In this document: positions 1 through 64,000 of the stretch, one piece after another | Layout: the number at the start of each line of letters is the position of its first letter | Numbering within the stretch: position 1 is the stretch's first letter | The notes under the pieces: model-generated | Seen by the model: the letters and a program-made list of their open reading frames with translations, nothing else | The model's database searches: none | What the model was told of the DNA's origin: nothing | Made by a program: the position numbers and the translations under genes | Virus record (IMG/VR): IMGVR_UViG_3300025889_000073 | Location: 62,001 to 126,000 of that record | Source of the DNA: a virus | Length of the DNA: 64,000 nt | Reading direction: 5' to 3' (one strand)

Positions 1-2
1 AT

Positions 3-83
3 GTTTGGTGGCAAACTTTAGGATATTTAATCATACACTCATTAATTTTTTATCAAGTTGTGTACTTGGAATATATTAAATGA
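3..83 (+). CDS. 3' end of a probable membrane protein gene (5' end outside window)
   Basis: This frame is open from the window edge and ends in a TGA that overlaps the next start codon as ATGA, a typical coupled-gene junction. The 26 visible residues are hydrophobic and aromatic (VWWQTLGYLIIHSLIFYQ and onward), which fits the last helix of a membrane protein. A competing frame beginning at base 2 also runs to a TAA at 77-79, directly before the next ATG, but its composition (three Cys in 25 residues) looks less like coding sequence. The product cannot be identified from this piece. Being coupled to a fatty-acid-type synthase gene, it could belong to the same accessory pathway, but that is inference only. 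Confidence 0.4.
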   Translation, partial: VWWQTLGYLIIHSLIFYQVVYLEYIK

Positions 84-1273
84 ACAGACGAGTTGTTATT
101 ACTGGTATTGGATGTGTCACACCAATTGGTGTTTCTTATACTGAAGTCAAAGATTCTTTGATGACCGGTAAATCTGGTATCAAATATTATGAAGACATAA
201 AAGCAAATCTTGGTCGAGTTGAGTTTGATATTGATTCACAAATTGAACCGTTAGACCAAACTATCACAGATAGAATTTCCAGATTTGCATGGTATTCTTA
301 TTTGAAATGTATAGAAGATGCCAAAGTTACAAGTGAAGATGTTGATGGAATTTTCTTTGGTGTTGGTTTTTGTGGCAGTTATACGATTGAGAACACTTTT
401 CCAGAATATTTAAAAAATCGCCGGGCAAGACCAAACACTTTAGTTAATATTTGTCCTAATTCTCCTGCTTGTTTCATTGCACTCAAGGAAAAAATTACAG
501 GCATAAATTTTACATATAATAACGCTTGTGCTTCATCAACTTTAGCTTTGGGTGAAGCATATGAAAAAATTTCAAATGGCCAATGTGATGGTATGATTGT
601 CGGCGGCACAGAATCCTCCGTTAACGATTATGGCATCACAACGTGGCACGGAATGAGAGCTATATCACCAAAAGATGAAGGTCCAACAGCGTGTAGACCT
701 TTTTCTAAAGATAGAACTGGTGTTGTTGTGGCTGAAGGTTGTGCTGTTTTTTATTTGGAAGAATATGAAAAAGCTAAAGCTCGTGGCGCTAAAATTTATG
801 CTGAGATATTTGGATATGGAACATCATGGGGCACAGAGTCTATGACCAAACCTAGTGTCGAAGGTGAAAAGAGGGCTATATTAAAAGCTATAGATAAAAT
901 ACCACAAGGCAGAAAGGTAACCTTTATATCAGCTCATGGTACAGCTACTCCTACTGGTGATATGGTTGAACTACAAGCTATTAGTGAATGTTTTGGAGAG
1001 GAAGTTGAGGAAATTGCAATCACCTCGACAAAATCTCTACACGGTCATACACTAGGTGCCGCAGGGGCAATTGAAACTTTAGGATGTATTGCCGTTTTAG
1101 AAGAAGATAGAATTATACCAAATTGGCATTTAGGTGAACACGACCCGAATACGCCAGAAAATGTATTCTTACCCACTAAACCTATTGACAAAAAGCAGGA
1201 TTTGTGTTTTAATAACTCATTTGCTTTTGGTGGCAGCAATGCCGTTTTAGTTCTTGGTAAATGTTTGGAGTGA
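80..1273 (+). CDS. beta-ketoacyl-ACP synthase (FabF/KAS II-like), auxiliary metabolic gene
   Basis: The product is a 397-residue thiolase-fold condensing enzyme that would extend an acyl chain by decarboxylative condensation with malonyl-ACP in the host cytoplasm. The N-terminus (VVITGIGCVTPIG) is the standard KAS opening. All catalytic positions are visible: nucleophile Cys150 in NNACASST, His286 in SAHGTATPTGD, and Lys318 and His323 in STKSLHGHTLGAAGA. The C-terminal NNSFAFGGSNAVLV is the usual FabF ending. The length is close to the roughly 410 residues typical of FabF, so nothing seems missing. It is coupled to an upstream gene by ATGA and followed after 3 bp by a small membrane protein gene. 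Family assignment is firm. The true acyl substrate is unknown; it could be bulk fatty acids, a specialised lipid or a polyketide-type chain. Confidence 0.93.
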   Translation: MNRRVVITGIGCVTPIGVSYTEVKDSLMTGKSGIKYYEDIKANLGRVEFDIDSQIEPLDQTITDRISRFAWYSYLKCIEDAKVTSEDVDGIFFGVGFCGSYTIENTFPEYLKNRRARPNTLVNICPNSPACFIALKEKITGINFTYNNACASSTLALGEAYEKISNGQCDGMIVGGTESSVNDYGITTWHGMRAISPKDEGPTACRPFSKDRTGVVVAEGCAVFYLEEYEKAKARGAKIYAEIFGYGTSWGTESMTKPSVEGEKRAILKAIDKIPQGRKVTFISAHGTATPTGDMVELQAISECFGEEVEEIAITSTKSLHGHTLGAAGAIETLGCIAVLEEDRIIPNWHLGEHDPNTPENVFLPTKPIDKKQDLCFNNSFAFGGSNAVLVLGKCLE

Positions 1274-1276
1274 AAA

Positions 1277-1501
1277 ATGCCGTTTTCGGTAAAACCAATT
1301 GAAGAAACTATCACACAGGTAGAACAACAGGTATCAAATATTAACATCGAAAAGTTCACAAATTCGGAAAAATTTGATGTACTTTTTGTCATTATGATTG
1401 TTTTGTTGATGTTTGCTTTTAGTCGTTTTACAGCAGTTATATTTAAACTTATAGGTGCTGTAATTATAGGCCTTGGTGTATATACATTGTTTTTAACATG
1501 A
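1277..1501 (+). CDS. small two-helix membrane protein
   Basis: This 74-residue protein has a polar N-terminal third (residues 1-32, Glu/Gln-rich, possibly a short coiled coil) followed by two hydrophobic stretches at about residues 33-50 and 53-73, separated by SRFTAV. It starts 3 bp after the KAS stop, so the two are probably cotranscribed. Its TGA overlaps the ATG of the remnant reading frame that follows (ATGA). I do not recognise the family. Small two-helix proteins encoded near a cell-wall hydrolase can be holins, and a SleB-type gene lies about 400 bp downstream, but no holin-specific motif is visible and this remains a guess. Confidence 0.65.
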   Translation: MPFSVKPIEETITQVEQQVSNINIEKFTNSEKFDVLFVIMIVLLMFAFSRFTAVIFKLIGAVIIGLGVYTLFLT

Positions 1502-1557
1502 AAGTCTTAATCAGTAAATATCGTAATCATTGGTTGTCTCCTTATACAAACTACTAA
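1498..1557 (+). pseudogene. 19-codon remnant of a conserved T4-like phage gene
   Basis: An ATG overlapping the previous stop (ATGA) opens a 19-residue frame, MKVLISKYRNHWLSPYTNY, that ends at TAA. From memory, a family common in marine T4-like phages begins with a very similar stretch (MKV-ISKYRSHW-SPYT) and continues for a hundred or more residues. Here the match stops immediately after SPYT. The simplest reading is that the rest of the gene was deleted, leaving the translation start and first codons. A real microprotein is possible but less likely. The family resemblance is from recall and has not been searched. Confidence 0.5.
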
Positions 1558-1560
1558 ATA
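1554..1560 (+). promoter_or_regulatory. CTAAATA, candidate phage late promoter motif
   Basis: CTAAATA and NATAAATA have been described as late-promoter -10 motifs in T4-like cyanophages. This copy lies 48 bp before the ATG of the 87-residue conserved gene, in the only sizeable gap nearby. A short inverted repeat (ACCAG at 1565-1569, CTGGT at 1575-1579) follows it, and an AAGGA ribosome binding site precedes the start codon. Confidence 0.45.
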
Positions 1561-1608
1561 ACAGACCAGGTAAACTGGTACACACACAAAACACACAAGG
1601 ATAAAACT

Positions 1609-1872
1609 ATGTCAAATTTAACGCCTTTTGAAATTCGACTAGAGTTACTGAAAATGGCTCAAACGATGGTCGAACAAGATTATTATGCAAAACGTGAAGT
1701 CATCGCAAATCAATATGCAACAGATTGTGATGATGCAAAACTCCAGGGTAAACAACCACCTACACATCCTGGATTTCCTCCATACCCATCAGAAGCAGAA
1801 GTCATTGCGAAAGCACAGACTTTGAATACCTTTGTTTCTAATCTTCCTTTAGAATCTAAGAAGAAGCCTTGA
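1609..1872 (+). CDS. conserved T4-like phage protein of unknown function
   Basis: This 87-residue soluble protein starts MSNLTPFEIRLELLKMAQ. It has a predicted N-terminal helix (residues 5-35), a proline-rich middle (QPPTHPGFPPYPSEAE, about 48-63) and a short C-terminal helix ending in Lys residues. I recall near-identical openings in marine T4-like phage genomes, always without an assigned function. An AAGGAT ribosome binding site sits about 8 bp before the ATG. The gene has a candidate late motif upstream and a strong terminator just after its stop, so it may form its own short transcription unit. Confidence 0.75.
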   Translation: MSNLTPFEIRLELLKMAQTMVEQDYYAKREVIANQYATDCDDAKLQGKQPPTHPGFPPYPSEAEVIAKAQTLNTFVSNLPLESKKKP

Positions 1873-1878
1873 TGAACC

Positions 1879-1902
1879 AGCCGGCCTTGTGCCGGCTTTT
1901 TT
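1879..1902 (+). terminator. rho-independent terminator
   Basis: A GC-rich stem AGCCGGC, loop CTTGT, then GCCGGCT runs straight into TTTTTT. It lies 7 bp after the stop of the 87-residue gene and ends 12 bp before the SleB-type gene, so it separates the two. GC-rich sequence is conspicuous in this AT-rich genome. Confidence 0.88.
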
Positions 1903-1914
1903 ATAGGAAAAACA

Positions 1915-2505
1915 ATGTTAAAATACCTTTCAATATCACTTATTATTGTGATGTCGATGATTATTTTAGAAGAACCAAAAAGTACACAAATAGGAAACTC
2001 ATTTGTTGAAATGGTACCGGAGGTTGAACCGCCTACACCTCTCTTTGTTTTTAATCCTAAATTACAGGATTTTGATAAGAATGAGATGAAAGTCATACAA
2101 TGTTTAGCTGGCAATATTTATTTCGAAGCAAGAAATGAACCTGTAGATGGCCAAATTGCTGTGGCTTTTGTTACATTAAACAGAGTCAATTCTAAAGATT
2201 TTCCAAACGATGTTTGTTCCGTTGTCAAAGAGAAAAATGGCAGAACTTGTCAATTTTCTTGGTATTGTGAGAGTAAACCAAAAAGGCAATATTATAGAAT
2301 GAAATTGACGGATGATAGAAATGAAGTTTATAATAGAATTGTTGAATTGTCTATGTTTATATTGGTAAATCATGAGAAATTGGATGACCCCACACATGGT
2401 TCTCTATATTACCATGCAAATTACGTTAGACCAAATTGGAGACATCTACAAAAGAAAATTGTTATAGGCAGACACATATTTTATACAGAAAAAAATAATA
2501 TTTGA
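1915..2505 (+). CDS. SleB-type cell wall hydrolase (Hydrolase_2 family), candidate endolysin
   Basis: This 196-residue protein has a hydrophobic N-terminal segment (residues 3-18, LKYLSISLIIVMSMII), likely a signal anchor, then a linker and a catalytic domain from about residue 57. The domain shows hallmarks of the SleB/CwlJ cell-wall amidase/transglycosylase family: CLAGNIYFEARNE with the presumed catalytic Glu71, the helix GQIAVAFVTLNRV, CQFSWYC, and GSLYYHANYVRPNW near the end. The family degrades peptidoglycan. It is named for spore germination but is frequent in Gram-negative bacteria and phages, so it says nothing about spores. The signal anchor suggests export by the host Sec system as in SAR endolysins. 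A tail-associated role is possible, but the gene is not among structural genes. Confidence 0.82.
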   Translation: MLKYLSISLIIVMSMIILEEPKSTQIGNSFVEMVPEVEPPTPLFVFNPKLQDFDKNEMKVIQCLAGNIYFEARNEPVDGQIAVAFVTLNRVNSKDFPNDVCSVVKEKNGRTCQFSWYCESKPKRQYYRMKLTDDRNEVYNRIVELSMFILVNHEKLDDPTHGSLYYHANYVRPNWRHLQKKIVIGRHIFYTEKNNI

Positions 2506-2534
2506 TGATTGCCACATTTTTATTTGAAATGTAG

Positions 2535-2540
2535 TATAAT
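2535..2540 (+). promoter_or_regulatory. TATAAT, candidate sigma70-type -10 element
   Basis: A perfect TATAAT preceded by TAG lies in the 68-bp gap before the Cys-rich gene. The nearest -35-like hexamer, TTGCCA at 2509-2514, would need a 20-bp spacer, so the promoter would rely mainly on its -10 element or on a phage activator. An AAGGAAA ribosome binding site follows at about 2562-2568. Confidence 0.4.
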
Positions 2541-2573
2541 AAACTTACTTTGAAAATTTTAAAAGGAAACATT

Positions 2574-3029
2574 ATGTCTCGTTATACATTTATTTGTGAA
2601 CATTTCAACTATGGTAATGGTGAGGAAACTGTTCAGTCTAAACACACCACAGAATTTCGTGCAGATGATTTGACTTCAATGTTGGAAAATTTTGAACTCT
2701 TTCTCCGTGGCTCTGGTTTCACTCTCAATGGTTATTTGGATATCGAACCATTTCCAAAAAGCTTTCCAGATGATGAAGAAGATGGGTATATGGTCGATGA
2801 AGGTGAATCTCAAGAATTGGAAGAAAATTCTGCTTGGAGTTGGACAGTAAATGAATTACAACTTGCCCAACAACTTGAAGATGAAAAACAAATGCAGTTA
2901 AATTTGGAAGAAGAAAAGTTCTACCATGGAAAATGTGAAATTTGTAATTTGGACAAGCAGATGATGATGCGTTATGATTGTTTCGATTTGAATTGTCCAG
3001 TTCACGTTAAACAATTTGTTGCACAATAA
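2574..3029 (+). CDS. conserved phage protein with C-terminal Cys-rich segment
   Basis: The 151-residue product starts MSRYTFICEHFNYGNGEE. I chose the ATG preceded by AAGGAAAC rather than the TTG 24 bp upstream. The first 60 residues resemble a protein I recall beside gene 33 in marine T4-like phages. The middle (about 72-115) is strongly acidic. The end carries CEIC, then DCFDLNCPVH, which could bind zinc. It is followed after only 4 bp by the gp33-like gene, and leads the 33-59-32 cluster. Function is unknown. An acidic body with a possible zinc site next to transcription and replication genes suggests a protein or nucleic-acid binding role. Confidence 0.7.
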   Translation: MSRYTFICEHFNYGNGEETVQSKHTTEFRADDLTSMLENFELFLRGSGFTLNGYLDIEPFPKSFPDDEEDGYMVDEGESQELEENSAWSWTVNELQLAQQLEDEKQMQLNLEEEKFYHGKCEICNLDKQMMMRYDCFDLNCPVHVKQFVAQ

Positions 3030-3033
3030 ATGT

Positions 3034-3258
3034 ATGCCGACTAAGGAAGAAATGTTAAATTTTGCTAAAGCTATTGAAGCTTTAGTTGCAAATAACGATT
3101 TCAATTATATTGAAGCTATAGTTGAATATTGTAATGAGACTGGTTTGGAAATTGAAGTTGCTGCATCTTTGGTTAATCAAAATTTAAAAGCTAAACTACA
3201 AAATGATGCAGTAGAAAATAAAATGATAAAAGAAAAAGGTAACAAATTACCTATATGA
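3034..3258 (+). CDS. 33: late promoter transcription accessory protein, gp33-like
   Basis: This 74-residue, largely helical protein begins MPTKEEMLNFAKAIEAL and contains IEAIVEYCNETGLEIEVAASLVNQNLKAK split over residues 30-58. That pattern matches the short gp33 annotated in T4-like cyanophages. In T4, gp33 bridges RNA polymerase and the sliding clamp to activate late promoters. Position supports the call: T4 has the order 33-59-32, and gp59 follows here with its ATG 1 bp after this stop. I chose the ATG at 3034 because an upstream TTG start overlaps the previous gene and an ATG at 3030 hits a stop at once. It is shorter than T4 gp33 (112 residues). Confidence rests on recall and synteny. Confidence 0.68.
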   Translation: MPTKEEMLNFAKAIEALVANNDFNYIEAIVEYCNETGLEIEVAASLVNQNLKAKLQNDAVENKMIKEKGNKLPI

Positions 3259-3259
3259 T

Positions 3260-3856
3260 ATGACTGGTTATGAAGCGTTTGGAATTTATCAATCTTTAAA
3301 ATTACACTTTACTCAGGATTCTTACGATTATTTTAAATATAATGGTAAAACGAATGTGACTTTAAATTCTTTTGACAACAGAAAAGACAAATATTATTAT
3401 CACAAACTCTCCCGTAAATACCCAAACAAAGAAGATTTTTGTAACTTATTGGTTTCAAATTTATTGGAAAATGAGAACCTATGGGTTGCAGATTTATTAC
3501 AGGAAGAAGCTGAGATAATAAACAAAAAAAGGCAAAAGGTGATACAGTCTTTGTCTTATATTTTTGAAAATGACTGTAGGAGTCTTTTTGAAGGTGTTTC
3601 TACACCAAATGAGTTGATAAAAGTGAATGATGGAGATTATCCTATTTTATTACAAAAAACTTTGCGTAAAAATGTTGAGTTTGAAACTCTTTGCCTATTA
3701 GGCAATATTCTAGGTTTCTTGCCGATGTGGAAAAACAAAATTGCCGATACAATCAGATGGCCTGTTGTTTACCGAAAAATTGTTAAGTATGCCGCATTTT
3801 TACCTCAGGATACAGTAAAATATAGATTGATTTTAAGGAGAATTGTGAATGGCTAA
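3260..3856 (+). CDS. 59: gp59 loader of replicative DNA helicase
   Basis: This 198-residue protein matches gp59 in length and motifs. The opening MTGYEAFGIYQSLKLHFTQ is followed by DYFKYNGKTNVTLNSF and KDKYYYHKLSRK, then LLENENLWVADLL and QKVIQSLSYIF. In T4 these regions form the N-terminal HMG-like lobe that contacts forked DNA and the C-terminal lobe that contacts gp41 and gp32. The protein loads gp41 helicase onto gp32-coated DNA at recombination forks. It lies between the gp33-like gene and the region leading to gene 32, the same order as in T4. Its stop overlaps the next start by 8 bp (ATGGCTAA). Confidence 0.9.
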   Translation: MTGYEAFGIYQSLKLHFTQDSYDYFKYNGKTNVTLNSFDNRKDKYYYHKLSRKYPNKEDFCNLLVSNLLENENLWVADLLQEEAEIINKKRQKVIQSLSYIFENDCRSLFEGVSTPNELIKVNDGDYPILLQKTLRKNVEFETLCLLGNILGFLPMWKNKIADTIRWPVVYRKIVKYAAFLPQDTVKYRLILRRIVNG

Positions 3857-4478
3857 TCATGTAACAACAAATGTAACTTTTCACGAAATCAATGATGCTG
3901 CTAAAGCTAAATTGGCAGAATTGTTTTCACGCCTGAGGCCTACCGAAAAAGATAGGCACTACCAATGGTTCGGTGACCTTTGGGTTGATGGTAAAGATGG
4001 TTCACCAACATACGAAGAAACTGAACAGTATGCTTGGACAGTCGATAACATTGGTCCTAAGTGGTGTTATGTTGAAGAAGTGGGAGATGATTATTTTAGA
4101 ACCGAATCGGCCTGGTCGTATCCTAGTGATGGTATCATGTGGTTATTGAATCAATTGGCAGAACTTGATCCGAATCTTATTGCTTCGGCAACATTTGAAG
4201 ACGAATGCCTAAACTTTTTTGGTTATGAAGTTTATGATGCCAATTCGGTTTATGAATACGAAGAATTACAATATGAAAATATTGTTGAATTGGTGAAACA
4301 AGAACATCCTGAATTGAATGAAATGTGGGATGAAGAAGAAGAAGATTTTACTGATGATGGCCGTGACCTTTTTTATGAAAGTGTTTACGAAATCGTTTAC
4401 AACAAATCTGATGAATTTATTACAAATGAAATTGAATACTTGAAAGAATATAGAAAAGAACTTGAAGATGAAAGTTAA
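3849..4478 (+). CDS. acidic phage protein resembling the DUF1281/YubB-like group
   Basis: The 209-residue product opens MANHVTTNVTFHEINDAAKAKL and contains WFGDLWVDG, QYAWTVDNIGPKWCYVEE and FRTESAWSYPSDGIMWLL. The NIGPKW and SAWSYP pattern recalls the ferredoxin-like DUF1281/YubB proteins of plasmids and phages, whose role is not settled. Residues 165-180 are strongly acidic (EMWDEEEEDFTDDG), and the C-terminus is a charged helix. It is translationally coupled to gp59 upstream (8-bp overlap) and to the HAD gene downstream (11-bp overlap), so it is made with replication proteins. Function is unassigned and the family link is tentative. Confidence 0.65.
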   Translation: MANHVTTNVTFHEINDAAKAKLAELFSRLRPTEKDRHYQWFGDLWVDGKDGSPTYEETEQYAWTVDNIGPKWCYVEEVGDDYFRTESAWSYPSDGIMWLLNQLAELDPNLIASATFEDECLNFFGYEVYDANSVYEYEELQYENIVELVKQEHPELNEMWDEEEEDFTDDGRDLFYESVYEIVYNKSDEFITNEIEYLKEYRKELEDES

Positions 4479-4977
4479 AAAGATTTACTTAGATATGGAT
4501 GGTGTTCTGTCTGATTTTCATAAAAGATATGCTGAACTCTTTGGTGAAAATGCAGCTGGCGAGGACCGTCCAAACAAAAAATCTTCAGAAAACTGGAAAG
4601 AGTTTGTAAAATCTGGCCAGTTTGAAACGCTCGATTGGTTTCCTGGAGGGCAAGAACTTTTAACATATGTTTTTAGTCTAGGTCTACCTATCGAAATTTT
4701 ATCATCAACTGGAGGACCGAAGTACCATTCTGAAGTAAGAAAACAGAAAATTTCTTGGTTACTAGATAAGGATATTTTATTACTTGAGCAGGAAAAAATA
4801 GCATTGAATATTGTTCCTGGTCGCAGAGTGAAAAGATTTTATTCTTTTTCTGGTAATGTTTTGATTGATGATACTGAAGATGTGGTAGAAGAATTCAATC
4901 AATATGGTGGCACGGCAATCTTACATAGGAACGTCAACACTACCATAACCACTCTTGAATCTCTACTAAATAAATGA
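4468..4977 (+). CDS. HAD-superfamily phosphatase, 5'(3')-deoxyribonucleotidase-like
   Basis: The 169-residue product carries HAD motif I near its start, LDMDGVLSDF, with nucleophile Asp9 and acid/base Asp11. A Thr/Ser motif follows in EILSSTGG, and motif IV is in NVLIDDTEDVVEEF (Asp134, Asp135). The length and lack of a large cap fit the small 5'-nucleotidase-like HADs common in T4-like phages. These can dephosphorylate deoxynucleotides or, in T4 Pseudo-T-like relatives, nucleic acid ends. I used the ATG at 4468 rather than a TTG 6 bp upstream. It overlaps the preceding gene by 11 bp and lies just before gene 32, consistent with nucleotide or DNA metabolism. Substrate is unknown. Confidence 0.82.
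   Translation: MKVKKIYLDMDGVLSDFHKRYAELFGENAAGEDRPNKKSSENWKEFVKSGQFETLDWFPGGQELLTYVFSLGLPIEILSSTGGPKYHSEVRKQKISWLLDKDILLLEQEKIALNIVPGRRVKRFYSFSGNVLIDDTEDVVEEFNQYGGTAILHRNVNTTITTLESLLNK
4966..4972 (+). promoter_or_regulatory. CTAAATA, candidate phage late promoter motif upstream of gene 32
   Basis: This copy of CTAAATA sits at the end of the HAD gene, 72 bp before the gp32 start. Together with the sigma70-type hexamers just downstream it suggests gene 32 could be transcribed both early and late, as T4 gene 32 is from several promoters. Confidence 0.4.
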
Positions 4978-4992
4978 TATACTATGTTTTTG

Positions 4993-5032
4993 TGGACAAG
5001 AAAATATACTCCGTTTATACTCCGTTTATACG
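4993..5032 (+). promoter_or_regulatory. sigma70-type promoter with a duplicated -10 element for gene 32
   Basis: TGGACA at 4993-4998 is followed after exactly 17 bp by TATACT at 5016-5021, each matching the sigma70 consensus at five of six bases. An 11-bp unit, ATACTCCGTTT, is repeated in tandem at 5006-5016 and 5017-5027. As a result TATACT also occurs at 5005-5010 and a weaker TATACG at 5027-5032. Transcription would start around 5028. A ribosome binding site AAAGGAAA (5034-5041) precedes the ATG at 5045. Confidence 0.65.
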
Positions 5033-5044
5033 AAAGGAAATACT

Positions 5045-5923
5045 ATGAGCAGTTTTGCTAATCTCAAACGCAATCGTTCTTCTTTGGACAAATTGACAAA
5101 GGCGATTGAATCAACAAATCAAACCACAGAATCTGGTTCGAAAGACGACAATAGATTCTGGCAACCACAAGTAGATAAATCTGGTAATGGCATGGCCGTT
5201 ATCCGTTTTCTTCCTGCTCCCGCAGCTGATGGTGATGAATCTCTCCCTTGGGTTCGTGTATTCTCTCACGGCTTTCAAGGACCCGGCGGTTGGTTCATTG
5301 ATAACTGTTTGACAACCCTCAATGAGAAGTGTCCTGTCTGTGAACACAATAATACTTTGTGGAATTCTGGCATCGATGCTAATAAAGATATCGCTCGTAA
5401 GCAGAAACGCAAGTTATCTTATGTAGCGAATATTCTGGTTGTTTCTGACCCAAGTAATCCTGAAAATGAAGGTCAAGTCAAACTGTATAAGTTTGGTAAG
5501 AAAATCTTTGATAAGATTACTGAAGCGATGAATCCAGAATTTGCTGATGAAACACCTGTTAACCCATTTGATATGTGGGAAGGTGCTAACTTCAAGTTGA
5601 AGATTCGTAATGTTGAAGGTTATCGTAATTATGACAAATCAGAGTTTGCTGGTCAATCTGCACTCTTTGATGGTGATGATGAGAAACTGGAAGAGTTGTG
5701 GAAATCAGAATTCTCTCTAAAGGAATTTACTGAGAAGAAAAACTTTAAGGCTTATGACAAACTTAAAGAGCGTTTGGATAAAGTTTTGGGTTTTGAAGGT
5801 ACTGCAGCACCTAAAGCCAGGAATGTTGAAGAATCCTTTGATGATGACACTCCACCGTTTGACACTTCTAATAATGCTGAAGAAGATGATTTAGATTATT
5901 TTAAATCATTAGCTGAAGAATAA
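5045..5923 (+). CDS. 32: gp32 single-stranded DNA-binding protein
   Basis: The 292-residue product has the three-part plan of T4 gp32. The basic N-terminus includes LKRNRSSLDKL, the cooperative-binding LAST-type segment. The core OB-fold carries a zinc site His75-X12-Cys88-X7-Cys96-X2-Cys99, very close to the T4 spacing, and aromatic residues in FDMWEGANFKLKIRN. The C-terminus is acidic and ends DDLDYFKSLAEE, the tail that recruits replication partners such as gp59. It coats ssDNA in replication, recombination and repair. T4 gp32 represses its own translation; the leader here is too short to show a comparable pseudoknot. It has its own promoter and a terminator directly after the stop. Confidence 0.95.
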   Translation: MSSFANLKRNRSSLDKLTKAIESTNQTTESGSKDDNRFWQPQVDKSGNGMAVIRFLPAPAADGDESLPWVRVFSHGFQGPGGWFIDNCLTTLNEKCPVCEHNNTLWNSGIDANKDIARKQKRKLSYVANILVVSDPSNPENEGQVKLYKFGKKIFDKITEAMNPEFADETPVNPFDMWEGANFKLKIRNVEGYRNYDKSEFAGQSALFDGDDEKLEELWKSEFSLKEFTEKKNFKAYDKLKERLDKVLGFEGTAAPKARNVEESFDDDTPPFDTSNNAEEDDLDYFKSLAEE

Positions 5924-5944
5924 AAATACCGTGTGAAGGTAGGC

Positions 5945-5978
5945 AAAGGAGGCAAAGTCAATAAGTCCTCCTTTTTTT
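5945..5978 (+). terminator. rho-independent terminator after gene 32
   Basis: AAAGGAGG (5945-5952) pairs with CCTCCTTT (5967-5974) across a 14-base loop and runs into a T tract. It ends the gene 32 transcript. The stop codon of the convergent minus-strand gene lies inside the T tract. Read from the minus strand the stem is the same but followed by few T residues, so it would be weak in that direction. Confidence 0.82.
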
Positions 5979-7788
5979 ATGACAATCTTTTATAGTATGC
6001 CGAACCCAAATCTTTTTTACTATCCCTTTTAATTGTTTTGTTCATTGCAACAACAGTTGTTTGCGGTGCATTTACAATAATTGGTGTTTGTGGCTTCATT
6101 TGTTGGCGCTGGCCAGAAGCAATTGAAGATGAAGCTGAAGCTACTGTTGAACCGCTGGCAGCCGTGCTTGTTCCGGTTATTTGTGGGTCATTTAAATAGG
6201 CTTCAAAATGTTCTTGTCTATCTTTTAAACCGATATAACCGCCATTGACGAATTTTGTCAATTTTTTAATATTACCCCAATCACCTTTGTAACCAGCCAT
6301 ATATTTTAAAGCACTTTCGGCCGCACCGGCCGGTTTTGTTAATTGGTCTGGGTCATTAACATAACCAAATCTGGTATAATTATTTTTGCCTGTAAGCTGT
6401 ATAAAGCCTCGGCCACGAAAATTCCATCCATCGCCGCCGCCTTCTGGTGCATTACCCATTCGGCCACCGTATATCCTCTCTGCAATACTTTTTGGTCCGC
6501 CTGCAGCGACTTTCTTTACATCATCTTGGCCAGAAAACTTTTTACCAAATAGTTTCATCAAAGTTGTTGGCCGATAATTTAAATTTTCACTTAGTGTGGT
6601 AAAACCTCCGGATTCGTGGCCAACTTGAGCCATGATTGCTGCTCTTTGTGTTGGATCCGTAATTTTTGCATTATCCATGGCTGCAATCATAGCTTGTTTA
6701 CCAGTTGAAGCACTTATTCTAACAGTTTTGGTACTTGATGTCGATTCTGGTTTCTTTTTTGTCGTAGGTGCTGGTGTGGTAGGAGCAGTTGCAGGTGCTG
6801 CAGCGGCTGGTGCAGGTTCTGGTGAAGTTGATTTTAACCTTAGTCCCCTGGTGCGGTGTGCCTTTCTACTTGCGGCCGCAGCTTTTGCTCTACCGGGGTC
6901 GGCAGGTGGTGTTGGTGGCGGTGCAGGTTTTGGTGCTGGTGCAGGAGGTGCCGGTGGTTCATATTCATCCATACCATACCCAAACTCTGAAGTTGCTGCA
7001 GCTGCTTGTTCACGTTTTACTTTATCTTCCGGTTTCTCTTTGATGAATGTGTTTTTAAATTTATCCCATTTTTCTTTTACTGAGTTCACCACACCCATAA
7101 ATTTATCCCAAATACCTTTTACATAACCAATTGCAACATCCGCAGCACCTTTTATTTTTTCAACAAAACCTTCAAACCAACTACCTATTTGGCCAAAAGC
7201 ATTTTTTACGGGTTCAACAATCCAATCATTAATAAAAGTTGATACTTTTTCCTTTATTGATTTTCCCAAATCTGTAAACCATGTTTTGATTTCTTGTACC
7301 CACTCATCAAATTTTGTTTTTATTGTTTCCCATAAATTTGAAGCCCATTCTTTAAAAGATTCGACTAAATCATCCCACAATAGTTGAAAATCTTCAGTTA
7401 ACGCTGCAATTGAAAAAACAGAAGCTAGAGCAATTAAAATATTTTCTAGCGAAAACATTTTTTTAATTTTTTGCCAAATACTCTCTTTCTTTTTGGTCTG
7501 AACAATTGGTGTAGGCGAAACATCCCCTTCTATTTTTTCCCTTTGTGCTTCTAGTGCAGCTTCACGTTCAGAAGCTTTTAAAAAAAATCTGTCTGCGCCT
7601 TGCCTTGGTTTTCCACCTTCAAGTTTAACCAGTTTTTGAGCCGCTTGTCGTGCAACATTTAAATCTCTTGCTACGTTTGGTAATACCAAGAAATTCTTAG
7701 AAATGATATTTAAAAATACTGATGCTTTATCAGATTTTACTGGTGATGATAGAGATGAGGATTTTTTACCTAAAATTTTATCTAACAT
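5977..7788 (-). CDS. tape-measure-like tail protein with C-terminal GH19 glycosidase
   Basis: The 603-residue protein has three parts. Residues 35-88 (LPNVARDLNVARQAAQKLVK to EREAALEAQREKIEG) are paralogous to the next gene upstream. Residues 114-131 are hydrophobic, followed to about 260 by amphipathic helices with regularly spaced Trp/Phe, as in tape-measure proteins. After a Pro/Ala-rich linker (about 275-350), a GH19 chitinase/lysozyme-like domain spans about 355-555, with catalytic Glu392 in GHESGGF, then ENLNYR, IYGGRMGN and GWNFRGRGFIQLTGKNNY. GH19 enzymes cut chitin or peptidoglycan; in a phage tail, peptidoglycan is the likely target during DNA entry. It is the last gene of the minus-strand tail operon, 3 bp after its paralogue. 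gp5 lacks a lysozyme domain, so this may supply that activity. Confidence 0.82.
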   Translation of the reverse strand: MLDKILGKKSSSLSSPVKSDKASVFLNIISKNFLVLPNVARDLNVARQAAQKLVKLEGGKPRQGADRFFLKASEREAALEAQREKIEGDVSPTPIVQTKKKESIWQKIKKMFSLENILIALASVFSIAALTEDFQLLWDDLVESFKEWASNLWETIKTKFDEWVQEIKTWFTDLGKSIKEKVSTFINDWIVEPVKNAFGQIGSWFEGFVEKIKGAADVAIGYVKGIWDKFMGVVNSVKEKWDKFKNTFIKEKPEDKVKREQAAAATSEFGYGMDEYEPPAPPAPAPKPAPPPTPPADPGRAKAAAASRKAHRTRGLRLKSTSPEPAPAAAAPATAPTTPAPTTKKKPESTSSTKTVRISASTGKQAMIAAMDNAKITDPTQRAAIMAQVGHESGGFTTLSENLNYRPTTLMKLFGKKFSGQDDVKKVAAGGPKSIAERIYGGRMGNAPEGGGDGWNFRGRGFIQLTGKNNYTRFGYVNDPDQLTKPAGAAESALKYMAGYKGDWGNIKKLTKFVNGGYIGLKDRQEHFEAYLNDPQITGTSTAASGSTVASASSSIASGQRQQMKPQTPIIVNAPQTTVVAMNKTIKRDSKKDLGSAYYKRLS

Positions 7789-7791
7789 TTT

Positions 7792-9702
7792 TTAATCCAT
7801 GTGTTGTAACAAATCTTCATCATGTGTGTCACCAATTTCATCATCATCATCTTGATTACTGGAACTCTTATTGGTTTTTTCAGCATTTATCATACTTCCT
7901 GAATCTGCTGCACTTTCCATTCTTTGTGATTCAGAAACACTTGATGATTCGGAAGAAATGCCAGCACCAGATGGAGAACCAGCTGATGAGCCAGAAGGTG
8001 TTATTGTTCCTCCTCCACTAGATGAGGTTTGTATAGATGTTCCTTCAGACACTCTTTTTGATAGACTCTTAACTTCTTCTGTTTGTTTGTCTTTCAACGC
8101 TTTTAGTTCTGGAATAGTTTCCCAATCATTCATTTTGACTCGGCCAATAATTTTACCTTCATCGTATAACTTATTAACTAAAGCTCTTCTTTCTTGGGCT
8201 TGTTTGTCTTCCATTTGTTGGAGCTGTTTTGAAGCTTCTTTTGCATCTGCTGATAAAACTCTTGTGGTGGTTTTAGAACCTCCACCAGTAGTTGTTGTGG
8301 ATGATGTGGATGATGTTTTGAAAGTCGAACCAGAAACTTTTGTTGGTTTCGTCATTACTTTTTCCAAATCATTATCGTCATCATCATCTTCTTTTTTCTG
8401 TCTCTTTAAAGCTGCTTCAACACCTGGTGCCATTTTTAATTTGGCCACAGTTGCTTTTTGATTTTTAATTAATGATTCCCATTTTTCATTTATAGCTCTC
8501 AATTCTGGAGGATATTCTGGGTCACTTGGGTCTTCTACAAAACCATCTTTATATTTCATAACTAAACTTTTGGCCATTTCGCCACGTTCTTTTTGCCAGT
8601 CAGAATACATTCCTTGCAATTCTGCTTGTGCCATTTCTAATTTTTGTAAGTTGTTATCACCTTCCATTTCAGCTTTGACGCTGTTAGTTTTGGTTGGTTT
8701 TTTAGTTTTGAGTTCAGCTTGTGTTGCTTTTGTTGGACTTTTACCTTTTGGTGGTTCTGGTTTCTTTTTAATTTCTGGTGCTTTAGGTCTTTCCATTTTA
8801 GGAGCTGGTATATCCGCATCTTTGACACCGGTATCAGAACCGAACAAACTAACGAACCAAGACTTTATACCATTAAATACTGAACCTATTTTTTCTAAAA
8901 TGGGATTTAAAAATCCTGATACCGAGTCCCAAACCGATTTTAAAGTATCTTCACCTAATAGTCCAAAGGTTAAGAAACTCATCATACCACCTAAACCAGA
9001 AAAAATAGCTTCACTTAAACTGCCGGTTTCTTGATATTTTTTCCAACCGGCTGTTATACCTGTAAATAATGTTGCAATGATTGTTAGAGGTAAAAAGACT
9101 TTACTGAATATTTTACCCAGCATTTTTGGTTTAAATAAATTTCTTATAAAACCAAAAACTGTTGTTTTAAAATTTTTAAATAAACCAGTTATACTGAATC
9201 CACCGCCACTATCTTCTTCTGTTTTAGTTATTACGGTTGGATTTGTTGGTTTACCTTCTATCTTTTCTTTTTGAGCTTCTAATGCGGCTTCTCTTTCTCC
9301 AGCTTTCAAAAAGAATCTATCAGCTGCACCTCTAGCTTGGCCACCTTTTAGTTTAACTAATTGTTGTAAGTTTTGACGTAGAACATTCATGTCTCTGGCA
9401 ATGTTTGGCATTACCATAGAGTTTTTTGCTACAACAGTTAATAGTGTTACAGACTCTTTGGATGTTATTGTATCGGATTCATCTTGTTTTTTATCCGAAC
9501 TTTTTATGTCGCCTAAAGAACCTTTACCTCTTATTTTACCTCTAATAAAAGCTGAAAGTATATCTTGACCTGGAAAAAATGATTCTGCTGCTAAATTTCT
9601 TGCATTTTTTACATTAAAGGTTTTACCTAAAGCTGAAGTTGCAGCTCCACCAAAACTTTTTCCAGATTGGAGTTCAGACAAGTATTTGTTTACTAGGGCC
9701 AT
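7792..9702 (-). CDS. tape-measure-like / baseplate hub protein, paralogue of the GH19 gene
   Basis: This 636-residue protein shares residues 96-150 (MPNIARDMNVLRQNLQQLVK to EREAALEAQKEKIEG) with its downstream neighbour. It then has a hydrophobic helix at about 200-218 (FLPLTIIATLFTGITAGW), a second weak hydrophobic patch (GLGGMMSFLTFGLLG, 235-250), amphipathic helices to about 295, and a long charged, low-complexity C-terminal half rich in Lys, Glu, Ser, Thr and Asp. It lies directly after the gp26 and gp51-like frames, where lambda-like phages carry the tape measure gene. Its length is close to T4 gp29 (590 residues), the tape measure and hub protein. I see no direct gp29 signature, so the role is inferred from position and composition. 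Confidence 0.65.
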   Translation of the reverse strand: MALVNKYLSELQSGKSFGGAATSALGKTFNVKNARNLAAESFFPGQDILSAFIRGKIRGKGSLGDIKSSDKKQDESDTITSKESVTLLTVVAKNSMVMPNIARDMNVLRQNLQQLVKLKGGQARGAADRFFLKAGEREAALEAQKEKIEGKPTNPTVITKTEEDSGGGFSITGLFKNFKTTVFGFIRNLFKPKMLGKIFSKVFLPLTIIATLFTGITAGWKKYQETGSLSEAIFSGLGGMMSFLTFGLLGEDTLKSVWDSVSGFLNPILEKIGSVFNGIKSWFVSLFGSDTGVKDADIPAPKMERPKAPEIKKKPEPPKGKSPTKATQAELKTKKPTKTNSVKAEMEGDNNLQKLEMAQAELQGMYSDWQKERGEMAKSLVMKYKDGFVEDPSDPEYPPELRAINEKWESLIKNQKATVAKLKMAPGVEAALKRQKKEDDDDDNDLEKVMTKPTKVSGSTFKTSSTSSTTTTGGGSKTTTRVLSADAKEASKQLQQMEDKQAQERRALVNKLYDEGKIIGRVKMNDWETIPELKALKDKQTEEVKSLSKRVSEGTSIQTSSSGGGTITPSGSSAGSPSGAGISSESSSVSESQRMESAADSGSMINAEKTNKSSSNQDDDDEIGDTHDEDLLQHMD

Positions 9703-9705
9703 TTT

Positions 9706-9900
9706 TTATCTTCTACTTTGTTTTTGTAATTCTAGTCGTTCTTTTTCTTCTTTTAGATAATTAACTAAAAGACCTACATATATTGTTCTTTCCCACGGCA
9801 ACATACTTTCCAATTCTGTGAGACTATATTTGTGGTGTTGTATCAATGCAAAATTAGTCTCATAATAATTTTTTAATGAATCATGACGAAAAATTAGACG
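9706..9900 (-). CDS. 51: gp51-like hub assembly protein, reached by -1 frameshift from gene 26
   Basis: After the gp26 stop an open frame continues for 64 codons from CGT at 9900 to TAA at 9706. It encodes RLIFRHDSLKNYYETNF, then ALIQHHKYSLTELESMLPWERTIYVGLL and a charged helical end. The NFALIQHHKYSLTE-ESMLPWER pattern resembles small proteins annotated as gp51 next to gene 26 in marine T4-like phages (from recall). The frame has no ATG, GTG or TTG between the TGA at 9937-9939 and the conserved part. The first in-frame ATG would start inside it and leave 33 residues. Translation most plausibly occurs by -1 slippage at U UUU UUC near the gp26 end, giving a fusion of about 306 residues. A non-canonical start is the alternative. 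Confidence 0.65.
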   Translation of the reverse strand, partial: RLIFRHDSLKNYYETNFALIQHHKYSLTELESMLPWERTIYVGLLVNYLKEEKERLELQKQSRR

Positions 9901-10625
9901 AAAAAATTTTGTATACCCTTTATTTCCACACTTTCTTCATAAGAACACTTTGGACATTTGAAAGCAATATCCTTTTTAATTTCAGGCATTGATTGGAAGA
10001 AATCTTTAAATTTTTCAATATCTTTTTGTTGCAAGTTGTCAACAAATTCTTCAAGTTCTTTTGGGTCTGTATCTTTAGAACGATATATTTGTTCATCATC
10101 ATAAATGTAATCGATACAGTCAACCAAAATTTTCATAATAATTTCATTTTCTTCCATATTATCATATTTTTGCAACATATCGAATGTTGGATATTTAAAA
10201 CAAATTCCTAACTTTTCCGTCAGCTGAATTTTGTTCTTGTGATTTTCGTGTTTTGTTGGTTCTATTTCTAAAAGATTGACATCAAATTCAACAACACCGT
10301 TACAAGTTTTTTCTTCACCATCTTCATTGGGTACTTTATTGTTGCACTTGTATGATAGGTGTACAACTTCTTCGACAGACCTTGCTCTGAGATTTAAAAA
10401 TAAGTATTCTAAATCAAAAGTCGGTAAATTGTCTATATTGATATCATCAATCACACAATTTTTTAATACCTGTCTAACTATTGAAACCATTTCATTTGGG
10501 TCGTTTGATTCGGATGACATTAGAAATAATTTCTGTTCTTTAACCAAAAATGGCCGAAATCTAACAGGTTTTCCTGTTGAAATTAAATCGATTGAATAAA
10601 TTGGTATGTCTAATTTTGGTAACAT
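9894..10625 (-). CDS. 26: gp26 baseplate hub subunit
   Basis: This 243-residue protein belongs to the T4 gp26 baseplate family (T4_baseplate, PF12322). It opens MLPKLDIPIYSIDLISTGKPVRFRPFLVKEQKLFLM, written here as the conserved block of residues 1-36. A zinc-ribbon-like domain follows: CNNKVPNEDGEEKTCNG (about 90-106) paired with FKCPKCSYEE near the end. gp26 is needed to build the T4 baseplate hub. Like lambda gpG it lies just before a tape-measure-type gene and ends in a slippery run (AAU UUU UUC GUC UAA) that could shift ribosomes into the gp51-like frame. It begins 19 bp after the tube-fold gene. Confidence 0.88.
   Translation of the reverse strand: MLPKLDIPIYSIDLISTGKPVRFRPFLVKEQKLFLMSSESNDPNEMVSIVRQVLKNCVIDDINIDNLPTFDLEYLFLNLRARSVEEVVHLSYKCNNKVPNEDGEEKTCNGVVEFDVNLLEIEPTKHENHKNKIQLTEKLGICFKYPTFDMLQKYDNMEENEIIMKILVDCIDYIYDDEQIYRSKDTDPKELEEFVDNLQQKDIEKFKDFFQSMPEIKKDIAFKCPKCSYEESVEIKGIQNFFV
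9900..9921 (-). promoter_or_regulatory. candidate programmed -1 frameshift site (gene 26 / gene 51)
   Basis: On the minus-strand mRNA the heptamer U UUU UUC (9906 down to 9900) is read in the gp26 zero frame as UUU UUC. It is a canonical X XXY YYZ slippery site. A Shine-Dalgarno-like AAAGGG (9921-9916) lies 9 nt upstream, where such sequences stimulate -1 slippage in bacterial dnaX. The zero-frame stop follows one codon later. A 7-bp stem GAGACTA/TAGTCTC (9861-9855 with 9826-9820) begins about 38 nt downstream, further than usual for a stimulator. Confidence 0.6.
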
Positions 10626-10644
10626 AATAACCTCGCTTTTTTAA

Positions 10645-11394
10645 TTAAAATGCACTTCCTAGTGGTAAAATTCTCGCAGCAGCAGAACCAAATAAAGATG
10701 TTGCAGCAGAAGCTAAATCAAAAGTGCCTTGATAAATTGTTTTATATCTCTGATAAGCAAACTGAACTGAAAGTCTATGAAAACTATCATCAGCCCAACT
10801 TAAAGATTGTGGTGCTATTCCAATGGGAAAAGCATCAATTAATTCTACAGCATGAATTTGCCTAACCAATTCATCATATTGAATAATTTTAATATTAGTT
10901 AGGTATCTTGTTGTGGAACCTTTTGCATATCTCAAATTGTTTGTGTCCGAAGGATGTATTGCTTCAATCCAACGGTCAAATAATTTTCTTTCAAAAAAAT
11001 CATTGGTACACAAAAAAGTTAAATTTGTGTCACCATAAGATGTCTGATATGGCACCTTAAATGTAGGACCATATATTTTAACATCAGATGTTTGTAATGT
11101 CTTTCCTGGAAATTCTGCACTCTCACATTGTAGAGCTAGATATCTAGACACGGAAGAATTTGATGTTCTTGATTGTTCGTCTTGAGCTCCCTGAGAACCA
11201 AAAGCTCCTCGTATAGCGTCTGTAACGTCATTAAAAACTGAATTGGGAAAATTCAATATCTTTTCTATAATTGAACTTCCAATAAAACTATTTACATATG
11301 GGGGTATTGGTAATAAAACTTCGAATCTATTTGGCCTTGCTAAACCATCTTTTGCTCGAATGTTTGATAAAAATAAGTTAGGTGAGAATGACAT
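10645..11394 (-). CDS. 54: tail tube-fold protein, probable gp54 tube initiator (gp19/gp54 type)
   Basis: The 249-residue product has the tube-protein signature of the T4 gp19 superfamily: ARPNRFEVLLPIPP near the start, LALQCESAEFPGKTLQTSDVKIYGP, PYQTSYGDTNLTFLCTNDFFERKLFDRWIEAI (positions about 115-146), and a final VELIDAFPIGIAPQSLSW with HRLSVQFAYQRYKT. An insertion of about 50 residues (about 40-85, rich in Ser/Asn) and a hydrophobic Ala/Leu-rich C-terminus distinguish it from plain tail tube gp19. That and its location in a baseplate operon favour gp54, the baseplate protein that starts the tube. A gp19 tail tube paralogue remains possible. Its ATG directly abuts the preceding gene's TAA. 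Confidence 0.72.
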   Translation of the reverse strand: MSFSPNLFLSNIRAKDGLARPNRFEVLLPIPPYVNSFIGSSIIEKILNFPNSVFNDVTDAIRGAFGSQGAQDEQSRTSNSSVSRYLALQCESAEFPGKTLQTSDVKIYGPTFKVPYQTSYGDTNLTFLCTNDFFERKLFDRWIEAIHPSDTNNLRYAKGSTTRYLTNIKIIQYDELVRQIHAVELIDAFPIGIAPQSLSWADDSFHRLSVQFAYQRYKTIYQGTFDLASAATSLFGSAAARILPLGSAF

Positions 11395-11973
11395 TTAAAA
11401 TTTCTTCCTTGAGTCTGACCATACCTTACTGTTGCTAGCACCAGAGAAATTTTCAGCTGGTAAGAATGAAGCAATGTCCCATTCGTTAGATTTTATTTCT
11501 AAAAATCTCGATTTGACATGAGTAAAGTAGTATCGTTTTATGCATGGTCCTTTTTCAAACATTTTGGACGATGCTTTTAGAAAGGGATAACTTAACATCA
11601 ATTTTGTATTTTCATCATAGTCTTTATCTGAAATTACTTCACTCAATTTGTCCAAAAAAATGATTCGTTGCTTTGGGTGTATGTAATGTAAATTTAACCC
11701 TAAAAAACCGTCTGAGTACTGTTCTATTGGTATGACCAATGGGAACCTGTCGTAATATGGCAACGAATCTTTTAACTTTGGATTATAAAAGAAAAAATAC
11801 ATTTTACCAATAATTGTGTTTGCCCTAAGTCTGGCCTTATCGTTAATCAAATTCCTTGGGTTCGCAGACAAATTCTTGACCTGCGTTTGAAGCCATCTCC
11901 TCGCTGCGTTGGACCGCTCCGAGAGACCTTCTTTTGCAAGAGATTGTTGAATTCTATCGATAAGTTTTGCCAT
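11395..11973 (-). CDS. conserved T4-like structural-block protein of unknown function
   Basis: The 192-residue product begins MAKLIDRIQQSLAKEGL and contains GKMYFFFYNPKLKDSLPYYDRFPLVIPI, split over residues 57-85, then GFLGLNLHYIHPKQRIIFLDKL, KRYYFTHVKSRFLEI and a terminal VWSDSRKKF. I recall this gene beside gene 4 in T4-like cyanophages, with no settled function. The YFFFYNPKLKDSLPYYDRFPLVIP block resembles the DNA-entry or late packaging-related proteins of the group only loosely. It sits between gp4 and the tube protein, with gaps of 13 bp and 0 bp, so it is cotranscribed with tail and head-completion genes. A role in virion assembly is inferred from context only. Confidence 0.65.
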   Translation of the reverse strand: MAKLIDRIQQSLAKEGLSERSNAARRWLQTQVKNLSANPRNLINDKARLRANTIIGKMYFFFYNPKLKDSLPYYDRFPLVIPIEQYSDGFLGLNLHYIHPKQRIIFLDKLSEVISDKDYDENTKLMLSYPFLKASSKMFEKGPCIKRYYFTHVKSRFLEIKSNEWDIASFLPAENFSGASNSKVWSDSRKKF

Positions 11974-11986
11974 GTTACTATTTATC

Positions 11987-12418
11987 TCAAATGCCTAAGT
12001 CTTTTTCGGTTATGACTTTGAATTGCCAGCCGTGTTCTTTACAAAACAAATCTGCTGCTCTCCATTTTTCTTGATTTATGGCATATGTCACAGTTTCTTC
12101 AATATATTGTTTAGTTTTTCTTCTTTTTTCTGGTCTTTTAGTTTGTTTCTCAGGTTTGACTTCTAACATCATAGTTATTTCTTTTCCTTGTTTATTTACA
12201 ACCTTTGTTATAAAATCTGGAAAGTAACGATGAGGTTTATTATCTACAGGTGAAATATAAGTTACATACAATTCTTCTGAAGCCCACCATTTAACATTTG
12301 GGTTTTCGTCCAAATATTTCATTACACGAACTTCCCAAGTTGACCGAAATATGATATTATTTGGGTCACCGTTGTATTTGTGTGGGTTTTTAGGTAAAAA
12401 TCTTCCTTTGTATGACAT
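11987..12418 (-). CDS. 4: gp4 head completion nuclease-fold protein
   Basis: The 143-residue product opens MSYKGRFLPKNPHKYNGDPNN, followed by IIFRSTWEVRVMKYLDENPNVKWWASEE, HRYFPDFITKV and MLEVKPEKQTKRP. It ends with KWRAADLFCKEHGWQFKVITEKDLGI. This is the standard T4 gp4 (50/65) layout, including the endonuclease-like PDF...EVKP core. gp4 acts after DNA packaging to prepare heads for tail joining. I chose the ATG at 12416-12418 because homologues start with this MSYKGR/MAYKGR segment; a GTG 18 bp upstream is not supported. It is the first gene of the minus-strand tail operon, divergent from gene 48. Confidence 0.87.
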   Translation of the reverse strand: MSYKGRFLPKNPHKYNGDPNNIIFRSTWEVRVMKYLDENPNVKWWASEELYVTYISPVDNKPHRYFPDFITKVVNKQGKEITMMLEVKPEKQTKRPEKRRKTKQYIEETVTYAINQEKWRAADLFCKEHGWQFKVITEKDLGI

Positions 12419-12423
12419 AAATA
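12416..12423 (+). promoter_or_regulatory. CATAAATA, candidate late promoter for gene 48
   Basis: The motif fits NATAAATA, the T4-type late promoter, and overlaps the gp4 start codon on the opposite strand. The expected transcription start is near 12429, leaving a leader of about 20 nt with a TAGGA ribosome binding site before the gene 48 ATG. The 32-bp divergent spacer is almost entirely A+T and must also serve the minus-strand operon. Confidence 0.5.
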
Positions 12424-12450
12424 ATATATATTTCACCTTATAGGACTACT

Positions 12451-13743
12451 ATGGCTCTTTTCGGATTTTCAGACATATCTTTCAATAAAGGCACATCAGA
12501 TAGAAAAGGGCCTTTAGCTCCATTAACTTATAGTGCTTTTGAGAGAACGACACTACGTTATCCTTTAGATGTTGGTAATTATGATAAGGCACATTATATT
12601 ATGTTCTATATCAGAGAACAAAAAAACACTTCTTATAGTAGAGGCTCTGTTGATGAAAATTGGTTAAATTCTTCTGGTAGTGTAAATGCTGTCAATTCAC
12701 CAACAACCACAAATCAATTTGGTTCTTCTTTTGGTGGAGAAATTGTCAATAAAATTAATAGTGGTTTAGATTCGATTAATAATGCAACAGGCGGCCAATT
12801 AACAAAATTGACATCGGCTTTAGGTAAAGCTGCTTCTGGTATTGTGGGAGATATTAATAATGTTTTTGGCCAAGCAAATATAAAAATTGGTGGAAATTCC
12901 TCACAAACAACAACAGTTATTGATAATTCTATCAAAAAAATTACTGGAGGAGGGATAAAAGAACTTCGTACAACACAACTAACCAAAGACGCAATTGCTC
13001 TTTATATGCCAGACACCTTAGTTTTTAATTATTCCCAAAGTTATGACCAATTAAATCTTGGTGGAGAACTTGGCGGTCAAGTATTGGGTGCCGGCAAAGC
13101 TGCGGCGGATGCTTATGAGCAAGGCGGTGCTAAAAATGCTGCTGGGTCTATTGGTAAAAGTGCTTTAGAATCATTCAAACAAAAATTAGGAGCTGGAATA
13201 GCCAAAGCTTTAGGTTCAGATCAAACAGGCCAAGCTATTTTAGCTGCAACCGGCCGTGTTCAAAATCCAATGTTAGAAATGATTTATAAGTCTCCTAATT
13301 TTAGAAATTTTCAGTTTGATTTTCTTTTTTATCCTAGAGATGAAAAAGAAGCTTTAGAAGTTCAAAGAATTATTGAACGGTTAAGGTTTCATCAAGCACC
13401 AGAAATATTAAAAGGCACTGGAGGTTTCTTAGTTCCTCCTTCGGAGTTTGATATTCGTTTTTATTATGGCGGCAGAGAAAACCCCAACATTCCACAAATT
13501 GCAACTTGTGTTTTAACTACAATTGATGTTAACTATGCGCCAAATGGTCATGCAACATATGAAATTCCTGGTGAAAATTCTCCTGCATTAGGTAGAACTG
13601 GTATGCCTGTTGCAATACAACTGACACTACAATTTCAAGAAGTCACTTATCTCACAAAATCAGATTTTAGAGATGATTTGGCTCAAACAGATACTTTGTC
13701 ATCTTCAGCTTCGACAAACGATTCTGATATGTATTACGGATAA
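12451..13743 (+). CDS. 48: gp48 baseplate tail-tube cap
   Basis: The 430-residue protein is the T4 gp48 type. Its N-terminus (TLRYPLDVGNYDKAHYIMFYI) is followed by a long Gly/Ser/Ala-rich insertion (about residues 65-160) and a second low-complexity stretch (about 205-255). The tube-fold domain in the C-terminal half has NPMLEMIYKSPNFRNFQFDFLFYPRDEKEALEVQRIIERLRFHQAPE at about 272-319, RFYYGGRENPNIPQIATCVLT and PVAIQLTLQFQEVTYLT. gp48 sits between the baseplate hub and gp54 to start the tube. It opens the plus-strand tail operon, with gene 53 starting 12 bp after its stop. Recognition is from the characteristic tube-domain block. Confidence 0.85.
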   Translation: MALFGFSDISFNKGTSDRKGPLAPLTYSAFERTTLRYPLDVGNYDKAHYIMFYIREQKNTSYSRGSVDENWLNSSGSVNAVNSPTTTNQFGSSFGGEIVNKINSGLDSINNATGGQLTKLTSALGKAASGIVGDINNVFGQANIKIGGNSSQTTTVIDNSIKKITGGGIKELRTTQLTKDAIALYMPDTLVFNYSQSYDQLNLGGELGGQVLGAGKAAADAYEQGGAKNAAGSIGKSALESFKQKLGAGIAKALGSDQTGQAILAATGRVQNPMLEMIYKSPNFRNFQFDFLFYPRDEKEALEVQRIIERLRFHQAPEILKGTGGFLVPPSEFDIRFYYGGRENPNIPQIATCVLTTIDVNYAPNGHATYEIPGENSPALGRTGMPVAIQLTLQFQEVTYLTKSDFRDDLAQTDTLSSSASTNDSDMYYG

Positions 13744-13755
13744 AGGACTTAAAAT

Positions 13756-14403
13756 ATGGCAAAGTATTTTAATTATTTTCCAAAAACATTTTATTCAGCA
13801 AATACGGAAAATAATAATTTAGAAACAGTAACAAATATAATTTCTAGAATTAATTTTTTAGAAAATGTTAAAAAAGAATCTACTGTGTTTTATGAATATG
13901 AGGTGCGTGATGGCGACACCCCAGAAATTATTGCTGGAAAATATTATGATAATCCAGAGAGACATTGGATTGTTTTGATGTTTAATGATATCATTGACCC
14001 ACAATTTGATTGGCCTTTATCGTACAATACGTTTATTAATTTTGTTGATAAAAAATATACAGACAGGGGAGCTGCAAATACAACTCCTCAAACCGGATTG
14101 GCTTGGGCAATGAATAATAATAATGTACACTCTTATTATTACACAAAAGAAAGAACCAATTCTGACGGAAAAACAATAACTGAAATTCTTCAAGTTGACG
14201 CCAATACATATGCAAATGTAACTGTTTCATCAAATAATTATACACTAGGTGACGGAACAACAATTACGGAAACAACAACCAAAAATACAAAAACTTATTT
14301 TGAATATGAAAATGAATTGAATGAAAGTAAGAGAAAAATAAAATTAATTAAACGAGATTATATACAACAGATTGAAAAAGAAATGAAGAAGAACATCAAA
14401 TGA
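13756..14403 (+). CDS. 53: gp53 baseplate wedge subunit
   Basis: The 215-residue protein opens MAKYFNYFPKTFYS and has the LysM-like wedge core EYEVRDGDTPEIIAGKYYDNPERHWIVLMFNDIIDPQFDWPLS (about residues 48-90), the hallmark of gp53. The remaining part is polar and Thr/Asn-rich, with a Lys-rich helical C-terminus. In T4, gp53 links neighbouring wedges and the hub within the inner baseplate. The stop overlaps the next ATG by 4 bp (ATGA), so it is coupled to the hub gene. The 120-200 region is more divergent than the core but no truncation is evident. Confidence 0.88.
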   Translation: MAKYFNYFPKTFYSANTENNNLETVTNIISRINFLENVKKESTVFYEYEVRDGDTPEIIAGKYYDNPERHWIVLMFNDIIDPQFDWPLSYNTFINFVDKKYTDRGAANTTPQTGLAWAMNNNNVHSYYYTKERTNSDGKTITEILQVDANTYANVTVSSNNYTLGDGTTITETTTKNTKTYFEYENELNESKRKIKLIKRDYIQQIEKEMKKNIK

Positions 14404-15737
14404 CGTTTAACATTAAAAAATCGACTCAATTTAAGATTAATGAATTGGTAATTGTTTCTAAGGCTGGAAACATTGATATATCTGGAATATTTGAAGAAAT
14501 AAGTTTTTATGATTCTCTTTTTTCTCCTGTTAGAAGTGGTAAAATATTAATCAAAGATTCGATTGGTTTGTCTGGTAAATTGTTATTTGATGGTTCTGAA
14601 GCTTTATTGGTAGAAATTGTTAAATCGGAAAATTCTGATATTGCTTCATTTAGAAAATCATATAGAATTTATAAACAATCAAAAAGAAAAAATAGTGGTT
14701 TGAATAGTGAATCGTATTTGTTACATTTTGTTTCCGATGAATTTATATTTTCAAAACAACAAAAAATAAATCAGTCTTATGATAGTACATATTCAAAAGT
14801 TGTTGAAAAGCTATTAACAAATTATTTACAGGTGCCAAGGTCAGCTCTTACTGGTATTTTTGAGCCCACTTATGGAATTAGAAATATTGTTATACCAAAT
14901 TTATCACCTTTGAATGCTATCGAATGGTGTGCTAAACGAGCTGTTGACCAAAATCAAGCTCCAAATTTTTTGTTTTTTGAAAATTATTCTGGATATAATT
15001 TTGCTACACTTTCTACATTATTGACACAAACAGATATATTGGACATCAAATTTGAACCTAAAAATCAATCAAAAACAAATTCATTAAATGAAATGTCATC
15101 AGCTAGAGCTTTTCAAGTTGTTCAACAAAACGATACATTGAAAAAAATATCTGAAGGTGTTAATGCTGCTCAATTTGTTGGTTTTGATCCTATAACTGGT
15201 ATAACAGCTAAAAAACAAATAAGTTTTGGAGATGTATTCAATTCGATGAAACATGGAAACGATACACCCAATTTTTCTTCTCTAGTTAATAGAGCTGGTG
15301 TAGATTTTCAACAAGCATTTGGTTCTAAAAAAGTTGTTGGTTCTTTTGAAGCTGCACAACAATTAAGTGAATACATCAAACAAAAAACTCCAGAAATTAT
15401 TTCAAAATTAGACAATATGGAAAGTTATATCATTCAGAGAACTTCTATAATTAGTAATTTAATGTCAAAAAGATTGAAAATTGTTATGCCTGGAAATTTT
15501 CAACTTTCTTCAGGTTTTAATGTCAATGTTACCGCTCCATCATTTTCGAAAAAGGCTGTTGGTGAGGATAACGAAGACCCTTCTTTGAGTGGTAAATATA
15601 TAATTACATCATCTAGACAAATTATTGGTTACGACAAACACGAAACGATTATTGAAGTTGCTACAACATCTACAAATAATCCTTTTGTACCTTCAAGTAA
15701 CCCAACACAAACAAGAGAAATTTTAACATACGTTTAA
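14400..15737 (+). CDS. 27: gp27-like baseplate hub protein
   Basis: The 445-residue protein starts MTFNIKKSTQFKINELVIVSK and carries ISGIFEEISFYDSLFSPVRSGKILIKDS and SYDSTYSKVVEKLLTNYLQVP, then LSPLNAIEWCAKRAVDQNQAPNFLFFENYSGYNF (about residues 173-206). These describe the two tube-like barrels of contractile-tail hub proteins (gp27/gpD type). Related proteins are annotated as baseplate hub in T4-like cyanophages. It lies directly before gp5, and hub gp27 forms a trimer that holds the gp5 spike. The gp53 stop overlaps its start, and gp5 begins 1 bp after its stop. Similarity to T4 gp27 itself is not obvious by eye; the call is by context plus the hub motifs. Confidence 0.75.
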   Translation: MTFNIKKSTQFKINELVIVSKAGNIDISGIFEEISFYDSLFSPVRSGKILIKDSIGLSGKLLFDGSEALLVEIVKSENSDIASFRKSYRIYKQSKRKNSGLNSESYLLHFVSDEFIFSKQQKINQSYDSTYSKVVEKLLTNYLQVPRSALTGIFEPTYGIRNIVIPNLSPLNAIEWCAKRAVDQNQAPNFLFFENYSGYNFATLSTLLTQTDILDIKFEPKNQSKTNSLNEMSSARAFQVVQQNDTLKKISEGVNAAQFVGFDPITGITAKKQISFGDVFNSMKHGNDTPNFSSLVNRAGVDFQQAFGSKKVVGSFEAAQQLSEYIKQKTPEIISKLDNMESYIIQRTSIISNLMSKRLKIVMPGNFQLSSGFNVNVTAPSFSKKAVGEDNEDPSLSGKYIITSSRQIIGYDKHETIIEVATTSTNNPFVPSSNPTQTREILTYV

Positions 15738-15738
15738 T

Positions 15739-16602
15739 ATGAGTACAGAAAACCCAGCATTTACTTGGTGGACAGGCTTTGTAGAAAATAGACAAGACCC
15801 TTTAAAAATGGGTCGTTGTCAGGTTAGGTGCGTTGGTTGGCATTCCGAAAACAAATCAGAATTACCAACAGTTAATTTGCCTTGGGCAACACCATTATTA
15901 CCAATAAACAATCCAACACCTTATTCACCAAAAGAGGGTGATATGGTTTTTGGTTTCTTTACTGATGGTGAAAATGCCCAACAACCAGTTATGATGGGAA
16001 TATTTCCTAGAATTCCTTTGAAAGAAGGCAATCCTAACGAAGCATTCCAGGACCCAAGAACATCTGGAGAATTGTCATCAGCCCCAGTCAAGCCAAACGA
16101 GTCTCCAACGAATTACCCAAGGCGTCTTGATGAACCGACTACATCACGCTTGGCAAGAAACGAGGAGATTACGGATTCGATTGTTTCCTTAAAGAAAGAA
16201 AAGAAACTTGGTAAAGTAGAACCGGACCCTTATTATTCGGCACAATACCCATATAACAATGTATATGAATCCGAATCTGGCCACGCTTTGGAGTTTGATG
16301 ATACTCCAAATGCCGAAAGAATTCATTTATATCACAGGTCGGGTTCATACATTGAAATGGCCGCAAACGGTGACAGAACGGAAAGAATACAAAGAGATAA
16401 ATTCGAAGTTGTTGTCGGTAACGAACAAGTATATGTTAAAGGTGATGTAACTGTTTATGTTGATGGAAATGTTAATATGGATATTGGAGGTAATGCTAGT
16501 ATGAAAGTTGGAGGAAATTTTAATGCAAATATTGGAGGAACTTGTGATATTACTTCTGGTGGAAATATGAAACTTAAAGCTCCTAGGATAGATTTGAATT
16601 GA
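15739..16602 (+). CDS. 5: gp5 baseplate hub spike, without lysozyme domain
   Basis: The 287-residue protein has an N-terminal OB-fold (FTWWTGFVENRQDPLKMGRCQVRCVGWHSE, then LPWATPLLPINNPT and GDMVFGFFTDGENAQQPVMMGIFP). A Pro-rich linker (about 100-160) leads to a C-terminal triple-stranded beta-helix (about 205-287) of short repeats such as VYVDGNVNMDIGGNASMKVGG. T4 gp5 is 575 residues with a lysozyme domain between these parts; there is no room for one here, and the linker goes directly into GHALEFDD. The trimer forms the membrane-piercing spike under the hub, and the PAAR tip gene follows at once. Wall-cutting may therefore be done by the GH19 tail protein. Confidence 0.9.
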   Translation: MSTENPAFTWWTGFVENRQDPLKMGRCQVRCVGWHSENKSELPTVNLPWATPLLPINNPTPYSPKEGDMVFGFFTDGENAQQPVMMGIFPRIPLKEGNPNEAFQDPRTSGELSSAPVKPNESPTNYPRRLDEPTTSRLARNEEITDSIVSLKKEKKLGKVEPDPYYSAQYPYNNVYESESGHALEFDDTPNAERIHLYHRSGSYIEMAANGDRTERIQRDKFEVVVGNEQVYVKGDVTVYVDGNVNMDIGGNASMKVGGNFNANIGGTCDITSGGNMKLKAPRIDLN

Positions 16603-16603
16603 T

Positions 16604-16900
16604 ATGCCAGCAGTCGTTAGAGTTGGTAGTGATACGCACATAGGCCACGCATCACCGACACCAAATCCTTTTCACAAAACAGCCTATGCATCAGGTTCTT
16701 CTGATGTTTTCACAAATAGTAAATCAACAGTAAGAGTTGGAGATGTAACTGGTTGTGGTGACCCAGCAACATCAGGTTCACCTACTGTTTATGTAAATGG
16801 TATACCCGTTCATAGAAAAGGCGATTCTACTGGAGGACATGGCTCTTGGCCAGGCAATGCTGCATCATCTGGCTCAGGAAATGTATTTGCAAATGGCTAA
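16604..16900 (+). CDS. 5.4: PAAR-domain spike tip protein (gp5.4-like)
   Basis: This 98-residue protein is a compact PAAR repeat protein: MPAVVRVGSDTHIGHASPTP, STVRVGDVTGCGDPATSGSPTVYVNGIPVHRKGDSTGGHG. The His and Cys residues (HIGH, GCG, PVHRKGD, GGHG) are placed to bind the metal ion at the cone apex. PAAR proteins sharpen the tip of the spike trimer in T4 gp5.4 and type VI secretion. It begins 1 bp after gp5, and its last 8 bp overlap the next gene start. A C-terminal Ala/Ser/Gly-rich segment of about 15 residues is the only extension. Confidence 0.92.
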   Translation: MPAVVRVGSDTHIGHASPTPNPFHKTAYASGSSDVFTNSKSTVRVGDVTGCGDPATSGSPTVYVNGIPVHRKGDSTGGHGSWPGNAASSGSGNVFANG

Positions 16901-17828
16901 ACCAGATTATTTTCAAATATCGACCCACTTAGAAGGTTTAAAAAATATAGTTTTACCTTCTTATTATGCGGGAAATGTTAATAGTGTTAATGGATGGTCA
17001 AATGTTATTACTTGGTCAAATACTTATGGTGAAATTCCTTATAATTTTATATATGTCCAAACCACTTATGGAGGAGTTAGAAACCACGGTACCGGTAGTG
17101 GCAGCCAAACCGACGCCGTTGCCTCGGAGCCAGGTTCAACCAGATATTTTAAATTTGGAGATAGTGGTCTTGATAGATATATTACTTTTAATGCTTATGA
17201 TTATATTGATACAATCAAATATTATTTTATTGCTGGTGATAGTTCCAATGGCTTGGAAAAGCCTGACGCCGGTGAAAATATAGTTATTGAAGTGAGTGCT
17301 GATGGCGGTGTTAATTGGACTATAGCAAATACAATTTATGATACTACCTTGATGACATCCTGGACTGAAGTTACTGATGTTATATCTGTTAGTGTTACTC
17401 CAACAGTTGGAATGAATGTTAGGTTTAGACAAGTTAATTCAAGTGGCAACAACTTTGACTGTTATGGTTTAGATAATGTTAGGTTCTATTCTAATGGAAC
17501 TGAAATTATGATGCAGAATTTTGAACCAGAATTTGGTTGGACGAATGTTATTACTGGATCGACGGAAATTTCTATTTCTGTAAATAATGAAATAAAAATT
17601 CAAGAAACAAACGATTATATAAATTCAAATTTAATATTGCTTTACACTTTTACTGAAGAATTGACTGATGAAGAAAGAGGACTTTTTGATTATGTTTCTC
17701 CCGATTATGTTTCTGTTAATCCTGGCACAGGAACAGATATTTACATTTCCGATGAATACTATCCTTTTGACAATACGGTTAAAGCAAATAGCTATGTTGG
17801 AGTATATTATGATGAGAGGACATTCTAA
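16893..17828 (+). CDS. surface protein with W-x-N motif and jelly-roll (reelin/MAM-like) module
   Basis: I start this at the ATG overlapping the PAAR stop (MAKPDYFQISTHLEG), giving 311 residues; a start 96 bp upstream lies wholly within the PAAR gene and is not supported. Residues 33-45 hold NGWSNVITWSNTYG. A predicted beta-sandwich (about 55-215) follows: GTGSGSQTDAVASEPGSTRYFKFG, SSNGLEKPDAGENIVIEVSADGGVNW, VRFRQVNSSGNNFDCYGLDNVRF. The same module recurs in the 4571-residue protein (NGLETPDANEYLLVQV, YDNYAIDDITF). Such folds bind carbohydrates or proteins. Lying between the spike tip and the fibre genes, it may be a small tail adaptor or receptor-binding protein. No homologue with known function is recognised. 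Confidence 0.65.
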   Translation: MAKPDYFQISTHLEGLKNIVLPSYYAGNVNSVNGWSNVITWSNTYGEIPYNFIYVQTTYGGVRNHGTGSGSQTDAVASEPGSTRYFKFGDSGLDRYITFNAYDYIDTIKYYFIAGDSSNGLEKPDAGENIVIEVSADGGVNWTIANTIYDTTLMTSWTEVTDVISVSVTPTVGMNVRFRQVNSSGNNFDCYGLDNVRFYSNGTEIMMQNFEPEFGWTNVITGSTEISISVNNEIKIQETNDYINSNLILLYTFTEELTDEERGLFDYVSPDYVSVNPGTGTDIYISDEYYPFDNTVKANSYVGVYYDERTF

Positions 17829-20165
17829 ATGACAATAACATTTAGAAAAGATAAAAAATATCCTTTAACTTATCCAGAAATGGATGAGAATTTTCGTGAT
17901 TTATTGGAAGATACAGACCTACAGAGAGTTACTGAAAATGGCGCCGAGGCTAATATTGGATTTTCAGCAAATAATGTTGTTGTAAGTAATACTGTTATTA
18001 GATATGGAGCAGATTATTATACAGACACATTTTCAATTTCGGAACTACGTTCTGATAATGATATAATAGAACTTGTTGATGATAAGATAAGAGGTACACA
18101 ACAAGGTCAAATTGCTGCAAACGGTTCTGTTATACAAACAGTTTACACCAATATTAATGATATAACACAACAATTGAATTCTTCTGAAATTTTAATAGAA
18201 TCTTTTAACACATCAATATCTCAAAAAAATTTTTTGAGCCGTTATAAAAGTAAAATAAAGGTTGAAATTGATTTAAAATATGAACCTTCTAATTTTGATT
18301 TAAGTTTTCCATATGTAATAATTGTTACCAGAAATGGAAAAGAGGTTTATCGTTCAACACAAAAAATTATTCATACGACAAACATCAATAATTCTCCACC
18401 TATAGTTCCTTCAGTATATAATGAAAAAATATTATTTGATGATTTTATTAATCAGAGAACTGAAAAATGTGATTATAAATTATATTTCAAATTTGAATTT
18501 GATGGCGCATCTGACACTATTTTTACTAACCAAGATTTGATTACGGACATTTCAGCATCCACTAGAATTTGGGATGATATAGAATATGGAGAAAATGTAC
18601 ATATTATAAGAGCTGGAAAACTTTATGGATGGGGTAATAATCATTATGGTCAATTGGGTACAGACGATACTATTTACAGGTCTCTACCAACACAGATAGG
18701 GACGGATACAAATTGGGAAAAAATTGATACAAATGGAATGGCTTCTTTTGGACTTAAAACTGATGGTACAATATGGGTTTGGGGAGCTACTGGTGTTGTT
18801 TCTGGAAATGTTTCTTCTCCTGTTCAAGTTGGAACAGAAACCGATTGGCACATTATAGAGATGACAAAAAGGCCTTACCAATTTGCAGATAATGAAAAAA
18901 ACAGTTTCTTCTGTATTCGTGAGTCTGATGGAAAGCTTTTTAGTTTTGGATCCAATTTAAACGGAATATTAGGAACTAATGATACTGTCGATAGGTCATT
19001 ACCCACACAAATTGGTCCCACTGGTTCATCGGATTGGTGTCGCCAGATTGAAGCTATAAACGGCACCAACATTTTGGCCTGGAAACCAGCAGCTGCCGCA
19101 ACAATTTGGAGTAGGAATATTAGTAATATTCCCAATGATTCAAATTCTGATCTATATTACTCTGCTTGGAACGGTTCTTTTAGTCTCTTTGCTTGGGGAA
19201 ATAATAAAAGTTCTAAATTTTATCCTTATGTTAGTTCAACTTGGCCAATCGATAGTTATAAAAGTTCTCCGGTAAATGTGGGAAGTGGTTTTGTCGATAC
19301 TTCTCTTTTTCAAATAGATTATGCTGTGAATGACCCAGACGGCAGCGGACCTCTTAGACTTAGTAGACACAATAAATCTTTTTCTATTAGTGATAATTAT
19401 TCTTTATTTTTAAGGAAAGCAAGAAGATTTGACCTTTATAATATACCTTATGGTTATTATATGGAGCCCCATTTTCAAGGAGATAACTCTTTAGAACAAG
19501 TTGTTGCATATTCATCTCGGGAAATAAGCTACTGGGACGCAGATTTATTAGAAAATAATGGCACGAATGGATATAGTTCTCCTGTAAATATTGGTTCACA
19601 TTGGTTTATAACTGATTTTGATGATTATTTTGGTTATGATGCTGACATCGGTGAAGCAGTTCATAAAATAGAAGATGCTACTGTTGGGTTTTTAAGTGTA
19701 CATTCTACACTTGCAAATTCTTTTGTACTTTCTGAAAACAATCATTTATATCCTTTAGGTACATCTGGTGGAATTCAATTTGGGTGTACCGGCCGAGGAC
19801 TATCCGAAGAAAATTACTCATTATTTCAAAACACAAAAAAAGTTTCATTTGATGATTTTTTTATGAACGAAAAAATAGAAAAAGTTGAATGTAATTCACA
19901 ACAAGTGGAAGTTTTGATACTAACAAATTTGGGAAATATATATGGTTTTGGTCACTTCAATAAACACTTATGGAAAGACGTTTATGAACTTTCTTCAGGA
20001 AAAACTTGGCCACAAACTCTTAATGGTGAAATATTGGAAGATGAGGAGTATCCTAAGTTTAATAAACCTGAATTAATACTTAGTAGATTTACTTCTGTTA
20101 ATGCTGATGAACCATCAATAACATTTAAACACAGTTCTATAACACTAATGGAAACAGTATATTAA
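17829..20165 (+). CDS. tail surface protein with N-terminal anchor and RCC1-type propeller
   Basis: The 778-residue protein begins with an anchor shared with the next two genes (LTYPEMDENFRDLLEDTDLQRVTENG, residues 14-39). A beta-rich domain follows (about 45-240), then RCC1-type blades from about 250 to 717, for example LYGWGNNHYGQLGTDDT, TIWVWGATG, LFSFGSNLNGILGTNDT, LFAWGNN and IYGFGHF. I count about seven or eight blade motifs, enough for one seven-bladed propeller. RCC1 folds bind proteins or other ligands; in a phage tail a receptor role is plausible. It starts right at the stop of the preceding gene. Blade sequences here are less regular than in the 4571-residue protein. Confidence 0.72.
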   Translation: MTITFRKDKKYPLTYPEMDENFRDLLEDTDLQRVTENGAEANIGFSANNVVVSNTVIRYGADYYTDTFSISELRSDNDIIELVDDKIRGTQQGQIAANGSVIQTVYTNINDITQQLNSSEILIESFNTSISQKNFLSRYKSKIKVEIDLKYEPSNFDLSFPYVIIVTRNGKEVYRSTQKIIHTTNINNSPPIVPSVYNEKILFDDFINQRTEKCDYKLYFKFEFDGASDTIFTNQDLITDISASTRIWDDIEYGENVHIIRAGKLYGWGNNHYGQLGTDDTIYRSLPTQIGTDTNWEKIDTNGMASFGLKTDGTIWVWGATGVVSGNVSSPVQVGTETDWHIIEMTKRPYQFADNEKNSFFCIRESDGKLFSFGSNLNGILGTNDTVDRSLPTQIGPTGSSDWCRQIEAINGTNILAWKPAAAATIWSRNISNIPNDSNSDLYYSAWNGSFSLFAWGNNKSSKFYPYVSSTWPIDSYKSSPVNVGSGFVDTSLFQIDYAVNDPDGSGPLRLSRHNKSFSISDNYSLFLRKARRFDLYNIPYGYYMEPHFQGDNSLEQVVAYSSREISYWDADLLENNGTNGYSSPVNIGSHWFITDFDDYFGYDADIGEAVHKIEDATVGFLSVHSTLANSFVLSENNHLYPLGTSGGIQFGCTGRGLSEENYSLFQNTKKVSFDDFFMNEKIEKVECNSQQVEVLILTNLGNIYGFGHFNKHLWKDVYELSSGKTWPQTLNGEILEDEEYPKFNKPELILSRFTSVNADEPSITFKHSSITLMETVY

Positions 20166-20166
20166 T

Positions 20167-23100
20167 ATGTCTATTACATACAGAGGAAATAAATTTAAAG
20201 CTCTAACACATGAAGAGCTCGATGAAAATTTTCGAGATTTGAGATATGATACTGATTTGCATAGAGTTACAAATTCTGGAAACACAACAAATGTTTCTAT
20301 AACAGTAGAATCTATTACTGCAAACACAATTACAACAACAAACACTATAATACAAGAATTGTCTTTGTTGGCCACAGACGAATTGATTTTTGCTGACGTA
20401 GACCCAAATTATTTAAAAAAATCGATTGAGATTTCTGAAAATGTTAAAATAGTTGGCCAAGAAGGTTCAATCTATGCTCCGGGAAATATTATTCAAGTCA
20501 AACAGAAAATTTATGATAAACCTTCAAGATATTATTTTGACCCAACATCCACTTACTCCTCAGATTTTCTTGGTTGGGACAAATCTAAGAGCTATCCATA
20601 TTCAGAGGTTTTTAATGACGGTGTATTAAGTTTCACTCCACATTCCACAGACTCAAATAATACTGTACAAGTAAATCTTTGTTTAAGTTATTCATTGGAT
20701 AGTAAAAAAACGTCGTATTCTGGAGAAATTGATATTGAATTATGGGATTATCCCGACTATGTGTCTGGTACTTATAAATTTATTACACATTTAGCTACAA
20801 TAAAATCTGGAACAATTTCTACCGATCCAAACAATGTTTGTGGAAATACTTTACAATCTTTAAATTTAGTATATCTCGATGAAAATATATCAAACACTAG
20901 AAATTATGTAATTAGATTTAAACCGCCCACGAGTTTTTCTCCTAATACCACCTTTCTCAATATAAATCAAACCACTCAGATGTATTATGCTTCAAACACT
21001 TTTGTTGAAACATCAAATGTGGCGGTTACAACGAGAACATGGGAACCTTACGTTGAAAGTATAGTTGGTGATGAAGAACTTATTACCAATTTTAATGATG
21101 GTAATAACCAATTAGATGTTGCTAATACCGAATCAACCACTTGGGCTTTTGAACGTGGCACAGCAAATACGCAAAGATTTGGGCCTAATTATTACACACC
21201 AGATTTTGGTGAATATGTAATTAATGGACATCCAGGAACAAAATTTGATGTGATAATGTATGACGATTTCAACGAGCCTACAATTAACACCATAAAATGG
21301 AATAGTTCATCAACAATCAATTTGGTTTCCGCAAATACTGGTGTTAGTGCAACAGGAAATACCGAAGGCTTAAGAGTTCCTGATATTAAAGCCACAAATG
21401 AAATTGTTTTATCTGTGAACGATTATTCAGATGGCCAAAATTTAATTTCACAAAGTTCTACAGATTGGGATATAGCAAATTGTAATTCTGAAATTTTTGT
21501 TTGTGAATTGGATGACGTTAATTTAGCTTTTTCTAGAAAACTTTATCCTCCGATGCAGTTTTTACCTGGTTATACTGATACATCAATACCAGCTGGTTAT
21601 AATCAAGAAGAAGAATGTTTGGCTTATGTTAATAATCGTTGGACTTTTCCAAAAAATCCTAAATCTTCAAACAACGCAATTGTTTTCCCCGGCGGCTGGG
21701 ATAATAGACTTGATAGAAAAATAGAGTTATATTCTAAATTTTTAGATTTAACTAATTATACACATATTAGTTTTTATATGATAAGAGGAACTGCTGGAAA
21801 TGGTTATTATAGGACTCGTTATTCTGGCGGTGTCACTCCATATATGCAATTAGATTTTCGAACTGCAAACAAATCTTCGTTAGGCTCGCCAGAACCTTTT
21901 ACTGGAAGTACCGGCATTTATACAAGCCGTGACGAAAAATCATTGTCAATTTCCAGTAGCAATTATGGATTACAATACTTAAATCAAAATAATATGTTTG
22001 AATGGGAAAAATATCATTTGGAAATTCCAGCAGCAGCAAGAGTTAACAATATGAGAATACATTTTGCATTTTATTACAATGATTTTTGGTTTGCTATACA
22101 AGATTTAACAGTATACAATGAAGCAAATTTAGATTCAAGCTCTTGTTACTATCTAAAAACTGACGAAAATAATTATGGAACTTGTGTTTTGGAAAGTAAT
22201 AATATAGATTTGTCAAACACATATGGTTTAACTTATTATTTTGCTTATGGAACCGATACTAATGGTGGCCGAGAGTTGAATAATAGAGGTTGTAGTGTAA
22301 TAAACTCAGAAACAATATATGATGATTTTGAAACAGGTACATTAAATTCTTCTTTGTGGGACACAGCTAATAGTGAAGGTTTTTTTGTAGCTTCTTCTGG
22401 TACAGGAACTGGAACAGGAGGGTTTATAAGTCCTTATGGAAATTATTATTTAAATACAACTGTTTGTCCAACTGGCCGCAATTACAGACTTTTGATAAGT
22501 AAACCATTAGATTTAACAAGTTACACACATTTTGGTTACACATCTATTAAAGGAAACAACACCAACGGCGGCACCACAACAACCTTTACGCATTATGCGA
22601 CATTATTAGATGAGAGATTAGACGGCCATTATAGAGGTTCCGGCTATACATATTCAAACTTTACTCAAGCCGGTGTTTGTACTACCGGCGAATCATCTAG
22701 TATAGACACATCTTATACGATTGATGACCATTTGTTCAGACAGCCTATTGGAGACGAATCGGAATATGATGGTAACATATTAGAAGCCGACAAAACGGTC
22801 GTTTGGGGTAAATCTTTGTATTTGATTCCTGAAAGTTGGAGAAAAAGTAATGTTGTTTTAATTATAGAGGTATATGACGGTAATAACGACGACGGATATT
22901 ATGCATTTGATAATATATTTTTCACCAATGATGTAACTCCATCAGCCAACATTCAAATAGAAATAGTGAATGATAATGAAACATGGAATTCAAGTAATAT
23001 TAATTTATCAACTTGGTTGCCTTTTTATTCTCATTTTGAGAATGACCCTACATACGGAACAAATCCGAACTATGTAATACCTAGATTGAGACAAACAACT

Positions 23101-24132
23101 TATAATTGGACACAGGAAAGACTTTACATACCTCCAAATTATCGAAAAGAAAACTCAAAACTTAGAATAAAGGTCCATAACGCTACAGGCGACATAGGAT
23201 TAAAAGATTTAAGATTTTATCAATTTGAAAAAAGCAATTCAAATTATTATTTACCTTTCTATAATCAGAATATTTTTTACGACCCTCAGCCGCCAAGCAG
23301 TGAGGGTTATGCAGCTTATGTTGTAGAAATACCTAAAATACTAACCAAATCTTTTTTCTCTCCAAACTTATCAAAAATCAAATTTGATGTTTTCACAGGA
23401 GGTGTTGGCGGCCGCCAATCGAACCAGATGGACAATTATTCATATATTATAAGGGCCACGGACAACCAGCGTTCATCACGTTATATATATTCACAATGGA
23501 AAACAACACCCAATACTCCACCTATGGAAAATTGGTTTTCTTCTCGACATTCGAACTTTATGTATGACTCAAAAATTAATTATTACAACGGTCTTTCACC
23601 GTCCGACACCTATCTAACTGGCACTTCATTTTATTTAAATGTCAAAATACATTATTCGATGACTGGAAATGATGGGGATTGGTTTGTTCATGATATTGGT
23701 TCAAAAGAAATTGTAAGAGGTGACAACCCTCAATACGGGTATTATGCTAATTATAAAAGATTGGCTACTTCTTTAGGACAACAAATAGAAATTGAAATTC
23801 CTGGTGATGCAGCACAATCTAATTATAAAAAACTCGAAATGTGGATTACTGCTAGTTATGACTACTCATCATACGCCACATATGAAGGAAAACGAATAAC
23901 AACATTATCTTACGAAGGTGACCCAGAAAGTCAAACTGACCCAGATATAGCTCATAAATTTTTACCTAGAGCAACTGTTGCTATAACTAAAGTGGTTGGA
24001 TTTGATGGTAACATAATGAATCAGCCAATTGATATTACGGAATATGTTGTTGAAGGATATACAGTTTTTAATGATACGAATCAATCAAATCCACAATCAT
24101 CTTTGACTGCATTTGAAATCGTTAAGGACTGA
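20167..24132 (+). CDS. large tail surface protein with N-terminal anchor and repeated jelly-roll modules
   Basis: The 1321-residue protein has the shared anchor (LTHEELDENFRDLRYDTDLHRVTNSG, residues 13-38), then several beta-sandwich modules. One runs from about residue 361 (MYDDFNEPTINTIKWNSS), another from about 716 (IYDDFETGTLNSSLWDTANSEGF, then SSGTGTGTGGF and LDLTSYTHFGYTSIKG), and a shorter one near 930-1030. They contain FAIQDLTVY, YAFDNIFF and IGLKDLRFY, the recurring last-strand pattern of reelin/MAM-like domains. No RCC1 blades are evident. The C-terminus (ITEYVVEGYTVFNDTNQSNPQSSL) looks like a small beta cap. It lies between two RCC1-bearing paralogues with the same anchor, so all three may attach to the same virion site. 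Confidence 0.7.
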   Translation: MSITYRGNKFKALTHEELDENFRDLRYDTDLHRVTNSGNTTNVSITVESITANTITTTNTIIQELSLLATDELIFADVDPNYLKKSIEISENVKIVGQEGSIYAPGNIIQVKQKIYDKPSRYYFDPTSTYSSDFLGWDKSKSYPYSEVFNDGVLSFTPHSTDSNNTVQVNLCLSYSLDSKKTSYSGEIDIELWDYPDYVSGTYKFITHLATIKSGTISTDPNNVCGNTLQSLNLVYLDENISNTRNYVIRFKPPTSFSPNTTFLNINQTTQMYYASNTFVETSNVAVTTRTWEPYVESIVGDEELITNFNDGNNQLDVANTESTTWAFERGTANTQRFGPNYYTPDFGEYVINGHPGTKFDVIMYDDFNEPTINTIKWNSSSTINLVSANTGVSATGNTEGLRVPDIKATNEIVLSVNDYSDGQNLISQSSTDWDIANCNSEIFVCELDDVNLAFSRKLYPPMQFLPGYTDTSIPAGYNQEEECLAYVNNRWTFPKNPKSSNNAIVFPGGWDNRLDRKIELYSKFLDLTNYTHISFYMIRGTAGNGYYRTRYSGGVTPYMQLDFRTANKSSLGSPEPFTGSTGIYTSRDEKSLSISSSNYGLQYLNQNNMFEWEKYHLEIPAAARVNNMRIHFAFYYNDFWFAIQDLTVYNEANLDSSSCYYLKTDENNYGTCVLESNNIDLSNTYGLTYYFAYGTDTNGGRELNNRGCSVINSETIYDDFETGTLNSSLWDTANSEGFFVASSGTGTGTGGFISPYGNYYLNTTVCPTGRNYRLLISKPLDLTSYTHFGYTSIKGNNTNGGTTTTFTHYATLLDERLDGHYRGSGYTYSNFTQAGVCTTGESSSIDTSYTIDDHLFRQPIGDESEYDGNILEADKTVVWGKSLYLIPESWRKSNVVLIIEVYDGNNDDGYYAFDNIFFTNDVTPSANIQIEIVNDNETWNSSNINLSTWLPFYSHFENDPTYGTNPNYVIPRLRQTTYNWTQERLYIPPNYRKENSKLRIKVHNATGDIGLKDLRFYQFEKSNSNYYLPFYNQNIFYDPQPPSSEGYAAYVVEIPKILTKSFFSPNLSKIKFDVFTGGVGGRQSNQMDNYSYIIRATDNQRSSRYIYSQWKTTPNTPPMENWFSSRHSNFMYDSKINYYNGLSPSDTYLTGTSFYLNVKIHYSMTGNDGDWFVHDIGSKEIVRGDNPQYGYYANYKRLATSLGQQIEIEIPGDAAQSNYKKLEMWITASYDYSSYATYEGKRITTLSYEGDPESQTDPDIAHKFLPRATVAITKVVGFDGNIMNQPIDITEYVVEGYTVFNDTNQSNPQSSLTAFEIVKD
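20218..20236 (+). repeat. near-palindrome shared by two anchor genes (copy 1)
   Basis: The sequence CTCGATGAAAATTTTCGAG pairs CTCGA with TCGAG and AAA with TTT, leaving a two-base bulge. It encodes part of the anchor motif LDENFRE/D and recurs identically at 24196-24214. Confidence 0.5.
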
Positions 24133-24133
24133 C

Positions 24134-24141
24134 TATAAATA
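24134..24141 (+). promoter_or_regulatory. TATAAATA, T4-type late promoter for the giant gene
   Basis: This is an exact match to the T4 late promoter core, lying in the 15-bp gap between two fibre genes. The ATG of the giant gene is only 6 bp downstream and no Shine-Dalgarno sequence is present, so the transcript would start at or very close to the start codon. Confidence 0.7.
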
Positions 24142-24147
24142 AATTTT

Positions 24148-27100
24148 ATGGTAACCAGAAGAAATACTAAAAATTCTCCACTAACTCACGAAGAACTCGA
24201 TGAAAATTTTCGAGAGCTTAGGTATGACACATCTTTACAAAGAGTTTTAGAAAATGGAAATACAACAAGTAATTCTATAGAATTGGAGAATCTTTCTGGT
24301 ATAACAAATGCAGAATTATATACAACACAAACAAACACTTTTAACGCAATAATAATTTCCCAAAATACATACACTACTTTACCAACAGCAAATGTAGATG
24401 AAGTGTTTGCTGGAACCGACCACTCCTATTTAATTGATGAGGTAGGAACTGTATATCAATTTGGAGATTTTAGGAATCAAGCAATAACATATGAGGGATT
24501 TGTTAATCCACAAGAAATATATACTGAAACTATTACAACAGAAATTTCTGCTGGAACAAAAGATATTATTGAAACTATTACTGATGGAATCTTTTATTTT
24601 AGTAGTGGAACAGGAACAGGACCAAATGGAGGTTTTAAAACACAAGATAATTTGAAATACTTATCTTTTACAGGTTCTTCTGATTCATTTGCTCCAGGAA
24701 ATACTAGAGTTTTAACGTCAAAAACATTAGACTTAACAACTTCAACTTTTGTCACAATAAATGCTATAAAAGGAAGTTTAGATAACGGCGGCCATGGAAA
24801 TTATTGGAATACTGTGCTTCCAGTTCTTATTGATGAACTTACTGATTTTCGTAACGAATCTTTAGATAACTTTGAATTGTTTTTACAATTTAGTGATGAT
24901 GATGGTTCATCTTGGACATATTCCGAAAAAATTAATGTAAACTTTGATTGGGATGACCATACAGTTTTTATACCAGAAAGGTATAAAACATCTCAATCAA
25001 AAATTAGAATAATACAAGCTCATATACTAAATCAATATTATCAACATTCTTTTTATAGAGACGTTAGTTTTAATTCTTTATATTATTTTTCAGATGGTTA
25101 TTACAAATACTTTCCGGAAAATGTTGGTAATCAATGGACAGAAGTTCCTTCTTTTGGTGTAAAATCAATTAAAATTTATGAAAATATTTCTAAGGGATAT
25201 TTAACATTTAGTGATAATGTTTTTTCTTACAAAAAAACTAAGATTGGCAATGGCTTTACTGTAGCTTTGAGAAGTGATGGTTTGGTGTTTTATTGGGGAG
25301 ATTTGTATCCAGTAACTCTAAATTCAAACACCTTAGTTGAACCTACACAATTACCCATAAATGGTTCATATGATAAAAAATTCATAGACCTTGCTGTTGG
25401 CAACGAATCAATATATTTAATTGATGAAAATAAACATTTGTGGGTTTTAGGAAACAATGATTTTGGTCAATTAGGTATTAATAATACGACACATCAATCC
25501 AATGAATTTATTGAACTCGATGGTATATGGGATAGTATCTATGCTTCAAGAAATTTTGTTTTTGGTATTAGAGATAAAGAATACACACTTTGGTCTTGGG
25601 GTCAAAATGATTGGGGGCAATTAGGAACAGGAAATAGATTGAATGTTTCTTCACCCGTTTTGATTAATGGTCCGAGAGAATGGGATAAAGTTTTTTTGGG
25701 ATATGATTCTTCTTATGCTAAGGAAAAAAATGGAACATTGTGGTTCTTTGGAAATGACACAAAAACTAAAAGTGGTATAACAACAGAATCTTTAAACGCT
25801 CAATATAGAATAAATGATGATAGGAAAAAAAATGAGGGATTAAAAAAAGTTGTAAGTACAAATGATGAACACTCTTTTGGTATTTCAAATAATAATATTT
25901 TATATAGATTGACAACTAGAGATGCGAATACATCAGGTATAAGAAACAAATCAACAATATTCACCACTAATAATTATGAAGATTATGACCAATTCCCTTG
26001 GCAAGTCTATGACAACAAACAATACATAGAACTTTTTGATGGGCACCAGCCTACTAGAAGGGAATGGATAGTTGACTATTACTTGAGTACTTTAGGTAAT
26101 AGTGATTGTTATCCTGAGTATGTTAATTATGCGATTGATATTGATAAAAAACTTTATGCTATAGAATCACACTATTCAAATGCTAGAGCGGGAATAATAA
26201 CATCTCCAATTGGTCTTAACTGGAATGAATATTTTTCAACACCAGTTCAAGTTACCTCTCCAGGAAGTGATTTGTGGAAAACAGGTACTGTTGGTAATTG
26301 GACTAATTTTGGTATTAAAGATGACGGAACTCTTTGGACATGGGGAAAGTCAGCAGCTTATTATAACAATTTTGGTGACCCCGAACATATATGGAATGGT
26401 CCCGAACCAATAAGTTCCTTCAGTAATTATAGAGTTCGCTTTGCTTATATTTCTTCACCCGTTTTAATTGATTCGGGAAATTGGAAAAGTATTTTTACAG
26501 GACACCACAGATATAATAATGAAAATTTAGGATACAGTAGACATTTTTATGGAGCACAAACAACTTTAGCTATTAAAGAAGATGATAAAACACTTTGGGG
26601 TTGGGGAAGAAATAGAATAAATGCTTTATTTCAATCAAATGACCCGATTATAATTAAAGATATATCTCAGACCAACAAAATAATTGCCGTTGATTCTTGG
26701 GGTACGGCTGGGGCTGCAAACACCGGGATTAACGGGGGACCTTATAACAATACAGCTCCTTCACTTTGGTCTAGTTGGGACAGAGGAGGTTTTGTTATAG
26801 ATTCCAAGAAAAAGTTGTTTGGTTGGGGTGCTGGTCATAAAATTACTCCTTCTGAACCGATTGGAGCTCCAGGCGCATTATTTTTTGTTGTGGACCAACA
26901 GTACGCCAGACAAATTGAGGAATATGATTGGATTGATTTTATGGCTTCCGGTTCTGAACAAATCAATACTTCATTTCCACAACAACAAGCAATTGCTACG
27001 AGTACAGGCACTTATTTAGGATATAAAGGTCAAGGTCTAAGATTAGGAATCACAGCTGAAGGTGAAATGTATGGTTGGGGTTACAATTTATATGGCGGAG

Positions 27101-30100
27101 CTGCAGGGTTCGGGGTCGGTAATTATCTGTCTAGAGCTGTTCGAGTAAGAGAATATGCAAATACCAGTATTTACGACATAAAATGGGCCAAGGTTAGTAA
27201 TTCTAAAAGTAATTTTGAACATAATGCAGCAATTGACCAAAATGGTAGTTTGTATATTTGGGGCCGAGGAACAAATTATAAACTTGGAACAGGATCCACA
27301 GCTTCAATTAATTATGTAACAGCTAATAAACATGAAAGAGGAACAAATTGGTTCTGGGGACAAGTCTCTTGTGGTAGAGAATGTACAGCTGCAATAAGAA
27401 ATGATGGAACATTATGGTTCACTGGAGAAATTTCTGGTAGTTGGAAACCAAGCACTTTCACTCAAGTTGGTACAGATAGTGATTGGATTTATGTTGTTTG
27501 TGGTTATAAGACAATTTTGGCTCAAAAATCCAATGGCCAAGTATACTCATTTGGTTGGGGTAATCAAGTAGCATCTGGATTAGTAGATTATAATACACAT
27601 AGATTGAGGACATCTGAACCAAGTGGTGCTCAAGAAGGTGAATTGATAGGATACAAATTCTTAGAACCTTCTGGAACACAAACGACTTTAGACGATGTTG
27701 ATTCTGGAACAATCAATTCTTCAGTTTCGGACACAACAGGTTCAAACACCACACTAACACCAGTAACTTCAGGAACAGGAACAGGTTCAACTGGCGGTTT
27801 TGTTGCATCTTTTTCAGGAAATTACCATTACAAATTTACTGGAACTGGTGATAGAAAAATGCAGAGTGTTCCTTTAGATTTGACAGGAAAAAAATCAATT
27901 TCATTTGATTATATTGTTGGTTTAAACACCAATGGAGCAGGAGAAACTTCACTACCTTCTCCATACGAGTACAGTAGTATAACTTCCAGTAACGGTATAA
28001 ATGTATTATTCTCTACTGATTCTGGGGTTTCATGGCAAGATTCTACTGGTAGTTACCCAGGCCAATTAATAGGATATAAAATAAATTTATTTCACTCTTT
28101 CTCTAGTGCTTGGAGAACTATTGCTGTAGAAATTCCTGCTTCAGCTCAAACAAGTGGAGTTTTAGTTAAAATATATGATGGTAGAACTTATGGTGCAGGT
28201 GAAGAAGGCATAAACGAATATGGTATTGATAATTTTAAATTAAATACTGATTTTAATTACACAACAATACCGTTTGTATTTAAAGACTTTTCAATTGATA
28301 TAGGTTCAAATACAGCTTCAGGCATTTTAACTACTGATGATTTAGAATTTTATAATTCATCAATCACAACAGCAAATACTAATGTAGCCACAATATGGGG
28401 TAGAATACACGACGAATATCTTTACAACACCTATAGAGGTTCTAACGTATATGTTCCTTCTAGAATACAGTTAAATGATGTGGAAAATTTTTCTGTTGCT
28501 AAAATACAATCTTTGTTTAGATTTGCAAATAATAAAACATATACTTTAGTAACAAATACCGCAAGGCCATATGAAACCAATCCTTGGACAAATTACCACA
28601 TCAATACGGAATTTAAAAAAATTGATGTTGAGCAAATTGATTATATTTCACAAATTTCAGAAGATAGATGGCAAAAAGCTGAATTTGTTCGTAATATGGT
28701 TATTGGATTGAAAGAAGATGGGACTCTTTGGTCTTGGGGATGGAATGATAATGGTAAAGCGGGTAATGGTTCTGCACCAGGATTAGGTCCTAGTCCAACT
28801 CCAAATCAAATGGTTCAGGTCAACAGTTTAGAAACACAAAATTTAAAATGGACCGATTTCACAAGTTCAGCAAATACTGTACACGGAATAACAGAAGATA
28901 ACAGATTGTGGAATTGGGGAACAAATGGAAGTTTCGAAGAATTTGGAGATGGAAACACCAGTACAACTTTAACTCATCTTCAGCCAATACAAATTGGCGG
29001 TTATCAGTCAGAATATGATTGGTATAAAGTTTCTGGACACAATAATTCTAGAATAGCACTAAAAAAGGATGGAAGTGCTTGGCATTGGGGCCGTGAAGAT
29101 AATGTTGTTACTTCTGTTTCTTCTTCTCTTATAAGTGTCTACAACAATAATATAACCTCTTGGTCAAATACAGTTAATACTTATCCTTACTTTGGATTAT
29201 ATGACGAAGCTGTAACTTATACATATACTTCGGGCCCGCTTGGCTCAATATTAACTGTCGACAGTGTAGATGACCATTGGTACAATAATGCAAATGTTAA
29301 TTTTTATCAAATACCCAGTTCAAACATATATGCTGTTAGTGCAAATTATGGTATTGAGCCTCCAGGAGGTACAGCACACGTTACGGATTATAAATGGAGA
29401 ATTCATAGTTATGAACCTGGTCATACATTAAATTATTCTCCTGCTTCAAATAATACTGGCGCTTTAAATAATATGGGACCAATGAATCGTCCTGGTTCAA
29501 ATTATCATTTGGTTTGTACTGGTAAACCAGAATACAAATATGCATCGAGTTATCCACATACTGGTGAAAATTACATTTTATTTGAACCCAAAGATAAACT
29601 ATCGAGAATTTCTTTTAGTATGATTAAAGGAAATAATTATAATGGTTTGGGAGCTACCTTACAGCAAGGAGGAACTGGTACAAAATTTTTATCTTTAGAG
29701 GTTTTAGAAGGATATTCTCAATATAGTTCAAATGATTATGGCCAAGTTGGCAACGCATTTAGAATGGCAAATAATGACCCTTGGATTTGGCCTCGGGCAG
29801 CAAATAATATAAGCATACAAACAGTTCAATATGAATCATTAGAATTTCATAACTTGGATGACCCAGAATGGTGGGAATTTGCAAATATACAAATGGATAC
29901 TATCACCACTCCAGGCCAAAATGAAACTTGGCAAGATTATGGACCTTTTTTTGTTGGAAGTTATAATTCAGGCGGAATGCAAACTTGGATTAGAATGAGA
30001 TACATTTCAACGGAAGATGATAGTAGTCAAGAAGAATATTATAGTTATAATAATTTTGCTATAGACAATGTAAATTTTACTTGGCTTAATGATTCGGTTT

Positions 30101-33100
30101 ATCCTATCCAATTGGTAGACTATAACTTTGAACAATTTGAAGTTGTTACTTGGAACAATGTAGCTTCTTGGAGTAATACTACTACTTCTTTTTACGGCCA
30201 GTCATCATCTCAAACAGAATCACCAATATTATTAGATTTTGGTTGGGAGTCTTTTGAATTTCCTACTTTGGTGGATAATGCAGGCGTACCTTATTTTAAA
30301 TTCAATGAAATAACTCCTTCAGAAGGCAATATTTACACTAGAGATAGTTTTGGTGCAAACGTATCCGCTACTAATAATGGTCTTATGGTTTTTGAAGATG
30401 ATACTAATAGAATTTATCGTTATAGTTTGAGTCCATTTTATTATCACGGTTATGTGAGTTTAGGTAGTACAACCGCCGAATTTGGAAGAATTGATTCCGC
30501 AGGTTCTATTTCTGCTGTTAGAAGTTCATTAGGTAATGTGCAACTTTATAATAATGAAACCGGACAACTTTACACTACTTTAAATTATTTGGAGTTTGGC
30601 AATTCATCATATAATACTTTTGGAAAAGATGTTGCCGTTTATGATCAATATGTAGCTATTATTGATACTAGATATGTTTATGTTTATCATGTTGGTAGTT
30701 TACAAAAGGTTTGTCAATATTATTTTGCATCAACAGTTAATAAAGTTGATATTCATGGTGAACATTTAGTTGTCGGTGTAGGAAGTAATGTTTATGTTTT
30801 TAAATTTTTAAATTATTTAAATGAACAAGGTCAAATTAACCCTGGATTTCAGTACTCTTATAATTTATCAATACCATCTACTTCCCAAACAATAAGAATT
30901 AATGATAATTATATTGCAATTTCTTATAATACTTTTTATGGTCCAACAATAAGAGTTTATCCGATAATTACTAATTCTCCTTTTGTTATTGGTAATTATT
31001 TTGAATTTCCTTGGAATGATTATTATGAATCAGGTTATAGTCCTATTTCAAACCGTAGTTTCGGTCTTGCTATGGAATTATCGGACAAAAATATATTAGT
31101 AACTTCTGAACCTAGAGCTGTAAATTATTCAAATACTGCTGTAGGTGTTGTTTTAGTATATGATTTAGACATAAGAAAGTTTTCTTATGCTATAGAAAAT
31201 CCAAATCCTCCGGAAGGATTTAATGTCCCTCAATCGGACGTATTTGGTTCATCAGCAGATTTTTTTGGAAAATCTTTATCAATTAATCCAGAAGGAACAC
31301 AATTAATAATTGGCGCACCGGTCGATAATTATTATTCCGTTAATAAGGTTGGTAAAGTTTATGTTTATAGATTAGGCTCTCAATATAATGATAAAAACTG
31401 GATTGACATTTCTTCCGGTATGAGCAACGGATTAGCTGTTAAAAATGATGGAACATTATGGGGTTGGGGAGAAAATAAAGACGTAAGAATTCTTTTAGAC
31501 GAATTCGAATTAAATGATGCATCTACACCTGTTCAATTGTCTTCTTCTGGAGCTACTGATATAGCAATTGGAGATAAACATTTAGGTTATTTAAAGGGAT
31601 CATTATATGTCTGGGGTGAAAATGATTGGGGACAATTAGGAACAGGAACTACATATTCAACTTCCACTCCAACAAGCATAGGTGTCGGTTTTGAAAAAAT
31701 ATTTTTTGGCCAAGATAGGTCTTTTGGAGTTAAAACTGATGGAACACTATGGGCTTGGGGTAGAAATACATATAGAGAATTGGGAATAGGTTCCGGAACT
31801 TTACCAGTTTCTAGTCCTGTTCAAGCTGGTTCAACAATTGGATGGAAATACGTTGATGCTAAAGCTCCAAGATTAACTGTAGGTGTTGATTCGAACAATC
31901 AAGTCCGTAAATGGGGCCAGTATATAAGTGGGCCGCCTCCATATACGACACCAATTACTAGCGCTCCAACTTTAGATAGTGATTTTGGTACAAATATAGA
32001 AAAAGTTGCGGTTGTACCAAAACCTCAGGCTAATACAATAATATTTGCTTTAGACACTTCGGGAAATTTATTTGCTAAAGGAACAAATAGCGAAAGATAT
32101 TTTGGTTTTTGGGAAAAAAATTATGACATAGCTCAAATAAATTCTGGAAACCATCTTTTTTACGGACATTCTACTGATTTTTTTATTGATTCATCTGGAA
32201 ATTTATTTGCTTGGGGTAGTAATGATTCTCACGGATTAGCAATTGGTTCCAGTGATGAGACTTTATATTACAGTACACCCGTTCAAGTTGGTTCAGGTTT
32301 TAAAACCGTAGCTTCAGCTCCAAGCACAACTCATCTTTATTCGTCATATGACAATTCAACATTTTGTCCTTGGAATTCTGCAAATAGAAACAAAGACGGA
32401 AAAAATATAATAAATCCCACTACAGGAGTTAAATTTTTACCTGGTTCTCAAACATTTTACGGTATATCTGATGTCGGACATTTAATGGTCTGGGGTAGTT
32501 GTAAAGGATTTAATGCTCAGGGAACCAACATTTATAGTAACGTATATTCTTCTCCTACAATATTAGACAACACACATAATTGGACTCAAGCGAGTTTAGG
32601 AACAAATCTTTTTGCCGCTATTGATTCAAACGGTTATTTGTTTTTAAGAGGTGACAATTATTGGTATGATGTTCCTGGCTGGTGGGGTTATTACATGAGA
32701 GATACTATTGGTAGACCTTGGCCACCTTTAAAAGATTTGAAACAACATTACAGAGACCATTATGGATTAAGTTCTAGTACGGTTGTACATTTAAACGATT
32801 TATTATTCCACCATACACCTGAAGATACCCTTCCTGTAAATGTTTATTGGGGTTATAATTTTAACAAATCTTCTTTCACACAGATAGGGACAGATACGTG
32901 GCAAAAATGTTTTGTTTCTTATAACTACCCTAGAATTCCATTAAATTATAATCTTACAGGTAGTTTTTTTGGTATATTCGCCAACGGTGGAGATGATTAT
33001 GTTGACGAAAATACTTTTGTTCCTTCTGATGATATTTTTAATACATTTGGTGGAAAATTATATTTTAATAATCTTTTTGCAATAAAGAGTGACGGTACTC

Positions 33101-36100
33101 TATGGGTTGCAGGACCAAATTGTTATGGTGAATTGGGTGTGGGTGACATTCAACCCAGGTCAGTATTAACTCAAGTTGGAAGTTCAACATGGAGTCATAT
33201 AACTTCAGTACAAGGAACTACATTAGGAATTCGTTCTGATGGTACTTTATGGTCTTGGGGTAGAAATACTTTTGGATGTTTAGGTTTAGGCCAAGAAGAA
33301 ACTGTTTTACCTTTTGTTTCATCTCCAACCCAAGTCGGCACATCAAATGCTTGGAAAGACGTAAAAATCTTCACTCACTCGGAATCTTTGCCTGAAGCAC
33401 AAGCATCAGATGGTTATCTTATTGATTATGATGATGATTATTTTACTGATTATTGGTTACCATATCATCCTTGGCCAGTTGATATAGTAGTGTATGCTGT
33501 CAAAACCGAAGATGATGGTAATGATAAAATTTATGGTTGGGGATATAATAGATATGTGACTACTGATACAACTGATTTTTCATATACAGGCAGTACACTA
33601 TTTGGTAAAACGTATATTACTACAAATTCTTATAATTTAGATGGTTCTGGTGTTGCTAATGTGACTTCTCCAGATTCAATGGATGTAAGATATGGAGAAT
33701 GGCCCGAACAATGTGAAGTTATACAGTTAGGAGATAAAACAGCTTTACTTAGAGATAAATTTTCAAATCAAAATACTAGAATTTATTGGGGAACATCAAC
33801 GTGGGGTTTACAATCGGTAAACTCTACTCAAACTTCTGTTGGACAACCGGGGTCTTTTTTAGGAGATTTTGAGGATTATGTTACAACTCACGAATTTAAA
33901 GAATCTTGGCCAATTATTTTTAGAACGGATGAAGATTCAGTTATTCAAATTGCTCCACAAAAAACTTGGTTGGATATAGAATCTGGAAATAATGAAATTT
34001 ACGCTGTTGAAAGTGGAACAGGAGATATCTATAGATTTGGATATATGAGAGGTCCATTAATAAAAGGTTCTGGAGGGTTTAGTAATGTAATACCTACTTA
34101 TTTTACTTCCGGTTACGGCATCGATCAATCATATTTTGGTTTAAAAACTGGTTCTTTAGACTACGATGTTTATGCGTGGGGCTCGCCAAGGGCCGGTAAA
34201 TTAGGAAACGGAGAACATAGTGCAATTACTGTAAGTGATGCTTCTCCTTTTGTTTGGACAACAGAAGTTTCTAAAATATTAAGCACAGATACGAACACAT
34301 TATATTTAACGAGCTCAGGTCAAGTTTATACTTTAGGTGTAGCTGATTCTATTGGTTATCTCGGTAATGGTAAAGTGAAGTATTCTTTAGAACATTATGG
34401 TGAAATATATTCTTATCCCGTTCAAATTGGTGATGATACAAATTGGTCAAATGTGAAAACAGGAAATTATCATGCAGCTGCTTTGAAAGAAGACGGTACT
34501 TTGTGGACTTGGGGACTTGGAGCAAATTATAAGTTGGGATTATTTGGTAGTTCGAATAGGTCTAGCCCAACACAAGTTACCGAAGGACCGACAACAGGAA
34601 GTAATTATTGGAGTACTATTGAAGATTTAGATTCTTCCAAAACACTAACAAAAAGAGCTGACGATTCTCTGTGGATTTCTGGAACAGATGATTTAACTTT
34701 ATATTATGATTCCCTCTATTATTTTGATTTGATTGGAAATTATGGAGGACTAAGAAATGTTAGACAATTACCAGAAAGATTTGGTAAATTTAAGAAAATA
34801 GTTTCTCTAAGAAATCTTGTTGTTGCTATATCTAAAGATGATGGCTCACTTTGGTATTGGGGTAAAAGTATTAAAAAGGTGCCTGGAATAGATGATAACT
34901 CCACTTGGAGTGAACCTAGTAGATTTACATTCAGCTTAAATTTTGATAAGAAAAGACCTAAACCACCTTCTATAGGATGGACAGATGTGCATATTGCACA
35001 AGTTTATGGAACTGATTATGATGGTAGTTTATCCACTAACGATGCAACGTGTTACTTTAATATGGTAGCACTACATGAAACAGAAGGTGCTTGGATTTGG
35101 TCTAAAAACTGGACTGGAGAATATGGGTACAACGATACGACATCAATGGAAGAATGGGTTACAGAACCTATAAACCAAACAAAACTTTTACCAGGCGATT
35201 CTGGAGCTAATTTTTATGATATTTCAAAATTACCGGACCCATGGTCTAACGATGCAAATACTACTTTGGGTAAAGGTATTGTAGAAACGCAAAATTGGAA
35301 AACTGGAAATTATTGGAAAAAAGTTCAAGTGGGTATTAAATCTGCTGAACATTTAAACTCTAATTGGTATGCTCCTAATTTCACCAATTTTTATATGGAC
35401 AGCGGTGAAGAATGGCACGATTTTACTAGAAGAGCAGGATACGTTTATGCTTTGGACCGAGACAACAATCTTTGGGTCTGGGGAGGAAACTACAAACACG
35501 CTTTAGGTAAGTACTGGATAAATGACCATTTTGGTACTGTTGACAGCTATTTACTTTATAATGAAAGTAGCATAAAATTTATAAGTCTATCAACTAGAGC
35601 CTTACCGCCTGCTTTTTTCGGTCTCTCTCCGCAAAACCATTTTTATCATGGCGCAGATTATTATAATCATAGTTCGACACCAGTTTTGGTTGGTTATGGC
35701 TATAGTGAAACTTCCGGGAGTAATTGGACGTATAACATCGATGAGAAAAATAGTTTTGATTTAGGTGTAAAAGATTTTTGTTTAAGTTATACATTGGATA
35801 ATATAATTTTAACATTAGACAATAAACTTTGGACACCAAACACCAATTCTGGTCTTACTAATTCTGGCCATACAGAACAATGGATTTATAGAGATTATTT
35901 TTTACCTAGATTGTTGATTTCTGAAAATGTTGAAAAAATATTTTCTGGTGTTGATAACTTTGCTATGATAAAAGAAGATGGGACTCTTTGGATGTGGGGT
36001 TATGGAACTTATGGTAAATTAGGAACAAATAGTACAACATATCAATCAACACCAACTTTAGTTTATACTCCAATTAATAATTGGAAAACAATTTATTGTG

Positions 36101-37863
36101 GAGAAAATCATACAATTGGTGTGACTGAAGATAATTATGTTTATGGTTGGGGTAAAAACGAAAATGGAACTTTAGCTCAAGGTGATATTGGTGATAATGA
36201 AGTTTATTACTCCACACCAGTATTAATTAATTATAGAAATTATTTCTCGGAACAACAATCAACATATACTACTTCAAAAAATTATATTAGTGTTGAAAAA
36301 ATTAAATCGAATACTACAGGAACAATTTCGATCGATTCAACCACACAATTATATGGTAAAGATGTTGGTTCTATTGATGTTCCTGGATTTTTAACGCAAA
36401 CTGTTATAACAACAAAAGAAGAAGAAACTTGGATTAGAACACAAAATGTTGAAGGTACAATTTATTACGGAAATACATGGACGCATTTGGATGGTTTAGA
36501 CACTACAATAACTCCTGCAAAATCAAATAGTAATGTAATAATACAACTTTCATTACAATATGATTATCCAATAACTGGAGATGGTTATAGTAATGCTTGG
36601 TCTAATGTGGTGACTTGGGATAATAGTAAAATAAATTGGTCAAACACTATTTTACAATGGAGTAATACATCAATATGGCAAAACACTATTGATTCTTGGA
36701 CAAACACAGTTGCAACTTGGGACAATGTATCTACTGGTAGTACAACAGATGTAGGCTGGGCAAATTCTAGTTGGTTGAATGTGATAGTTAGTGCCAACGG
36801 GCCCGGTACCGGCACCGGCGGAGCAGCAGGTTCTTCTGTTAATTCGTTTTATCATTTAGAATATGAAGGCGCTGCCGGTTCAGTCCGAGAGTATGGTTTT
36901 TATGACATGGGATTGTCTGTTGCTCCAACAAAAGTCAAATTTAAAATTATAAAAGGTAATGGAACAAACGGTCTGGAAACTCCAGACGCAAATGAATATT
37001 TACTGGTACAAGTCAGAAGTTATGACGCCACCTTAGGTACATTTGGCAATTGGGTAACAGTTTATACTGACGAGACTGATTTTACTAGAAGTTCACTTTT
37101 TTCTTGGGGTGAAGAAACCGTATCTTTAATACATTCACCAACGCAAGAGAACAACAACGCCCAGCATATAAGATTTCTTCAATTAAATCATAGTGGTCTT
37201 ACTTATGACAATTATGCTATAGATGACATTACATTTATTTTTGACACCGAGGTAGCCGCTTTTGGTTCTGGTGGACAAGAAATACTCGTATCAGATTTTG
37301 AAAACAATAGTTTACAAACAAATGTTAATATTGTAATTCAGAATATAGTTTGGACTAATACTCCTCTAACTTGGGATAATACCATTGACTCCTGGACAAA
37401 TACTCAAATATGGAATAATGTTCAGACAGCTTGGTCAAATGTTTGGTTAGGAGGTTGGAATAATGTTTCAACCACAAACTCCACATTTTTATATGAAACC
37501 AATAAAAATTATGGGGAAATTAAGATTCGTTTGAAGAAACAAGGTAAATTACTAACTAATGCTTTAGGTGTAACTACAGTAAATTCATATGATGATACAG
37601 GGTCGTTCGGTATTTCTGAAACAAGGTCTAATTATCAGCAATCCTCTTGGTTGTCTGTTTATCACTCAAATACAGAAGCTACCTATGCGGTTTCTGGAAC
37701 ATTAACCGGAATGTTCATTGACAATCTTTCACCAGAAGACTTTTTATATGATTATGGTACTGTTTCATACACACTAGAGGTTGGTGGCACAGATTCAGGA
37801 AATTTCTTTAGAATTCTTCCAAACAGTACTTTAAAAGTCATTGAAGTCCCGGCAAAAGACTAA
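24148..37863 (+). CDS. giant (4571-residue) tail protein with dozens of RCC1 blades
   Basis: The uninterrupted frame begins with the shared anchor (LTHEELDENFRELRYDTSLQRVLENG). It then alternates jelly-roll modules (about residues 141-317, 1181-1371, 1664-1987, 4191-4381) with long runs of RCC1 blades (about 415-1167, 1514-1657, 2417-4031), typified by LWSWGQNDWGQLGTGN, LYVWGENDWGQLGTGT and LWMWGYGTYGKLGTNS. I count roughly 40 blade cores, enough for five or six propellers. Residues about 2031-2414 form a different propeller-like block (FGKDVAVYDQYVAI, KVGKVYVYRLG, GTQLIIGAPVDN) recalling FG-GAP repeats. W-x-N heptads flank the last jelly-roll. No enzymatic motif is seen. The likely role is a long receptor-binding appendage on the tail. 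A T4-type late promoter sits 6 bp before the ATG. Confidence 0.8.
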   Translation: MVTRRNTKNSPLTHEELDENFRELRYDTSLQRVLENGNTTSNSIELENLSGITNAELYTTQTNTFNAIIISQNTYTTLPTANVDEVFAGTDHSYLIDEVGTVYQFGDFRNQAITYEGFVNPQEIYTETITTEISAGTKDIIETITDGIFYFSSGTGTGPNGGFKTQDNLKYLSFTGSSDSFAPGNTRVLTSKTLDLTTSTFVTINAIKGSLDNGGHGNYWNTVLPVLIDELTDFRNESLDNFELFLQFSDDDGSSWTYSEKINVNFDWDDHTVFIPERYKTSQSKIRIIQAHILNQYYQHSFYRDVSFNSLYYFSDGYYKYFPENVGNQWTEVPSFGVKSIKIYENISKGYLTFSDNVFSYKKTKIGNGFTVALRSDGLVFYWGDLYPVTLNSNTLVEPTQLPINGSYDKKFIDLAVGNESIYLIDENKHLWVLGNNDFGQLGINNTTHQSNEFIELDGIWDSIYASRNFVFGIRDKEYTLWSWGQNDWGQLGTGNRLNVSSPVLINGPREWDKVFLGYDSSYAKEKNGTLWFFGNDTKTKSGITTESLNAQYRINDDRKKNEGLKKVVSTNDEHSFGISNNNILYRLTTRDANTSGIRNKSTIFTTNNYEDYDQFPWQVYDNKQYIELFDGHQPTRREWIVDYYLSTLGNSDCYPEYVNYAIDIDKKLYAIESHYSNARAGIITSPIGLNWNEYFSTPVQVTSPGSDLWKTGTVGNWTNFGIKDDGTLWTWGKSAAYYNNFGDPEHIWNGPEPISSFSNYRVRFAYISSPVLIDSGNWKSIFTGHHRYNNENLGYSRHFYGAQTTLAIKEDDKTLWGWGRNRINALFQSNDPIIIKDISQTNKIIAVDSWGTAGAANTGINGGPYNNTAPSLWSSWDRGGFVIDSKKKLFGWGAGHKITPSEPIGAPGALFFVVDQQYARQIEEYDWIDFMASGSEQINTSFPQQQAIATSTGTYLGYKGQGLRLGITAEGEMYGWGYNLYGGAAGFGVGNYLSRAVRVREYANTSIYDIKWAKVSNSKSNFEHNAAIDQNGSLYIWGRGTNYKLGTGSTASINYVTANKHERGTNWFWGQVSCGRECTAAIRNDGTLWFTGEISGSWKPSTFTQVGTDSDWIYVVCGYKTILAQKSNGQVYSFGWGNQVASGLVDYNTHRLRTSEPSGAQEGELIGYKFLEPSGTQTTLDDVDSGTINSSVSDTTGSNTTLTPVTSGTGTGSTGGFVASFSGNYHYKFTGTGDRKMQSVPLDLTGKKSISFDYIVGLNTNGAGETSLPSPYEYSSITSSNGINVLFSTDSGVSWQDSTGSYPGQLIGYKINLFHSFSSAWRTIAVEIPASAQTSGVLVKIYDGRTYGAGEEGINEYGIDNFKLNTDFNYTTIPFVFKDFSIDIGSNTASGILTTDDLEFYNSSITTANTNVATIWGRIHDEYLYNTYRGSNVYVPSRIQLNDVENFSVAKIQSLFRFANNKTYTLVTNTARPYETNPWTNYHINTEFKKIDVEQIDYISQISEDRWQKAEFVRNMVIGLKEDGTLWSWGWNDNGKAGNGSAPGLGPSPTPNQMVQVNSLETQNLKWTDFTSSANTVHGITEDNRLWNWGTNGSFEEFGDGNTSTTLTHLQPIQIGGYQSEYDWYKVSGHNNSRIALKKDGSAWHWGREDNVVTSVSSSLISVYNNNITSWSNTVNTYPYFGLYDEAVTYTYTSGPLGSILTVDSVDDHWYNNANVNFYQIPSSNIYAVSANYGIEPPGGTAHVTDYKWRIHSYEPGHTLNYSPASNNTGALNNMGPMNRPGSNYHLVCTGKPEYKYASSYPHTGENYILFEPKDKLSRISFSMIKGNNYNGLGATLQQGGTGTKFLSLEVLEGYSQYSSNDYGQVGNAFRMANNDPWIWPRAANNISIQTVQYESLEFHNLDDPEWWEFANIQMDTITTPGQNETWQDYGPFFVGSYNSGGMQTWIRMRYISTEDDSSQEEYYSYNNFAIDNVNFTWLNDSVYPIQLVDYNFEQFEVVTWNNVASWSNTTTSFYGQSSSQTESPILLDFGWESFEFPTLVDNAGVPYFKFNEITPSEGNIYTRDSFGANVSATNNGLMVFEDDTNRIYRYSLSPFYYHGYVSLGSTTAEFGRIDSAGSISAVRSSLGNVQLYNNETGQLYTTLNYLEFGNSSYNTFGKDVAVYDQYVAIIDTRYVYVYHVGSLQKVCQYYFASTVNKVDIHGEHLVVGVGSNVYVFKFLNYLNEQGQINPGFQYSYNLSIPSTSQTIRINDNYIAISYNTFYGPTIRVYPIITNSPFVIGNYFEFPWNDYYESGYSPISNRSFGLAMELSDKNILVTSEPRAVNYSNTAVGVVLVYDLDIRKFSYAIENPNPPEGFNVPQSDVFGSSADFFGKSLSINPEGTQLIIGAPVDNYYSVNKVGKVYVYRLGSQYNDKNWIDISSGMSNGLAVKNDGTLWGWGENKDVRILLDEFELNDASTPVQLSSSGATDIAIGDKHLGYLKGSLYVWGENDWGQLGTGTTYSTSTPTSIGVGFEKIFFGQDRSFGVKTDGTLWAWGRNTYRELGIGSGTLPVSSPVQAGSTIGWKYVDAKAPRLTVGVDSNNQVRKWGQYISGPPPYTTPITSAPTLDSDFGTNIEKVAVVPKPQANTIIFALDTSGNLFAKGTNSERYFGFWEKNYDIAQINSGNHLFYGHSTDFFIDSSGNLFAWGSNDSHGLAIGSSDETLYYSTPVQVGSGFKTVASAPSTTHLYSSYDNSTFCPWNSANRNKDGKNIINPTTGVKFLPGSQTFYGISDVGHLMVWGSCKGFNAQGTNIYSNVYSSPTILDNTHNWTQASLGTNLFAAIDSNGYLFLRGDNYWYDVPGWWGYYMRDTIGRPWPPLKDLKQHYRDHYGLSSSTVVHLNDLLFHHTPEDTLPVNVYWGYNFNKSSFTQIGTDTWQKCFVSYNYPRIPLNYNLTGSFFGIFANGGDDYVDENTFVPSDDIFNTFGGKLYFNNLFAIKSDGTLWVAGPNCYGELGVGDIQPRSVLTQVGSSTWSHITSVQGTTLGIRSDGTLWSWGRNTFGCLGLGQEETVLPFVSSPTQVGTSNAWKDVKIFTHSESLPEAQASDGYLIDYDDDYFTDYWLPYHPWPVDIVVYAVKTEDDGNDKIYGWGYNRYVTTDTTDFSYTGSTLFGKTYITTNSYNLDGSGVANVTSPDSMDVRYGEWPEQCEVIQLGDKTALLRDKFSNQNTRIYWGTSTWGLQSVNSTQTSVGQPGSFLGDFEDYVTTHEFKESWPIIFRTDEDSVIQIAPQKTWLDIESGNNEIYAVESGTGDIYRFGYMRGPLIKGSGGFSNVIPTYFTSGYGIDQSYFGLKTGSLDYDVYAWGSPRAGKLGNGEHSAITVSDASPFVWTTEVSKILSTDTNTLYLTSSGQVYTLGVADSIGYLGNGKVKYSLEHYGEIYSYPVQIGDDTNWSNVKTGNYHAAALKEDGTLWTWGLGANYKLGLFGSSNRSSPTQVTEGPTTGSNYWSTIEDLDSSKTLTKRADDSLWISGTDDLTLYYDSLYYFDLIGNYGGLRNVRQLPERFGKFKKIVSLRNLVVAISKDDGSLWYWGKSIKKVPGIDDNSTWSEPSRFTFSLNFDKKRPKPPSIGWTDVHIAQVYGTDYDGSLSTNDATCYFNMVALHETEGAWIWSKNWTGEYGYNDTTSMEEWVTEPINQTKLLPGDSGANFYDISKLPDPWSNDANTTLGKGIVETQNWKTGNYWKKVQVGIKSAEHLNSNWYAPNFTNFYMDSGEEWHDFTRRAGYVYALDRDNNLWVWGGNYKHALGKYWINDHFGTVDSYLLYNESSIKFISLSTRALPPAFFGLSPQNHFYHGADYYNHSSTPVLVGYGYSETSGSNWTYNIDEKNSFDLGVKDFCLSYTLDNIILTLDNKLWTPNTNSGLTNSGHTEQWIYRDYFLPRLLISENVEKIFSGVDNFAMIKEDGTLWMWGYGTYGKLGTNSTTYQSTPTLVYTPINNWKTIYCGENHTIGVTEDNYVYGWGKNENGTLAQGDIGDNEVYYSTPVLINYRNYFSEQQSTYTTSKNYISVEKIKSNTTGTISIDSTTQLYGKDVGSIDVPGFLTQTVITTKEEETWIRTQNVEGTIYYGNTWTHLDGLDTTITPAKSNSNVIIQLSLQYDYPITGDGYSNAWSNVVTWDNSKINWSNTILQWSNTSIWQNTIDSWTNTVATWDNVSTGSTTDVGWANSSWLNVIVSANGPGTGTGGAAGSSVNSFYHLEYEGAAGSVREYGFYDMGLSVAPTKVKFKIIKGNGTNGLETPDANEYLLVQVRSYDATLGTFGNWVTVYTDETDFTRSSLFSWGEETVSLIHSPTQENNNAQHIRFLQLNHSGLTYDNYAIDDITFIFDTEVAAFGSGGQEILVSDFENNSLQTNVNIVIQNIVWTNTPLTWDNTIDSWTNTQIWNNVQTAWSNVWLGGWNNVSTTNSTFLYETNKNYGEIKIRLKKQGKLLTNALGVTTVNSYDDTGSFGISETRSNYQQSSWLSVYHSNTEATYAVSGTLTGMFIDNLSPEDFLYDYGTVSYTLEVGGTDSGNFFRILPNSTLKVIEVPAKD
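24196..24214 (+). repeat. near-palindrome shared by two anchor genes (copy 2)
   Basis: This is identical to the 19-bp sequence at 20218-20236, at the equivalent codons of the paralogous anchor. Confidence 0.5.
36598..36726 (+). repeat. W-x-N heptad repeat tract 1 (coding)
   Basis: Seven Trp residues are spaced 6-7 apart, each usually followed by S/D/Q/T-N-T/V: WSNVVTW, WDNSKINW, WSNTILQW, WSNTSIW, WQNTIDSW, WTNTVATW. The tract directly precedes the last jelly-roll module of the giant protein. The segment TIDSWTNT recurs in tract 2. Confidence 0.75.
37351..37467 (+). repeat. W-x-N heptad repeat tract 2 (coding)
   Basis: A second run with the same pattern (WTNTPLTW, WDNTIDSW, WTNTQIW, WNNVQTAW, then WSNVWLGGWNN) follows the last jelly-roll. 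Together with tract 1 it flanks that module on both sides. Similar short pieces occur in the 311-residue protein (WSNVITWSNT) and at about residues 2000-2015 of the giant protein. Confidence 0.72.
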
Positions 37864-37887
37864 ATACTAAATTAAATGGAATAAATA
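37860..37887 (+). promoter_or_regulatory. CTAAATA plus AATAAATA, candidate late promoters for gene 25
   Basis: CTAAATA (37860-37866) overlaps the giant gene's stop, and AATAAATA (37880-37887) ends 5 bp before the gp25 ATG. No Shine-Dalgarno sequence lies between, so the nearer motif would produce an essentially leaderless mRNA while the farther one would give a short leader. Confidence 0.55.
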
Positions 37888-37892
37888 CCAAA

Positions 37893-38303
37893 ATGACCAC
37901 ACTCTCAACAGAAAAAACATATTCTAAAGGATTCAGAGACTTAGACCTATCCTTTCAGATACATCCTGTCAGGAAAGATATCAATGTACATAAAGATGAA
38001 TATGCGGTCATAAATTCAGTAAAAAATTTGATTTTAACTAATCATTATGAGAAGTTTTTTCATCCAGAAATTGGAAGTAACATTAGACGGTTATTGTTTG
38101 AAAATATAGATACAGTTATTGCTTCTCAAATAGAGAAAGAAATTGAAGAAACTATATTAAATTTTGAACCTAGAGTTCAAATCTCAAATGTAGTGGCTCT
38201 ACCTTCACCTGATGATAATCGATATAATATTGAAATGGAATTTTTTATTATCAATGTTGCAAGTCCAATAAAAATTAATTTCTTTTTAGAACGGATAAGA
38301 TAA
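37893..38303 (+). CDS. 25: gp25 baseplate wedge subunit
   Basis: The 136-residue product is a GPW/gp25 family protein. It contains GFRDLDLSFQIHPVRKDI, the core helix block AVINSVKNLILTNHYEKFFHPEIGSNIRRLLFEN (about residues 40-73) with the EIGSxIxxLLFEN signature, and EEILNFEPRV-type ending VQISNVVALPSPDDN. gp25 is the conserved wedge component that joins the gp6-gp7 ring to the sheath in contractile tails and is related to type VI secretion TssE. The stop lies 1 bp before the gene 6 ATG. Length matches T4 gp25 (132 residues). Confidence 0.93.
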   Translation: MTTLSTEKTYSKGFRDLDLSFQIHPVRKDINVHKDEYAVINSVKNLILTNHYEKFFHPEIGSNIRRLLFENIDTVIASQIEKEIEETILNFEPRVQISNVVALPSPDDNRYNIEMEFFIINVASPIKINFFLERIR

Positions 38304-38304
38304 G

Positions 38305-40359
38305 ATGGCAGACCGTTTAAGAGTTACCGAACTTGATTTCGATTCAATCAAGACAAATTTAAAAACTTTTCTGAATCAACAGTCTCAATTTACTGACTAT
38401 GATTTTGAAGGTTCTGGTTTAAATGTTTTAATTGACATTTTGGCATATAATACCCACTACAATGCTTACTATTTAAATATGGTGGCTAATGAAGCATTTT
38501 TAGATACAGCATTACTTCGTGATTCTGTTGTGTCTCATGCTAAGAGTTTGGGTTACACTCCATATTCAAAATCTGCAGCTAAGGCCTCGATAAGTTTTTC
38601 CACTGGAACAGGTTCTCATAAATTAACAATACCAAGAGGTTTTTCTTTTTTATCAAATCAAATTGATGGAAAATCATACAATTTTGTTGTTATAGAAGAT
38701 ATTACAAGTACTGCAGCTTCCGTTGGCGGGTCATTGGGAGGATATACTTTTCCCGAAATTTTTATTTATGAAGGACAATTTGTAACTTATAGTTATACAC
38801 AAAATGACAGTACAAATCCAAAATCTATTTTTACAATAGAAGATTCCAATGTCGATATTTCTACGATTAAAGTTTATGTAAAAGAATCTTCAGTTAGCAC
38901 AGAATCTGTTTTATATAATTTATCTACTGATGTTTTAAGTGATTCTAATTCATCCAATGTTTATTATATACAGGAAGGAAAAGCTGGAAAATATCAAATA
39001 TATTTTGGTAACGGAATAGTTGGTAAAAAAGTTCCTGACGGCGGCGTTGTAACAATAACGTATCTGGTAACAAATGGTTCAGAAGCTAATGGCGCCGATT
39101 CATTTAAAGCTACGGACACTTTGACCGATAGTAATAGTATTCTATTCACAAATTTTACAATTACAACAAATTATGCTGCAGCCGGTGGTTCTGATAGAGA
39201 AACTGTTGATTCGATAAAATTGTTAGCTCCAGCACAATATGCTTCTCAAAACAGATTAGTTACAAAAACAGATTATGGTTCATATTTAAAAAGAAATTAT
39301 TCTGCGGCTGATTCTGTTTCAGTTTGGGGTGGTGAAGACCAAGTTCCAAAAGTTTATGGTAAAATTTATCTTTCCATAAAACCTAAACAAGATTTATTCA
39401 TATCAGAAACAGAAAAAACTAGATTGATTGAAGAAGTTTTAAAACCAAAAACAATTATTGGTACAGATATAGAAATAGTGGACCCGGATTATGTTTTTAT
39501 TAAAGCTGTTACAAATATTTTGTATGATAAAAATAAAACAAGTAAAACTGAAACTGCTTTGAAAGCTTTAATTGAAAATACAATTTTATTATATAAAAAT
39601 GAAAATATAGATAAATTTGAATCCACTTTTGTAACTTCAAAATTGCAAAGATATATTGATTCAACTGACAGTTCTTTTGTTGGTTCTGAAACTTTAATTA
39701 GATTAGAAAAAAGAATTACACCTCAATTGAATAAAAATTATTCGTATAATTTTAATTATGGCATTCCTTTATATCGTGGGACAATATTAGATGGATTAAA
39801 AACAAACGAATTTAATTATCTTGATGGAACAATCCAAAGGGTTTGTCAAATAGAAGAAGTTCCACAATCATTTACTGGAGTGGAAAAAATACAAATTACA
39901 AATTCTGGTTATGGTTATTCAACGACACCAACGGTAACAATAACAGGAGATGGTAGTGGTGCTACAGCTCAAGCGGTTATAGTTAATGGAAAAATCGATT
40001 CAATTATAGTCACGAATAAAGGTTCAAATTATACTAAAGCTCTAGTTACTATTTCTGGAGGAAATGGTTTTGAAGGAGAAGCAACTGCTGTAATTTCAAA
40101 CGAAGTAGGAACACTTAGACTCTTTTATTATGATACAAATTCAGAAAAGAAAATTATTAATTCAAATATAGGAACTGTAAATTATAACACAGGCGAAGTT
40201 TTTATCAATGATTTAAAGATACAATCAATTATTTCTGGTAATTATTTGAAAGTTGATATTCAACCAAAGAGTTCTATAATTGAATCTCAGAGAAATACAA
40301 TCATAACAATAGATGAAGAAGATTCTTCTTCAATAATAACAAATTTTGAAATTCTATAA
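38305..40359 (+). CDS. 6: gp6 baseplate wedge subunit (gpJ/TssF-like)
   Basis: The 684-residue protein opens RVTELDFDSIKTNLKTFLNQQSQFTDYDFEGSGLNVLIDILAYNTHYNAYYLNMVANEAFLDTALLRDSVVSHAKSLGYTPYS (about residues 6-90), the classic gp6 N-terminus. The core then runs through GIVGKKVPDGGVVTITYLV and the LLAPAQYASQNRLVTKTDYGSYLKRNY block. gp6 forms the ring of the inner baseplate with gp7. A Gly-rich module (about residues 528-602, ITNSGYGYSTTPTVTITGDGSGATAQ, VTNKGSNYTKALVTISGG) is inserted near the C-terminus and recurs in other baseplate proteins here. It ends where the next gene begins (1-bp overlap, TAATG). Confidence 0.92.
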   Translation: MADRLRVTELDFDSIKTNLKTFLNQQSQFTDYDFEGSGLNVLIDILAYNTHYNAYYLNMVANEAFLDTALLRDSVVSHAKSLGYTPYSKSAAKASISFSTGTGSHKLTIPRGFSFLSNQIDGKSYNFVVIEDITSTAASVGGSLGGYTFPEIFIYEGQFVTYSYTQNDSTNPKSIFTIEDSNVDISTIKVYVKESSVSTESVLYNLSTDVLSDSNSSNVYYIQEGKAGKYQIYFGNGIVGKKVPDGGVVTITYLVTNGSEANGADSFKATDTLTDSNSILFTNFTITTNYAAAGGSDRETVDSIKLLAPAQYASQNRLVTKTDYGSYLKRNYSAADSVSVWGGEDQVPKVYGKIYLSIKPKQDLFISETEKTRLIEEVLKPKTIIGTDIEIVDPDYVFIKAVTNILYDKNKTSKTETALKALIENTILLYKNENIDKFESTFVTSKLQRYIDSTDSSFVGSETLIRLEKRITPQLNKNYSYNFNYGIPLYRGTILDGLKTNEFNYLDGTIQRVCQIEEVPQSFTGVEKIQITNSGYGYSTTPTVTITGDGSGATAQAVIVNGKIDSIIVTNKGSNYTKALVTISGGNGFEGEATAVISNEVGTLRLFYYDTNSEKKIINSNIGTVNYNTGEVFINDLKIQSIISGNYLKVDIQPKSSIIESQRNTIITIDEEDSSSIITNFEIL

Positions 40360-42080
40360 TGTCTACAGATTTAAAAACTTCAGTACACATAAATTATCAA
40401 CTTCCTGAATTTATAAGAGAAGAATATCCTCTGTTTAAATCTTTTATGGAGGCATATTATGAATTTTTGGAAAATAAACAAAATGGAATTGATAATGATT
40501 TAATTACTAGGGGAAAAAATTTAAAAAACATTTCCGATATTGATTTATCTTTAGATGAGTTTGAACAACAATTTATGCAAACTTATGTAAATCTTTTTCC
40601 TCAAAATACTGAAGTCACAAAAGATTTTTTGATTAAAAATGCTTTAGCTTTATACAAAGCAAAAGGTACAGAAAGTTCATTTAAATTTTTATTTCGTTTA
40701 TTATTTAACGAAGAACTTGAATATGAAAGACCTTCAGACAATATATTAAAAACATCTGATGGTCTATGGAAAGTAGAAAATGCATTTAGGGTTCATCTAT
40801 CGGGCAACGAAATTTCTCAAACTATTATAGCTGATGGTGAAACTTTGTACTTTGATATGTTATATTCGTTAATAGATGACCATTGGACATATCGGACATT
40901 ATTTATTGATGGTGTGGATTATGGTGGCCTTTCCCTCGGCGATTCTGTAACACCTGGGTTTTTATATTTTTCCATTCCTGACCAACAAAAGCTTTTTCTC
41001 ATGCAATGGCGTGTAGGTACCCCGATTAACACGCCAGTACCAGAAGGAACAGAACTAAAAATATACTATAACGATTTTCAAAATTTTAATCCAAAAATAT
41101 TTAATAATAAAAAACTTACAGGAGTATATTCTGGAGCTTCTTTTGTTATTGAAGATGCGGTTATAGAAAATTATTTGGAAAACAAAACTATAAAATTTAC
41201 ATTGGACAGTAAAAGTTTAAATGGAAATTTTATTAGAAATGAACCAGTAGAAATATCTACATATAATGATTTTAACAAACCCGTCACGGTTAGATTGAAT
41301 CATTTTTCGGGTATAAAAAATATTAGTATAGATTCTTCTGGACCATATTCAAATTCATATAATGTTGGTGACCAATTGTCTTTTAATACTGGTGAAGATT
41401 TGTGGGTAGATTGGCAACTTGTACAGATTGGATTAGAAAATTATCTTTATAAAAAAACAAAACCAAGTGCGGTTGTTCAGTCTGTTGATTCGTCTGGAAA
41501 AATACAAAGTGTATTACTAACACGTTCTGGCCGTAATATAAATGAAGTTTTTTCTGTAAGTTCTCCTGATTACGGAGATTCAAATGCAAGTTTTACTGCT
41601 TCTTTGACGGACGTTATTGAATCTTTACCAGGAAATTATCATTCAGAAAAAGGTTTGTTATCTTCACCGTACAATAAAATACAATCTCAGACATATTATC
41701 ACAATTATTCTTATATTACAACATCTAAAATTGAATTTAGTAAATATAAAAATATATTTAAAAGTATTTTACATCCAGCTGGATTTCAACAGTATGGTGA
41801 TTGGTATAAATTATCAACTTTGGATGAAAAATCAATTCAAACTGTAGGTGTAACAACAAACACTTTTTCTGGATTGGTTTCGGTTCAAAATAATAGTCCT
41901 TATATTACAGGAATAGGAACAGATTTTACTGCTTCAGTTATTTACTTGCCCGGAACAAATATATCGGTTAACGATGAAGAAAAAACTGTTGTAAGTGTAA
42001 TTGATTCTTCCAATATAGAGGTCGATTCAGTATTCACAGCAAATGCATCTAATCAAGAACTTATGTTACATATTACCTAA
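40359..42080 (+). CDS. baseplate wedge protein, gp7 / tail protein I-like
   Basis: The 573-residue protein has an N-terminal helical domain (LPEFIREEYPLFKSFMEAYYEFLE, then DKDFLIKNALALYKAKGTESSFKFLFRLLFNEELEYERP). The alternating helix and KAKGT-S motif resemble P2 gpI (tail protein I), which structural work links to T4 gp7. The remainder is beta-rich. It follows gp6, where gp7 would be expected since gp6 and gp7 form the wedge core. It is shorter than T4 gp7 (1032 residues), so peripheral domains would be missing. I recall this gene in T4-like marine phages as an unnamed structural protein; the gp7 equivalence is inferred from place and motif. Confidence 0.65.
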   Translation: MSTDLKTSVHINYQLPEFIREEYPLFKSFMEAYYEFLENKQNGIDNDLITRGKNLKNISDIDLSLDEFEQQFMQTYVNLFPQNTEVTKDFLIKNALALYKAKGTESSFKFLFRLLFNEELEYERPSDNILKTSDGLWKVENAFRVHLSGNEISQTIIADGETLYFDMLYSLIDDHWTYRTLFIDGVDYGGLSLGDSVTPGFLYFSIPDQQKLFLMQWRVGTPINTPVPEGTELKIYYNDFQNFNPKIFNNKKLTGVYSGASFVIEDAVIENYLENKTIKFTLDSKSLNGNFIRNEPVEISTYNDFNKPVTVRLNHFSGIKNISIDSSGPYSNSYNVGDQLSFNTGEDLWVDWQLVQIGLENYLYKKTKPSAVVQSVDSSGKIQSVLLTRSGRNINEVFSVSSPDYGDSNASFTASLTDVIESLPGNYHSEKGLLSSPYNKIQSQTYYHNYSYITTSKIEFSKYKNIFKSILHPAGFQQYGDWYKLSTLDEKSIQTVGVTTNTFSGLVSVQNNSPYITGIGTDFTASVIYLPGTNISVNDEEKTVVSVIDSSNIEVDSVFTANASNQELMLHIT

Positions 42081-42087
42081 TAACGAG

Positions 42088-42095
42088 AATAAATA
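42088..42095 (+). promoter_or_regulatory. AATAAATA, candidate late promoter for gene 8
   Basis: The motif fits NATAAATA and ends 6 bp before the gp8 ATG, with only GAAATT between. This is the same tight spacing seen before the giant gene and gene 25. Confidence 0.52.
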
Positions 42096-42101
42096 GAAAT
42101 T

Positions 42102-43667
42102 ATGACATCGAAAACATTTCAATCTTTCAGCTTCAATACAGCTGAGCAATTCAAAGAAAGCTTTTTTGAGGCTGCGCCAACAATTACTTATGTTTTTGTG
42201 GGTAACCACGTTCCTTGGCCGGACGAAAATAATCCTCCTGTCGTTTTAGGTTCTCTTAATTATGAGAAAGATGCCTGGGATAATATGTTTGCTGCAAAGA
42301 AAATCACAGGAAATGACGTTGAATTGGTTGTGCCTTGGGCCGAATGGTTTTCCGGAAATACTTATAAACAGTACGACAATACTTTAGAAACACAAGAACT
42401 GTTGAGTGCAAATACGGATGCAGGTATAGATCAGATGTATGTTATTACTGATGAAAGAAATGTTTATAAATGTCTTAGTAATAATCAAGGTATAGCATCA
42501 ACAACAAAACCATCAGGTGATTATACCTCATCTAACGGCACAATAACTATGGCCGATGGATACATTTGGAAATATATGTTCAATGTTCCAATTTCAAATC
42601 GTTTTTTTGCAAATACTGAATGGTTTCCAGCACCTACAAGTTCAAGTCGGCAAGGTTTTAATGTAGACAGTACTGGTGTTGTTGATGGACAAATAACTAC
42701 TATAGTTGTTGAAAATGAAGGATCAGGTTACAGAAAAGTAAATTCAAATTCAAATCTTTATATTGCTGGTCAAACATCTTTAGGGTTTGCAAATACAAAT
42801 TATATTACTGAAAATATGGCTGTTTCTGGTATTGGTATTCCTGGTGGAACTTACATTACCTCTGTTGATTCTTTAACGAAAACAGTTAATCTTTCAATGG
42901 CAACATATTCTGCTGGCGGTGGCAGCACATCTGGAAATACAATATTCATTACACCAAGATTTTTCATTGAAGGTGATGGCACAGGTTGTGAAATAGAACC
43001 AATATCTAATACCTTAAACTTTTCATCTACAATAGCTTCTATAAATGTAATAAGTTTTGGTACTGGTTATACGAGAGCAAATGTTGTTACTTCTGGCGCC
43101 GGCACAAATTTTTCTGCCAGAGTTATAACTGGTCCTAAATTTGGTCATGCATATAATCCTGCAAAAGAATTAAATGCAAATAATGTTATGGTCAGAGTTA
43201 GAGTAGGAGAATTAGATTCTACTGAAGGTGGATTAATTAGAGATGATACTTCTTTTAGACAAATAGGAATGGTAAGGAATCCATATAAATATGGACAAAC
43301 AGTTACAACAAATAATGAAAATTCTAATACGGTAATTTCTCAAACAACTGATTTGACTGTAGTTTCTGGTTCCGTTTATACACAAAATGAAATTGTTTAT
43401 CAAGGAACAGATTTGGCCAATGCTACATTTTCTGGTTTCTTACAATCGGAAGAAAGTAATGTTTTAAAAATTACTAGAGTAAAAGGAACTCCAGCAATAG
43501 GAACAGCTGTTGTTGGAGAAACATCAGGTACTTCCAGGTCTTTACTTTCTATTAAAAATCCAGAGTTTGAACCTTATTCTGGTGCTGTGATATATATGGA
43601 AAATAATGAGAAAGTGGAAAGAACAGAAGGTCAATCAGAAATAATAAAATTTGTCGTTAGATTTTAG
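42102..43667 (+). CDS. 8: gp8 baseplate wedge subunit
   Basis: The 521-residue protein opens FNTAEQFKESFFEAAPTITYVFVGNHVPWPDENNPP, continues DAWDNMFAAKKITGNDVELVVPWAEW and QMYVITDERNVYKCLSNNQG, then ADGYIWKYMFNVP. This is the gp8 signature in T4-like phages. gp8 is the wedge component that binds gp10, gp7 and gp6. It is much longer than T4 gp8 (334 residues) because of two Gly-rich GSGY/GTGY insertions (about residues 200-345, VENEGSGYRKVNS and ISFGTGYTRANV). The C-terminal third (MVRVRVGELDSTEGGLIRDDTSFRQIGMVRNP) is again gp8-like. It ends 8 bp before the DUF4815 gene. Confidence 0.88.
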   Translation: MTSKTFQSFSFNTAEQFKESFFEAAPTITYVFVGNHVPWPDENNPPVVLGSLNYEKDAWDNMFAAKKITGNDVELVVPWAEWFSGNTYKQYDNTLETQELLSANTDAGIDQMYVITDERNVYKCLSNNQGIASTTKPSGDYTSSNGTITMADGYIWKYMFNVPISNRFFANTEWFPAPTSSSRQGFNVDSTGVVDGQITTIVVENEGSGYRKVNSNSNLYIAGQTSLGFANTNYITENMAVSGIGIPGGTYITSVDSLTKTVNLSMATYSAGGGSTSGNTIFITPRFFIEGDGTGCEIEPISNTLNFSSTIASINVISFGTGYTRANVVTSGAGTNFSARVITGPKFGHAYNPAKELNANNVMVRVRVGELDSTEGGLIRDDTSFRQIGMVRNPYKYGQTVTTNNENSNTVISQTTDLTVVSGSVYTQNEIVYQGTDLANATFSGFLQSEESNVLKITRVKGTPAIGTAVVGETSGTSRSLLSIKNPEFEPYSGAVIYMENNEKVERTEGQSEIIKFVVRF

Positions 43668-43675
43668 GAAAAAAT

Positions 43676-46600
43676 ATGGCACTTGTACAAAACTTTAATG
43701 TAAATCCTTATTACGATGATTATGACGAAGATAAAAAATTTCTTCGTATGTTGTTTCGTCCAGGTTATTCTGTTCAAGCAAGAGAACTAACTCAATTACA
43801 AACTATTTTACAAAAACAAGTAGAAAGATTTGGTAATCACATTTTCACAAGCGGTTCAACAGTTTCAGGCGCAGAAATTCAAATTTCAACCAGTCGTGTT
43901 TATCATAAATTAGAAACAACAACCAGTGCCGGGAATGCTATTGATGTCAATAACTTTCTAGGTAAAACAATAGGAAATGCTCATGCTTTGGCTTCTGGTG
44001 GAGGTTTAGGTAAAGTAATTGCTGTTTTTGAAGCAGAAGGCTCCGACCCTCCCACAATTATTGTTTCCTACACTACAGGTTTAGAATTGGTTGATGGTGA
44101 AACATTCTTCACAATCGATGATGATTTATTTGAAGCACGTTTAGTTTCTTCAAGCTCTTCTGGTAAATGTTCTGTCTGTCAAGTTGGTGAAGGAATTCTT
44201 TACATTGAAGGTTTTTTTGTTAAAATTAATCCTCAAACATTAGTACTAGACAAATATACTAATGATAGTACATATCGTGTTGGTATTCAATATGATGAGT
44301 ACATAGTTGATTCTGCTTCAGACACATCACTTTTAGACCCGGCTCTAAACGCTTCAAATTATCAAGCTCCTGGTGCAAACAGATATAAAGTTGAATTAAC
44401 TTTAGCAAAAAGATTAATTAATTCTACAGATGATACGAAGTTTTTTGAGTTTAAAAGAATTATAAATGGTGAAACTACCAAAACAAGAGATAGTACAATT
44501 TATTCAGACCTATTGAATTATATGGCTGAAAGAACTTATGATGAATCTGGTAATTATACAGTAAATCCATTTAAAATTTATTTAAAAGACCATGTTCCTG
44601 CAATTGGAGGAACTTCTGATGAAACCAAATTTACAGCAAAATTGAGTGAAGGTCATGCATACGTTAGAGGATATTCTGTTGGTAAAAAATCTTCAACAAA
44701 TTTGACTATAGATAAAGCAAGAGATGTTCAATCTGTACAGAATTATAATATTAATACACCTTATGGAAATTATTTAACTGTTGCTAATACAAAAGGTTTA
44801 TTTGATATTAGTGAAATGGCTACATATGATTTACATATTGTTCAGCCTCAACAACTAGAATTAGCAAATACGAGAACTTATGAAAATTCAAAAATTGGAA
44901 CAACTCGTATTAGAGAAATTGAATATGATTCTGCTGTTGATACTACTAATGGTGAAACACACAAACACCGCCTATATCTATTTGACACGAGATTTATTCC
45001 ATTTACAGGAAATCCAGTTGCAGCAACAACAAATTCAATAACATTACCGCTAAATGGTTATTCTTCTGCTGTTACTAATGCATATGTTGGTGCTACAATA
45101 AGAATTTCTGCCGGTACCGGTGCTGATAATGTAAAACACACCATTACTTCATATGCACCAGTAACAAGAATAGCAACAATTGAAGATAACTTTTCAACAA
45201 CACCAACTTCAGGTTCAACATTTGTTATTGATTATAATATTAAAGATATTGAATCAGTAGCTAAAATAAATGCTGCTGTTAAAATTATTAGTTCTGCTAA
45301 TGTTGCTAATGCTAATAAAGTTGATTCTTTAGCTTCTGGAGATACTTTTTATTCTGAAACGGATGGTAAAGGTTTGGTCTTTAGAGTTCCTCAAAGTTTT
45401 GTTGAATTTGGAATGACAGATAAACAGTTCAGAGGAAAATATGTTTGGAAAAACGTACAAGTTACTTCTGGTCTTGCCTCAATATCAACAGGTTCAATAT
45501 CAGCAACAAATTTGACAAACAGAGCTTTTGTTGGTACCGGTGGTTTATCGGATTCTGTAAAAAGAGAACATTTTATTGTGACCGCAAATACAATGGGTGC
45601 AGCTACAGCATTTACAAATGGTGAATTGATTCCAATGGATAGTTCACTAACAAGGAATATTAGTGTTAGTCCGTCAACAACTGCATCATTTAATTTTAAC
45701 ACCTCTCAAAACTTTACTGTTGATATTGTAGCTACTGTTGATTTTAACTCGGCAGAACAGAAAACAAAAACACTTGTTACTGCCAATACAACAGTTGTTG
45801 GACCAGGAACTTCTTATTCTGTAGGAGGTTCAACTGTTTATCCTGACGATGGACAAATAGCAATACCCACACCAAATAAAATTCCAGGAAGTTCAGACAG
45901 TTTGTATACATCTGATATTTTTAAATTGGAAGGAAAATTTCAAGAAGAATATGGATATTTTTCCACAATTACAGGCGGAATTACAAAACGCAGTTCATTT
46001 AGAGTTATCGATTCTTTAAATATATCTAATCCAGTTTCAAATGCAGATTTGTCTGACACTTCTAAAGACATTACAGATAGATATATTTTAAATGATGGTC
46101 AAAGAGATGAATATTATGACCACGGTTCAATTACATTGAGACCTGGTTTTCCTCCACCAACAGGACAAATATTGGTATTATTTAATTATTTTGACCACGG
46201 TAGTGGTACAACAGGTTATTTTAATTTAGATTCCTATAATCAAAACACTTCTTTAGATTCAGTAGAATCAGTAAGATACGCTAAGATTCCTTTGTTTAGA
46301 AGTCCAACTTCAGGAAAAACATACAAGTTAAGAGATTGTATTGATTTTAGACCTAGAAGAACAGATAGAGACACAAGTATACCTAATTTCGAATTGACTG
46401 GTATATCTATACCCAAGTCTGGTGAATCTTTGGATTGTGATTATTCTTATTATTTACCTAGAATAGACAGAATCGTTATTCGAGATGATTTGAAATTTGA
46501 TGTTATTAGAGGAATACCTGCTATAACTCCTCAAACACCAAACGAGCCACCAAACGCAATGACATTGTATACGTTGAGTGTTTTTCCATTTACATTTTTT

Positions 46601-48937
46601 CCAACAGTTGATACTCAAGTTAAATATGTCGAAAATAAACGATATACGATGCGTGACATTGGTAAGTTAGAAAAGCGTATTAGTAATTTGGAATATTATA
46701 CATCTTTAAATACTTTAGAAAAATCTACTCAAGACTTAACGGTTTTGGATAGTAACGGATTAGAAAGATTTAAAAATGGTATTTTAGTTGATGCTTTTAG
46801 AGGACACCAAGTTGGTGACGTTACTAATTTAGATTACAAATGTTCAATTAATGCTAAAGGTGGAGAATTAAGGCCTTCGTTTACACAAAAGGGTTATAAT
46901 TTTCAAGTCAATACTTCAATAAGTACTGTAACGACACATTCTGGTGTTATTTCTTCACCAGCTTACACAATTCAACCTTTAATAGAACAGAATATAGCCT
47001 CAAAGAGTTTATCTGTTAATCCTTTCACACTCAATAATTATATTGGCACAATTAAATTTTGGCCTGCTGGAGATTTTTGGATTGATACAGAGACTAGGCC
47101 AGATGTTTTAATTAATTTAGATGGCGAAAATGATGCTTGGGAAGCAATTGGTGCTGCATTTGAAGATTTACGGCCAGCTGGTTTTGAACAGAATTGGGAT
47201 CCTTGGAGTGCAAATTTTGCTGGTAAATATCAAGAAGACACCGTAACTACAACACAAGATTATTCAGAAGGTTATTTAGATTATCAAGACACAATTGAAA
47301 CTACTTATGGTATTCAATATTATTCTAGAGAAAGAACTGGTACACAAAACACTATTGTTCCCGAAAGAGTATATGCTGATATTGGTAGAAGGCAAGTAGA
47401 TTTGAGTGTCATACCTTATATTAGAGAACAATACATTTACGCTAAAGTTACTGGATTAAAACCTAACATTTATCATTACATTTATGGTGAACAAGGTGAT
47501 GATGATGACACAAAATATTTTGAACATCCTTCGGTTGCTTGGTTATATGATGTTAATGGTATTTTTAATGATAAGTATGGAATTTTTGAAGAAGTGACAT
47601 CCAGTAGTGGAGGAACGGCAAGGGTCATGAAAGCTTCAACAAGAAGTTGGTCATTGGAAAGTCCATTCATATATCTTTCTGATGTTAGAGGTGATTGGAA
47701 TCTAAATGACACAATTACTGGTTCTGTTAGTGGAAGTACTGCAAAAATTGATGTTATGTTTTGGAATAATGGTAACGTCATTTCTTCTGGTGCTAACACA
47801 TTAGAGATGGGTTCAGGTGCTCCATACGATGACCTTTATGTTGATGTTCCAGCCGAATATGCAGGATTAACATTCAATTCTGGTTCCAAAACTTTAGAAG
47901 ATGCAAAAACCGTTAATGAATTTTATAACGTAAGAATTATTTCGGGTACAGGTATTGGTCAACAAAGAACAATTACTGCATATAATGGAACAACAAAAGT
48001 TGCGACATTAGATTCCAATTGGGATGTTCAACCTGATAGCACTTCTAGATGGTCGGTCGGTAGATTGCAATCGGATGACCACGGTGAATGCCACGGCAGA
48101 TGGTTTTTACCAAATTATTCACCCACAACATATGATAACGGTAGACGATATTTAACAGGAACTAGATTAATCAGATTCACAGATTCTTATTTAAATAATC
48201 CTTTAGCTTGTTCATCTATGGCAGAAGAAAATTGGATTGCTCAAGGTGTTTTGAATACTGTTGAAAATGTAACAGTTTCTGTTCGTGTACCAACAATTGT
48301 ACCTGTGCAAATTTATGACCTGGAAGAAAATTATACATACGAATCTTCGGTTGTTGATACTGAAGTTGTGGGTACAGTTTTAGTTAAAGATCGTACTCCG
48401 CCGCCTCCATCAGCAGGTAGTGGATGTAAAATTATCTGTGCTCAAATGTCCGATTTAGGATTTTTCTCGCCTGAAATCAATGATGCGGACCAAAGATTTG
48501 GCAGAAGATTACAAAGAAGATTTCCAAGAATTTATAATGGATACGTTTATTGGGCAAAAACTATTGTTGATTGGAACAAAGGAAAAGGTCCAAATCTGTA
48601 TCTTTGGGACATGAAAGATAATGGTGAAATGCAAAAAAATATTTCTTTGTATATGACACAGGAGTTAGCAAGACCTTGGTCGCAAGAAATGGCCAAATTG
48701 GAAGGAGTTAAAACAAACACCTCGATTACAGGTAAATTTATATTCTGGTTTGGTTTCTTAATCTCTGCTCTTGTCGGTTTATTTAAGCCTGATATAACAA
48801 AATCGGATTCTAAACTAAAAGGTTATACAATTTTGACCATTATGTTGACAATGTTTACCGCAATTAAATTTGTCAAGTTAATCGGTAAACCATTTGGTTT
48901 TTTAAAAAATTTAAAACAAAAATTAATTAGGAATTAA
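43676..48937 (+). CDS. large baseplate structural protein, DUF4815 / gp10-like, with C-terminal membrane-like helices
   Basis: The 1753-residue protein opens with FNVNPYYDDYDEDKKFLRMLFRPGYSVQARELTQLQTILQKQVERFG (about 6-52), the DUF4815 signature of T4-like marine phage baseplates. The body is beta-rich, with a helix block KRISNLEYYTSLNTLEKSTQDLTVLDSNG near residue 1000 that resembles T4 gp10-type wedge arms. The C-terminal 200 residues are distinct: CKIICAQMSDLGFFSPE, RIYNGYVYWAKTIVDWNKG, then two hydrophobic helices at about 1685-1703 and 1716-1736 and a Lys-rich end. Membrane-like helices are odd in a baseplate protein. The following gene carries what is usually the C-terminal part of gp10-like proteins in related phages, so the gene may have split. 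Confidence 0.78.
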   Translation: MALVQNFNVNPYYDDYDEDKKFLRMLFRPGYSVQARELTQLQTILQKQVERFGNHIFTSGSTVSGAEIQISTSRVYHKLETTTSAGNAIDVNNFLGKTIGNAHALASGGGLGKVIAVFEAEGSDPPTIIVSYTTGLELVDGETFFTIDDDLFEARLVSSSSSGKCSVCQVGEGILYIEGFFVKINPQTLVLDKYTNDSTYRVGIQYDEYIVDSASDTSLLDPALNASNYQAPGANRYKVELTLAKRLINSTDDTKFFEFKRIINGETTKTRDSTIYSDLLNYMAERTYDESGNYTVNPFKIYLKDHVPAIGGTSDETKFTAKLSEGHAYVRGYSVGKKSSTNLTIDKARDVQSVQNYNINTPYGNYLTVANTKGLFDISEMATYDLHIVQPQQLELANTRTYENSKIGTTRIREIEYDSAVDTTNGETHKHRLYLFDTRFIPFTGNPVAATTNSITLPLNGYSSAVTNAYVGATIRISAGTGADNVKHTITSYAPVTRIATIEDNFSTTPTSGSTFVIDYNIKDIESVAKINAAVKIISSANVANANKVDSLASGDTFYSETDGKGLVFRVPQSFVEFGMTDKQFRGKYVWKNVQVTSGLASISTGSISATNLTNRAFVGTGGLSDSVKREHFIVTANTMGAATAFTNGELIPMDSSLTRNISVSPSTTASFNFNTSQNFTVDIVATVDFNSAEQKTKTLVTANTTVVGPGTSYSVGGSTVYPDDGQIAIPTPNKIPGSSDSLYTSDIFKLEGKFQEEYGYFSTITGGITKRSSFRVIDSLNISNPVSNADLSDTSKDITDRYILNDGQRDEYYDHGSITLRPGFPPPTGQILVLFNYFDHGSGTTGYFNLDSYNQNTSLDSVESVRYAKIPLFRSPTSGKTYKLRDCIDFRPRRTDRDTSIPNFELTGISIPKSGESLDCDYSYYLPRIDRIVIRDDLKFDVIRGIPAITPQTPNEPPNAMTLYTLSVFPFTFFPTVDTQVKYVENKRYTMRDIGKLEKRISNLEYYTSLNTLEKSTQDLTVLDSNGLERFKNGILVDAFRGHQVGDVTNLDYKCSINAKGGELRPSFTQKGYNFQVNTSISTVTTHSGVISSPAYTIQPLIEQNIASKSLSVNPFTLNNYIGTIKFWPAGDFWIDTETRPDVLINLDGENDAWEAIGAAFEDLRPAGFEQNWDPWSANFAGKYQEDTVTTTQDYSEGYLDYQDTIETTYGIQYYSRERTGTQNTIVPERVYADIGRRQVDLSVIPYIREQYIYAKVTGLKPNIYHYIYGEQGDDDDTKYFEHPSVAWLYDVNGIFNDKYGIFEEVTSSSGGTARVMKASTRSWSLESPFIYLSDVRGDWNLNDTITGSVSGSTAKIDVMFWNNGNVISSGANTLEMGSGAPYDDLYVDVPAEYAGLTFNSGSKTLEDAKTVNEFYNVRIISGTGIGQQRTITAYNGTTKVATLDSNWDVQPDSTSRWSVGRLQSDDHGECHGRWFLPNYSPTTYDNGRRYLTGTRLIRFTDSYLNNPLACSSMAEENWIAQGVLNTVENVTVSVRVPTIVPVQIYDLEENYTYESSVVDTEVVGTVLVKDRTPPPPSAGSGCKIICAQMSDLGFFSPEINDADQRFGRRLQRRFPRIYNGYVYWAKTIVDWNKGKGPNLYLWDMKDNGEMQKNISLYMTQELARPWSQEMAKLEGVKTNTSITGKFIFWFGFLISALVGLFKPDITKSDSKLKGYTILTIMLTMFTAIKFVKLIGKPFGFLKNLKQKLIRN

Positions 48938-48938
48938 T

Positions 48939-50474
48939 ATGGCCGGATTTATTGACCCAGTAGCGCAAACATTTTTTGTTGATGCAGGACTTCATCGTAA
49001 AGGTGTTTATGTGCATAGTGTTGATTTGGTGTTTTATAGAAAAGACACCACAACTTATCAACCTTTTAAACTACAATTAAGACCTACAGTTAATGGTTAT
49101 CCACATTCTTCTATGATACACAGTAGTGCTTCTTTAGGTGAAGTTTCTTTGTTGCCTGAAGATATTAATATCGTAGATTTGGAGACTACAGTTCCCAATT
49201 TGAATAATTCGAATCATTATACTAGATTTGTATTTGGAGCTCCTGTACACTTATTACCTGGTGAACACGCTATAGTGATGTATACAAATTCAGATAATTA
49301 TTCGGTGTATGTTTCCGAAATTGGAGATGTTAGATTAGGCGATACAACAGGAAGAAGAATTGATAAACAGCCTTATGTTGGTTCTTTTTTCAAATCCCAA
49401 AACGGTTCAACGTATACAGCTTCACAAGAAATTGACTTAATGTTTAGAGTTAATTTTTGTCAATTTTCAAATGTTCAAAAAGTTCTTTATGCTGACAATG
49501 TTTTTCCAGAAGCTAATTTAGAATATGATATTGTAAAATTAACTTCACGAGATTTAAGTTTTCAAAATACCAGTATAAGTTATTCTTATTTGGGTACATC
49601 AAATACAACTTTGACATTAGGTTCCACTTACGATGATATCATTTTAGAAAAAGATGATTATTTAAATGAACGTAATATAGTATTAAATGACAAGCTTTCA
49701 TTTCGAATTAAAGCTTTAATGAGTACAGAAGACCCAGATGTTGCTCCAATTGTTGATGTTGAAGGATTAGGACTCATTTCAACAAAATATCATATCAATG
49801 ATTGTGGATTGCAAGCGTCTAATTTTTCCATTACAAATCCTGGTTCTGGTTATTCAGCTAATGTTAATTTAACTATTACAGGTTTAAATGGCCAAGGTTC
49901 TGGAGCTGTTGCTAAAGGTGTATACAATTCCGTAACAGGAAAAATTGATAGTGTTGAAGTAACCAATCCTGGAAGTGGATATGTTGATGGTATAACAGTA
50001 ACTCCGGCATCAGGTTCTGCTACGTTTTATATTGAATCAGAATTAGATAATAAAGGTGGCCCAGCTTTGGCTAGATACATTACAAGAAATGTAACTTTAA
50101 ATGATGGTTTTGATGCTAATTATATTAGAGTTATATTAGATGGTTATCAACCTCAAGACTCTACAATAGAAGTGTATTATAGAGTTTTAGCTGATGAGGA
50201 TCCAACATTTTTTACAGATAGACCTTATGTTAGAATGAGAAATGTTCAACAAGGCAATGAAAATTTATTAAATTCTACAAGAGCTTCTATTCCAGGACAA
50301 TTTATAGAATATCTGTTTATACCTGAAACCGATGACACTTCTTATATTAGTAATCAAAATGGTATTTTATATAATACATTCAAAACATTTTCTATTAAAA
50401 TTGTTATGAGAACTGCAAATCCTGCTCGAACTCCTATAATTAAAAACTTGAGAGTATTGGCATTAGCACCATGA
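48939..50474 (+). CDS. baseplate/tail structural protein, gp10-like C-terminal half
   Basis: The 511-residue protein opens GFIDPVAQTFFVDAGLHRKGVYVHSVDLVFYRKD and continues FKLQLRPTVNGYPHSSMIHSSAS. In cyanophages this DPLAQTFF...GVFVTSVDLFF block lies inside long gp10-like structural proteins, so here it stands alone. A beta-sandwich follows (LLPGEHAIVMYTNSDNYSVYVSEIG). Residues 294-367 form a GSGY module (ITNPGSGYSANVNLTITG, VTNPGSGYVDGITVTPASG) like those in gp6 and gp8. It starts 1 bp after the DUF4815 gene and overlaps the next by 4 bp (ATGA). The role is likely in the outer baseplate that holds fibres. Confidence 0.72.
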   Translation: MAGFIDPVAQTFFVDAGLHRKGVYVHSVDLVFYRKDTTTYQPFKLQLRPTVNGYPHSSMIHSSASLGEVSLLPEDINIVDLETTVPNLNNSNHYTRFVFGAPVHLLPGEHAIVMYTNSDNYSVYVSEIGDVRLGDTTGRRIDKQPYVGSFFKSQNGSTYTASQEIDLMFRVNFCQFSNVQKVLYADNVFPEANLEYDIVKLTSRDLSFQNTSISYSYLGTSNTTLTLGSTYDDIILEKDDYLNERNIVLNDKLSFRIKALMSTEDPDVAPIVDVEGLGLISTKYHINDCGLQASNFSITNPGSGYSANVNLTITGLNGQGSGAVAKGVYNSVTGKIDSVEVTNPGSGYVDGITVTPASGSATFYIESELDNKGGPALARYITRNVTLNDGFDANYIRVILDGYQPQDSTIEVYYRVLADEDPTFFTDRPYVRMRNVQQGNENLLNSTRASIPGQFIEYLFIPETDDTSYISNQNGILYNTFKTFSIKIVMRTANPARTPIIKNLRVLALAP

Positions 50475-50713
50475 GTACCGTAGATAATACAATTGTTGTA
50501 CAAACAGAAGATAAAAATCTTTTAAGAGATACTAACTCTAAAGGATTGTTGTTTAATAATAAAGCAGAATTGCAAAAATATCAATCTAGAAAAAACTTTA
50601 TGGCCAGTATTAAACAAGAGAAAATGCAAGAGAATTCTAGAATACAAAAATTAGAAAATGAAATGAGTGAAATTAAAAACTTACTTCTTCAACTAATAGA
50701 AAAAGAGAAATAA
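50471..50713 (+). CDS. small coiled-coil protein of the tail fibre block
   Basis: This 80-residue, charged protein contains TEDKNLLRDTNSKGLLFNNKAELQKY and a C-terminal coiled coil, KMQENSRIQKLENEMSEIKNLLLQLIEKE (about residues 50-79). It overlaps the previous stop by 4 bp and abuts the next start, so it is tightly coupled in the operon. I recall similar small proteins in marine T4-like phages next to structural genes, without a function. A chaperone or scaffold for fibre assembly would suit the size and coiled coil, but this is inferred. Confidence 0.7.
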   Translation: MSTVDNTIVVQTEDKNLLRDTNSKGLLFNNKAELQKYQSRKNFMASIKQEKMQENSRIQKLENEMSEIKNLLLQLIEKEK

Positions 50714-51043
50714 ATGGCCGGATATTCAGAACTTACGATAGAACAAGGAGCCACGTTTTCTACTGATATCACAATAAGTGAACCATCAGGAGACCCTATA
50801 AATTTGTCTGATTACACAGCTTCTTCTCAAATGAGAAAATCTTATTATTCAAATACTGCGGTTTCTTTAAACGCAACAGTTTCAAACCCCACTTCTGGAA
50901 TAGTTACAATTGGATTAACTGCGGCTCAATCGGCAAATGTTAATCCAGGAAGATATGTTTATGATGTAATTATTACTCGAAATTCTAATGTTACCAGAGT
51001 GGTTGAGGGTATTATAACGGTGTTGCCATCAGTAACGAGGTAA
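50714..51043 (+). CDS. beta-sandwich tail accessory protein (BppU/Ig-like)
   Basis: The 109-residue protein is a single predicted beta domain: LTIEQGATFSTDITISEPSG, NLSDYTASSQMRKSYYS, TVSNPTSGIVTIGLTAAQSANVNPGRYVYDVIITRNSNVTRVVEGIITVLPSV. This layout (opening strand, D-Y-ASSQMRKSYYS, gly-rich turns, GRYVYDV) is frequent in phage tail proteins related to the lactococcal BppU N-terminus, which joins fibres to the baseplate. It directly follows the coiled-coil gene with no gap. A joint between baseplate and fibre is likely but not proven. Confidence 0.72.
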   Translation: MAGYSELTIEQGATFSTDITISEPSGDPINLSDYTASSQMRKSYYSNTAVSLNATVSNPTSGIVTIGLTAAQSANVNPGRYVYDVIITRNSNVTRVVEGIITVLPSVTR

Positions 51044-51046
51044 AAA

Positions 51047-51298
51047 ATGCCTATAAATGTTACAATAAACACGACATCGAACCAACAAGTTCAATTAAAA
51101 CCGCCTCCGAAGACTCAGGTTACTGTTTCGAACGCTAGACAACAATATGAACTGAACGATTTAGTTGACGTTGATACGAGTGGTTCCGACAACGGAGAAG
51201 TCTTACAGTTCGATTCGGCAAATAATAAATACATCATAGCGGAACCAACAAATTTAAACTCAAATAACATTACCAACGTAAATGGCGGTCTTTTTTAA
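51047..51298 (+). CDS. small fibre-associated protein
   Basis: This 83-residue polar protein has a low-complexity start (NVTINTTSNQQVQLKPPPKTQVTVS) and the segment YELNDLVDVDTSGSDNGEVLQFDSANNKYI (about residues 38-67). That stretch (a DL-DVD...NGEVLQFDS-NKY pattern) is a common phage tail-fibre head motif. It lies 3 bp after the beta-sandwich gene and 12 bp before a fibre gene. It may be a small fibre joint. It is too short for a receptor-binding domain. Confidence 0.68.
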   Translation: MPINVTINTTSNQQVQLKPPPKTQVTVSNARQQYELNDLVDVDTSGSDNGEVLQFDSANNKYIIAEPTNLNSNNITNVNGGLF

Positions 51299-51310
51299 TA
51301 GGAAATAAAA

Positions 51311-52942
51311 ATGGCAAACACAGTAATTCAGTTAAAATGGTCGGAGGTAACAAACACTCCAACAACACTAAATGTCGCTGAACCTGCTTATTCAAATATT
51401 TCCAATAAACTGTTTATTGGATTATCAGATTCTAGTGTAATTGCCATTGGTGGTAAACATTATACAGACATTATTGATGCGGCTACTGCACAAGACACAG
51501 GAGATACCTTAGTTTTAAGGGATGCAGATGGTTCTTTTAGTGCAAATATAATTACTGCTAATGGTATTACCGCTAATATAACCGGTTCAGCAGATTCTCT
51601 AACAACACCTAGATGGTTTAATATCAATGGTGATGTTGACGATTCAAATACAAGTTTTAATGGCACGGCTAATGTTGACATAACCTTAGAATTAAAGAAT
51701 ACTGGTGTTACTGCTGGTGATTATGGTGGATCTTCAAACATTCCTGTTTTTAATGTCGATGAAGACGGTCGAATTGTTTCTGCTGCCAATGTTAGTATCA
51801 CAACATCTTTAGGTATTGCGGCTAATACTGGAACCGATAGTATTGCTCTTGCTACCGATACACTCACCTTTGAAGGTTTAGATGGTGTTGTTACTGAAAT
51901 TGATGCTACTGCAAATAAAGTTAAGTTCAACGTTGACAGTACAGTTATCAGAACATCTGGCGGACAAACAATTGGTGGTGATTTAGCAATTACAGGTAAT
52001 CTTGTAATTAGTGGTGAAACAATCACACAAGATGTATCAACAATAAGAACAGAAGATGCTTTGATAGAAATGGCAGCAAACAATGCTGCTGATGCTGTTG
52101 ATATTGGTTTCTTTGGTCAATACAATGATGGTGTTGACAAATATACAGCTTTCTATCGAGATGCTTCCGATTCTGGCAATTACAAATTATTGGTTAATGG
52201 CACAGAAAAACCACTTGCGGCTAATACTGTAAATGCTACTGCTTTCGCAGTAGGAACTTTGGTTGCAAATATAACTGGAGGAACAGTTTCAGGTTTAACT
52301 TCTGACATTTCAGTTTCCGATGGTGGTACTGGCGCAAGTTCATTTACTGCTGGTCAAATGCTTGTTGGTGATGGAACAAATGCTCTACAGTCATTAGCTA
52401 ATACAGGCACCGCAGGAACATATGCTAATGCATCACACGTTCCTGTAATTACAACAGACGATTATGGTCGTGTTTCTGGTGTGACGCCCACAGCAATTTC
52501 TATTGATGCAGCTGCAATTTCTAGTGGCACATTACCGATCAGCCGTGGTGGTACAAACCAAACATCATTTACTTCTGACCAATTAGTAACCTTTGATGGT
52601 ACATCTTTAGCATCTAGAGCAAATGTATCTCAAACAGCTACGGGTTTGTTGGGTGAAGCAAATACAATTACTTCTCTTTCTTTCGATGGTATAACTGGTG
52701 GTATTACCGCTTATACTTCAGACTTAATATCAATTGGTGCCGCTCAAGTTACTTCAGGTACTTTAATTGTTGAAAGAGGAGGTACAGGAGCATCTTCGTT
52801 TACTGCTAATGGTGTTGTTATTTCTGGAACTACTTCAACCAGTGCTCTTAGCACTTTAACTTCATCAACGGAAGGTCATGTTTTACAAATAAATGCGTCA
52901 GGATTACCAACATTTGCACATTTGCAAGGTGGAACATTCTAA
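51311..52942 (+). CDS. tail fibre protein with GGTGAS repeats
   Basis: The 543-residue protein begins with an N-terminal block (MANTVIQLKWSEVTNTPTTLN, NISNKLFIGLSD) that is echoed in the later gene at 53466 (MSNTIIQLKYS). It continues with fibre-type repeats: DTGDTLVLRDADGSFSANIITANGITANITGSADS, SVSDGGTGASSFTAGQMLVGDG, ISRGGTNQTSFTSDQL and VERGGTGASSFTANG. These GGTGAS/GGTNQTS units resemble the long tail fibre repeats of T4-like phages. The C-terminus TEGHVLQINASGLPTFAHLQGGTF suits a trimer cap. It likely forms a fibre distal to the baseplate. The host receptor cannot be guessed from the sequence. Confidence 0.8.
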   Translation: MANTVIQLKWSEVTNTPTTLNVAEPAYSNISNKLFIGLSDSSVIAIGGKHYTDIIDAATAQDTGDTLVLRDADGSFSANIITANGITANITGSADSLTTPRWFNINGDVDDSNTSFNGTANVDITLELKNTGVTAGDYGGSSNIPVFNVDEDGRIVSAANVSITTSLGIAANTGTDSIALATDTLTFEGLDGVVTEIDATANKVKFNVDSTVIRTSGGQTIGGDLAITGNLVISGETITQDVSTIRTEDALIEMAANNAADAVDIGFFGQYNDGVDKYTAFYRDASDSGNYKLLVNGTEKPLAANTVNATAFAVGTLVANITGGTVSGLTSDISVSDGGTGASSFTAGQMLVGDGTNALQSLANTGTAGTYANASHVPVITTDDYGRVSGVTPTAISIDAAAISSGTLPISRGGTNQTSFTSDQLVTFDGTSLASRANVSQTATGLLGEANTITSLSFDGITGGITAYTSDLISIGAAQVTSGTLIVERGGTGASSFTANGVVISGTTSTSALSTLTSSTEGHVLQINASGLPTFAHLQGGTF

Positions 52943-52965
52943 ATTTAAAATGAAAAGGAAATATT

Positions 52966-53466
52966 ATGAGTGCAGAGTTTTCAAACAAATACCAGGAGAT
53001 TTTATTTGACAATTTTATATCGATTGTTAAACAAAATTTAATGTTTCAAACTCAAATACAGTTAACGGAAATTGCTGTAAAAGAGCGTGATGAATTGAAA
53101 GAAAAATATGATAAAACTTTAAAAGATTTTAATGAAGCAAAAAATGAAATTGCTCATTTAAAACCTTTTAAAAATAAAGTAGTTGACAATAATACAAATT
53201 TAGAAGACACTAAAAGAATTCAAGGCGCTTTAAACGATTCAATGAAAAAAATTAATGTCTTAAAAGAACAATTTGAAGAATTGAAAAAGTATACTACTGT
53301 TTTAGAATCTTTAATTCCTCCAACAAAATTGAAAAAAATAAAACCTGTAGTTGAAAAACAAAAAAGTGAAGTTGTGATAGATACAATTAAAACTCAATCT
53401 CAACAACCTCAAGAAGTTTTGGTAGAAACACAAGAACCAAAACTTGATAATATAAGTACATTTTAA
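52966..53466 (+). CDS. coiled-coil protein between two fibre genes
   Basis: The 166-residue protein is almost entirely helical: QNLMFQTQIQLTEIAVKERDELKEKYDKTLKDFNEAKNEIAHL (about residues 25-67) and RIQGALNDSMKKINVLKEQFEELKKY are heptad-like. The last 50 residues are charged and disordered. It has a good ribosome binding site (AAAGGAAA) and overlaps the next gene by 1 bp (TAATG). It could be a fibre-specific assembly chaperone, like T4 gp38 or gp57A in role, because it lies between two fibre genes. No sequence match to those is visible. Confidence 0.68.
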   Translation: MSAEFSNKYQEILFDNFISIVKQNLMFQTQIQLTEIAVKERDELKEKYDKTLKDFNEAKNEIAHLKPFKNKVVDNNTNLEDTKRIQGALNDSMKKINVLKEQFEELKKYTTVLESLIPPTKLKKIKPVVEKQKSEVVIDTIKTQSQQPQEVLVETQEPKLDNISTF

Positions 53467-54149
53467 TGTCTAATACAATAATTCAGTTAAAATACTCTAC
53501 AGAAACAGGAAATGTTCCTGTTGATTTGGCTAATGGTGAATTAGCTATAAATCATGCTGATGGTAAATTATTTTTCTTAGGTCAAGGCGGTGTTACCTAT
53601 ACAGATATATATTCTGGTCCAGGTGGATTAGATACTGAAATCCAATTTAATGATTCGGGTATATTAAATGGTAATTCGGGTTTAACATTTGATAAAACAA
53701 CAGCAACATTAACTGTTGGAACTACAAATGTAACTGGAAGAATAGAAGCTTCTTATACTCATGCAAATGGAGCTTTTGATAAAGCAAATGATGTTGGTAC
53801 ATTTTCTCAATCTGCTTATGATGCGGCCAATGCAGCACTAGGTGCAACATCAACACCTTTCACAGCAAATAGTTACTATTACAATGGGACAGGTTCGACA
53901 AGCGTTTTCTATTCACCTTTAGATGAAATTTTATCGGCAAATAATACAATGGTCACACTAGACGGATTGATACAAGTTCCGGGTTTACATTATGTAACAT
54001 CTGCTAATGCAGTATCTTTTTACTCCACACCAACACTAAATACTGTTATCGAAATCAGAACACTACAAAATTTAGCTTCTGGTGTTGAAGACCAAGTCGG
54101 TGCTTCTCAATCAGAATCTATTGCTTATGCAATAGCTCTTGGGGGTTAA
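53466..54149 (+). CDS. short tail fibre protein
   Basis: The 227-residue protein begins MSNTIIQLKYSTETGNVPVDLANGELAINHADGKLFF, an N-terminal fibre head with the pattern NVPxxLxxGELAINxxDGKLFF common to many phage fibres and shared in part with the gene at 51311. Residues 55-75 have GLDTEIQFNDSGILNGNSGLTFD, and the middle has THANGAFDKANDVGTFSQSAYDAANAAL, a helical spacer with Ala/Asn. The C-terminus is a beta domain (SNNTMVTLDGLIQVPG-type, LNTVIEIRTL). Its stop is followed after 8 bp by the next large gene. It may be a short fibre or an adaptor. Confidence 0.74.
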   Translation: MSNTIIQLKYSTETGNVPVDLANGELAINHADGKLFFLGQGGVTYTDIYSGPGGLDTEIQFNDSGILNGNSGLTFDKTTATLTVGTTNVTGRIEASYTHANGAFDKANDVGTFSQSAYDAANAALGATSTPFTANSYYYNGTGSTSVFYSPLDEILSANNTMVTLDGLIQVPGLHYVTSANAVSFYSTPTLNTVIEIRTLQNLASGVEDQVGASQSESIAYAIALGG

Positions 54150-54157
54150 TAGGAAAA

Positions 54158-57100
54158 ATGGCAAAACAACTAATACATGATTATACATTTACACCTTCTG
54201 CAAATACGGTTGTAATTAATTCCGTAGTAAAAGAAGAACGATTATTATTGATTACCAATGTAAATAGTGGCATACCAATTTATTTGTTTAGTGACCCCGC
54301 AAAAAAATACAATTCAGTTACCCATGATTATGAAGCTGAAACGACAACGGTTGTTTTAGAATACAACTGTACTGCAATGACGGATAGTGACCCATTGCAA
54401 ATCTTTATCGAATCGGATGCAGCAACAATGGAAATGTCTGATACATTTCTTGATGCTGTTTCTAAAATCCGTGTTTCTACTCCAGAAAACTTAATTGATA
54501 CCGACTTTGAATACGGATTGCAATCAACAAAATGGGAAACATTAGAACGTGTCAAAAATATTCCAACATTTTTCAGTAGAACTGGAGATGATAGTTTAGT
54601 TATAACGGGAATGACCACTATTTCTGGTAGTGATGTTGTCACAGTATCTACTGAAGTTGAACATAATTTTGCTAAAGGTTATCCAGTACTTGTTGTAGGT
54701 TCAAAAAATATTACTTGTGATGGTGGATTTGTAGTTACTAATATTTTGAATTTAAATTCTTTTCAATACAAAGCAAAAGGTATACAAAATTTCACAGGTT
54801 CCATTCTAGATACCTATACGCAAGTTTTTCCAGCAAACAAATACCAAGGCACAGAATTTAAATTAGATAATATTAATTCTATTGTAACTGATGAAGCTGC
54901 TGGCGGTTCAAAATTAACAGTTACAACTGCTTTTCCTACAGCTTTTGCAAATAACACAAGTTTCTTTTTAACAAATAGTGTCAGTACATTAGAAGAAAGA
55001 ATTGATGCGGCCAATGCTGTTGTTTTTGATAATTTTGATTCATTAAGTATTTCGTCATATACATCAAATGTTTCAGGTTCAGTTGTTGGAAGCGCTAAAG
55101 GTTTAATAGACGTTGATGATTATATTGCAAGAGAAGCATTCTATTTTGATATGGCTGATGTTACTTTTAGTGGTTCTCCAAACTATACCTTAACTTTTCC
55201 TTACAAACATGGATTTGCTGATAAAACTTATGTTGTTTGGAATCCTGGCGCTGGTGAAACTTTATATGGAACCGATTCAGGATATTGGAACACAAATTTT
55301 GGCGGTGGCCAGATGTGGGCTGGATATGGTTATGTTCTTAGGAGAGTTGATGATTATACGTTTTGGTTGGAAAGAGGATGGAATAACACAAATCGAATAG
55401 CAGTAACACAACCTACAATACCTTCATATAACAATAGTACAACTAGAAGTTGTTTTATGAGAGGTTATTGGTTGGAGTATCACGGTTACTTTTACAGTAA
55501 TTATAGTATTTTTAATGGATATTACGAATGGCAAGTCTCCGGCCAAGCAAGTAAAGATCCAGCCTTGACTGTAGGAGGTTCAAACGCTACTCCTTGTGCT
55601 TTTTATAACATAAATCCTTATTTTACTCACCAATACACTTGGTCTGGAATGAATATTAGTGGTATGGGCACAACCAATGGTTATATTTCCGGTCAATATC
55701 TCTATAACCTCCGAGACCCCTATGATAATTACTATCGGTATTCTCCTTTTATCTATTATCCTTATGGATATATCCGTCAAGGATCCTATCTTCAAAATGG
55801 ATTTTATCAATATCGATACTATTATACTTGGTCGGCTGCATCCGGATCCAGTCCAGTAACTTTTGGTGCTGGGAGTCCTTATTTTATTATGGTTCCATTA
55901 GTATTAAATACAAACAGAAATACTTTTTATTTGGAAAACCATGGTTTGTCAACAGATGACCAGGTTAAAATGTCATATAGTGTTTCTGGATTAAGTCCAA
56001 TTCAAAATAGAGTTAGTATCGTAACAAACAATACTGAATATCCAATAGAATATGTTGACACAAATAGATTTAGATTAAAAAGTGATACAGGTACAATACT
56101 TCAACTTCAATCTCCAGGTTCAAACGGAACATTTACTTTTACATCTAATGTTGCAAATACATTATCTGACACAATTTATATACAAAATAGTTTATTAAGT
56201 GATAATACAGCTGTTATCTATAATGCAAATGGAAATTCTGATTTAGGAGGACTGTCAAACAATTCAACTTACTATGTTTTCCAAAAACAAAACAATAGAT
56301 TTAGATTGACTTCTACAGAAGGTGGTTTGGTTGGAAGTCCCTTAACAGTTTATCACAGCAGTTCAAATTATTCATTTGATTATATTTACACAGGTACTCA
56401 TGGAAAAACTTCTGCAAATAATGGAGATTTAGCAATATATACAGCTACAACTCCAATTGGCGGTTTAAAAAATGGAAATTATTATTATGTAAGATACTAT
56501 GATACAACTAGATTTACGTTGCACAGGTCTTATGCTGGTGCTGTAAACAATACAGACAAAATTAACTTAGCATATCCTTTTACTGGTACTGGTCAATTAC
56601 AATTTACATCAGTTGTTGATTTTTCTGCCGCAGGTACAGGAGAACATTTATTAACTGCAACAGAATTTGGTGCTGCAGATGGTGTTTATAAAATAACAAA
56701 TGATGTTTCTTCAAATACATTTGAGTTATTAACAAATTCCACAATTAAATCTAGAGATTATCAATTAGCAATTAGTACACTTGGTATGATTCCAGAGTTT
56801 AATGCAATTCGAGTTCCAGGCCATGGTTTCACACAAAAAACTCTTATTACATATGAAACAACAGGAACAGCAATAAATGGTTTAAACAATGCAGCTTCCT
56901 ATTATACATACGTTTTAGGTCCAGATTGGTTCTCACTTGCAAATACTGTTTCTGATATTGATACTGGTAATATAGTTCAATTTGATACTTCTGGTGCTAG
57001 TGGAACACATAGAATTTATACGAATTCTGTTTCTGGTGAAAAAGCTGGAAAAGGAACCATAACTGTATCAGCAACAGAAAAAGTGATTACTGGAACAAAC

Positions 57101-59515
57101 ACAAACTTCACTTCAGTATTTACTTCAGGTGATGATTTTGTAATTTATTATCCACCAGATACAACAACAATTTCCGTAACAGCAAACAATTTAAATGAAA
57201 CATTTACATATAGTGGTTCACACGGATATAGTGATGGTGATATAGTTAAGATTAGTTGGACTGGTACTGCAATTACAGGAATAAATCCTGATGTTTTCTA
57301 TTATCTAAATCAATCATCAACCACTTTGCCGTTGCAAGAATTCACATTACACCCAACATATAGTGATGCTATATCAGGAACAAATGTTATTACTTTTTCT
57401 TCAAACGGGTCCGGAGTTCAAAGTACCAAATATTCCGATGTTGGTACAAGATATGTTGATAAAATTGATTTTGTTAATGGCCAAACGCAAGTGTCATTGG
57501 AAAATGAAATTGTTGATTCTGCAACAGATGTAGAATATGCGATTCCTTCTGGTTTATTAATTCGTGCAGATGGATTTGCATTACATAGACCATATGATGG
57601 CGGTGTTGAATTGATTCCGTCATCTAATCCTGACGGAAATATGGTAAGACAAACAAGAAAATATTTCCGTTATCAATCTGGTAAAGGCATACAAGTTAGT
57701 TTAGCTGTTAATTTTAGTCCGACTACTCCAATTGATACTTTAACTAGAAGTGGAACAACAGCAACGATTACAACAAGATACCCACATCGACTTACTGCTG
57801 GTTTAAATGTTGTCGTTTCTGGTGCAACTACTGCTAGTGCAAATAATTATTGGAATGGTGAATTTACAATTGACACAACTACAGATTATGATTTTACGTT
57901 TACTTTACCTGGAACTCCTGATGAAACTACTGCTGGAGGTTTAATTGAATTTTATGTAAAATCTTGGCAAAATAGTTTGTTGCGTTGTGGTTTATTTGAT
58001 GACCAAAATGGATTGTTCTATGAGTATGATGGACAAGCTTTGTATGCGGTAAGACGAAGTTCAACAACACAAATTAGTGGAACTTCTTCTGTAACATATA
58101 AGAGTTCTTTAATTGTAGGAACAAATACAAAATATTCTTCACAACTATCAGCAGGTGAAAGAATCGTAATTAAAGGACAAACATATTTAATTACACAAAT
58201 TGATAGTGATACTCAAATGTATGTTTTACCAAGTTATACTGGTTCAACATTAGGTGGTGCAATCATCACAAAGATTATTGACACTAGAGTACCACAGTCA
58301 CAATGGAATATTGACAAGGCTGATGGAACAGGACCAACAGGATTCTCATTAGATATACATAAGATTCAAATGGCTTATATTGATTATTCTTGGTACGGTG
58401 CAGGTAAAGTCAGATTTGGATTTAAAGACCAAGACGGTATAGCAAGATATTTCCATCAGTTTGTACACGGAAATAAACAAACTGAAGCTTATATGCGTTC
58501 AGGTAATTTACCTTCCAGGTATGAGTTATTGAATATTGGAGAACCAACATATGTTCCGGCTTTAGCCCATTGGGGAACATCTGTTATTATGGATGGTAGA
58601 TTCGATGACGATAAGGCATACGTTTTTACCGCTTCGAGTACTCCGTTTAACTTATCTGGTTCTGTCACACTTGATTTAACTGCAAGAGTAGAAACAACAA
58701 GTTATTATTATAATATATCCGGTAATCAATTAAAAACTATTGGATACGCATTAGATACAACATCAAACACTTTGTTCAATGGTATTTCTGATGGCTTGGT
58801 AATAAGTGGTACTGGATTACAAGCTGGAACAAAGACTAGCAATCCATATAATTCAACTATCACTCCATATCAGCCGTATTTGGGGGCAATTTATTCTTCA
58901 ATAGGTTATAGTTCCAGAACCACCAGAAACTTAATTGTTTTGGATAGACAACCTACCGGCACGGCAGCTAATGGCACATATACAATAACATATCCGACAA
59001 CACAAACCGTTACGGGTGTTATACCATTGATTTCAATTCGATTGGCTCCTAGTGTTGATACCGGTTCACCAGGATTATTAGGTGAAAGAGAAATTATTAA
59101 CCGGATGCAATTGATTTTATCGAGTGTTGGTATTCTCTCAACACACACAGTTGAAGTTCAATTGGTATTGAATGGAACTTTAAGTACTAATACTTGGCAA
59201 CGAGTTAACAGTCCAAGTTTGAGTCAGTTGTTGTATCATAGTAATAAAGATACAATTTATGGTGGTGCTATTGCATATTCATTCCGAGCGCAAGGTGGTA
59301 CAGGAACAACAGGTCGTACACCTTCGTTAACGCAACAAGACCTCGGTGAAGTTGCAACATTAGGTAATTCAATACTTGGTGGTAACGGTACTTTCCCAGA
59401 TGGTCCAGACGTTTTGACTGTAACTGCTAGATTGATTGAAGATGCCTCGACAGTTTCCAGTACAAATCCATTTGAAATTACCGGCCGTATTTCTTGGTCA
59501 GAGAGTCAGGCATAA
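54158..59515 (+). CDS. large tail structural protein, conserved in marine T4-like phages
   Basis: The 1785-residue protein opens LIHDYTFTPSANTVVINSVVKEERLLLITNVNSGIPIYLFSD, then has FLDAVSKIRVSTPENLIDTDFEYGLQSTKWETLERVKNIPTFF (about residues 96-138). That block is conserved in structural proteins of pelagiphage-type genomes (recall). The body is beta-rich, with repeated segments such as FYLENHGLSTDDQVKMSYS, TVSATEKVITGTNTNFTSVF and LPSYTGSTLGGAIITKI. An aromatic insertion with many Tyr/Trp (about 375-560) looks different in composition. The C-terminal part (DKADGTGPTGFSLDIHKIQMAYIDYSWYGAGKVRFGFKD) is again conserved. It is probably a major tail-tip or fibre-base protein. No T4 equivalent is recognised. 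Confidence 0.7.
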   Translation: MAKQLIHDYTFTPSANTVVINSVVKEERLLLITNVNSGIPIYLFSDPAKKYNSVTHDYEAETTTVVLEYNCTAMTDSDPLQIFIESDAATMEMSDTFLDAVSKIRVSTPENLIDTDFEYGLQSTKWETLERVKNIPTFFSRTGDDSLVITGMTTISGSDVVTVSTEVEHNFAKGYPVLVVGSKNITCDGGFVVTNILNLNSFQYKAKGIQNFTGSILDTYTQVFPANKYQGTEFKLDNINSIVTDEAAGGSKLTVTTAFPTAFANNTSFFLTNSVSTLEERIDAANAVVFDNFDSLSISSYTSNVSGSVVGSAKGLIDVDDYIAREAFYFDMADVTFSGSPNYTLTFPYKHGFADKTYVVWNPGAGETLYGTDSGYWNTNFGGGQMWAGYGYVLRRVDDYTFWLERGWNNTNRIAVTQPTIPSYNNSTTRSCFMRGYWLEYHGYFYSNYSIFNGYYEWQVSGQASKDPALTVGGSNATPCAFYNINPYFTHQYTWSGMNISGMGTTNGYISGQYLYNLRDPYDNYYRYSPFIYYPYGYIRQGSYLQNGFYQYRYYYTWSAASGSSPVTFGAGSPYFIMVPLVLNTNRNTFYLENHGLSTDDQVKMSYSVSGLSPIQNRVSIVTNNTEYPIEYVDTNRFRLKSDTGTILQLQSPGSNGTFTFTSNVANTLSDTIYIQNSLLSDNTAVIYNANGNSDLGGLSNNSTYYVFQKQNNRFRLTSTEGGLVGSPLTVYHSSSNYSFDYIYTGTHGKTSANNGDLAIYTATTPIGGLKNGNYYYVRYYDTTRFTLHRSYAGAVNNTDKINLAYPFTGTGQLQFTSVVDFSAAGTGEHLLTATEFGAADGVYKITNDVSSNTFELLTNSTIKSRDYQLAISTLGMIPEFNAIRVPGHGFTQKTLITYETTGTAINGLNNAASYYTYVLGPDWFSLANTVSDIDTGNIVQFDTSGASGTHRIYTNSVSGEKAGKGTITVSATEKVITGTNTNFTSVFTSGDDFVIYYPPDTTTISVTANNLNETFTYSGSHGYSDGDIVKISWTGTAITGINPDVFYYLNQSSTTLPLQEFTLHPTYSDAISGTNVITFSSNGSGVQSTKYSDVGTRYVDKIDFVNGQTQVSLENEIVDSATDVEYAIPSGLLIRADGFALHRPYDGGVELIPSSNPDGNMVRQTRKYFRYQSGKGIQVSLAVNFSPTTPIDTLTRSGTTATITTRYPHRLTAGLNVVVSGATTASANNYWNGEFTIDTTTDYDFTFTLPGTPDETTAGGLIEFYVKSWQNSLLRCGLFDDQNGLFYEYDGQALYAVRRSSTTQISGTSSVTYKSSLIVGTNTKYSSQLSAGERIVIKGQTYLITQIDSDTQMYVLPSYTGSTLGGAIITKIIDTRVPQSQWNIDKADGTGPTGFSLDIHKIQMAYIDYSWYGAGKVRFGFKDQDGIARYFHQFVHGNKQTEAYMRSGNLPSRYELLNIGEPTYVPALAHWGTSVIMDGRFDDDKAYVFTASSTPFNLSGSVTLDLTARVETTSYYYNISGNQLKTIGYALDTTSNTLFNGISDGLVISGTGLQAGTKTSNPYNSTITPYQPYLGAIYSSIGYSSRTTRNLIVLDRQPTGTAANGTYTITYPTTQTVTGVIPLISIRLAPSVDTGSPGLLGEREIINRMQLILSSVGILSTHTVEVQLVLNGTLSTNTWQRVNSPSLSQLLYHSNKDTIYGGAIAYSFRAQGGTGTTGRTPSLTQQDLGEVATLGNSILGGNGTFPDGPDVLTVTARLIEDASTVSSTNPFEITGRISWSESQA

Positions 59516-61257
59516 TGGCATATCAAAAAGTTTCACCCGAATATATCGAAACACAAGGCTCTTTAGCTGGAGATATATTAACTTCGAACGGTTCGAATAC
59601 ATATTGGACAACACCTGATTATGTTTCGTCTTCAGCTGGAGGATGGATTTTAGGTGATATATTCATCAATAGTGGAACAGATTCGAATTCAAATAGTACA
59701 GGAGCTTTAAAAGTTGCTGGTGGTATTGGTGTTAGTGGAAATGTATTTGCCAATTCAGTTGAAGTTTTAGAACAAATTGATTTAACACCCAACGACCATA
59801 GAGATTATAAAGAAGGTCGTTTATTTTATGACTCGGAACATAAGACATTAAATTATTATAATGATGTTAATGCTGGATTTCCTATTGAACTTGGTGAAAA
59901 TGTTTTAATACGAATTTTTAATTCAACAAATGCTCAAATAAACATAGGCGCTCCTGTAACACTTTCAGGACTCACTACAGAAGGTGTACCAAAAGGAGTT
60001 TTAGCTGATGCTTCCACACCAACACTATATAACTTTTCTGGATTAGCTGGTCATAATATCGCTAACGGAACATACGGATATGTTGTTGCAGCCGGTATTG
60101 TTAGAGGCATGGACACTTCATCCTTAACTGAAGGTGGTCGAGCATTCGTTGGCTTTGCAACACCAGGTACTATTGTACAACCATCACCAAGTTATCCAAA
60201 TTATCCTATGTGTATTGGTTATGTTGCAAAATCTGATGCAGTAAATGGTATATTTGTTGTTGAGCAACAGAATCACTCCGTAAATTCTTTTAGAGTTTTA
60301 AATGACGCTAGAGTTGATGGCACACTAACAGCTGCAAATTTAGAAATTTTAGGAACACAAACTACTGTTGCTGTCAATAATCTTGAAGTTGTAGATACTT
60401 TTATTTATTTGGGCGGTGGTGATTCAATCACATCACCTAATGTTACTGGTGTTAATGGTTTAAATGACTTATCTTTTAAAGGACATTACGAAGGTTCTGG
60501 TACAATACAATTTTATGTTGAAATAGATGGAACATCACCCGATACATTTAAATGGTCTTATAATGATTTTGTTACTACAGAAGCATCAGCACAAACAATA
60601 ACAGGTCTTACTCAAACACTATCAAACGGCATTTCAGTTTTGTTTGAAGCAACTTCAGGACATACGTTGGGTGATAAATGGTGGGGTGAAGGTTCTCCAA
60701 TCAACACAGATATTGGTACAGTAGGCAATAGAAACGATAGTGCTATTGGAGGTCCTGGTTATACTCACATTGGTTGGTTCTTTGATGTAACAGATAATAA
60801 ATTTAAATTTTTTGATAGATATGATGACGAACCAGAAGGCACAATTGACCCAACATCAGGCACAGCAAATTGGCATTTAGCTAATTTGGAATTTGGAACA
60901 ACAAATACAATAACTTCAAATACTACAACATCCAATAGTCGAGTTTTAAACACAGGAACATTAACAGCAACAGATACAAGTTATTTCACATCTGGTGCCA
61001 ATTCAACATCAAATATTACAGGTGCAGTTGTTGTAACTGGAGGATTAGGTGTATCAGGAAATGTCTATTGTGCAGGAGAATTGGTTATAGAAGGTTCGGC
61101 AAATGGTGATATATCCGGAGTAGATAATATATATGCTAACAATGCTTATTTTAGTCTTGCTAACACAACAACCTTAGCATTTTCTGATGGTTCACAACAA
61201 ACTTCTGCTGGACTTAGCAAAGGCTTTTCAGTAGCATTTACTTTTTTAATATTTTAA
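59515..61257 (+). CDS. tail fibre protein with STGAL repeats
   Basis: I use the ATG that overlaps the preceding stop (TAATG), giving MAYQKVSPEYIETQGSLAGDIL and 580 residues; a TTG 21 bp upstream is not supported. The protein has fibre repeats SNSTGALKVAGGIGVSGNVFANS near residue 60 and NITGAVVVTGGLGVSGNVYCAG near 510. A phage fibre region in between (LFYDSEHKTLNYYNDVNAGFPIELGENVLIRIFNSTNAQINIGAPVTL) resembles a domain common in long fibre proteins. It ends LAFSDGSQQTSAGLSKGFSVAFTFLIF. It is likely a long fibre half or a receptor-facing fibre. Confidence 0.76.
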   Translation: MAYQKVSPEYIETQGSLAGDILTSNGSNTYWTTPDYVSSSAGGWILGDIFINSGTDSNSNSTGALKVAGGIGVSGNVFANSVEVLEQIDLTPNDHRDYKEGRLFYDSEHKTLNYYNDVNAGFPIELGENVLIRIFNSTNAQINIGAPVTLSGLTTEGVPKGVLADASTPTLYNFSGLAGHNIANGTYGYVVAAGIVRGMDTSSLTEGGRAFVGFATPGTIVQPSPSYPNYPMCIGYVAKSDAVNGIFVVEQQNHSVNSFRVLNDARVDGTLTAANLEILGTQTTVAVNNLEVVDTFIYLGGGDSITSPNVTGVNGLNDLSFKGHYEGSGTIQFYVEIDGTSPDTFKWSYNDFVTTEASAQTITGLTQTLSNGISVLFEATSGHTLGDKWWGEGSPINTDIGTVGNRNDSAIGGPGYTHIGWFFDVTDNKFKFFDRYDDEPEGTIDPTSGTANWHLANLEFGTTNTITSNTTTSNSRVLNTGTLTATDTSYFTSGANSTSNITGAVVVTGGLGVSGNVYCAGELVIEGSANGDISGVDNIYANNAYFSLANTTTLAFSDGSQQTSAGLSKGFSVAFTFLIF

Positions 61258-61278
61258 ATTATAGATTAAGAGAAAAAT

Positions 61279-61638
61279 ATGGCAAATCCAAATTTACTTA
61301 ACATGACTGGAATGTACGGTGAAACTGCCGTAGCACAACTTACAACAGGCACAACAAGTTTGGTGACAAATGCTTCAGCATCTGGTACATTGGTTAAGAT
61401 AAACAGTTTAATTGTTTCCAATGTGGATGGAACAAATGCAGCAGACGTAAACGCATGGATATTAAGAAGTGCTGTTGCTTACAATATTGCTTCAACAATT
61501 TCTGTTCCGGCCGATGCAACTCTTGTTTTAATTTCAAAAGACACTTCAATTTATTTACAAGAAAACGACACTTTGCAATTGTCTGCTGGTACGTCTGGTG
61601 ACTTAGAAGTTGTTTGTAGTTATGAAGTTATATCATAA
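61279..61638 (+). CDS. small beta-rich structural protein
   Basis: The 119-residue product starts MANPNLLNMTGMYGETAVAQLTTGTTSLVTNASASGTLVKINSLIVSNVDG, then DVNAWILRSAVAYNIASTISVPADATLVLISKDTSIYLQENDTLQLSAGTSGDLEVVCSYEVI. This pattern (KINSLxVxNxDGTNAxDV, STISVPADATLVLISKD, LQENDTLQLSAG) is the small head/tail decoration-type protein frequent in marine phages. It follows the fibre gene after 21 bp. It may coat fibres or be a capsid decoration protein placed in a tail block. The function is not established. Confidence 0.74.
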   Translation: MANPNLLNMTGMYGETAVAQLTTGTTSLVTNASASGTLVKINSLIVSNVDGTNAADVNAWILRSAVAYNIASTISVPADATLVLISKDTSIYLQENDTLQLSAGTSGDLEVVCSYEVIS

Positions 61639-61649
61639 GGTAATTAACC

Positions 61650-62789
61650 ATGGCAGGTTATTATACCTATAATGGAGGCCTAATAGGTACAGGTCAAATA
61701 TCAGAAGTTGCAGGTGTTCATGATTTAAGAAGAAATTTACTTACACCACCAGGTGCTTTTTATACATTTTCTACCCACACATTTACTACTGCTGGAAATG
61801 ATACGAGTAGAAATGGACCAACTTTAAGTGAGGTACAAACATCTTATAGTAGTGAAATATGGACTTCAGATAGTAGTTTTTTGAATGTGTATTCAGGAGT
61901 ACAACTTTGGAAAGTACCCGCAACAGCAAATTACGACATAACAGCAGCTGGAGCACGGGGTGGTAGTGGTATAAATGGTACTTCCTATACTTCTGCTGGT
62001 AGTGGTAGAATAGTTAGTGGCAGAGTTTCTTTAATAGCAGGCGATGTTATAGCAATTATCGTTGGAGCTATTGGTAATGAAAGAGGTGGCGGCGGCGGAA
62101 GTTTTGTTTGGTATTGGGGAAATCCCATAAGTTCTGGTCCAGGTACTCAAAATTTAATTATAGCTGCTGGCGGCGGAGGAGGAGGAGGCGCTTGGCCATC
62201 ATCAGGAAATTGGGCTGATGCTCCGCAATCAGAATCAGCAGTATCTTGGTTTGCATTAACTCCGACAACTTATGTAACATATAACTCACCTCCAACTAAT
62301 GGCGGTTCTGGTGAACAAAGAGACAATACTGTTAATTATTGGGATGGCTGTCCTGGCGCAGGATGGAACGAAGACGGAGTAGTACAGACAACTGCGCCAA
62401 CAGCGTATTATACTACATGGGGAGAAACAGCTGATACTTCTAATAGTACTATTATGGGAGCGCTATCACCAAAATCACCAGTTTCGCCTGGAAGAGGTGG
62501 AATAGCTTGGTTTAATAGTGCTGGAGGAAACCCCGATGGAAGTGGCGCAGGTGGATTTGGTGGAGGAGGAACTATGGGAGGAGACAATGCATCCGCCTCT
62601 GGAGTTGGCGGCGGTGGCGGAGGTTATAGTGGCGGATGTCAAGGCGGCAACAATGGCGCCAGCAGCGCCGGCGGCCGTGCTCAAGGAGGCGGCGCCGGCA
62701 GTTACTTAAATTCATCTCCTTACCTAACTAATAAAACTTGGGGGTCTACTAATAGTGGTGCGGGTTACGTTACAATTACAAAAGTCTGA
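61650..62789 (+). CDS. glycine-rich tail adhesin resembling the ALK/LTK glycine-rich domain
   Basis: This 379-residue protein contains GVQLWKVPATANYDITAAGARGGSG with Trp87, followed by GRVSLIAGDVIAIIVGAIG, RGGGGGSFVWYWG, LIIAAGGGGGGGAW, and two long Gly-rich runs to AGGFGGGGTMGGD and VGGGGGGYSGGCQGG. The order (strand with WKVPAT, GAxGG, IxVG, LIIAAGGGG, Gly-rich repeats) matches the glycine-rich domain of the receptor kinases ALK and LTK, in which polyglycine helices pack together (Pfam PF12810 also includes bacterial and phage proteins, from recall). Glycine-rich adhesins of the T2/S16 gp38 type recognise receptors on phage tails. Here the gene follows fibre genes, so a host-recognition tip is likely. 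Confidence 0.75.
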   Translation: MAGYYTYNGGLIGTGQISEVAGVHDLRRNLLTPPGAFYTFSTHTFTTAGNDTSRNGPTLSEVQTSYSSEIWTSDSSFLNVYSGVQLWKVPATANYDITAAGARGGSGINGTSYTSAGSGRIVSGRVSLIAGDVIAIIVGAIGNERGGGGGSFVWYWGNPISSGPGTQNLIIAAGGGGGGGAWPSSGNWADAPQSESAVSWFALTPTTYVTYNSPPTNGGSGEQRDNTVNYWDGCPGAGWNEDGVVQTTAPTAYYTTWGETADTSNSTIMGALSPKSPVSPGRGGIAWFNSAGGNPDGSGAGGFGGGGTMGGDNASASGVGGGGGGYSGGCQGGNNGASSAGGRAQGGGAGSYLNSSPYLTNKTWGSTNSGAGYVTITKV

Positions 62790-62797
62790 TAATTAAA

Positions 62798-64000
62798 ATG
62801 AAAAGAAATAGTAATTTTATAACTTCACAAAAATTAGATGTTACTAAAACATTTTATTCTGGTATACACGACACATTTGATAATTATAATTTTAGAAAAG
62901 ATGATTCATGGCCAGAACCTAGAAAAATAACAAGTGTAAATAATGCTACAGATAGTTATTCTTCAGCTGGAAATTATACCAGTAGTAGCAATTATGGTTT
63001 TCAAGGCCGAACTTTTCGATGGCAAGTTTATTTTACTGGTTTTATTCCAGGAGATTATATATGGTTAGTAACAAATGACGCACAGAATTCTTTTACCGCC
63101 TCTGATTTTACAGACAATTCACTCACATCAAAGATTCAATTAAGTTCTACAGATATAACAAATGGCTATGTGTATTTTTATAAAACTTTAAGTTCAACTA
63201 CTGTAGATGGTGTACAAGAAGGTTTTCGTGTATATTGGTATTATGGTGATGTGTCTACTTATTTTGGAGATTTCTTGTGGTATAGTGGTATTTTTTACAT
63301 TCGAACTCCATCGGCCACTTTTGATACAAGCACTTATAGTTTAAATGAAGGTAGTACTGTAACACCTACAATATACACTAACTATGTAGCAGATAACTTG
63401 GTATTGTATTGGCGAGTTTTATATGGTTCTGGATTAACAGCAGAAGATTTTACAACTCAACCTTCGTTAACACAGTTGCAACTTGGTAGCAGCGGTTCTT
63501 ATGGATTTAATCAATCTTGGTACACTCTTGACGTATCTCCTGGTTACTATACACCTAATCAAACATGGACAGCAAATTCTGACTTTTTAACAGAAGGGAC
63601 AGAAACAATAACTATGTATTTGAGATGGTTAACTTCATCCGGACCAATATTACACACAGCAACTATTAACGTAAATGACACCTCTCAAAATGTACTTGCA
63701 ACGATTTCTGAAAGTACAACTTCAATAGATGAAGGTAGTAATGTTGTATTTACAATAGATACTTCTTCTTCAGCAACAACAGTTCCAGACGGAACAGTTT
63801 TAAATTGGGATTTAGAAAACATATCAACTACGACTGGATATTGGAACAACACCGATATTATAGAAGGATTTGCAAATACAGTTTCTATTGTAAGTAACAC
63901 AGCAACAGTAACAATAACAGCAAATACTGATGCATTTACAGAAGGTTCGGAATCTTTTAGACTTAGATTAAAAGATACTTACGGAACATACATAGCAAAC
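62798..64000 (+). CDS. Calx-beta-like tail surface protein, continues past window
   Basis: An ATG 8 bp after the previous stop opens a frame that stays open for 401 codons to the window edge. Its start is MKRNSNFITSQKLDVTKTFYSG. From about residue 180, Calx-beta-like units occur: SATFDTSTYSLNEGSTVTPTIYT, VLYWRVLYGSGLTAEDFTT, SDFLTEGTETITMYLRWL and ATISESTTSIDEGSNVVFTIDT, TDAFTEGSESFRLRLKD. The E-G-S/T turn motifs repeat about every 60-130 residues. Calx-beta domains are calcium-binding and common on large surface adhesins. It likely forms another tail adhesin. The C-terminus and full domain count are outside the window. Confidence 0.75.
   Translation, partial: MKRNSNFITSQKLDVTKTFYSGIHDTFDNYNFRKDDSWPEPRKITSVNNATDSYSSAGNYTSSSNYGFQGRTFRWQVYFTGFIPGDYIWLVTNDAQNSFTASDFTDNSLTSKIQLSSTDITNGYVYFYKTLSSTTVDGVQEGFRVYWYYGDVSTYFGDFLWYSGIFYIRTPSATFDTSTYSLNEGSTVTPTIYTNYVADNLVLYWRVLYGSGLTAEDFTTQPSLTQLQLGSSGSYGFNQSWYTLDVSPGYYTPNQTWTANSDFLTEGTETITMYLRWLTSSGPILHTATINVNDTSQNVLATISESTTSIDEGSNVVFTIDTSSSATTVPDGTVLNWDLENISTTTGYWNNTDIIEGFANTVSIVSNTATVTITANTDAFTEGSESFRLRLKDTYGTYIAN

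Follow-up and report, generated by a model that had tools for sequence, protein, structure and literature searches.

A predicted -1 frameshift locus joining gene 26 to a start-less gp51-like frame in T4-like phages

A gp51-like reading frame that follows gene 26 in an uncultivated T4-like phage has no evident start codon, which raises the question of how it is translated. The frame is found in a 64,000 nt stretch of DNA (the window) that represents positions 62001–126000 of the 171,728-base viral record IMGVR_UViG_3300025889_000073. Genes on the minus strand of the window encode a gp4-like head closure protein, a gp2-like DNA end protector, a tail-tube-like protein, gp26, the start-less gp51-like frame and two large tape-measure-like proteins. 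A search of the window for phage tRNAs revealed none. An open frame of 4571 residues is present on the plus strand at window positions 24148–37863. The features of the locus, in window positions, are as follows.

10645..11394, minus strand: tail-tube-like gene directly upstream of gene 26 (phrog_45, E=1e-34)
9894..10625, minus strand: gene 26, predicted short tail assembly chaperone (TAC-N like), 243 aa (PF12322, E=1.3e-60; phrog_150, E=3e-65; AlphaFold pLDDT 87)
9916..9921, minus strand: Shine-Dalgarno-like AAAGGG, proposed frameshift stimulator, 9 nt 5' of the slippery site
9900..9906, minus strand: slippery heptamer U_UUU_UUC, in X_XXY_YYZ phase
9894..9896, minus strand: gp26 zero-frame stop UAA, one codon past the heptamer
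9706..9906, minus strand: -1 frame gp51-like tail, FF plus 64 residues, with stop at 9706-9708 (phrog_634, E=6e-28)
7792..9702, minus strand: tape-measure-like gene 1, with its ATG 4 nt past the -1 frame stop (homology to gene 2)
5977..7788, minus strand: tape-measure-like gene 2, with an endolysin-like domain (tape-measure PHROGs, best E=2e-11; phrog_181 endolysin, E=5e-51, residues 366-533)

The junction of gene 26 and the gp51-like frame

The 3' end of gene 26 reads, by codon, ATA AAG GGT ATA CAA AAT TTT TTC GTC TAA. It contains the canonical heptamer U UUU UUC one codon before the UAA, with AAAGGG 9 nt upstream, and both elements are located as the preliminary description had placed them. 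After a -1 slip the frame is open as far as the stop at 9706-9708 and the predicted fusion is exactly 306 aa, in agreement with the approximate length proposed earlier. The -1 segment matches phrog_634, a family annotated as 'baseplate hub assembly catalyst' (gp51). When the fusion is treated as one protein it has a bit score of 262.5 to phrog_150 vs 221.3 for gp26 alone. The 64-codon frame was described as having no ATG, GTG or TTG before its conserved segment, and such a codon is indeed first reached within this segment, as a TTG located 50 nt beyond the gp26 stop.

Gene 26 and the start-less gp51-like frame very probably constitute one locus, predicted from the sequence to encode a two-length tail assembly chaperone by way of -1 slippage. 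Most ribosomes would stop at the UAA and produce gp26 of 243 aa. A minority would slip -1 on U_UUU_UUC, probably held there by 16S rRNA pairing to AAAGGG, with the tRNA-Phe in the P and A sites re-pairing from UUU/UUC to UUU/UUU. The shifted ribosomes would then read CGU CUA AUU and onward into the gp51 tail, which would give the 306-aa gp26-51 fusion. If the locus works like lambda gpG/gpGT, the tape-measure protein would be coated by a large number of gp26 molecules and a small number of fusions, and tail-tube subunits would be recruited by the tail segment of the fusion. The slippage itself, its rate and the chaperone role are what we infer from these features and from those described below.

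The locus lies between the tail-tube-like gene and the tape-measure-like genes, as expected from the lambda-like layout that had been proposed. The two tape-measure-like genes are paralogs over about 200 residues in their N-terminal halves (36% identity, E=5e-27). Gene 1 has no family match of its own, and the endolysin family match is found only in gene 2. Three tail-tube-like genes are present in the 171.7 kb record, at record positions 72462-73418 (the copy at 10645-11394 in the window), 136491-137063 and 143639-144184, and the copy adjoining gene 26 probably does not encode the main tube protein. There is a single PF12322 copy and a single gp51-like match in the 171.7 kb record, and a search of this record for a second gp26 or gp51 found none.

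Conservation of the heptamer and selection on the -1 frame

An initial scan of IMG/VR yielded 80 relatives with gp26 identities of 65-76%, and in each of them this heptamer lies two codons ahead of the stop. An alignment-based scan extended the comparison to relatives with identities down to 33% and, with isolate phages included, gave 142 distinct loci. The non-Ackermannviridae set consists of 140 distinct loci, or 92 clusters at 80% amino-acid identity. A comparison of gene 26-51 junctions across relatives had been suggested in the preliminary description, and it shows that the heptamer is kept throughout this set: an in-frame U_UUU_UU[C/U/A] followed by a gp51-like -1 frame is found in 140/140 loci. 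The variants are TTTTTTC (118 loci), TTTTTTT (21) and TTTTTTA (1), all in X_XXY_YYZ phase. TTTTTTC is also found in the further isolates SRB7757, OLIVR5, Marine virus AG-345-D19 and Vibrio 6E35-1b; an Ochrobactrum phage has TTTTTTT and P10VF has TTTTTTG. As a background test, 307 other ORFs of at least 150 aa from the same loci were examined for a heptamer in the last 12 codons together with a -1 frame open for 50 codons. The heptamer is present in four of these ORFs, all of them mechanical reverse-strand ORFs, and the combination is present in none of the 307. The conservation of the heptamer with its gp51-like -1 frame far exceeds chance.

The Ackermannviridae are exceptions with respect to the site. 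In BPS6, Guerrero, Kuja and phiA8-29 the gp51 tail is also in the -1 frame and has no start in the first ten or so codons, except for a TTG in Kuja. The site is N_NTT_TT[C/T], with poor P-site re-pairing, i.e., ATT TTC, CTT TTT or CTT TTC replace the canonical heptamer (L086 3744, L190 4741, L091 3744, L188 3744). About 500 bases after gp26 are unannotated in Guerrero.

The codons that make up the site are more constrained than the protein they encode. Across the 92 clusters the residue before FF is N, S, D, A or G, yet T is the third base of its codon throughout, and TTT is used for the first Phe in every cluster. The log10 probabilities are about -19 for the T-ending codon and about -13 for TTT, values that overstate the strength of the result in that the clusters are treated as independent. 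The zero-frame residue after TTC varies (V 69, G 23, A 13, E 6, D 4), and the -1 residue at this point is Arg in 115/118 sequences. The zero-frame stop is shifted in several loci (L137, L154, L168 and L174), and in these the heptamer has the same position with respect to the -1 protein.

Over codons 3-17, which lie between the gp26 stop and the first conserved Met, the -1 frame has a pN/pS of 0.34, and of 0.15 when the close clade is taken by itself. The 83 sequences contain 0 stop codons in the -1 frame, vs 72 and 179 in the other two frames. By these measures the -1 frame is under purifying selection upstream of any start codon.

The same data bear on two other explanations of the split frame. 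The first is that an assembly error or a disabling mutation has divided an ancestral long gene, and the long form does exist as one open frame in T4-type phages. However, 140 distinct contigs and isolate genomes show this split and both parts are under selection, and such conservation rules out an error or mutation of this kind, the probability of which we consider negligible. The second is transcriptional realignment, in which RNA polymerase and not the ribosome would slip on the U run. The site is a T run, and 21/140 loci have seven or more T. In 118/140 loci, however, there are exactly six T followed by C, which is shorter than the runs usually needed, and the codon phase and the Shine-Dalgarno-like sequence at a fixed spacing point to the ribosome. 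Polymerase slippage is thus a very improbable source of the fusion.

The Shine-Dalgarno-like site and the start of gp51

Pairing to the anti-Shine-Dalgarno sequence among the 92 cluster representatives peaks in the 9-mer that starts 15-16 nt before the heptamer. The pairing energy is -5.6 kcal/mol vs -4.6 kcal/mol for synonymous recodings (z about -8.8), as calculated with the E. coli anti-Shine-Dalgarno sequence, which is assumed and may not be that of the host. The placement of AAAGGG fits a Shine-Dalgarno sequence that would detain ribosomes on the heptamer and is unfavorable for initiation of gp51. A downstream hairpin or pseudoknot that might stimulate slippage was also sought, and no consensus structure common to the family was found. 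Single-sequence folding downstream is modestly stronger than in synonymous controls, with a mean z of -1.2 to -1.3 vs -0.5 to -0.6.

A different reading of the locus is that ribosomes terminating on gp26 reinitiate and make a separate small gp51 from a start of its own, which could be an internal UUG or a non-canonical AUU or CUA close to the gp26 stop. An ATG is present just past the gp26 stop in P-SSM2, P-RSM6, ValKK3, DLP6, phiM12 and P10VF (2-8 nt past it in the first four), and public annotation starts gp51 at or near this ATG in the relatives that carry one. In 117/140 loci, however, an ATG first occurs in the -1 segment at codon 18 or beyond, within the conserved core; Aeh1 has no start before the core either, and SRB7757 lacks a start codon throughout the -1 frame. 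The purifying selection acts on residues that lie upstream of any start. The Shine-Dalgarno-like site is 9 nt from the heptamer but about 21 nt from the AUU, which is too far for initiation. A separate gp51 would also leave the invariant NNT-TTT-TTY codons unexplained, and the same segment is fused in frame to the gp26 domain in T4. Independent initiation of gp51 is therefore quite improbable.

The preliminary description held that relatives with an ATG for gp51 at this place and no conserved slippery site would speak against frameshifting. The ATG after the gp26 stop is found in some cyanophages and in Vibrio and Rhizobium phages, but the heptamer is kept there too. In relatives with such an ATG a free gp51 tail may thus be produced in addition by reinitiation, which is hardly to be expected in the phage described here. 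Dual decoding, with gp26, the fusion and a free gp51 tail all produced in phages that have an ATG overlapping or just past the gp26 stop (TAATG in Vibrio phages, TGATG in Rhizobium phages, and some cyanophages), appears rather unlikely. If it does take place, the start-less lineage of the window would have two products only.

The start-less frame is poorly represented in public annotations. The gp51 tail is an unannotated gap separating gene 26 from the following gene in cyanophages ACG-2014d (L191 2526-2712) and ACG-2014b (L192 2526-2705) and in Aeromonas phage Aeh1 (L088 3017-3182), and no joined gp26-51 gene is annotated among the public genome records examined.

Relation to T4 gp26 and gp51 and to tail assembly chaperones

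In T4-type Straboviridae the gp26 family (PF12322) and the same C-terminal gp51 tail are present, but as two divergent genes with no frameshift, whereas the phage described here has a single locus with a single copy of PF12322. In RB3 and Aes508, for example, gp26 and gp51 are separate divergent genes. The gp51 of RB3 consists of a PF12322 region (residues 1-201, E=4e-55) followed by the tail, and its match to phrog_150 runs end to end with E=7e-88. An hhalign comparison of the gp26 profile with T4-type gp51 gives 96.9% (E=2e-10), and the -1 tail matches the C-terminus of T4-type gp51 at 96.7% (E=4e-10); the -1 tail gave no hhalign match to gp26. T4 gp51 is thus an in-frame gp26 domain plus tail, which implies that T4 carries the short and long forms as two genes. 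T4-type gp26 sequences form one group in a tree and T4-type gp51 sequences form another, which is the pattern that one duplication taking the place of the frameshift would give, in a tree whose root is not settled. On these sequence comparisons, T4 genes 26 and 51 resemble a frameshift-type locus that has been duplicated and put in frame. A published account of T4 (PMC3004832) lists both proteins among the chaperones of hub assembly and describes gp51 as an essential protein whose function is unknown and which is missing from the particle.

In the model for phage lambda, many gpG and few gpGT molecules are on the tape measure and the T segment recruits the tube protein (PMC5009743). The predicted gp26 products resemble lambda gpG/gpGT and HK97 gp13 in that a short form and a rare -1 fusion come from a locus immediately ahead of the tape-measure gene, but differ in that gp26 has no sequence match to solved chaperones. 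The HK97 chaperone chains are 104-107 residues and gp26 is much longer. The slippery heptamer of lambda differs from U_UUU_UUC. A comparison of gp26 and gp51 with tail assembly chaperones had also been suggested at the outset, and a sequence search of the PDB with profiles of both proteins revealed no relative.

The gp26 structure was modeled with AlphaFold; the run with 85 sequences (pLDDT 87) was used and a single-sequence run (pLDDT 33) was discarded. A Foldseek search of the model against the PDB gives the HK97 tail assembly chaperone 2ob9 (probability 0.75, E 0.92), followed by 5ir0 (0.60), 3fgx (0.47) and YqbN 3klu (0.38), all with E near 1. The entries 3fgx and 3klu are chaperone relatives. 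As all E values are near 1, the likeness of the gp26 fold to HK97-type chaperones is suggestive only. The assignment of gp26 and gp51 to the frameshift class of tail assembly chaperones, as proposed in the preliminary description, is supported on the predictions that it makes for sequence, i.e., the heptamer, the start-less tail, the selection and the position of the locus.

Similar chaperones have been described in Vandenendeviridae and Andersonviridae (phage Adele, PMC12846349). They are alike in having a -1 frameshift into a tail that is intergenic or a hypothetical gene, and a poly-T motif; the motif is GTTTTT, unlike the heptamer here, and the likeness is one of description. T4-like tail assembly chaperone genes were identified by Vladimirov, Gautam & Davidson 2022 (Virology 566:9-15), as that work is cited in PMC10885494 and PMC12846349. 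The PRFect paper (PMC10885494) cites it for T4-like phages with a short gene and a longer fused gene and no frameshifting, and the Adele paper attributes to it the finding of poly-T slippery sequences within the 'TAC-N genes of T4-like phages'. From these citations, the same short-plus-long idea applies there, and the present lineage is an uncultivated T4-like group. Given the credit in the citing papers, the idea of a frameshift chaperone in T4-like phages has very probably been published, and the gain here is therefore in breadth and detail and not in a new principle. What may be added is the breadth of the comparison, the start-less tail, the tests of selection and the Shine-Dalgarno evidence.

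Since the start-less gp51 is missed or mis-started in public genomes, these annotations should be corrected. The short and long chaperone pair of T4-like phages would represent one frameshift-type locus across a wide range of phages.

Follow-up and report, generated by a model that had tools for sequence, protein, structure and literature searches.

A 13.7-kb phage gene that encodes a chain of RCC1 repeats and sits among tail and baseplate genes (gp5 upstream, gp25-gp6 downstream) raises the question of what the product does, and in particular whether it faces the host or the packaged DNA. The gene lies in a window of 64,000 bases, taken from a virus record of 171,728 bases (positions 62001-126000). 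Coordinates below are those of the window unless stated otherwise, and the genes and modules of the locus are all on the plus strand (+).

The Giant Protein Is Encoded by a Single Intact Gene of the RCC1 Superfamily

The gene occupies 24148-37863 as a single intact open reading frame that runs from ATG to stop and encodes 4571 amino acids, in exact agreement with the uninterrupted 13.7-kb gene described in an earlier, sequence-only reading. At 110 Da per residue the mass of the protein is estimated at ~0.5 MDa, compared with 40-43 kDa for the RCC1 proteins of phage W70. Another IMG/VR contig (L009) aligns to the window without gaps over 32,801 bases, differing at 25 positions (99.92% identity). 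It carries the giant gene intact and at unchanged length, for which reason an assembly artefact was rejected; the L009 sample may be related to that of the window, so the independence of the two is not proven.

The protein matches the Pfam families WD40_RLD (E 3.6e-161; 536.9 bits, cut-off 150), RCC1 (E 6e-67; 222.5 bits, cut-off 21.7), and RCC1_2. Its tandem repeats of ~50 residues, which score above the curated cut-off, place it in the RCC1/RLD superfamily. Among the PHROG families it matches phrog_4219 (E 2.6e-41) and phrog_7220 (E 3.2e-62), both of which carry the category label DNA metabolism and not tail. No tRNAs were found, an Rfam scan gave no matches, and promoter and terminator scans gave no signal clearly above that of shuffles. 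Elsewhere in the window, positions 80-1273 hold a β-ketoacyl synthase (FabF-like) gene, here in a phage.

Number and Grouping of the RCC1 Blades

Iterative training on the proteins of the gp5-gp25 interval (the island, described below) produced a blade model that finds 33 blades in the giant (E<1e-3), or 32 in a larger search of many open reading frames. A second model, derived independently from 247 blades found in other viral contigs, detected 25 blades at i-E<1e-3 and 36 at <1, whereas 20 shuffles gave it no blade and two blades, respectively. Counting core motifs by eye yields somewhat more than 40 blades, the additional ones being without computed support. The sequence-only reading was correct in seeing many RCC1 blades, but its figure of about 40 is an upper one: 33 are significant, and the number varies from 25 to 36 with the strictness of the model.

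Borders drawn from both models place the blades in six clusters, namely residues 77-606 (24376-25965), where a jelly roll is inserted after the first blade, 704-1159 (26257-27624), 1502-1670 (28651-29157), 2412-2842 (31381-32673), 2957-3592 (33016-34923), and 3750-4026 (35395-36225). Several blades are kept apart by inserted jelly rolls. Among the complete open reading frames of relatives with a significant blade (201, leaving out same-strain loci and L110), 156 have exactly seven blades and 26 have six. The five or six seven-bladed propellers of the sequence-only reading agree with the blade count and would follow from it, but fragmentary seven-blade matches leave the boundaries of individual propellers unsettled.

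Predicted Structure of the Blades

Two segments of the giant were modeled with AlphaFold using an alignment of 27 relatives. Both models are weak, with a mean pLDDT of 49.7 and pTM of 0.44 for residues 1-1165 and a mean pLDDT of 58.3 and pTM of 0.47 for residues 2405-3600. The pLDDT rises above 85-90 in some modeled blades but stays lower in linkers, inserts, and weaker blades. In a VIA-align comparison, residues 3-250 of the second model (2407-2654 of the protein) matched HERC2 RLD2 with a Z-score of 26.0 and a root mean square deviation of 3.7 (235 of 370 aligned), a match that covers about five of seven blades in a weak model. For the first segment the best match was UVR8 (Z-score 18.5, root mean square deviation 4.2, 259 aligned), spanning model residues 84-596. 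This span hints that the first blade, modeled at a pLDDT near 50, may share one ring with the blades beyond the jelly roll. Foldseek searches against PDB targets gave TM-scores of at most 0.54 among the matches listed. Models of this quality prove neither the closure nor the arrangement of the propellers. By the seven-blade rule of the family, however, closed propellers are likely in the giant.

The eukaryotic RCC1-like domains of UVR8, HERC2 RLD2, and RPGR are single propellers with cellular roles. The blades of the giant resemble them in fold and sequence, but the giant gives no indication of such roles, and Ran exchange-factor activity or chromatin binding would not be expected in a phage.

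Jelly Rolls and Other Modules

Pfam detects Reelin_subrepeat-B in the giant with an E-value of 1.4e-18. Jelly roll 1 (24535-25173; residues 130-342) is Reelin_subrepeat-B like, and jelly roll 2 (27715-28347; residues 1190-1400) belongs to the same Pfam family. Jelly roll 3 (29335-30195; residues 1730-2016) is recognized by a jelly-roll profile only, without a Pfam match, and jelly roll 4 (36742-37353; residues 4199-4402) has W-N motifs ~7 residues apart on both flanks. Because the training set of the profile consisted of these very proteins, its E-values are inflated; it gave zero matches in seven control proteins of the window. An FG-GAP_2 repeat matches at 31246-31368 (about residues 2367-2407) with an E-value of 8.1e-8 when the block is scanned alone. 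The jelly rolls and the FG-GAP-like block noticed among the blades from the sequence are thus borne out as four reelin-type jelly rolls and one FG-GAP_2 match.

The motif W[SDNTG]N[TVS] is repeated every ~7 residues at 36598-36729 and 37351-37467, on either side of jelly roll 4; one copy each is present near jelly roll 3 and in the 343-residue island protein. A sequence search of the non-RCC1 block at residues 2031-2411 against solved structures gave no match below E 0.2, and residues 4026-4571 had no match at E 0.01 in 50,697 phage records. In viral contigs, the relatives of residues 1661-2411 and 4026-4571 come from the same strain only.

The Giant Belongs to a Lineage-specific Island between gp5 and gp25

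In the window the gp5-gp25 interval spans 21,290 bases and holds four genes. Its upstream border is a gp5-like central spike gene (15739-16602; Gp5_OB and Gp5_trimer_C domains), and its downstream border is the gene of the gp25 baseplate wedge (37893-38303). The first island gene encodes a 343-residue protein with one jelly roll (16797-17828). It is followed by two anchored paralogues, the 778-residue p778 with RCC1 blades (17829-20165) and the 1321-residue p1321 with jelly rolls and no significant blade (20167-24132), and then by the giant. RCC1 blades are accordingly present in two of the four genes and jelly rolls in three. The giant had been placed between the spike and gp25; it does lie in that interval, but the three smaller genes separate it from the spike. 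A search of these three genes for defence families gave no matches.

Relatives have no such island. Among the best 80 of 379 confirmed gp6 relatives, the gp5-gp25 interval measures 52-2328 bp in all 60 loci where it is measurable; of the other 20, one is from the same strain, one is without gp25, and in 18 the sequence begins within 1.4 kb of gp25 on its upstream side. In the isolates Melnitz-1, HTVC008M, and S-SKS1, the stretch covered upstream of gp25 has no annotated gene approaching the giant in size. The island is lineage-specific.

A Shared N-terminal Anchor Precedes Variable Modules

Residues 1-42 of the giant (24148-24273) are common to p778, p1321, and proteins encoded between gp5 and gp25 in other phages. 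Across the three of four island genes that carry this ~40-residue anchor, 21 of the 80 N-terminal positions of the giant are invariant, 19 of them within the first 37. A search with a seven-row alignment gave 26 loci; the 24 examined include some near duplicates. In all eight loci that show both flanks, the anchor is located between gp5 and gp25 (seven with an anchored open reading frame of at least 90 residues, and L208 by match coordinates only). Seven loci show one flank and are consistent with this position; nine show neither, some of them in other kinds of phage. The anchor, shared among island genes and gp5-gp25 proteins elsewhere, may attach these proteins to the virion.

Complete anchored proteins in the gp5-gp25 setting have 127-301 residues, with the exception of those in L096. 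Those of T4-like contigs (L192-L200) share the anchor and the position with the giant but, unlike it, are small and without significant RCC1 blades. In L096 the spike is followed by anchored proteins of 258 and 928 residues and by a third anchored gene, cut by the contig end, whose anchor is 78% identical to that of the giant. The 928-residue protein has one RCC1 propeller (RCC1 E 5e-43; six blades by the island-trained model). A tail-fibre PHROG is matched by a sister anchored gene in L096 and by the gene that follows the anchored gene in L097. What differs between phages is the set of modules behind a constant anchor. In other phages the anchor occupies this position on small proteins, and in L096 it also precedes a single RCC1 propeller. 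The giant is thus probably an extremely enlarged member of a family of baseplate-attached fibres.

In a different kind of phage (L100-L103), the same anchor motif also opens another giant, one that has no RCC1 blades. The longest of these proteins exceeds 3380 residues and is ended by the edge of the locus.

RCC1 Proteins in Other Phages

RCC1 proteins are common in phages: one query matches 52 of 50,697 phage records, and a blade scan of viral contigs confirmed at least 566 stretches, the best 80 of which gave 78 loci. phAPEC6 is reported to encode eleven RCC1 proteins, for which a role in ordering DNA was suggested, the RCC1-like structural protein GAP32_001 was detected by mass spectrometry, and three RCC1 proteins (W70_237-239, phrog_4219) were detected by the same method in W70 virions. 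These proteins of jumbo and Vequintavirinae phages share RCC1 blades and phrog_4219 with the giant.

In the Pseudomonas phages PollyC and Ppr_SeaP4, RCC1 blades follow a T7 tail-fibre N-terminal domain (23 bits, just below the cut-off of 25.2), and the genes adjoin an internal virion protein or lytic transglycosylase gene. The order of a tail-attachment N terminus and then RCC1 blades is like that of the giant. However, these fibres have 867 and 863 residues and a different anchor, and PollyC belongs to the Autographiviridae; they are a distant precedent. Matches in BFVD include a Littlefix protein named tail fibre, and uncharacterized long RCC1 phage proteins exist in UniProt/BFVD.

The published suggestion could be extended to the giant as a capsid-internal protein that orders DNA, a reading with which the PHROG category DNA metabolism would agree. 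In the consulted passages on phAPEC6 and W70, the idea derives from the behavior of eukaryotic RCC1 and is extrapolated from the name rather than from a test. It accords poorly with the gene order of the baseplate operon, with an anchor that is also found on an island protein without a significant blade, with the jelly rolls of the giant itself, and with RCC1 blades on T7-like tail fibres, and we regard it as very unlikely. A host-contact arm is favored over DNA condensation because of the RCC1 virion proteins, the T7-like fibre fusion, the anchor, and the synteny.

Contig 3300047560_002167 (L110/G001) carries two adjacent giant RCC1 genes, at 15474-29939 and 29936-45307 of the contig, that encode 4821 and 5123 residues. 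Each has 84 significant blades (87 when searched singly), which is 12 times 7 and more than in the giant of the window. Both are multi-propeller RCC1 proteins like the giant, with blades that are more alike (mean identity 40-42%), and a neighboring 1063-residue gene resembles, by eye, window positions 54158-59515. Since this contig carries two larger giants side by side, size alone is not novel. In literature titles and abstracts, a coverage outside which most subscription journals fall, no multi-propeller RCC1 tail giant was recognizable.

At five further loci (S-SRM01, that is L093, and L111, L118, L119, and L136), RCC1 genes stand beside 2OG-Fe oxygenase, sulfotransferase, and glycosyltransferase-like genes, identified by annotation in S-SRM01 and by inspection of N-terminal sequence in the others. 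These neighbors point to a possible tie to sugar modification.

Strain Differences and Divergence of the Blades

Between the window and L009 the giant gene has 10 point changes, 7 of them non-synonymous, compared with 14 changes, 2 non-synonymous, in the other coding sequence compared; one more difference lies outside the listed genes. The architecture is the same in both strains, with no gain or loss of blades. The non-synonymous excess in the giant (Fisher p 0.010) is based on small numbers and on a comparison picked after the data had been seen. It could indicate an expansion under weak constraint that now has little function, but diversifying selection would explain it equally well, the 13.7-kb frame is open in both strains, and the blade cores are kept at 22% identity. 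We consider such a loosely constrained gene highly improbable.

Three of the non-synonymous strain differences fall within 46 bases of one blade (32470-32515). A diversity-generating retroelement, suspected from the changes at codons 2775, 2778, and 2790, was rejected: the 171,728-base record, which is possibly incomplete, contains no PF00078 reverse transcriptase match at E up to 10 and no second copy of the variable stretch that could be a template repeat.

The 33 blades of the giant have a mean pairwise identity of 22% and a maximum of 49%, whereas the means in five other multi-propeller proteins are 39-59%. No pair exceeds 60% identity, there is no periodicity at an offset of 7, and the closest blade-to-blade nucleotide match is 43 nt at 91% among the repeat families listed. 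Blade shuffling was rejected as a mechanism in this gene on these grounds. Because of the low mean identity and the constant blade set of the two strains, blade exchange is not recent in the giant, and the blades, judged by their divergence, are old. The proposal that blades recombine to change specificity is not supported, given the same evidence and the lack of a reverse transcriptase match in the record.

Diverged blades would also suit a tail or baseplate decoration that, in place of acting as a specific receptor-binding arm, broadens loose and reversible binding to particles, mucus, or extracellular polymer. Many diverged propellers together with reelin-type jelly rolls might provide avidity at low specificity, and the unchanged architecture and scattered changes of the L009 strain fit such a role. 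The gene, however, lies in the baseplate operon and not beside sheath or capsid genes. We judge this decoration unlikely, if worth keeping in view.

A Candidate Host-contact Arm

With moderate confidence we read the giant as the oversized host-contact arm of a marine T4-like myovirus, docked by its anchor and expanded from the gp5-gp25 fibre family. The giant would be part of the virion, with the ~40-residue anchor docking it on the baseplate. Behind it, ~33-40 RCC1 blades, probably forming five or six seven-bladed propellers, would alternate with the four reelin-type jelly rolls and the FG-GAP-like block, and a protein of this size could offer several binding surfaces, perhaps for receptors or glycans, to the host envelope. 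It may have arisen by expansion and module capture within the fibre family located between gp5 and gp25. The modular tail arm of the sequence-only reading thus gains indirect support from synteny, the shared anchor, mass spectrometry of RCC1 proteins in other phage virions, and T7-like RCC1 fibres; its blade recombination does not. The DNA metabolism label of the matched PHROGs and the weakness of both AlphaFold models count against the host-contact arm.

Proteins of this type are already known from other phages, and the giant is probably a large variant among them. More tentatively, and with some doubt, multi-propeller RCC1 giants might constitute an unrecognized class of phage host-contact arm that has a short constant gp5-gp25 anchor and recurs in other phages. 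The anchor would then bear anything between a 127-residue protein and numerous chained propellers, their blades interrupted by jelly rolls, a solution that elsewhere extends to two adjacent genes of 84 blades each. Annotations of phage RCC1 proteins often read "regulator of chromosome condensation", and a role in DNA packing has been guessed at in two papers. The anchor, the synteny, and the T7-fibre fusion point instead to a role on the outside of the particle, toward the host; if so, a common family would need a new annotation, and the giant would show how far chained propellers can enlarge a tail arm.
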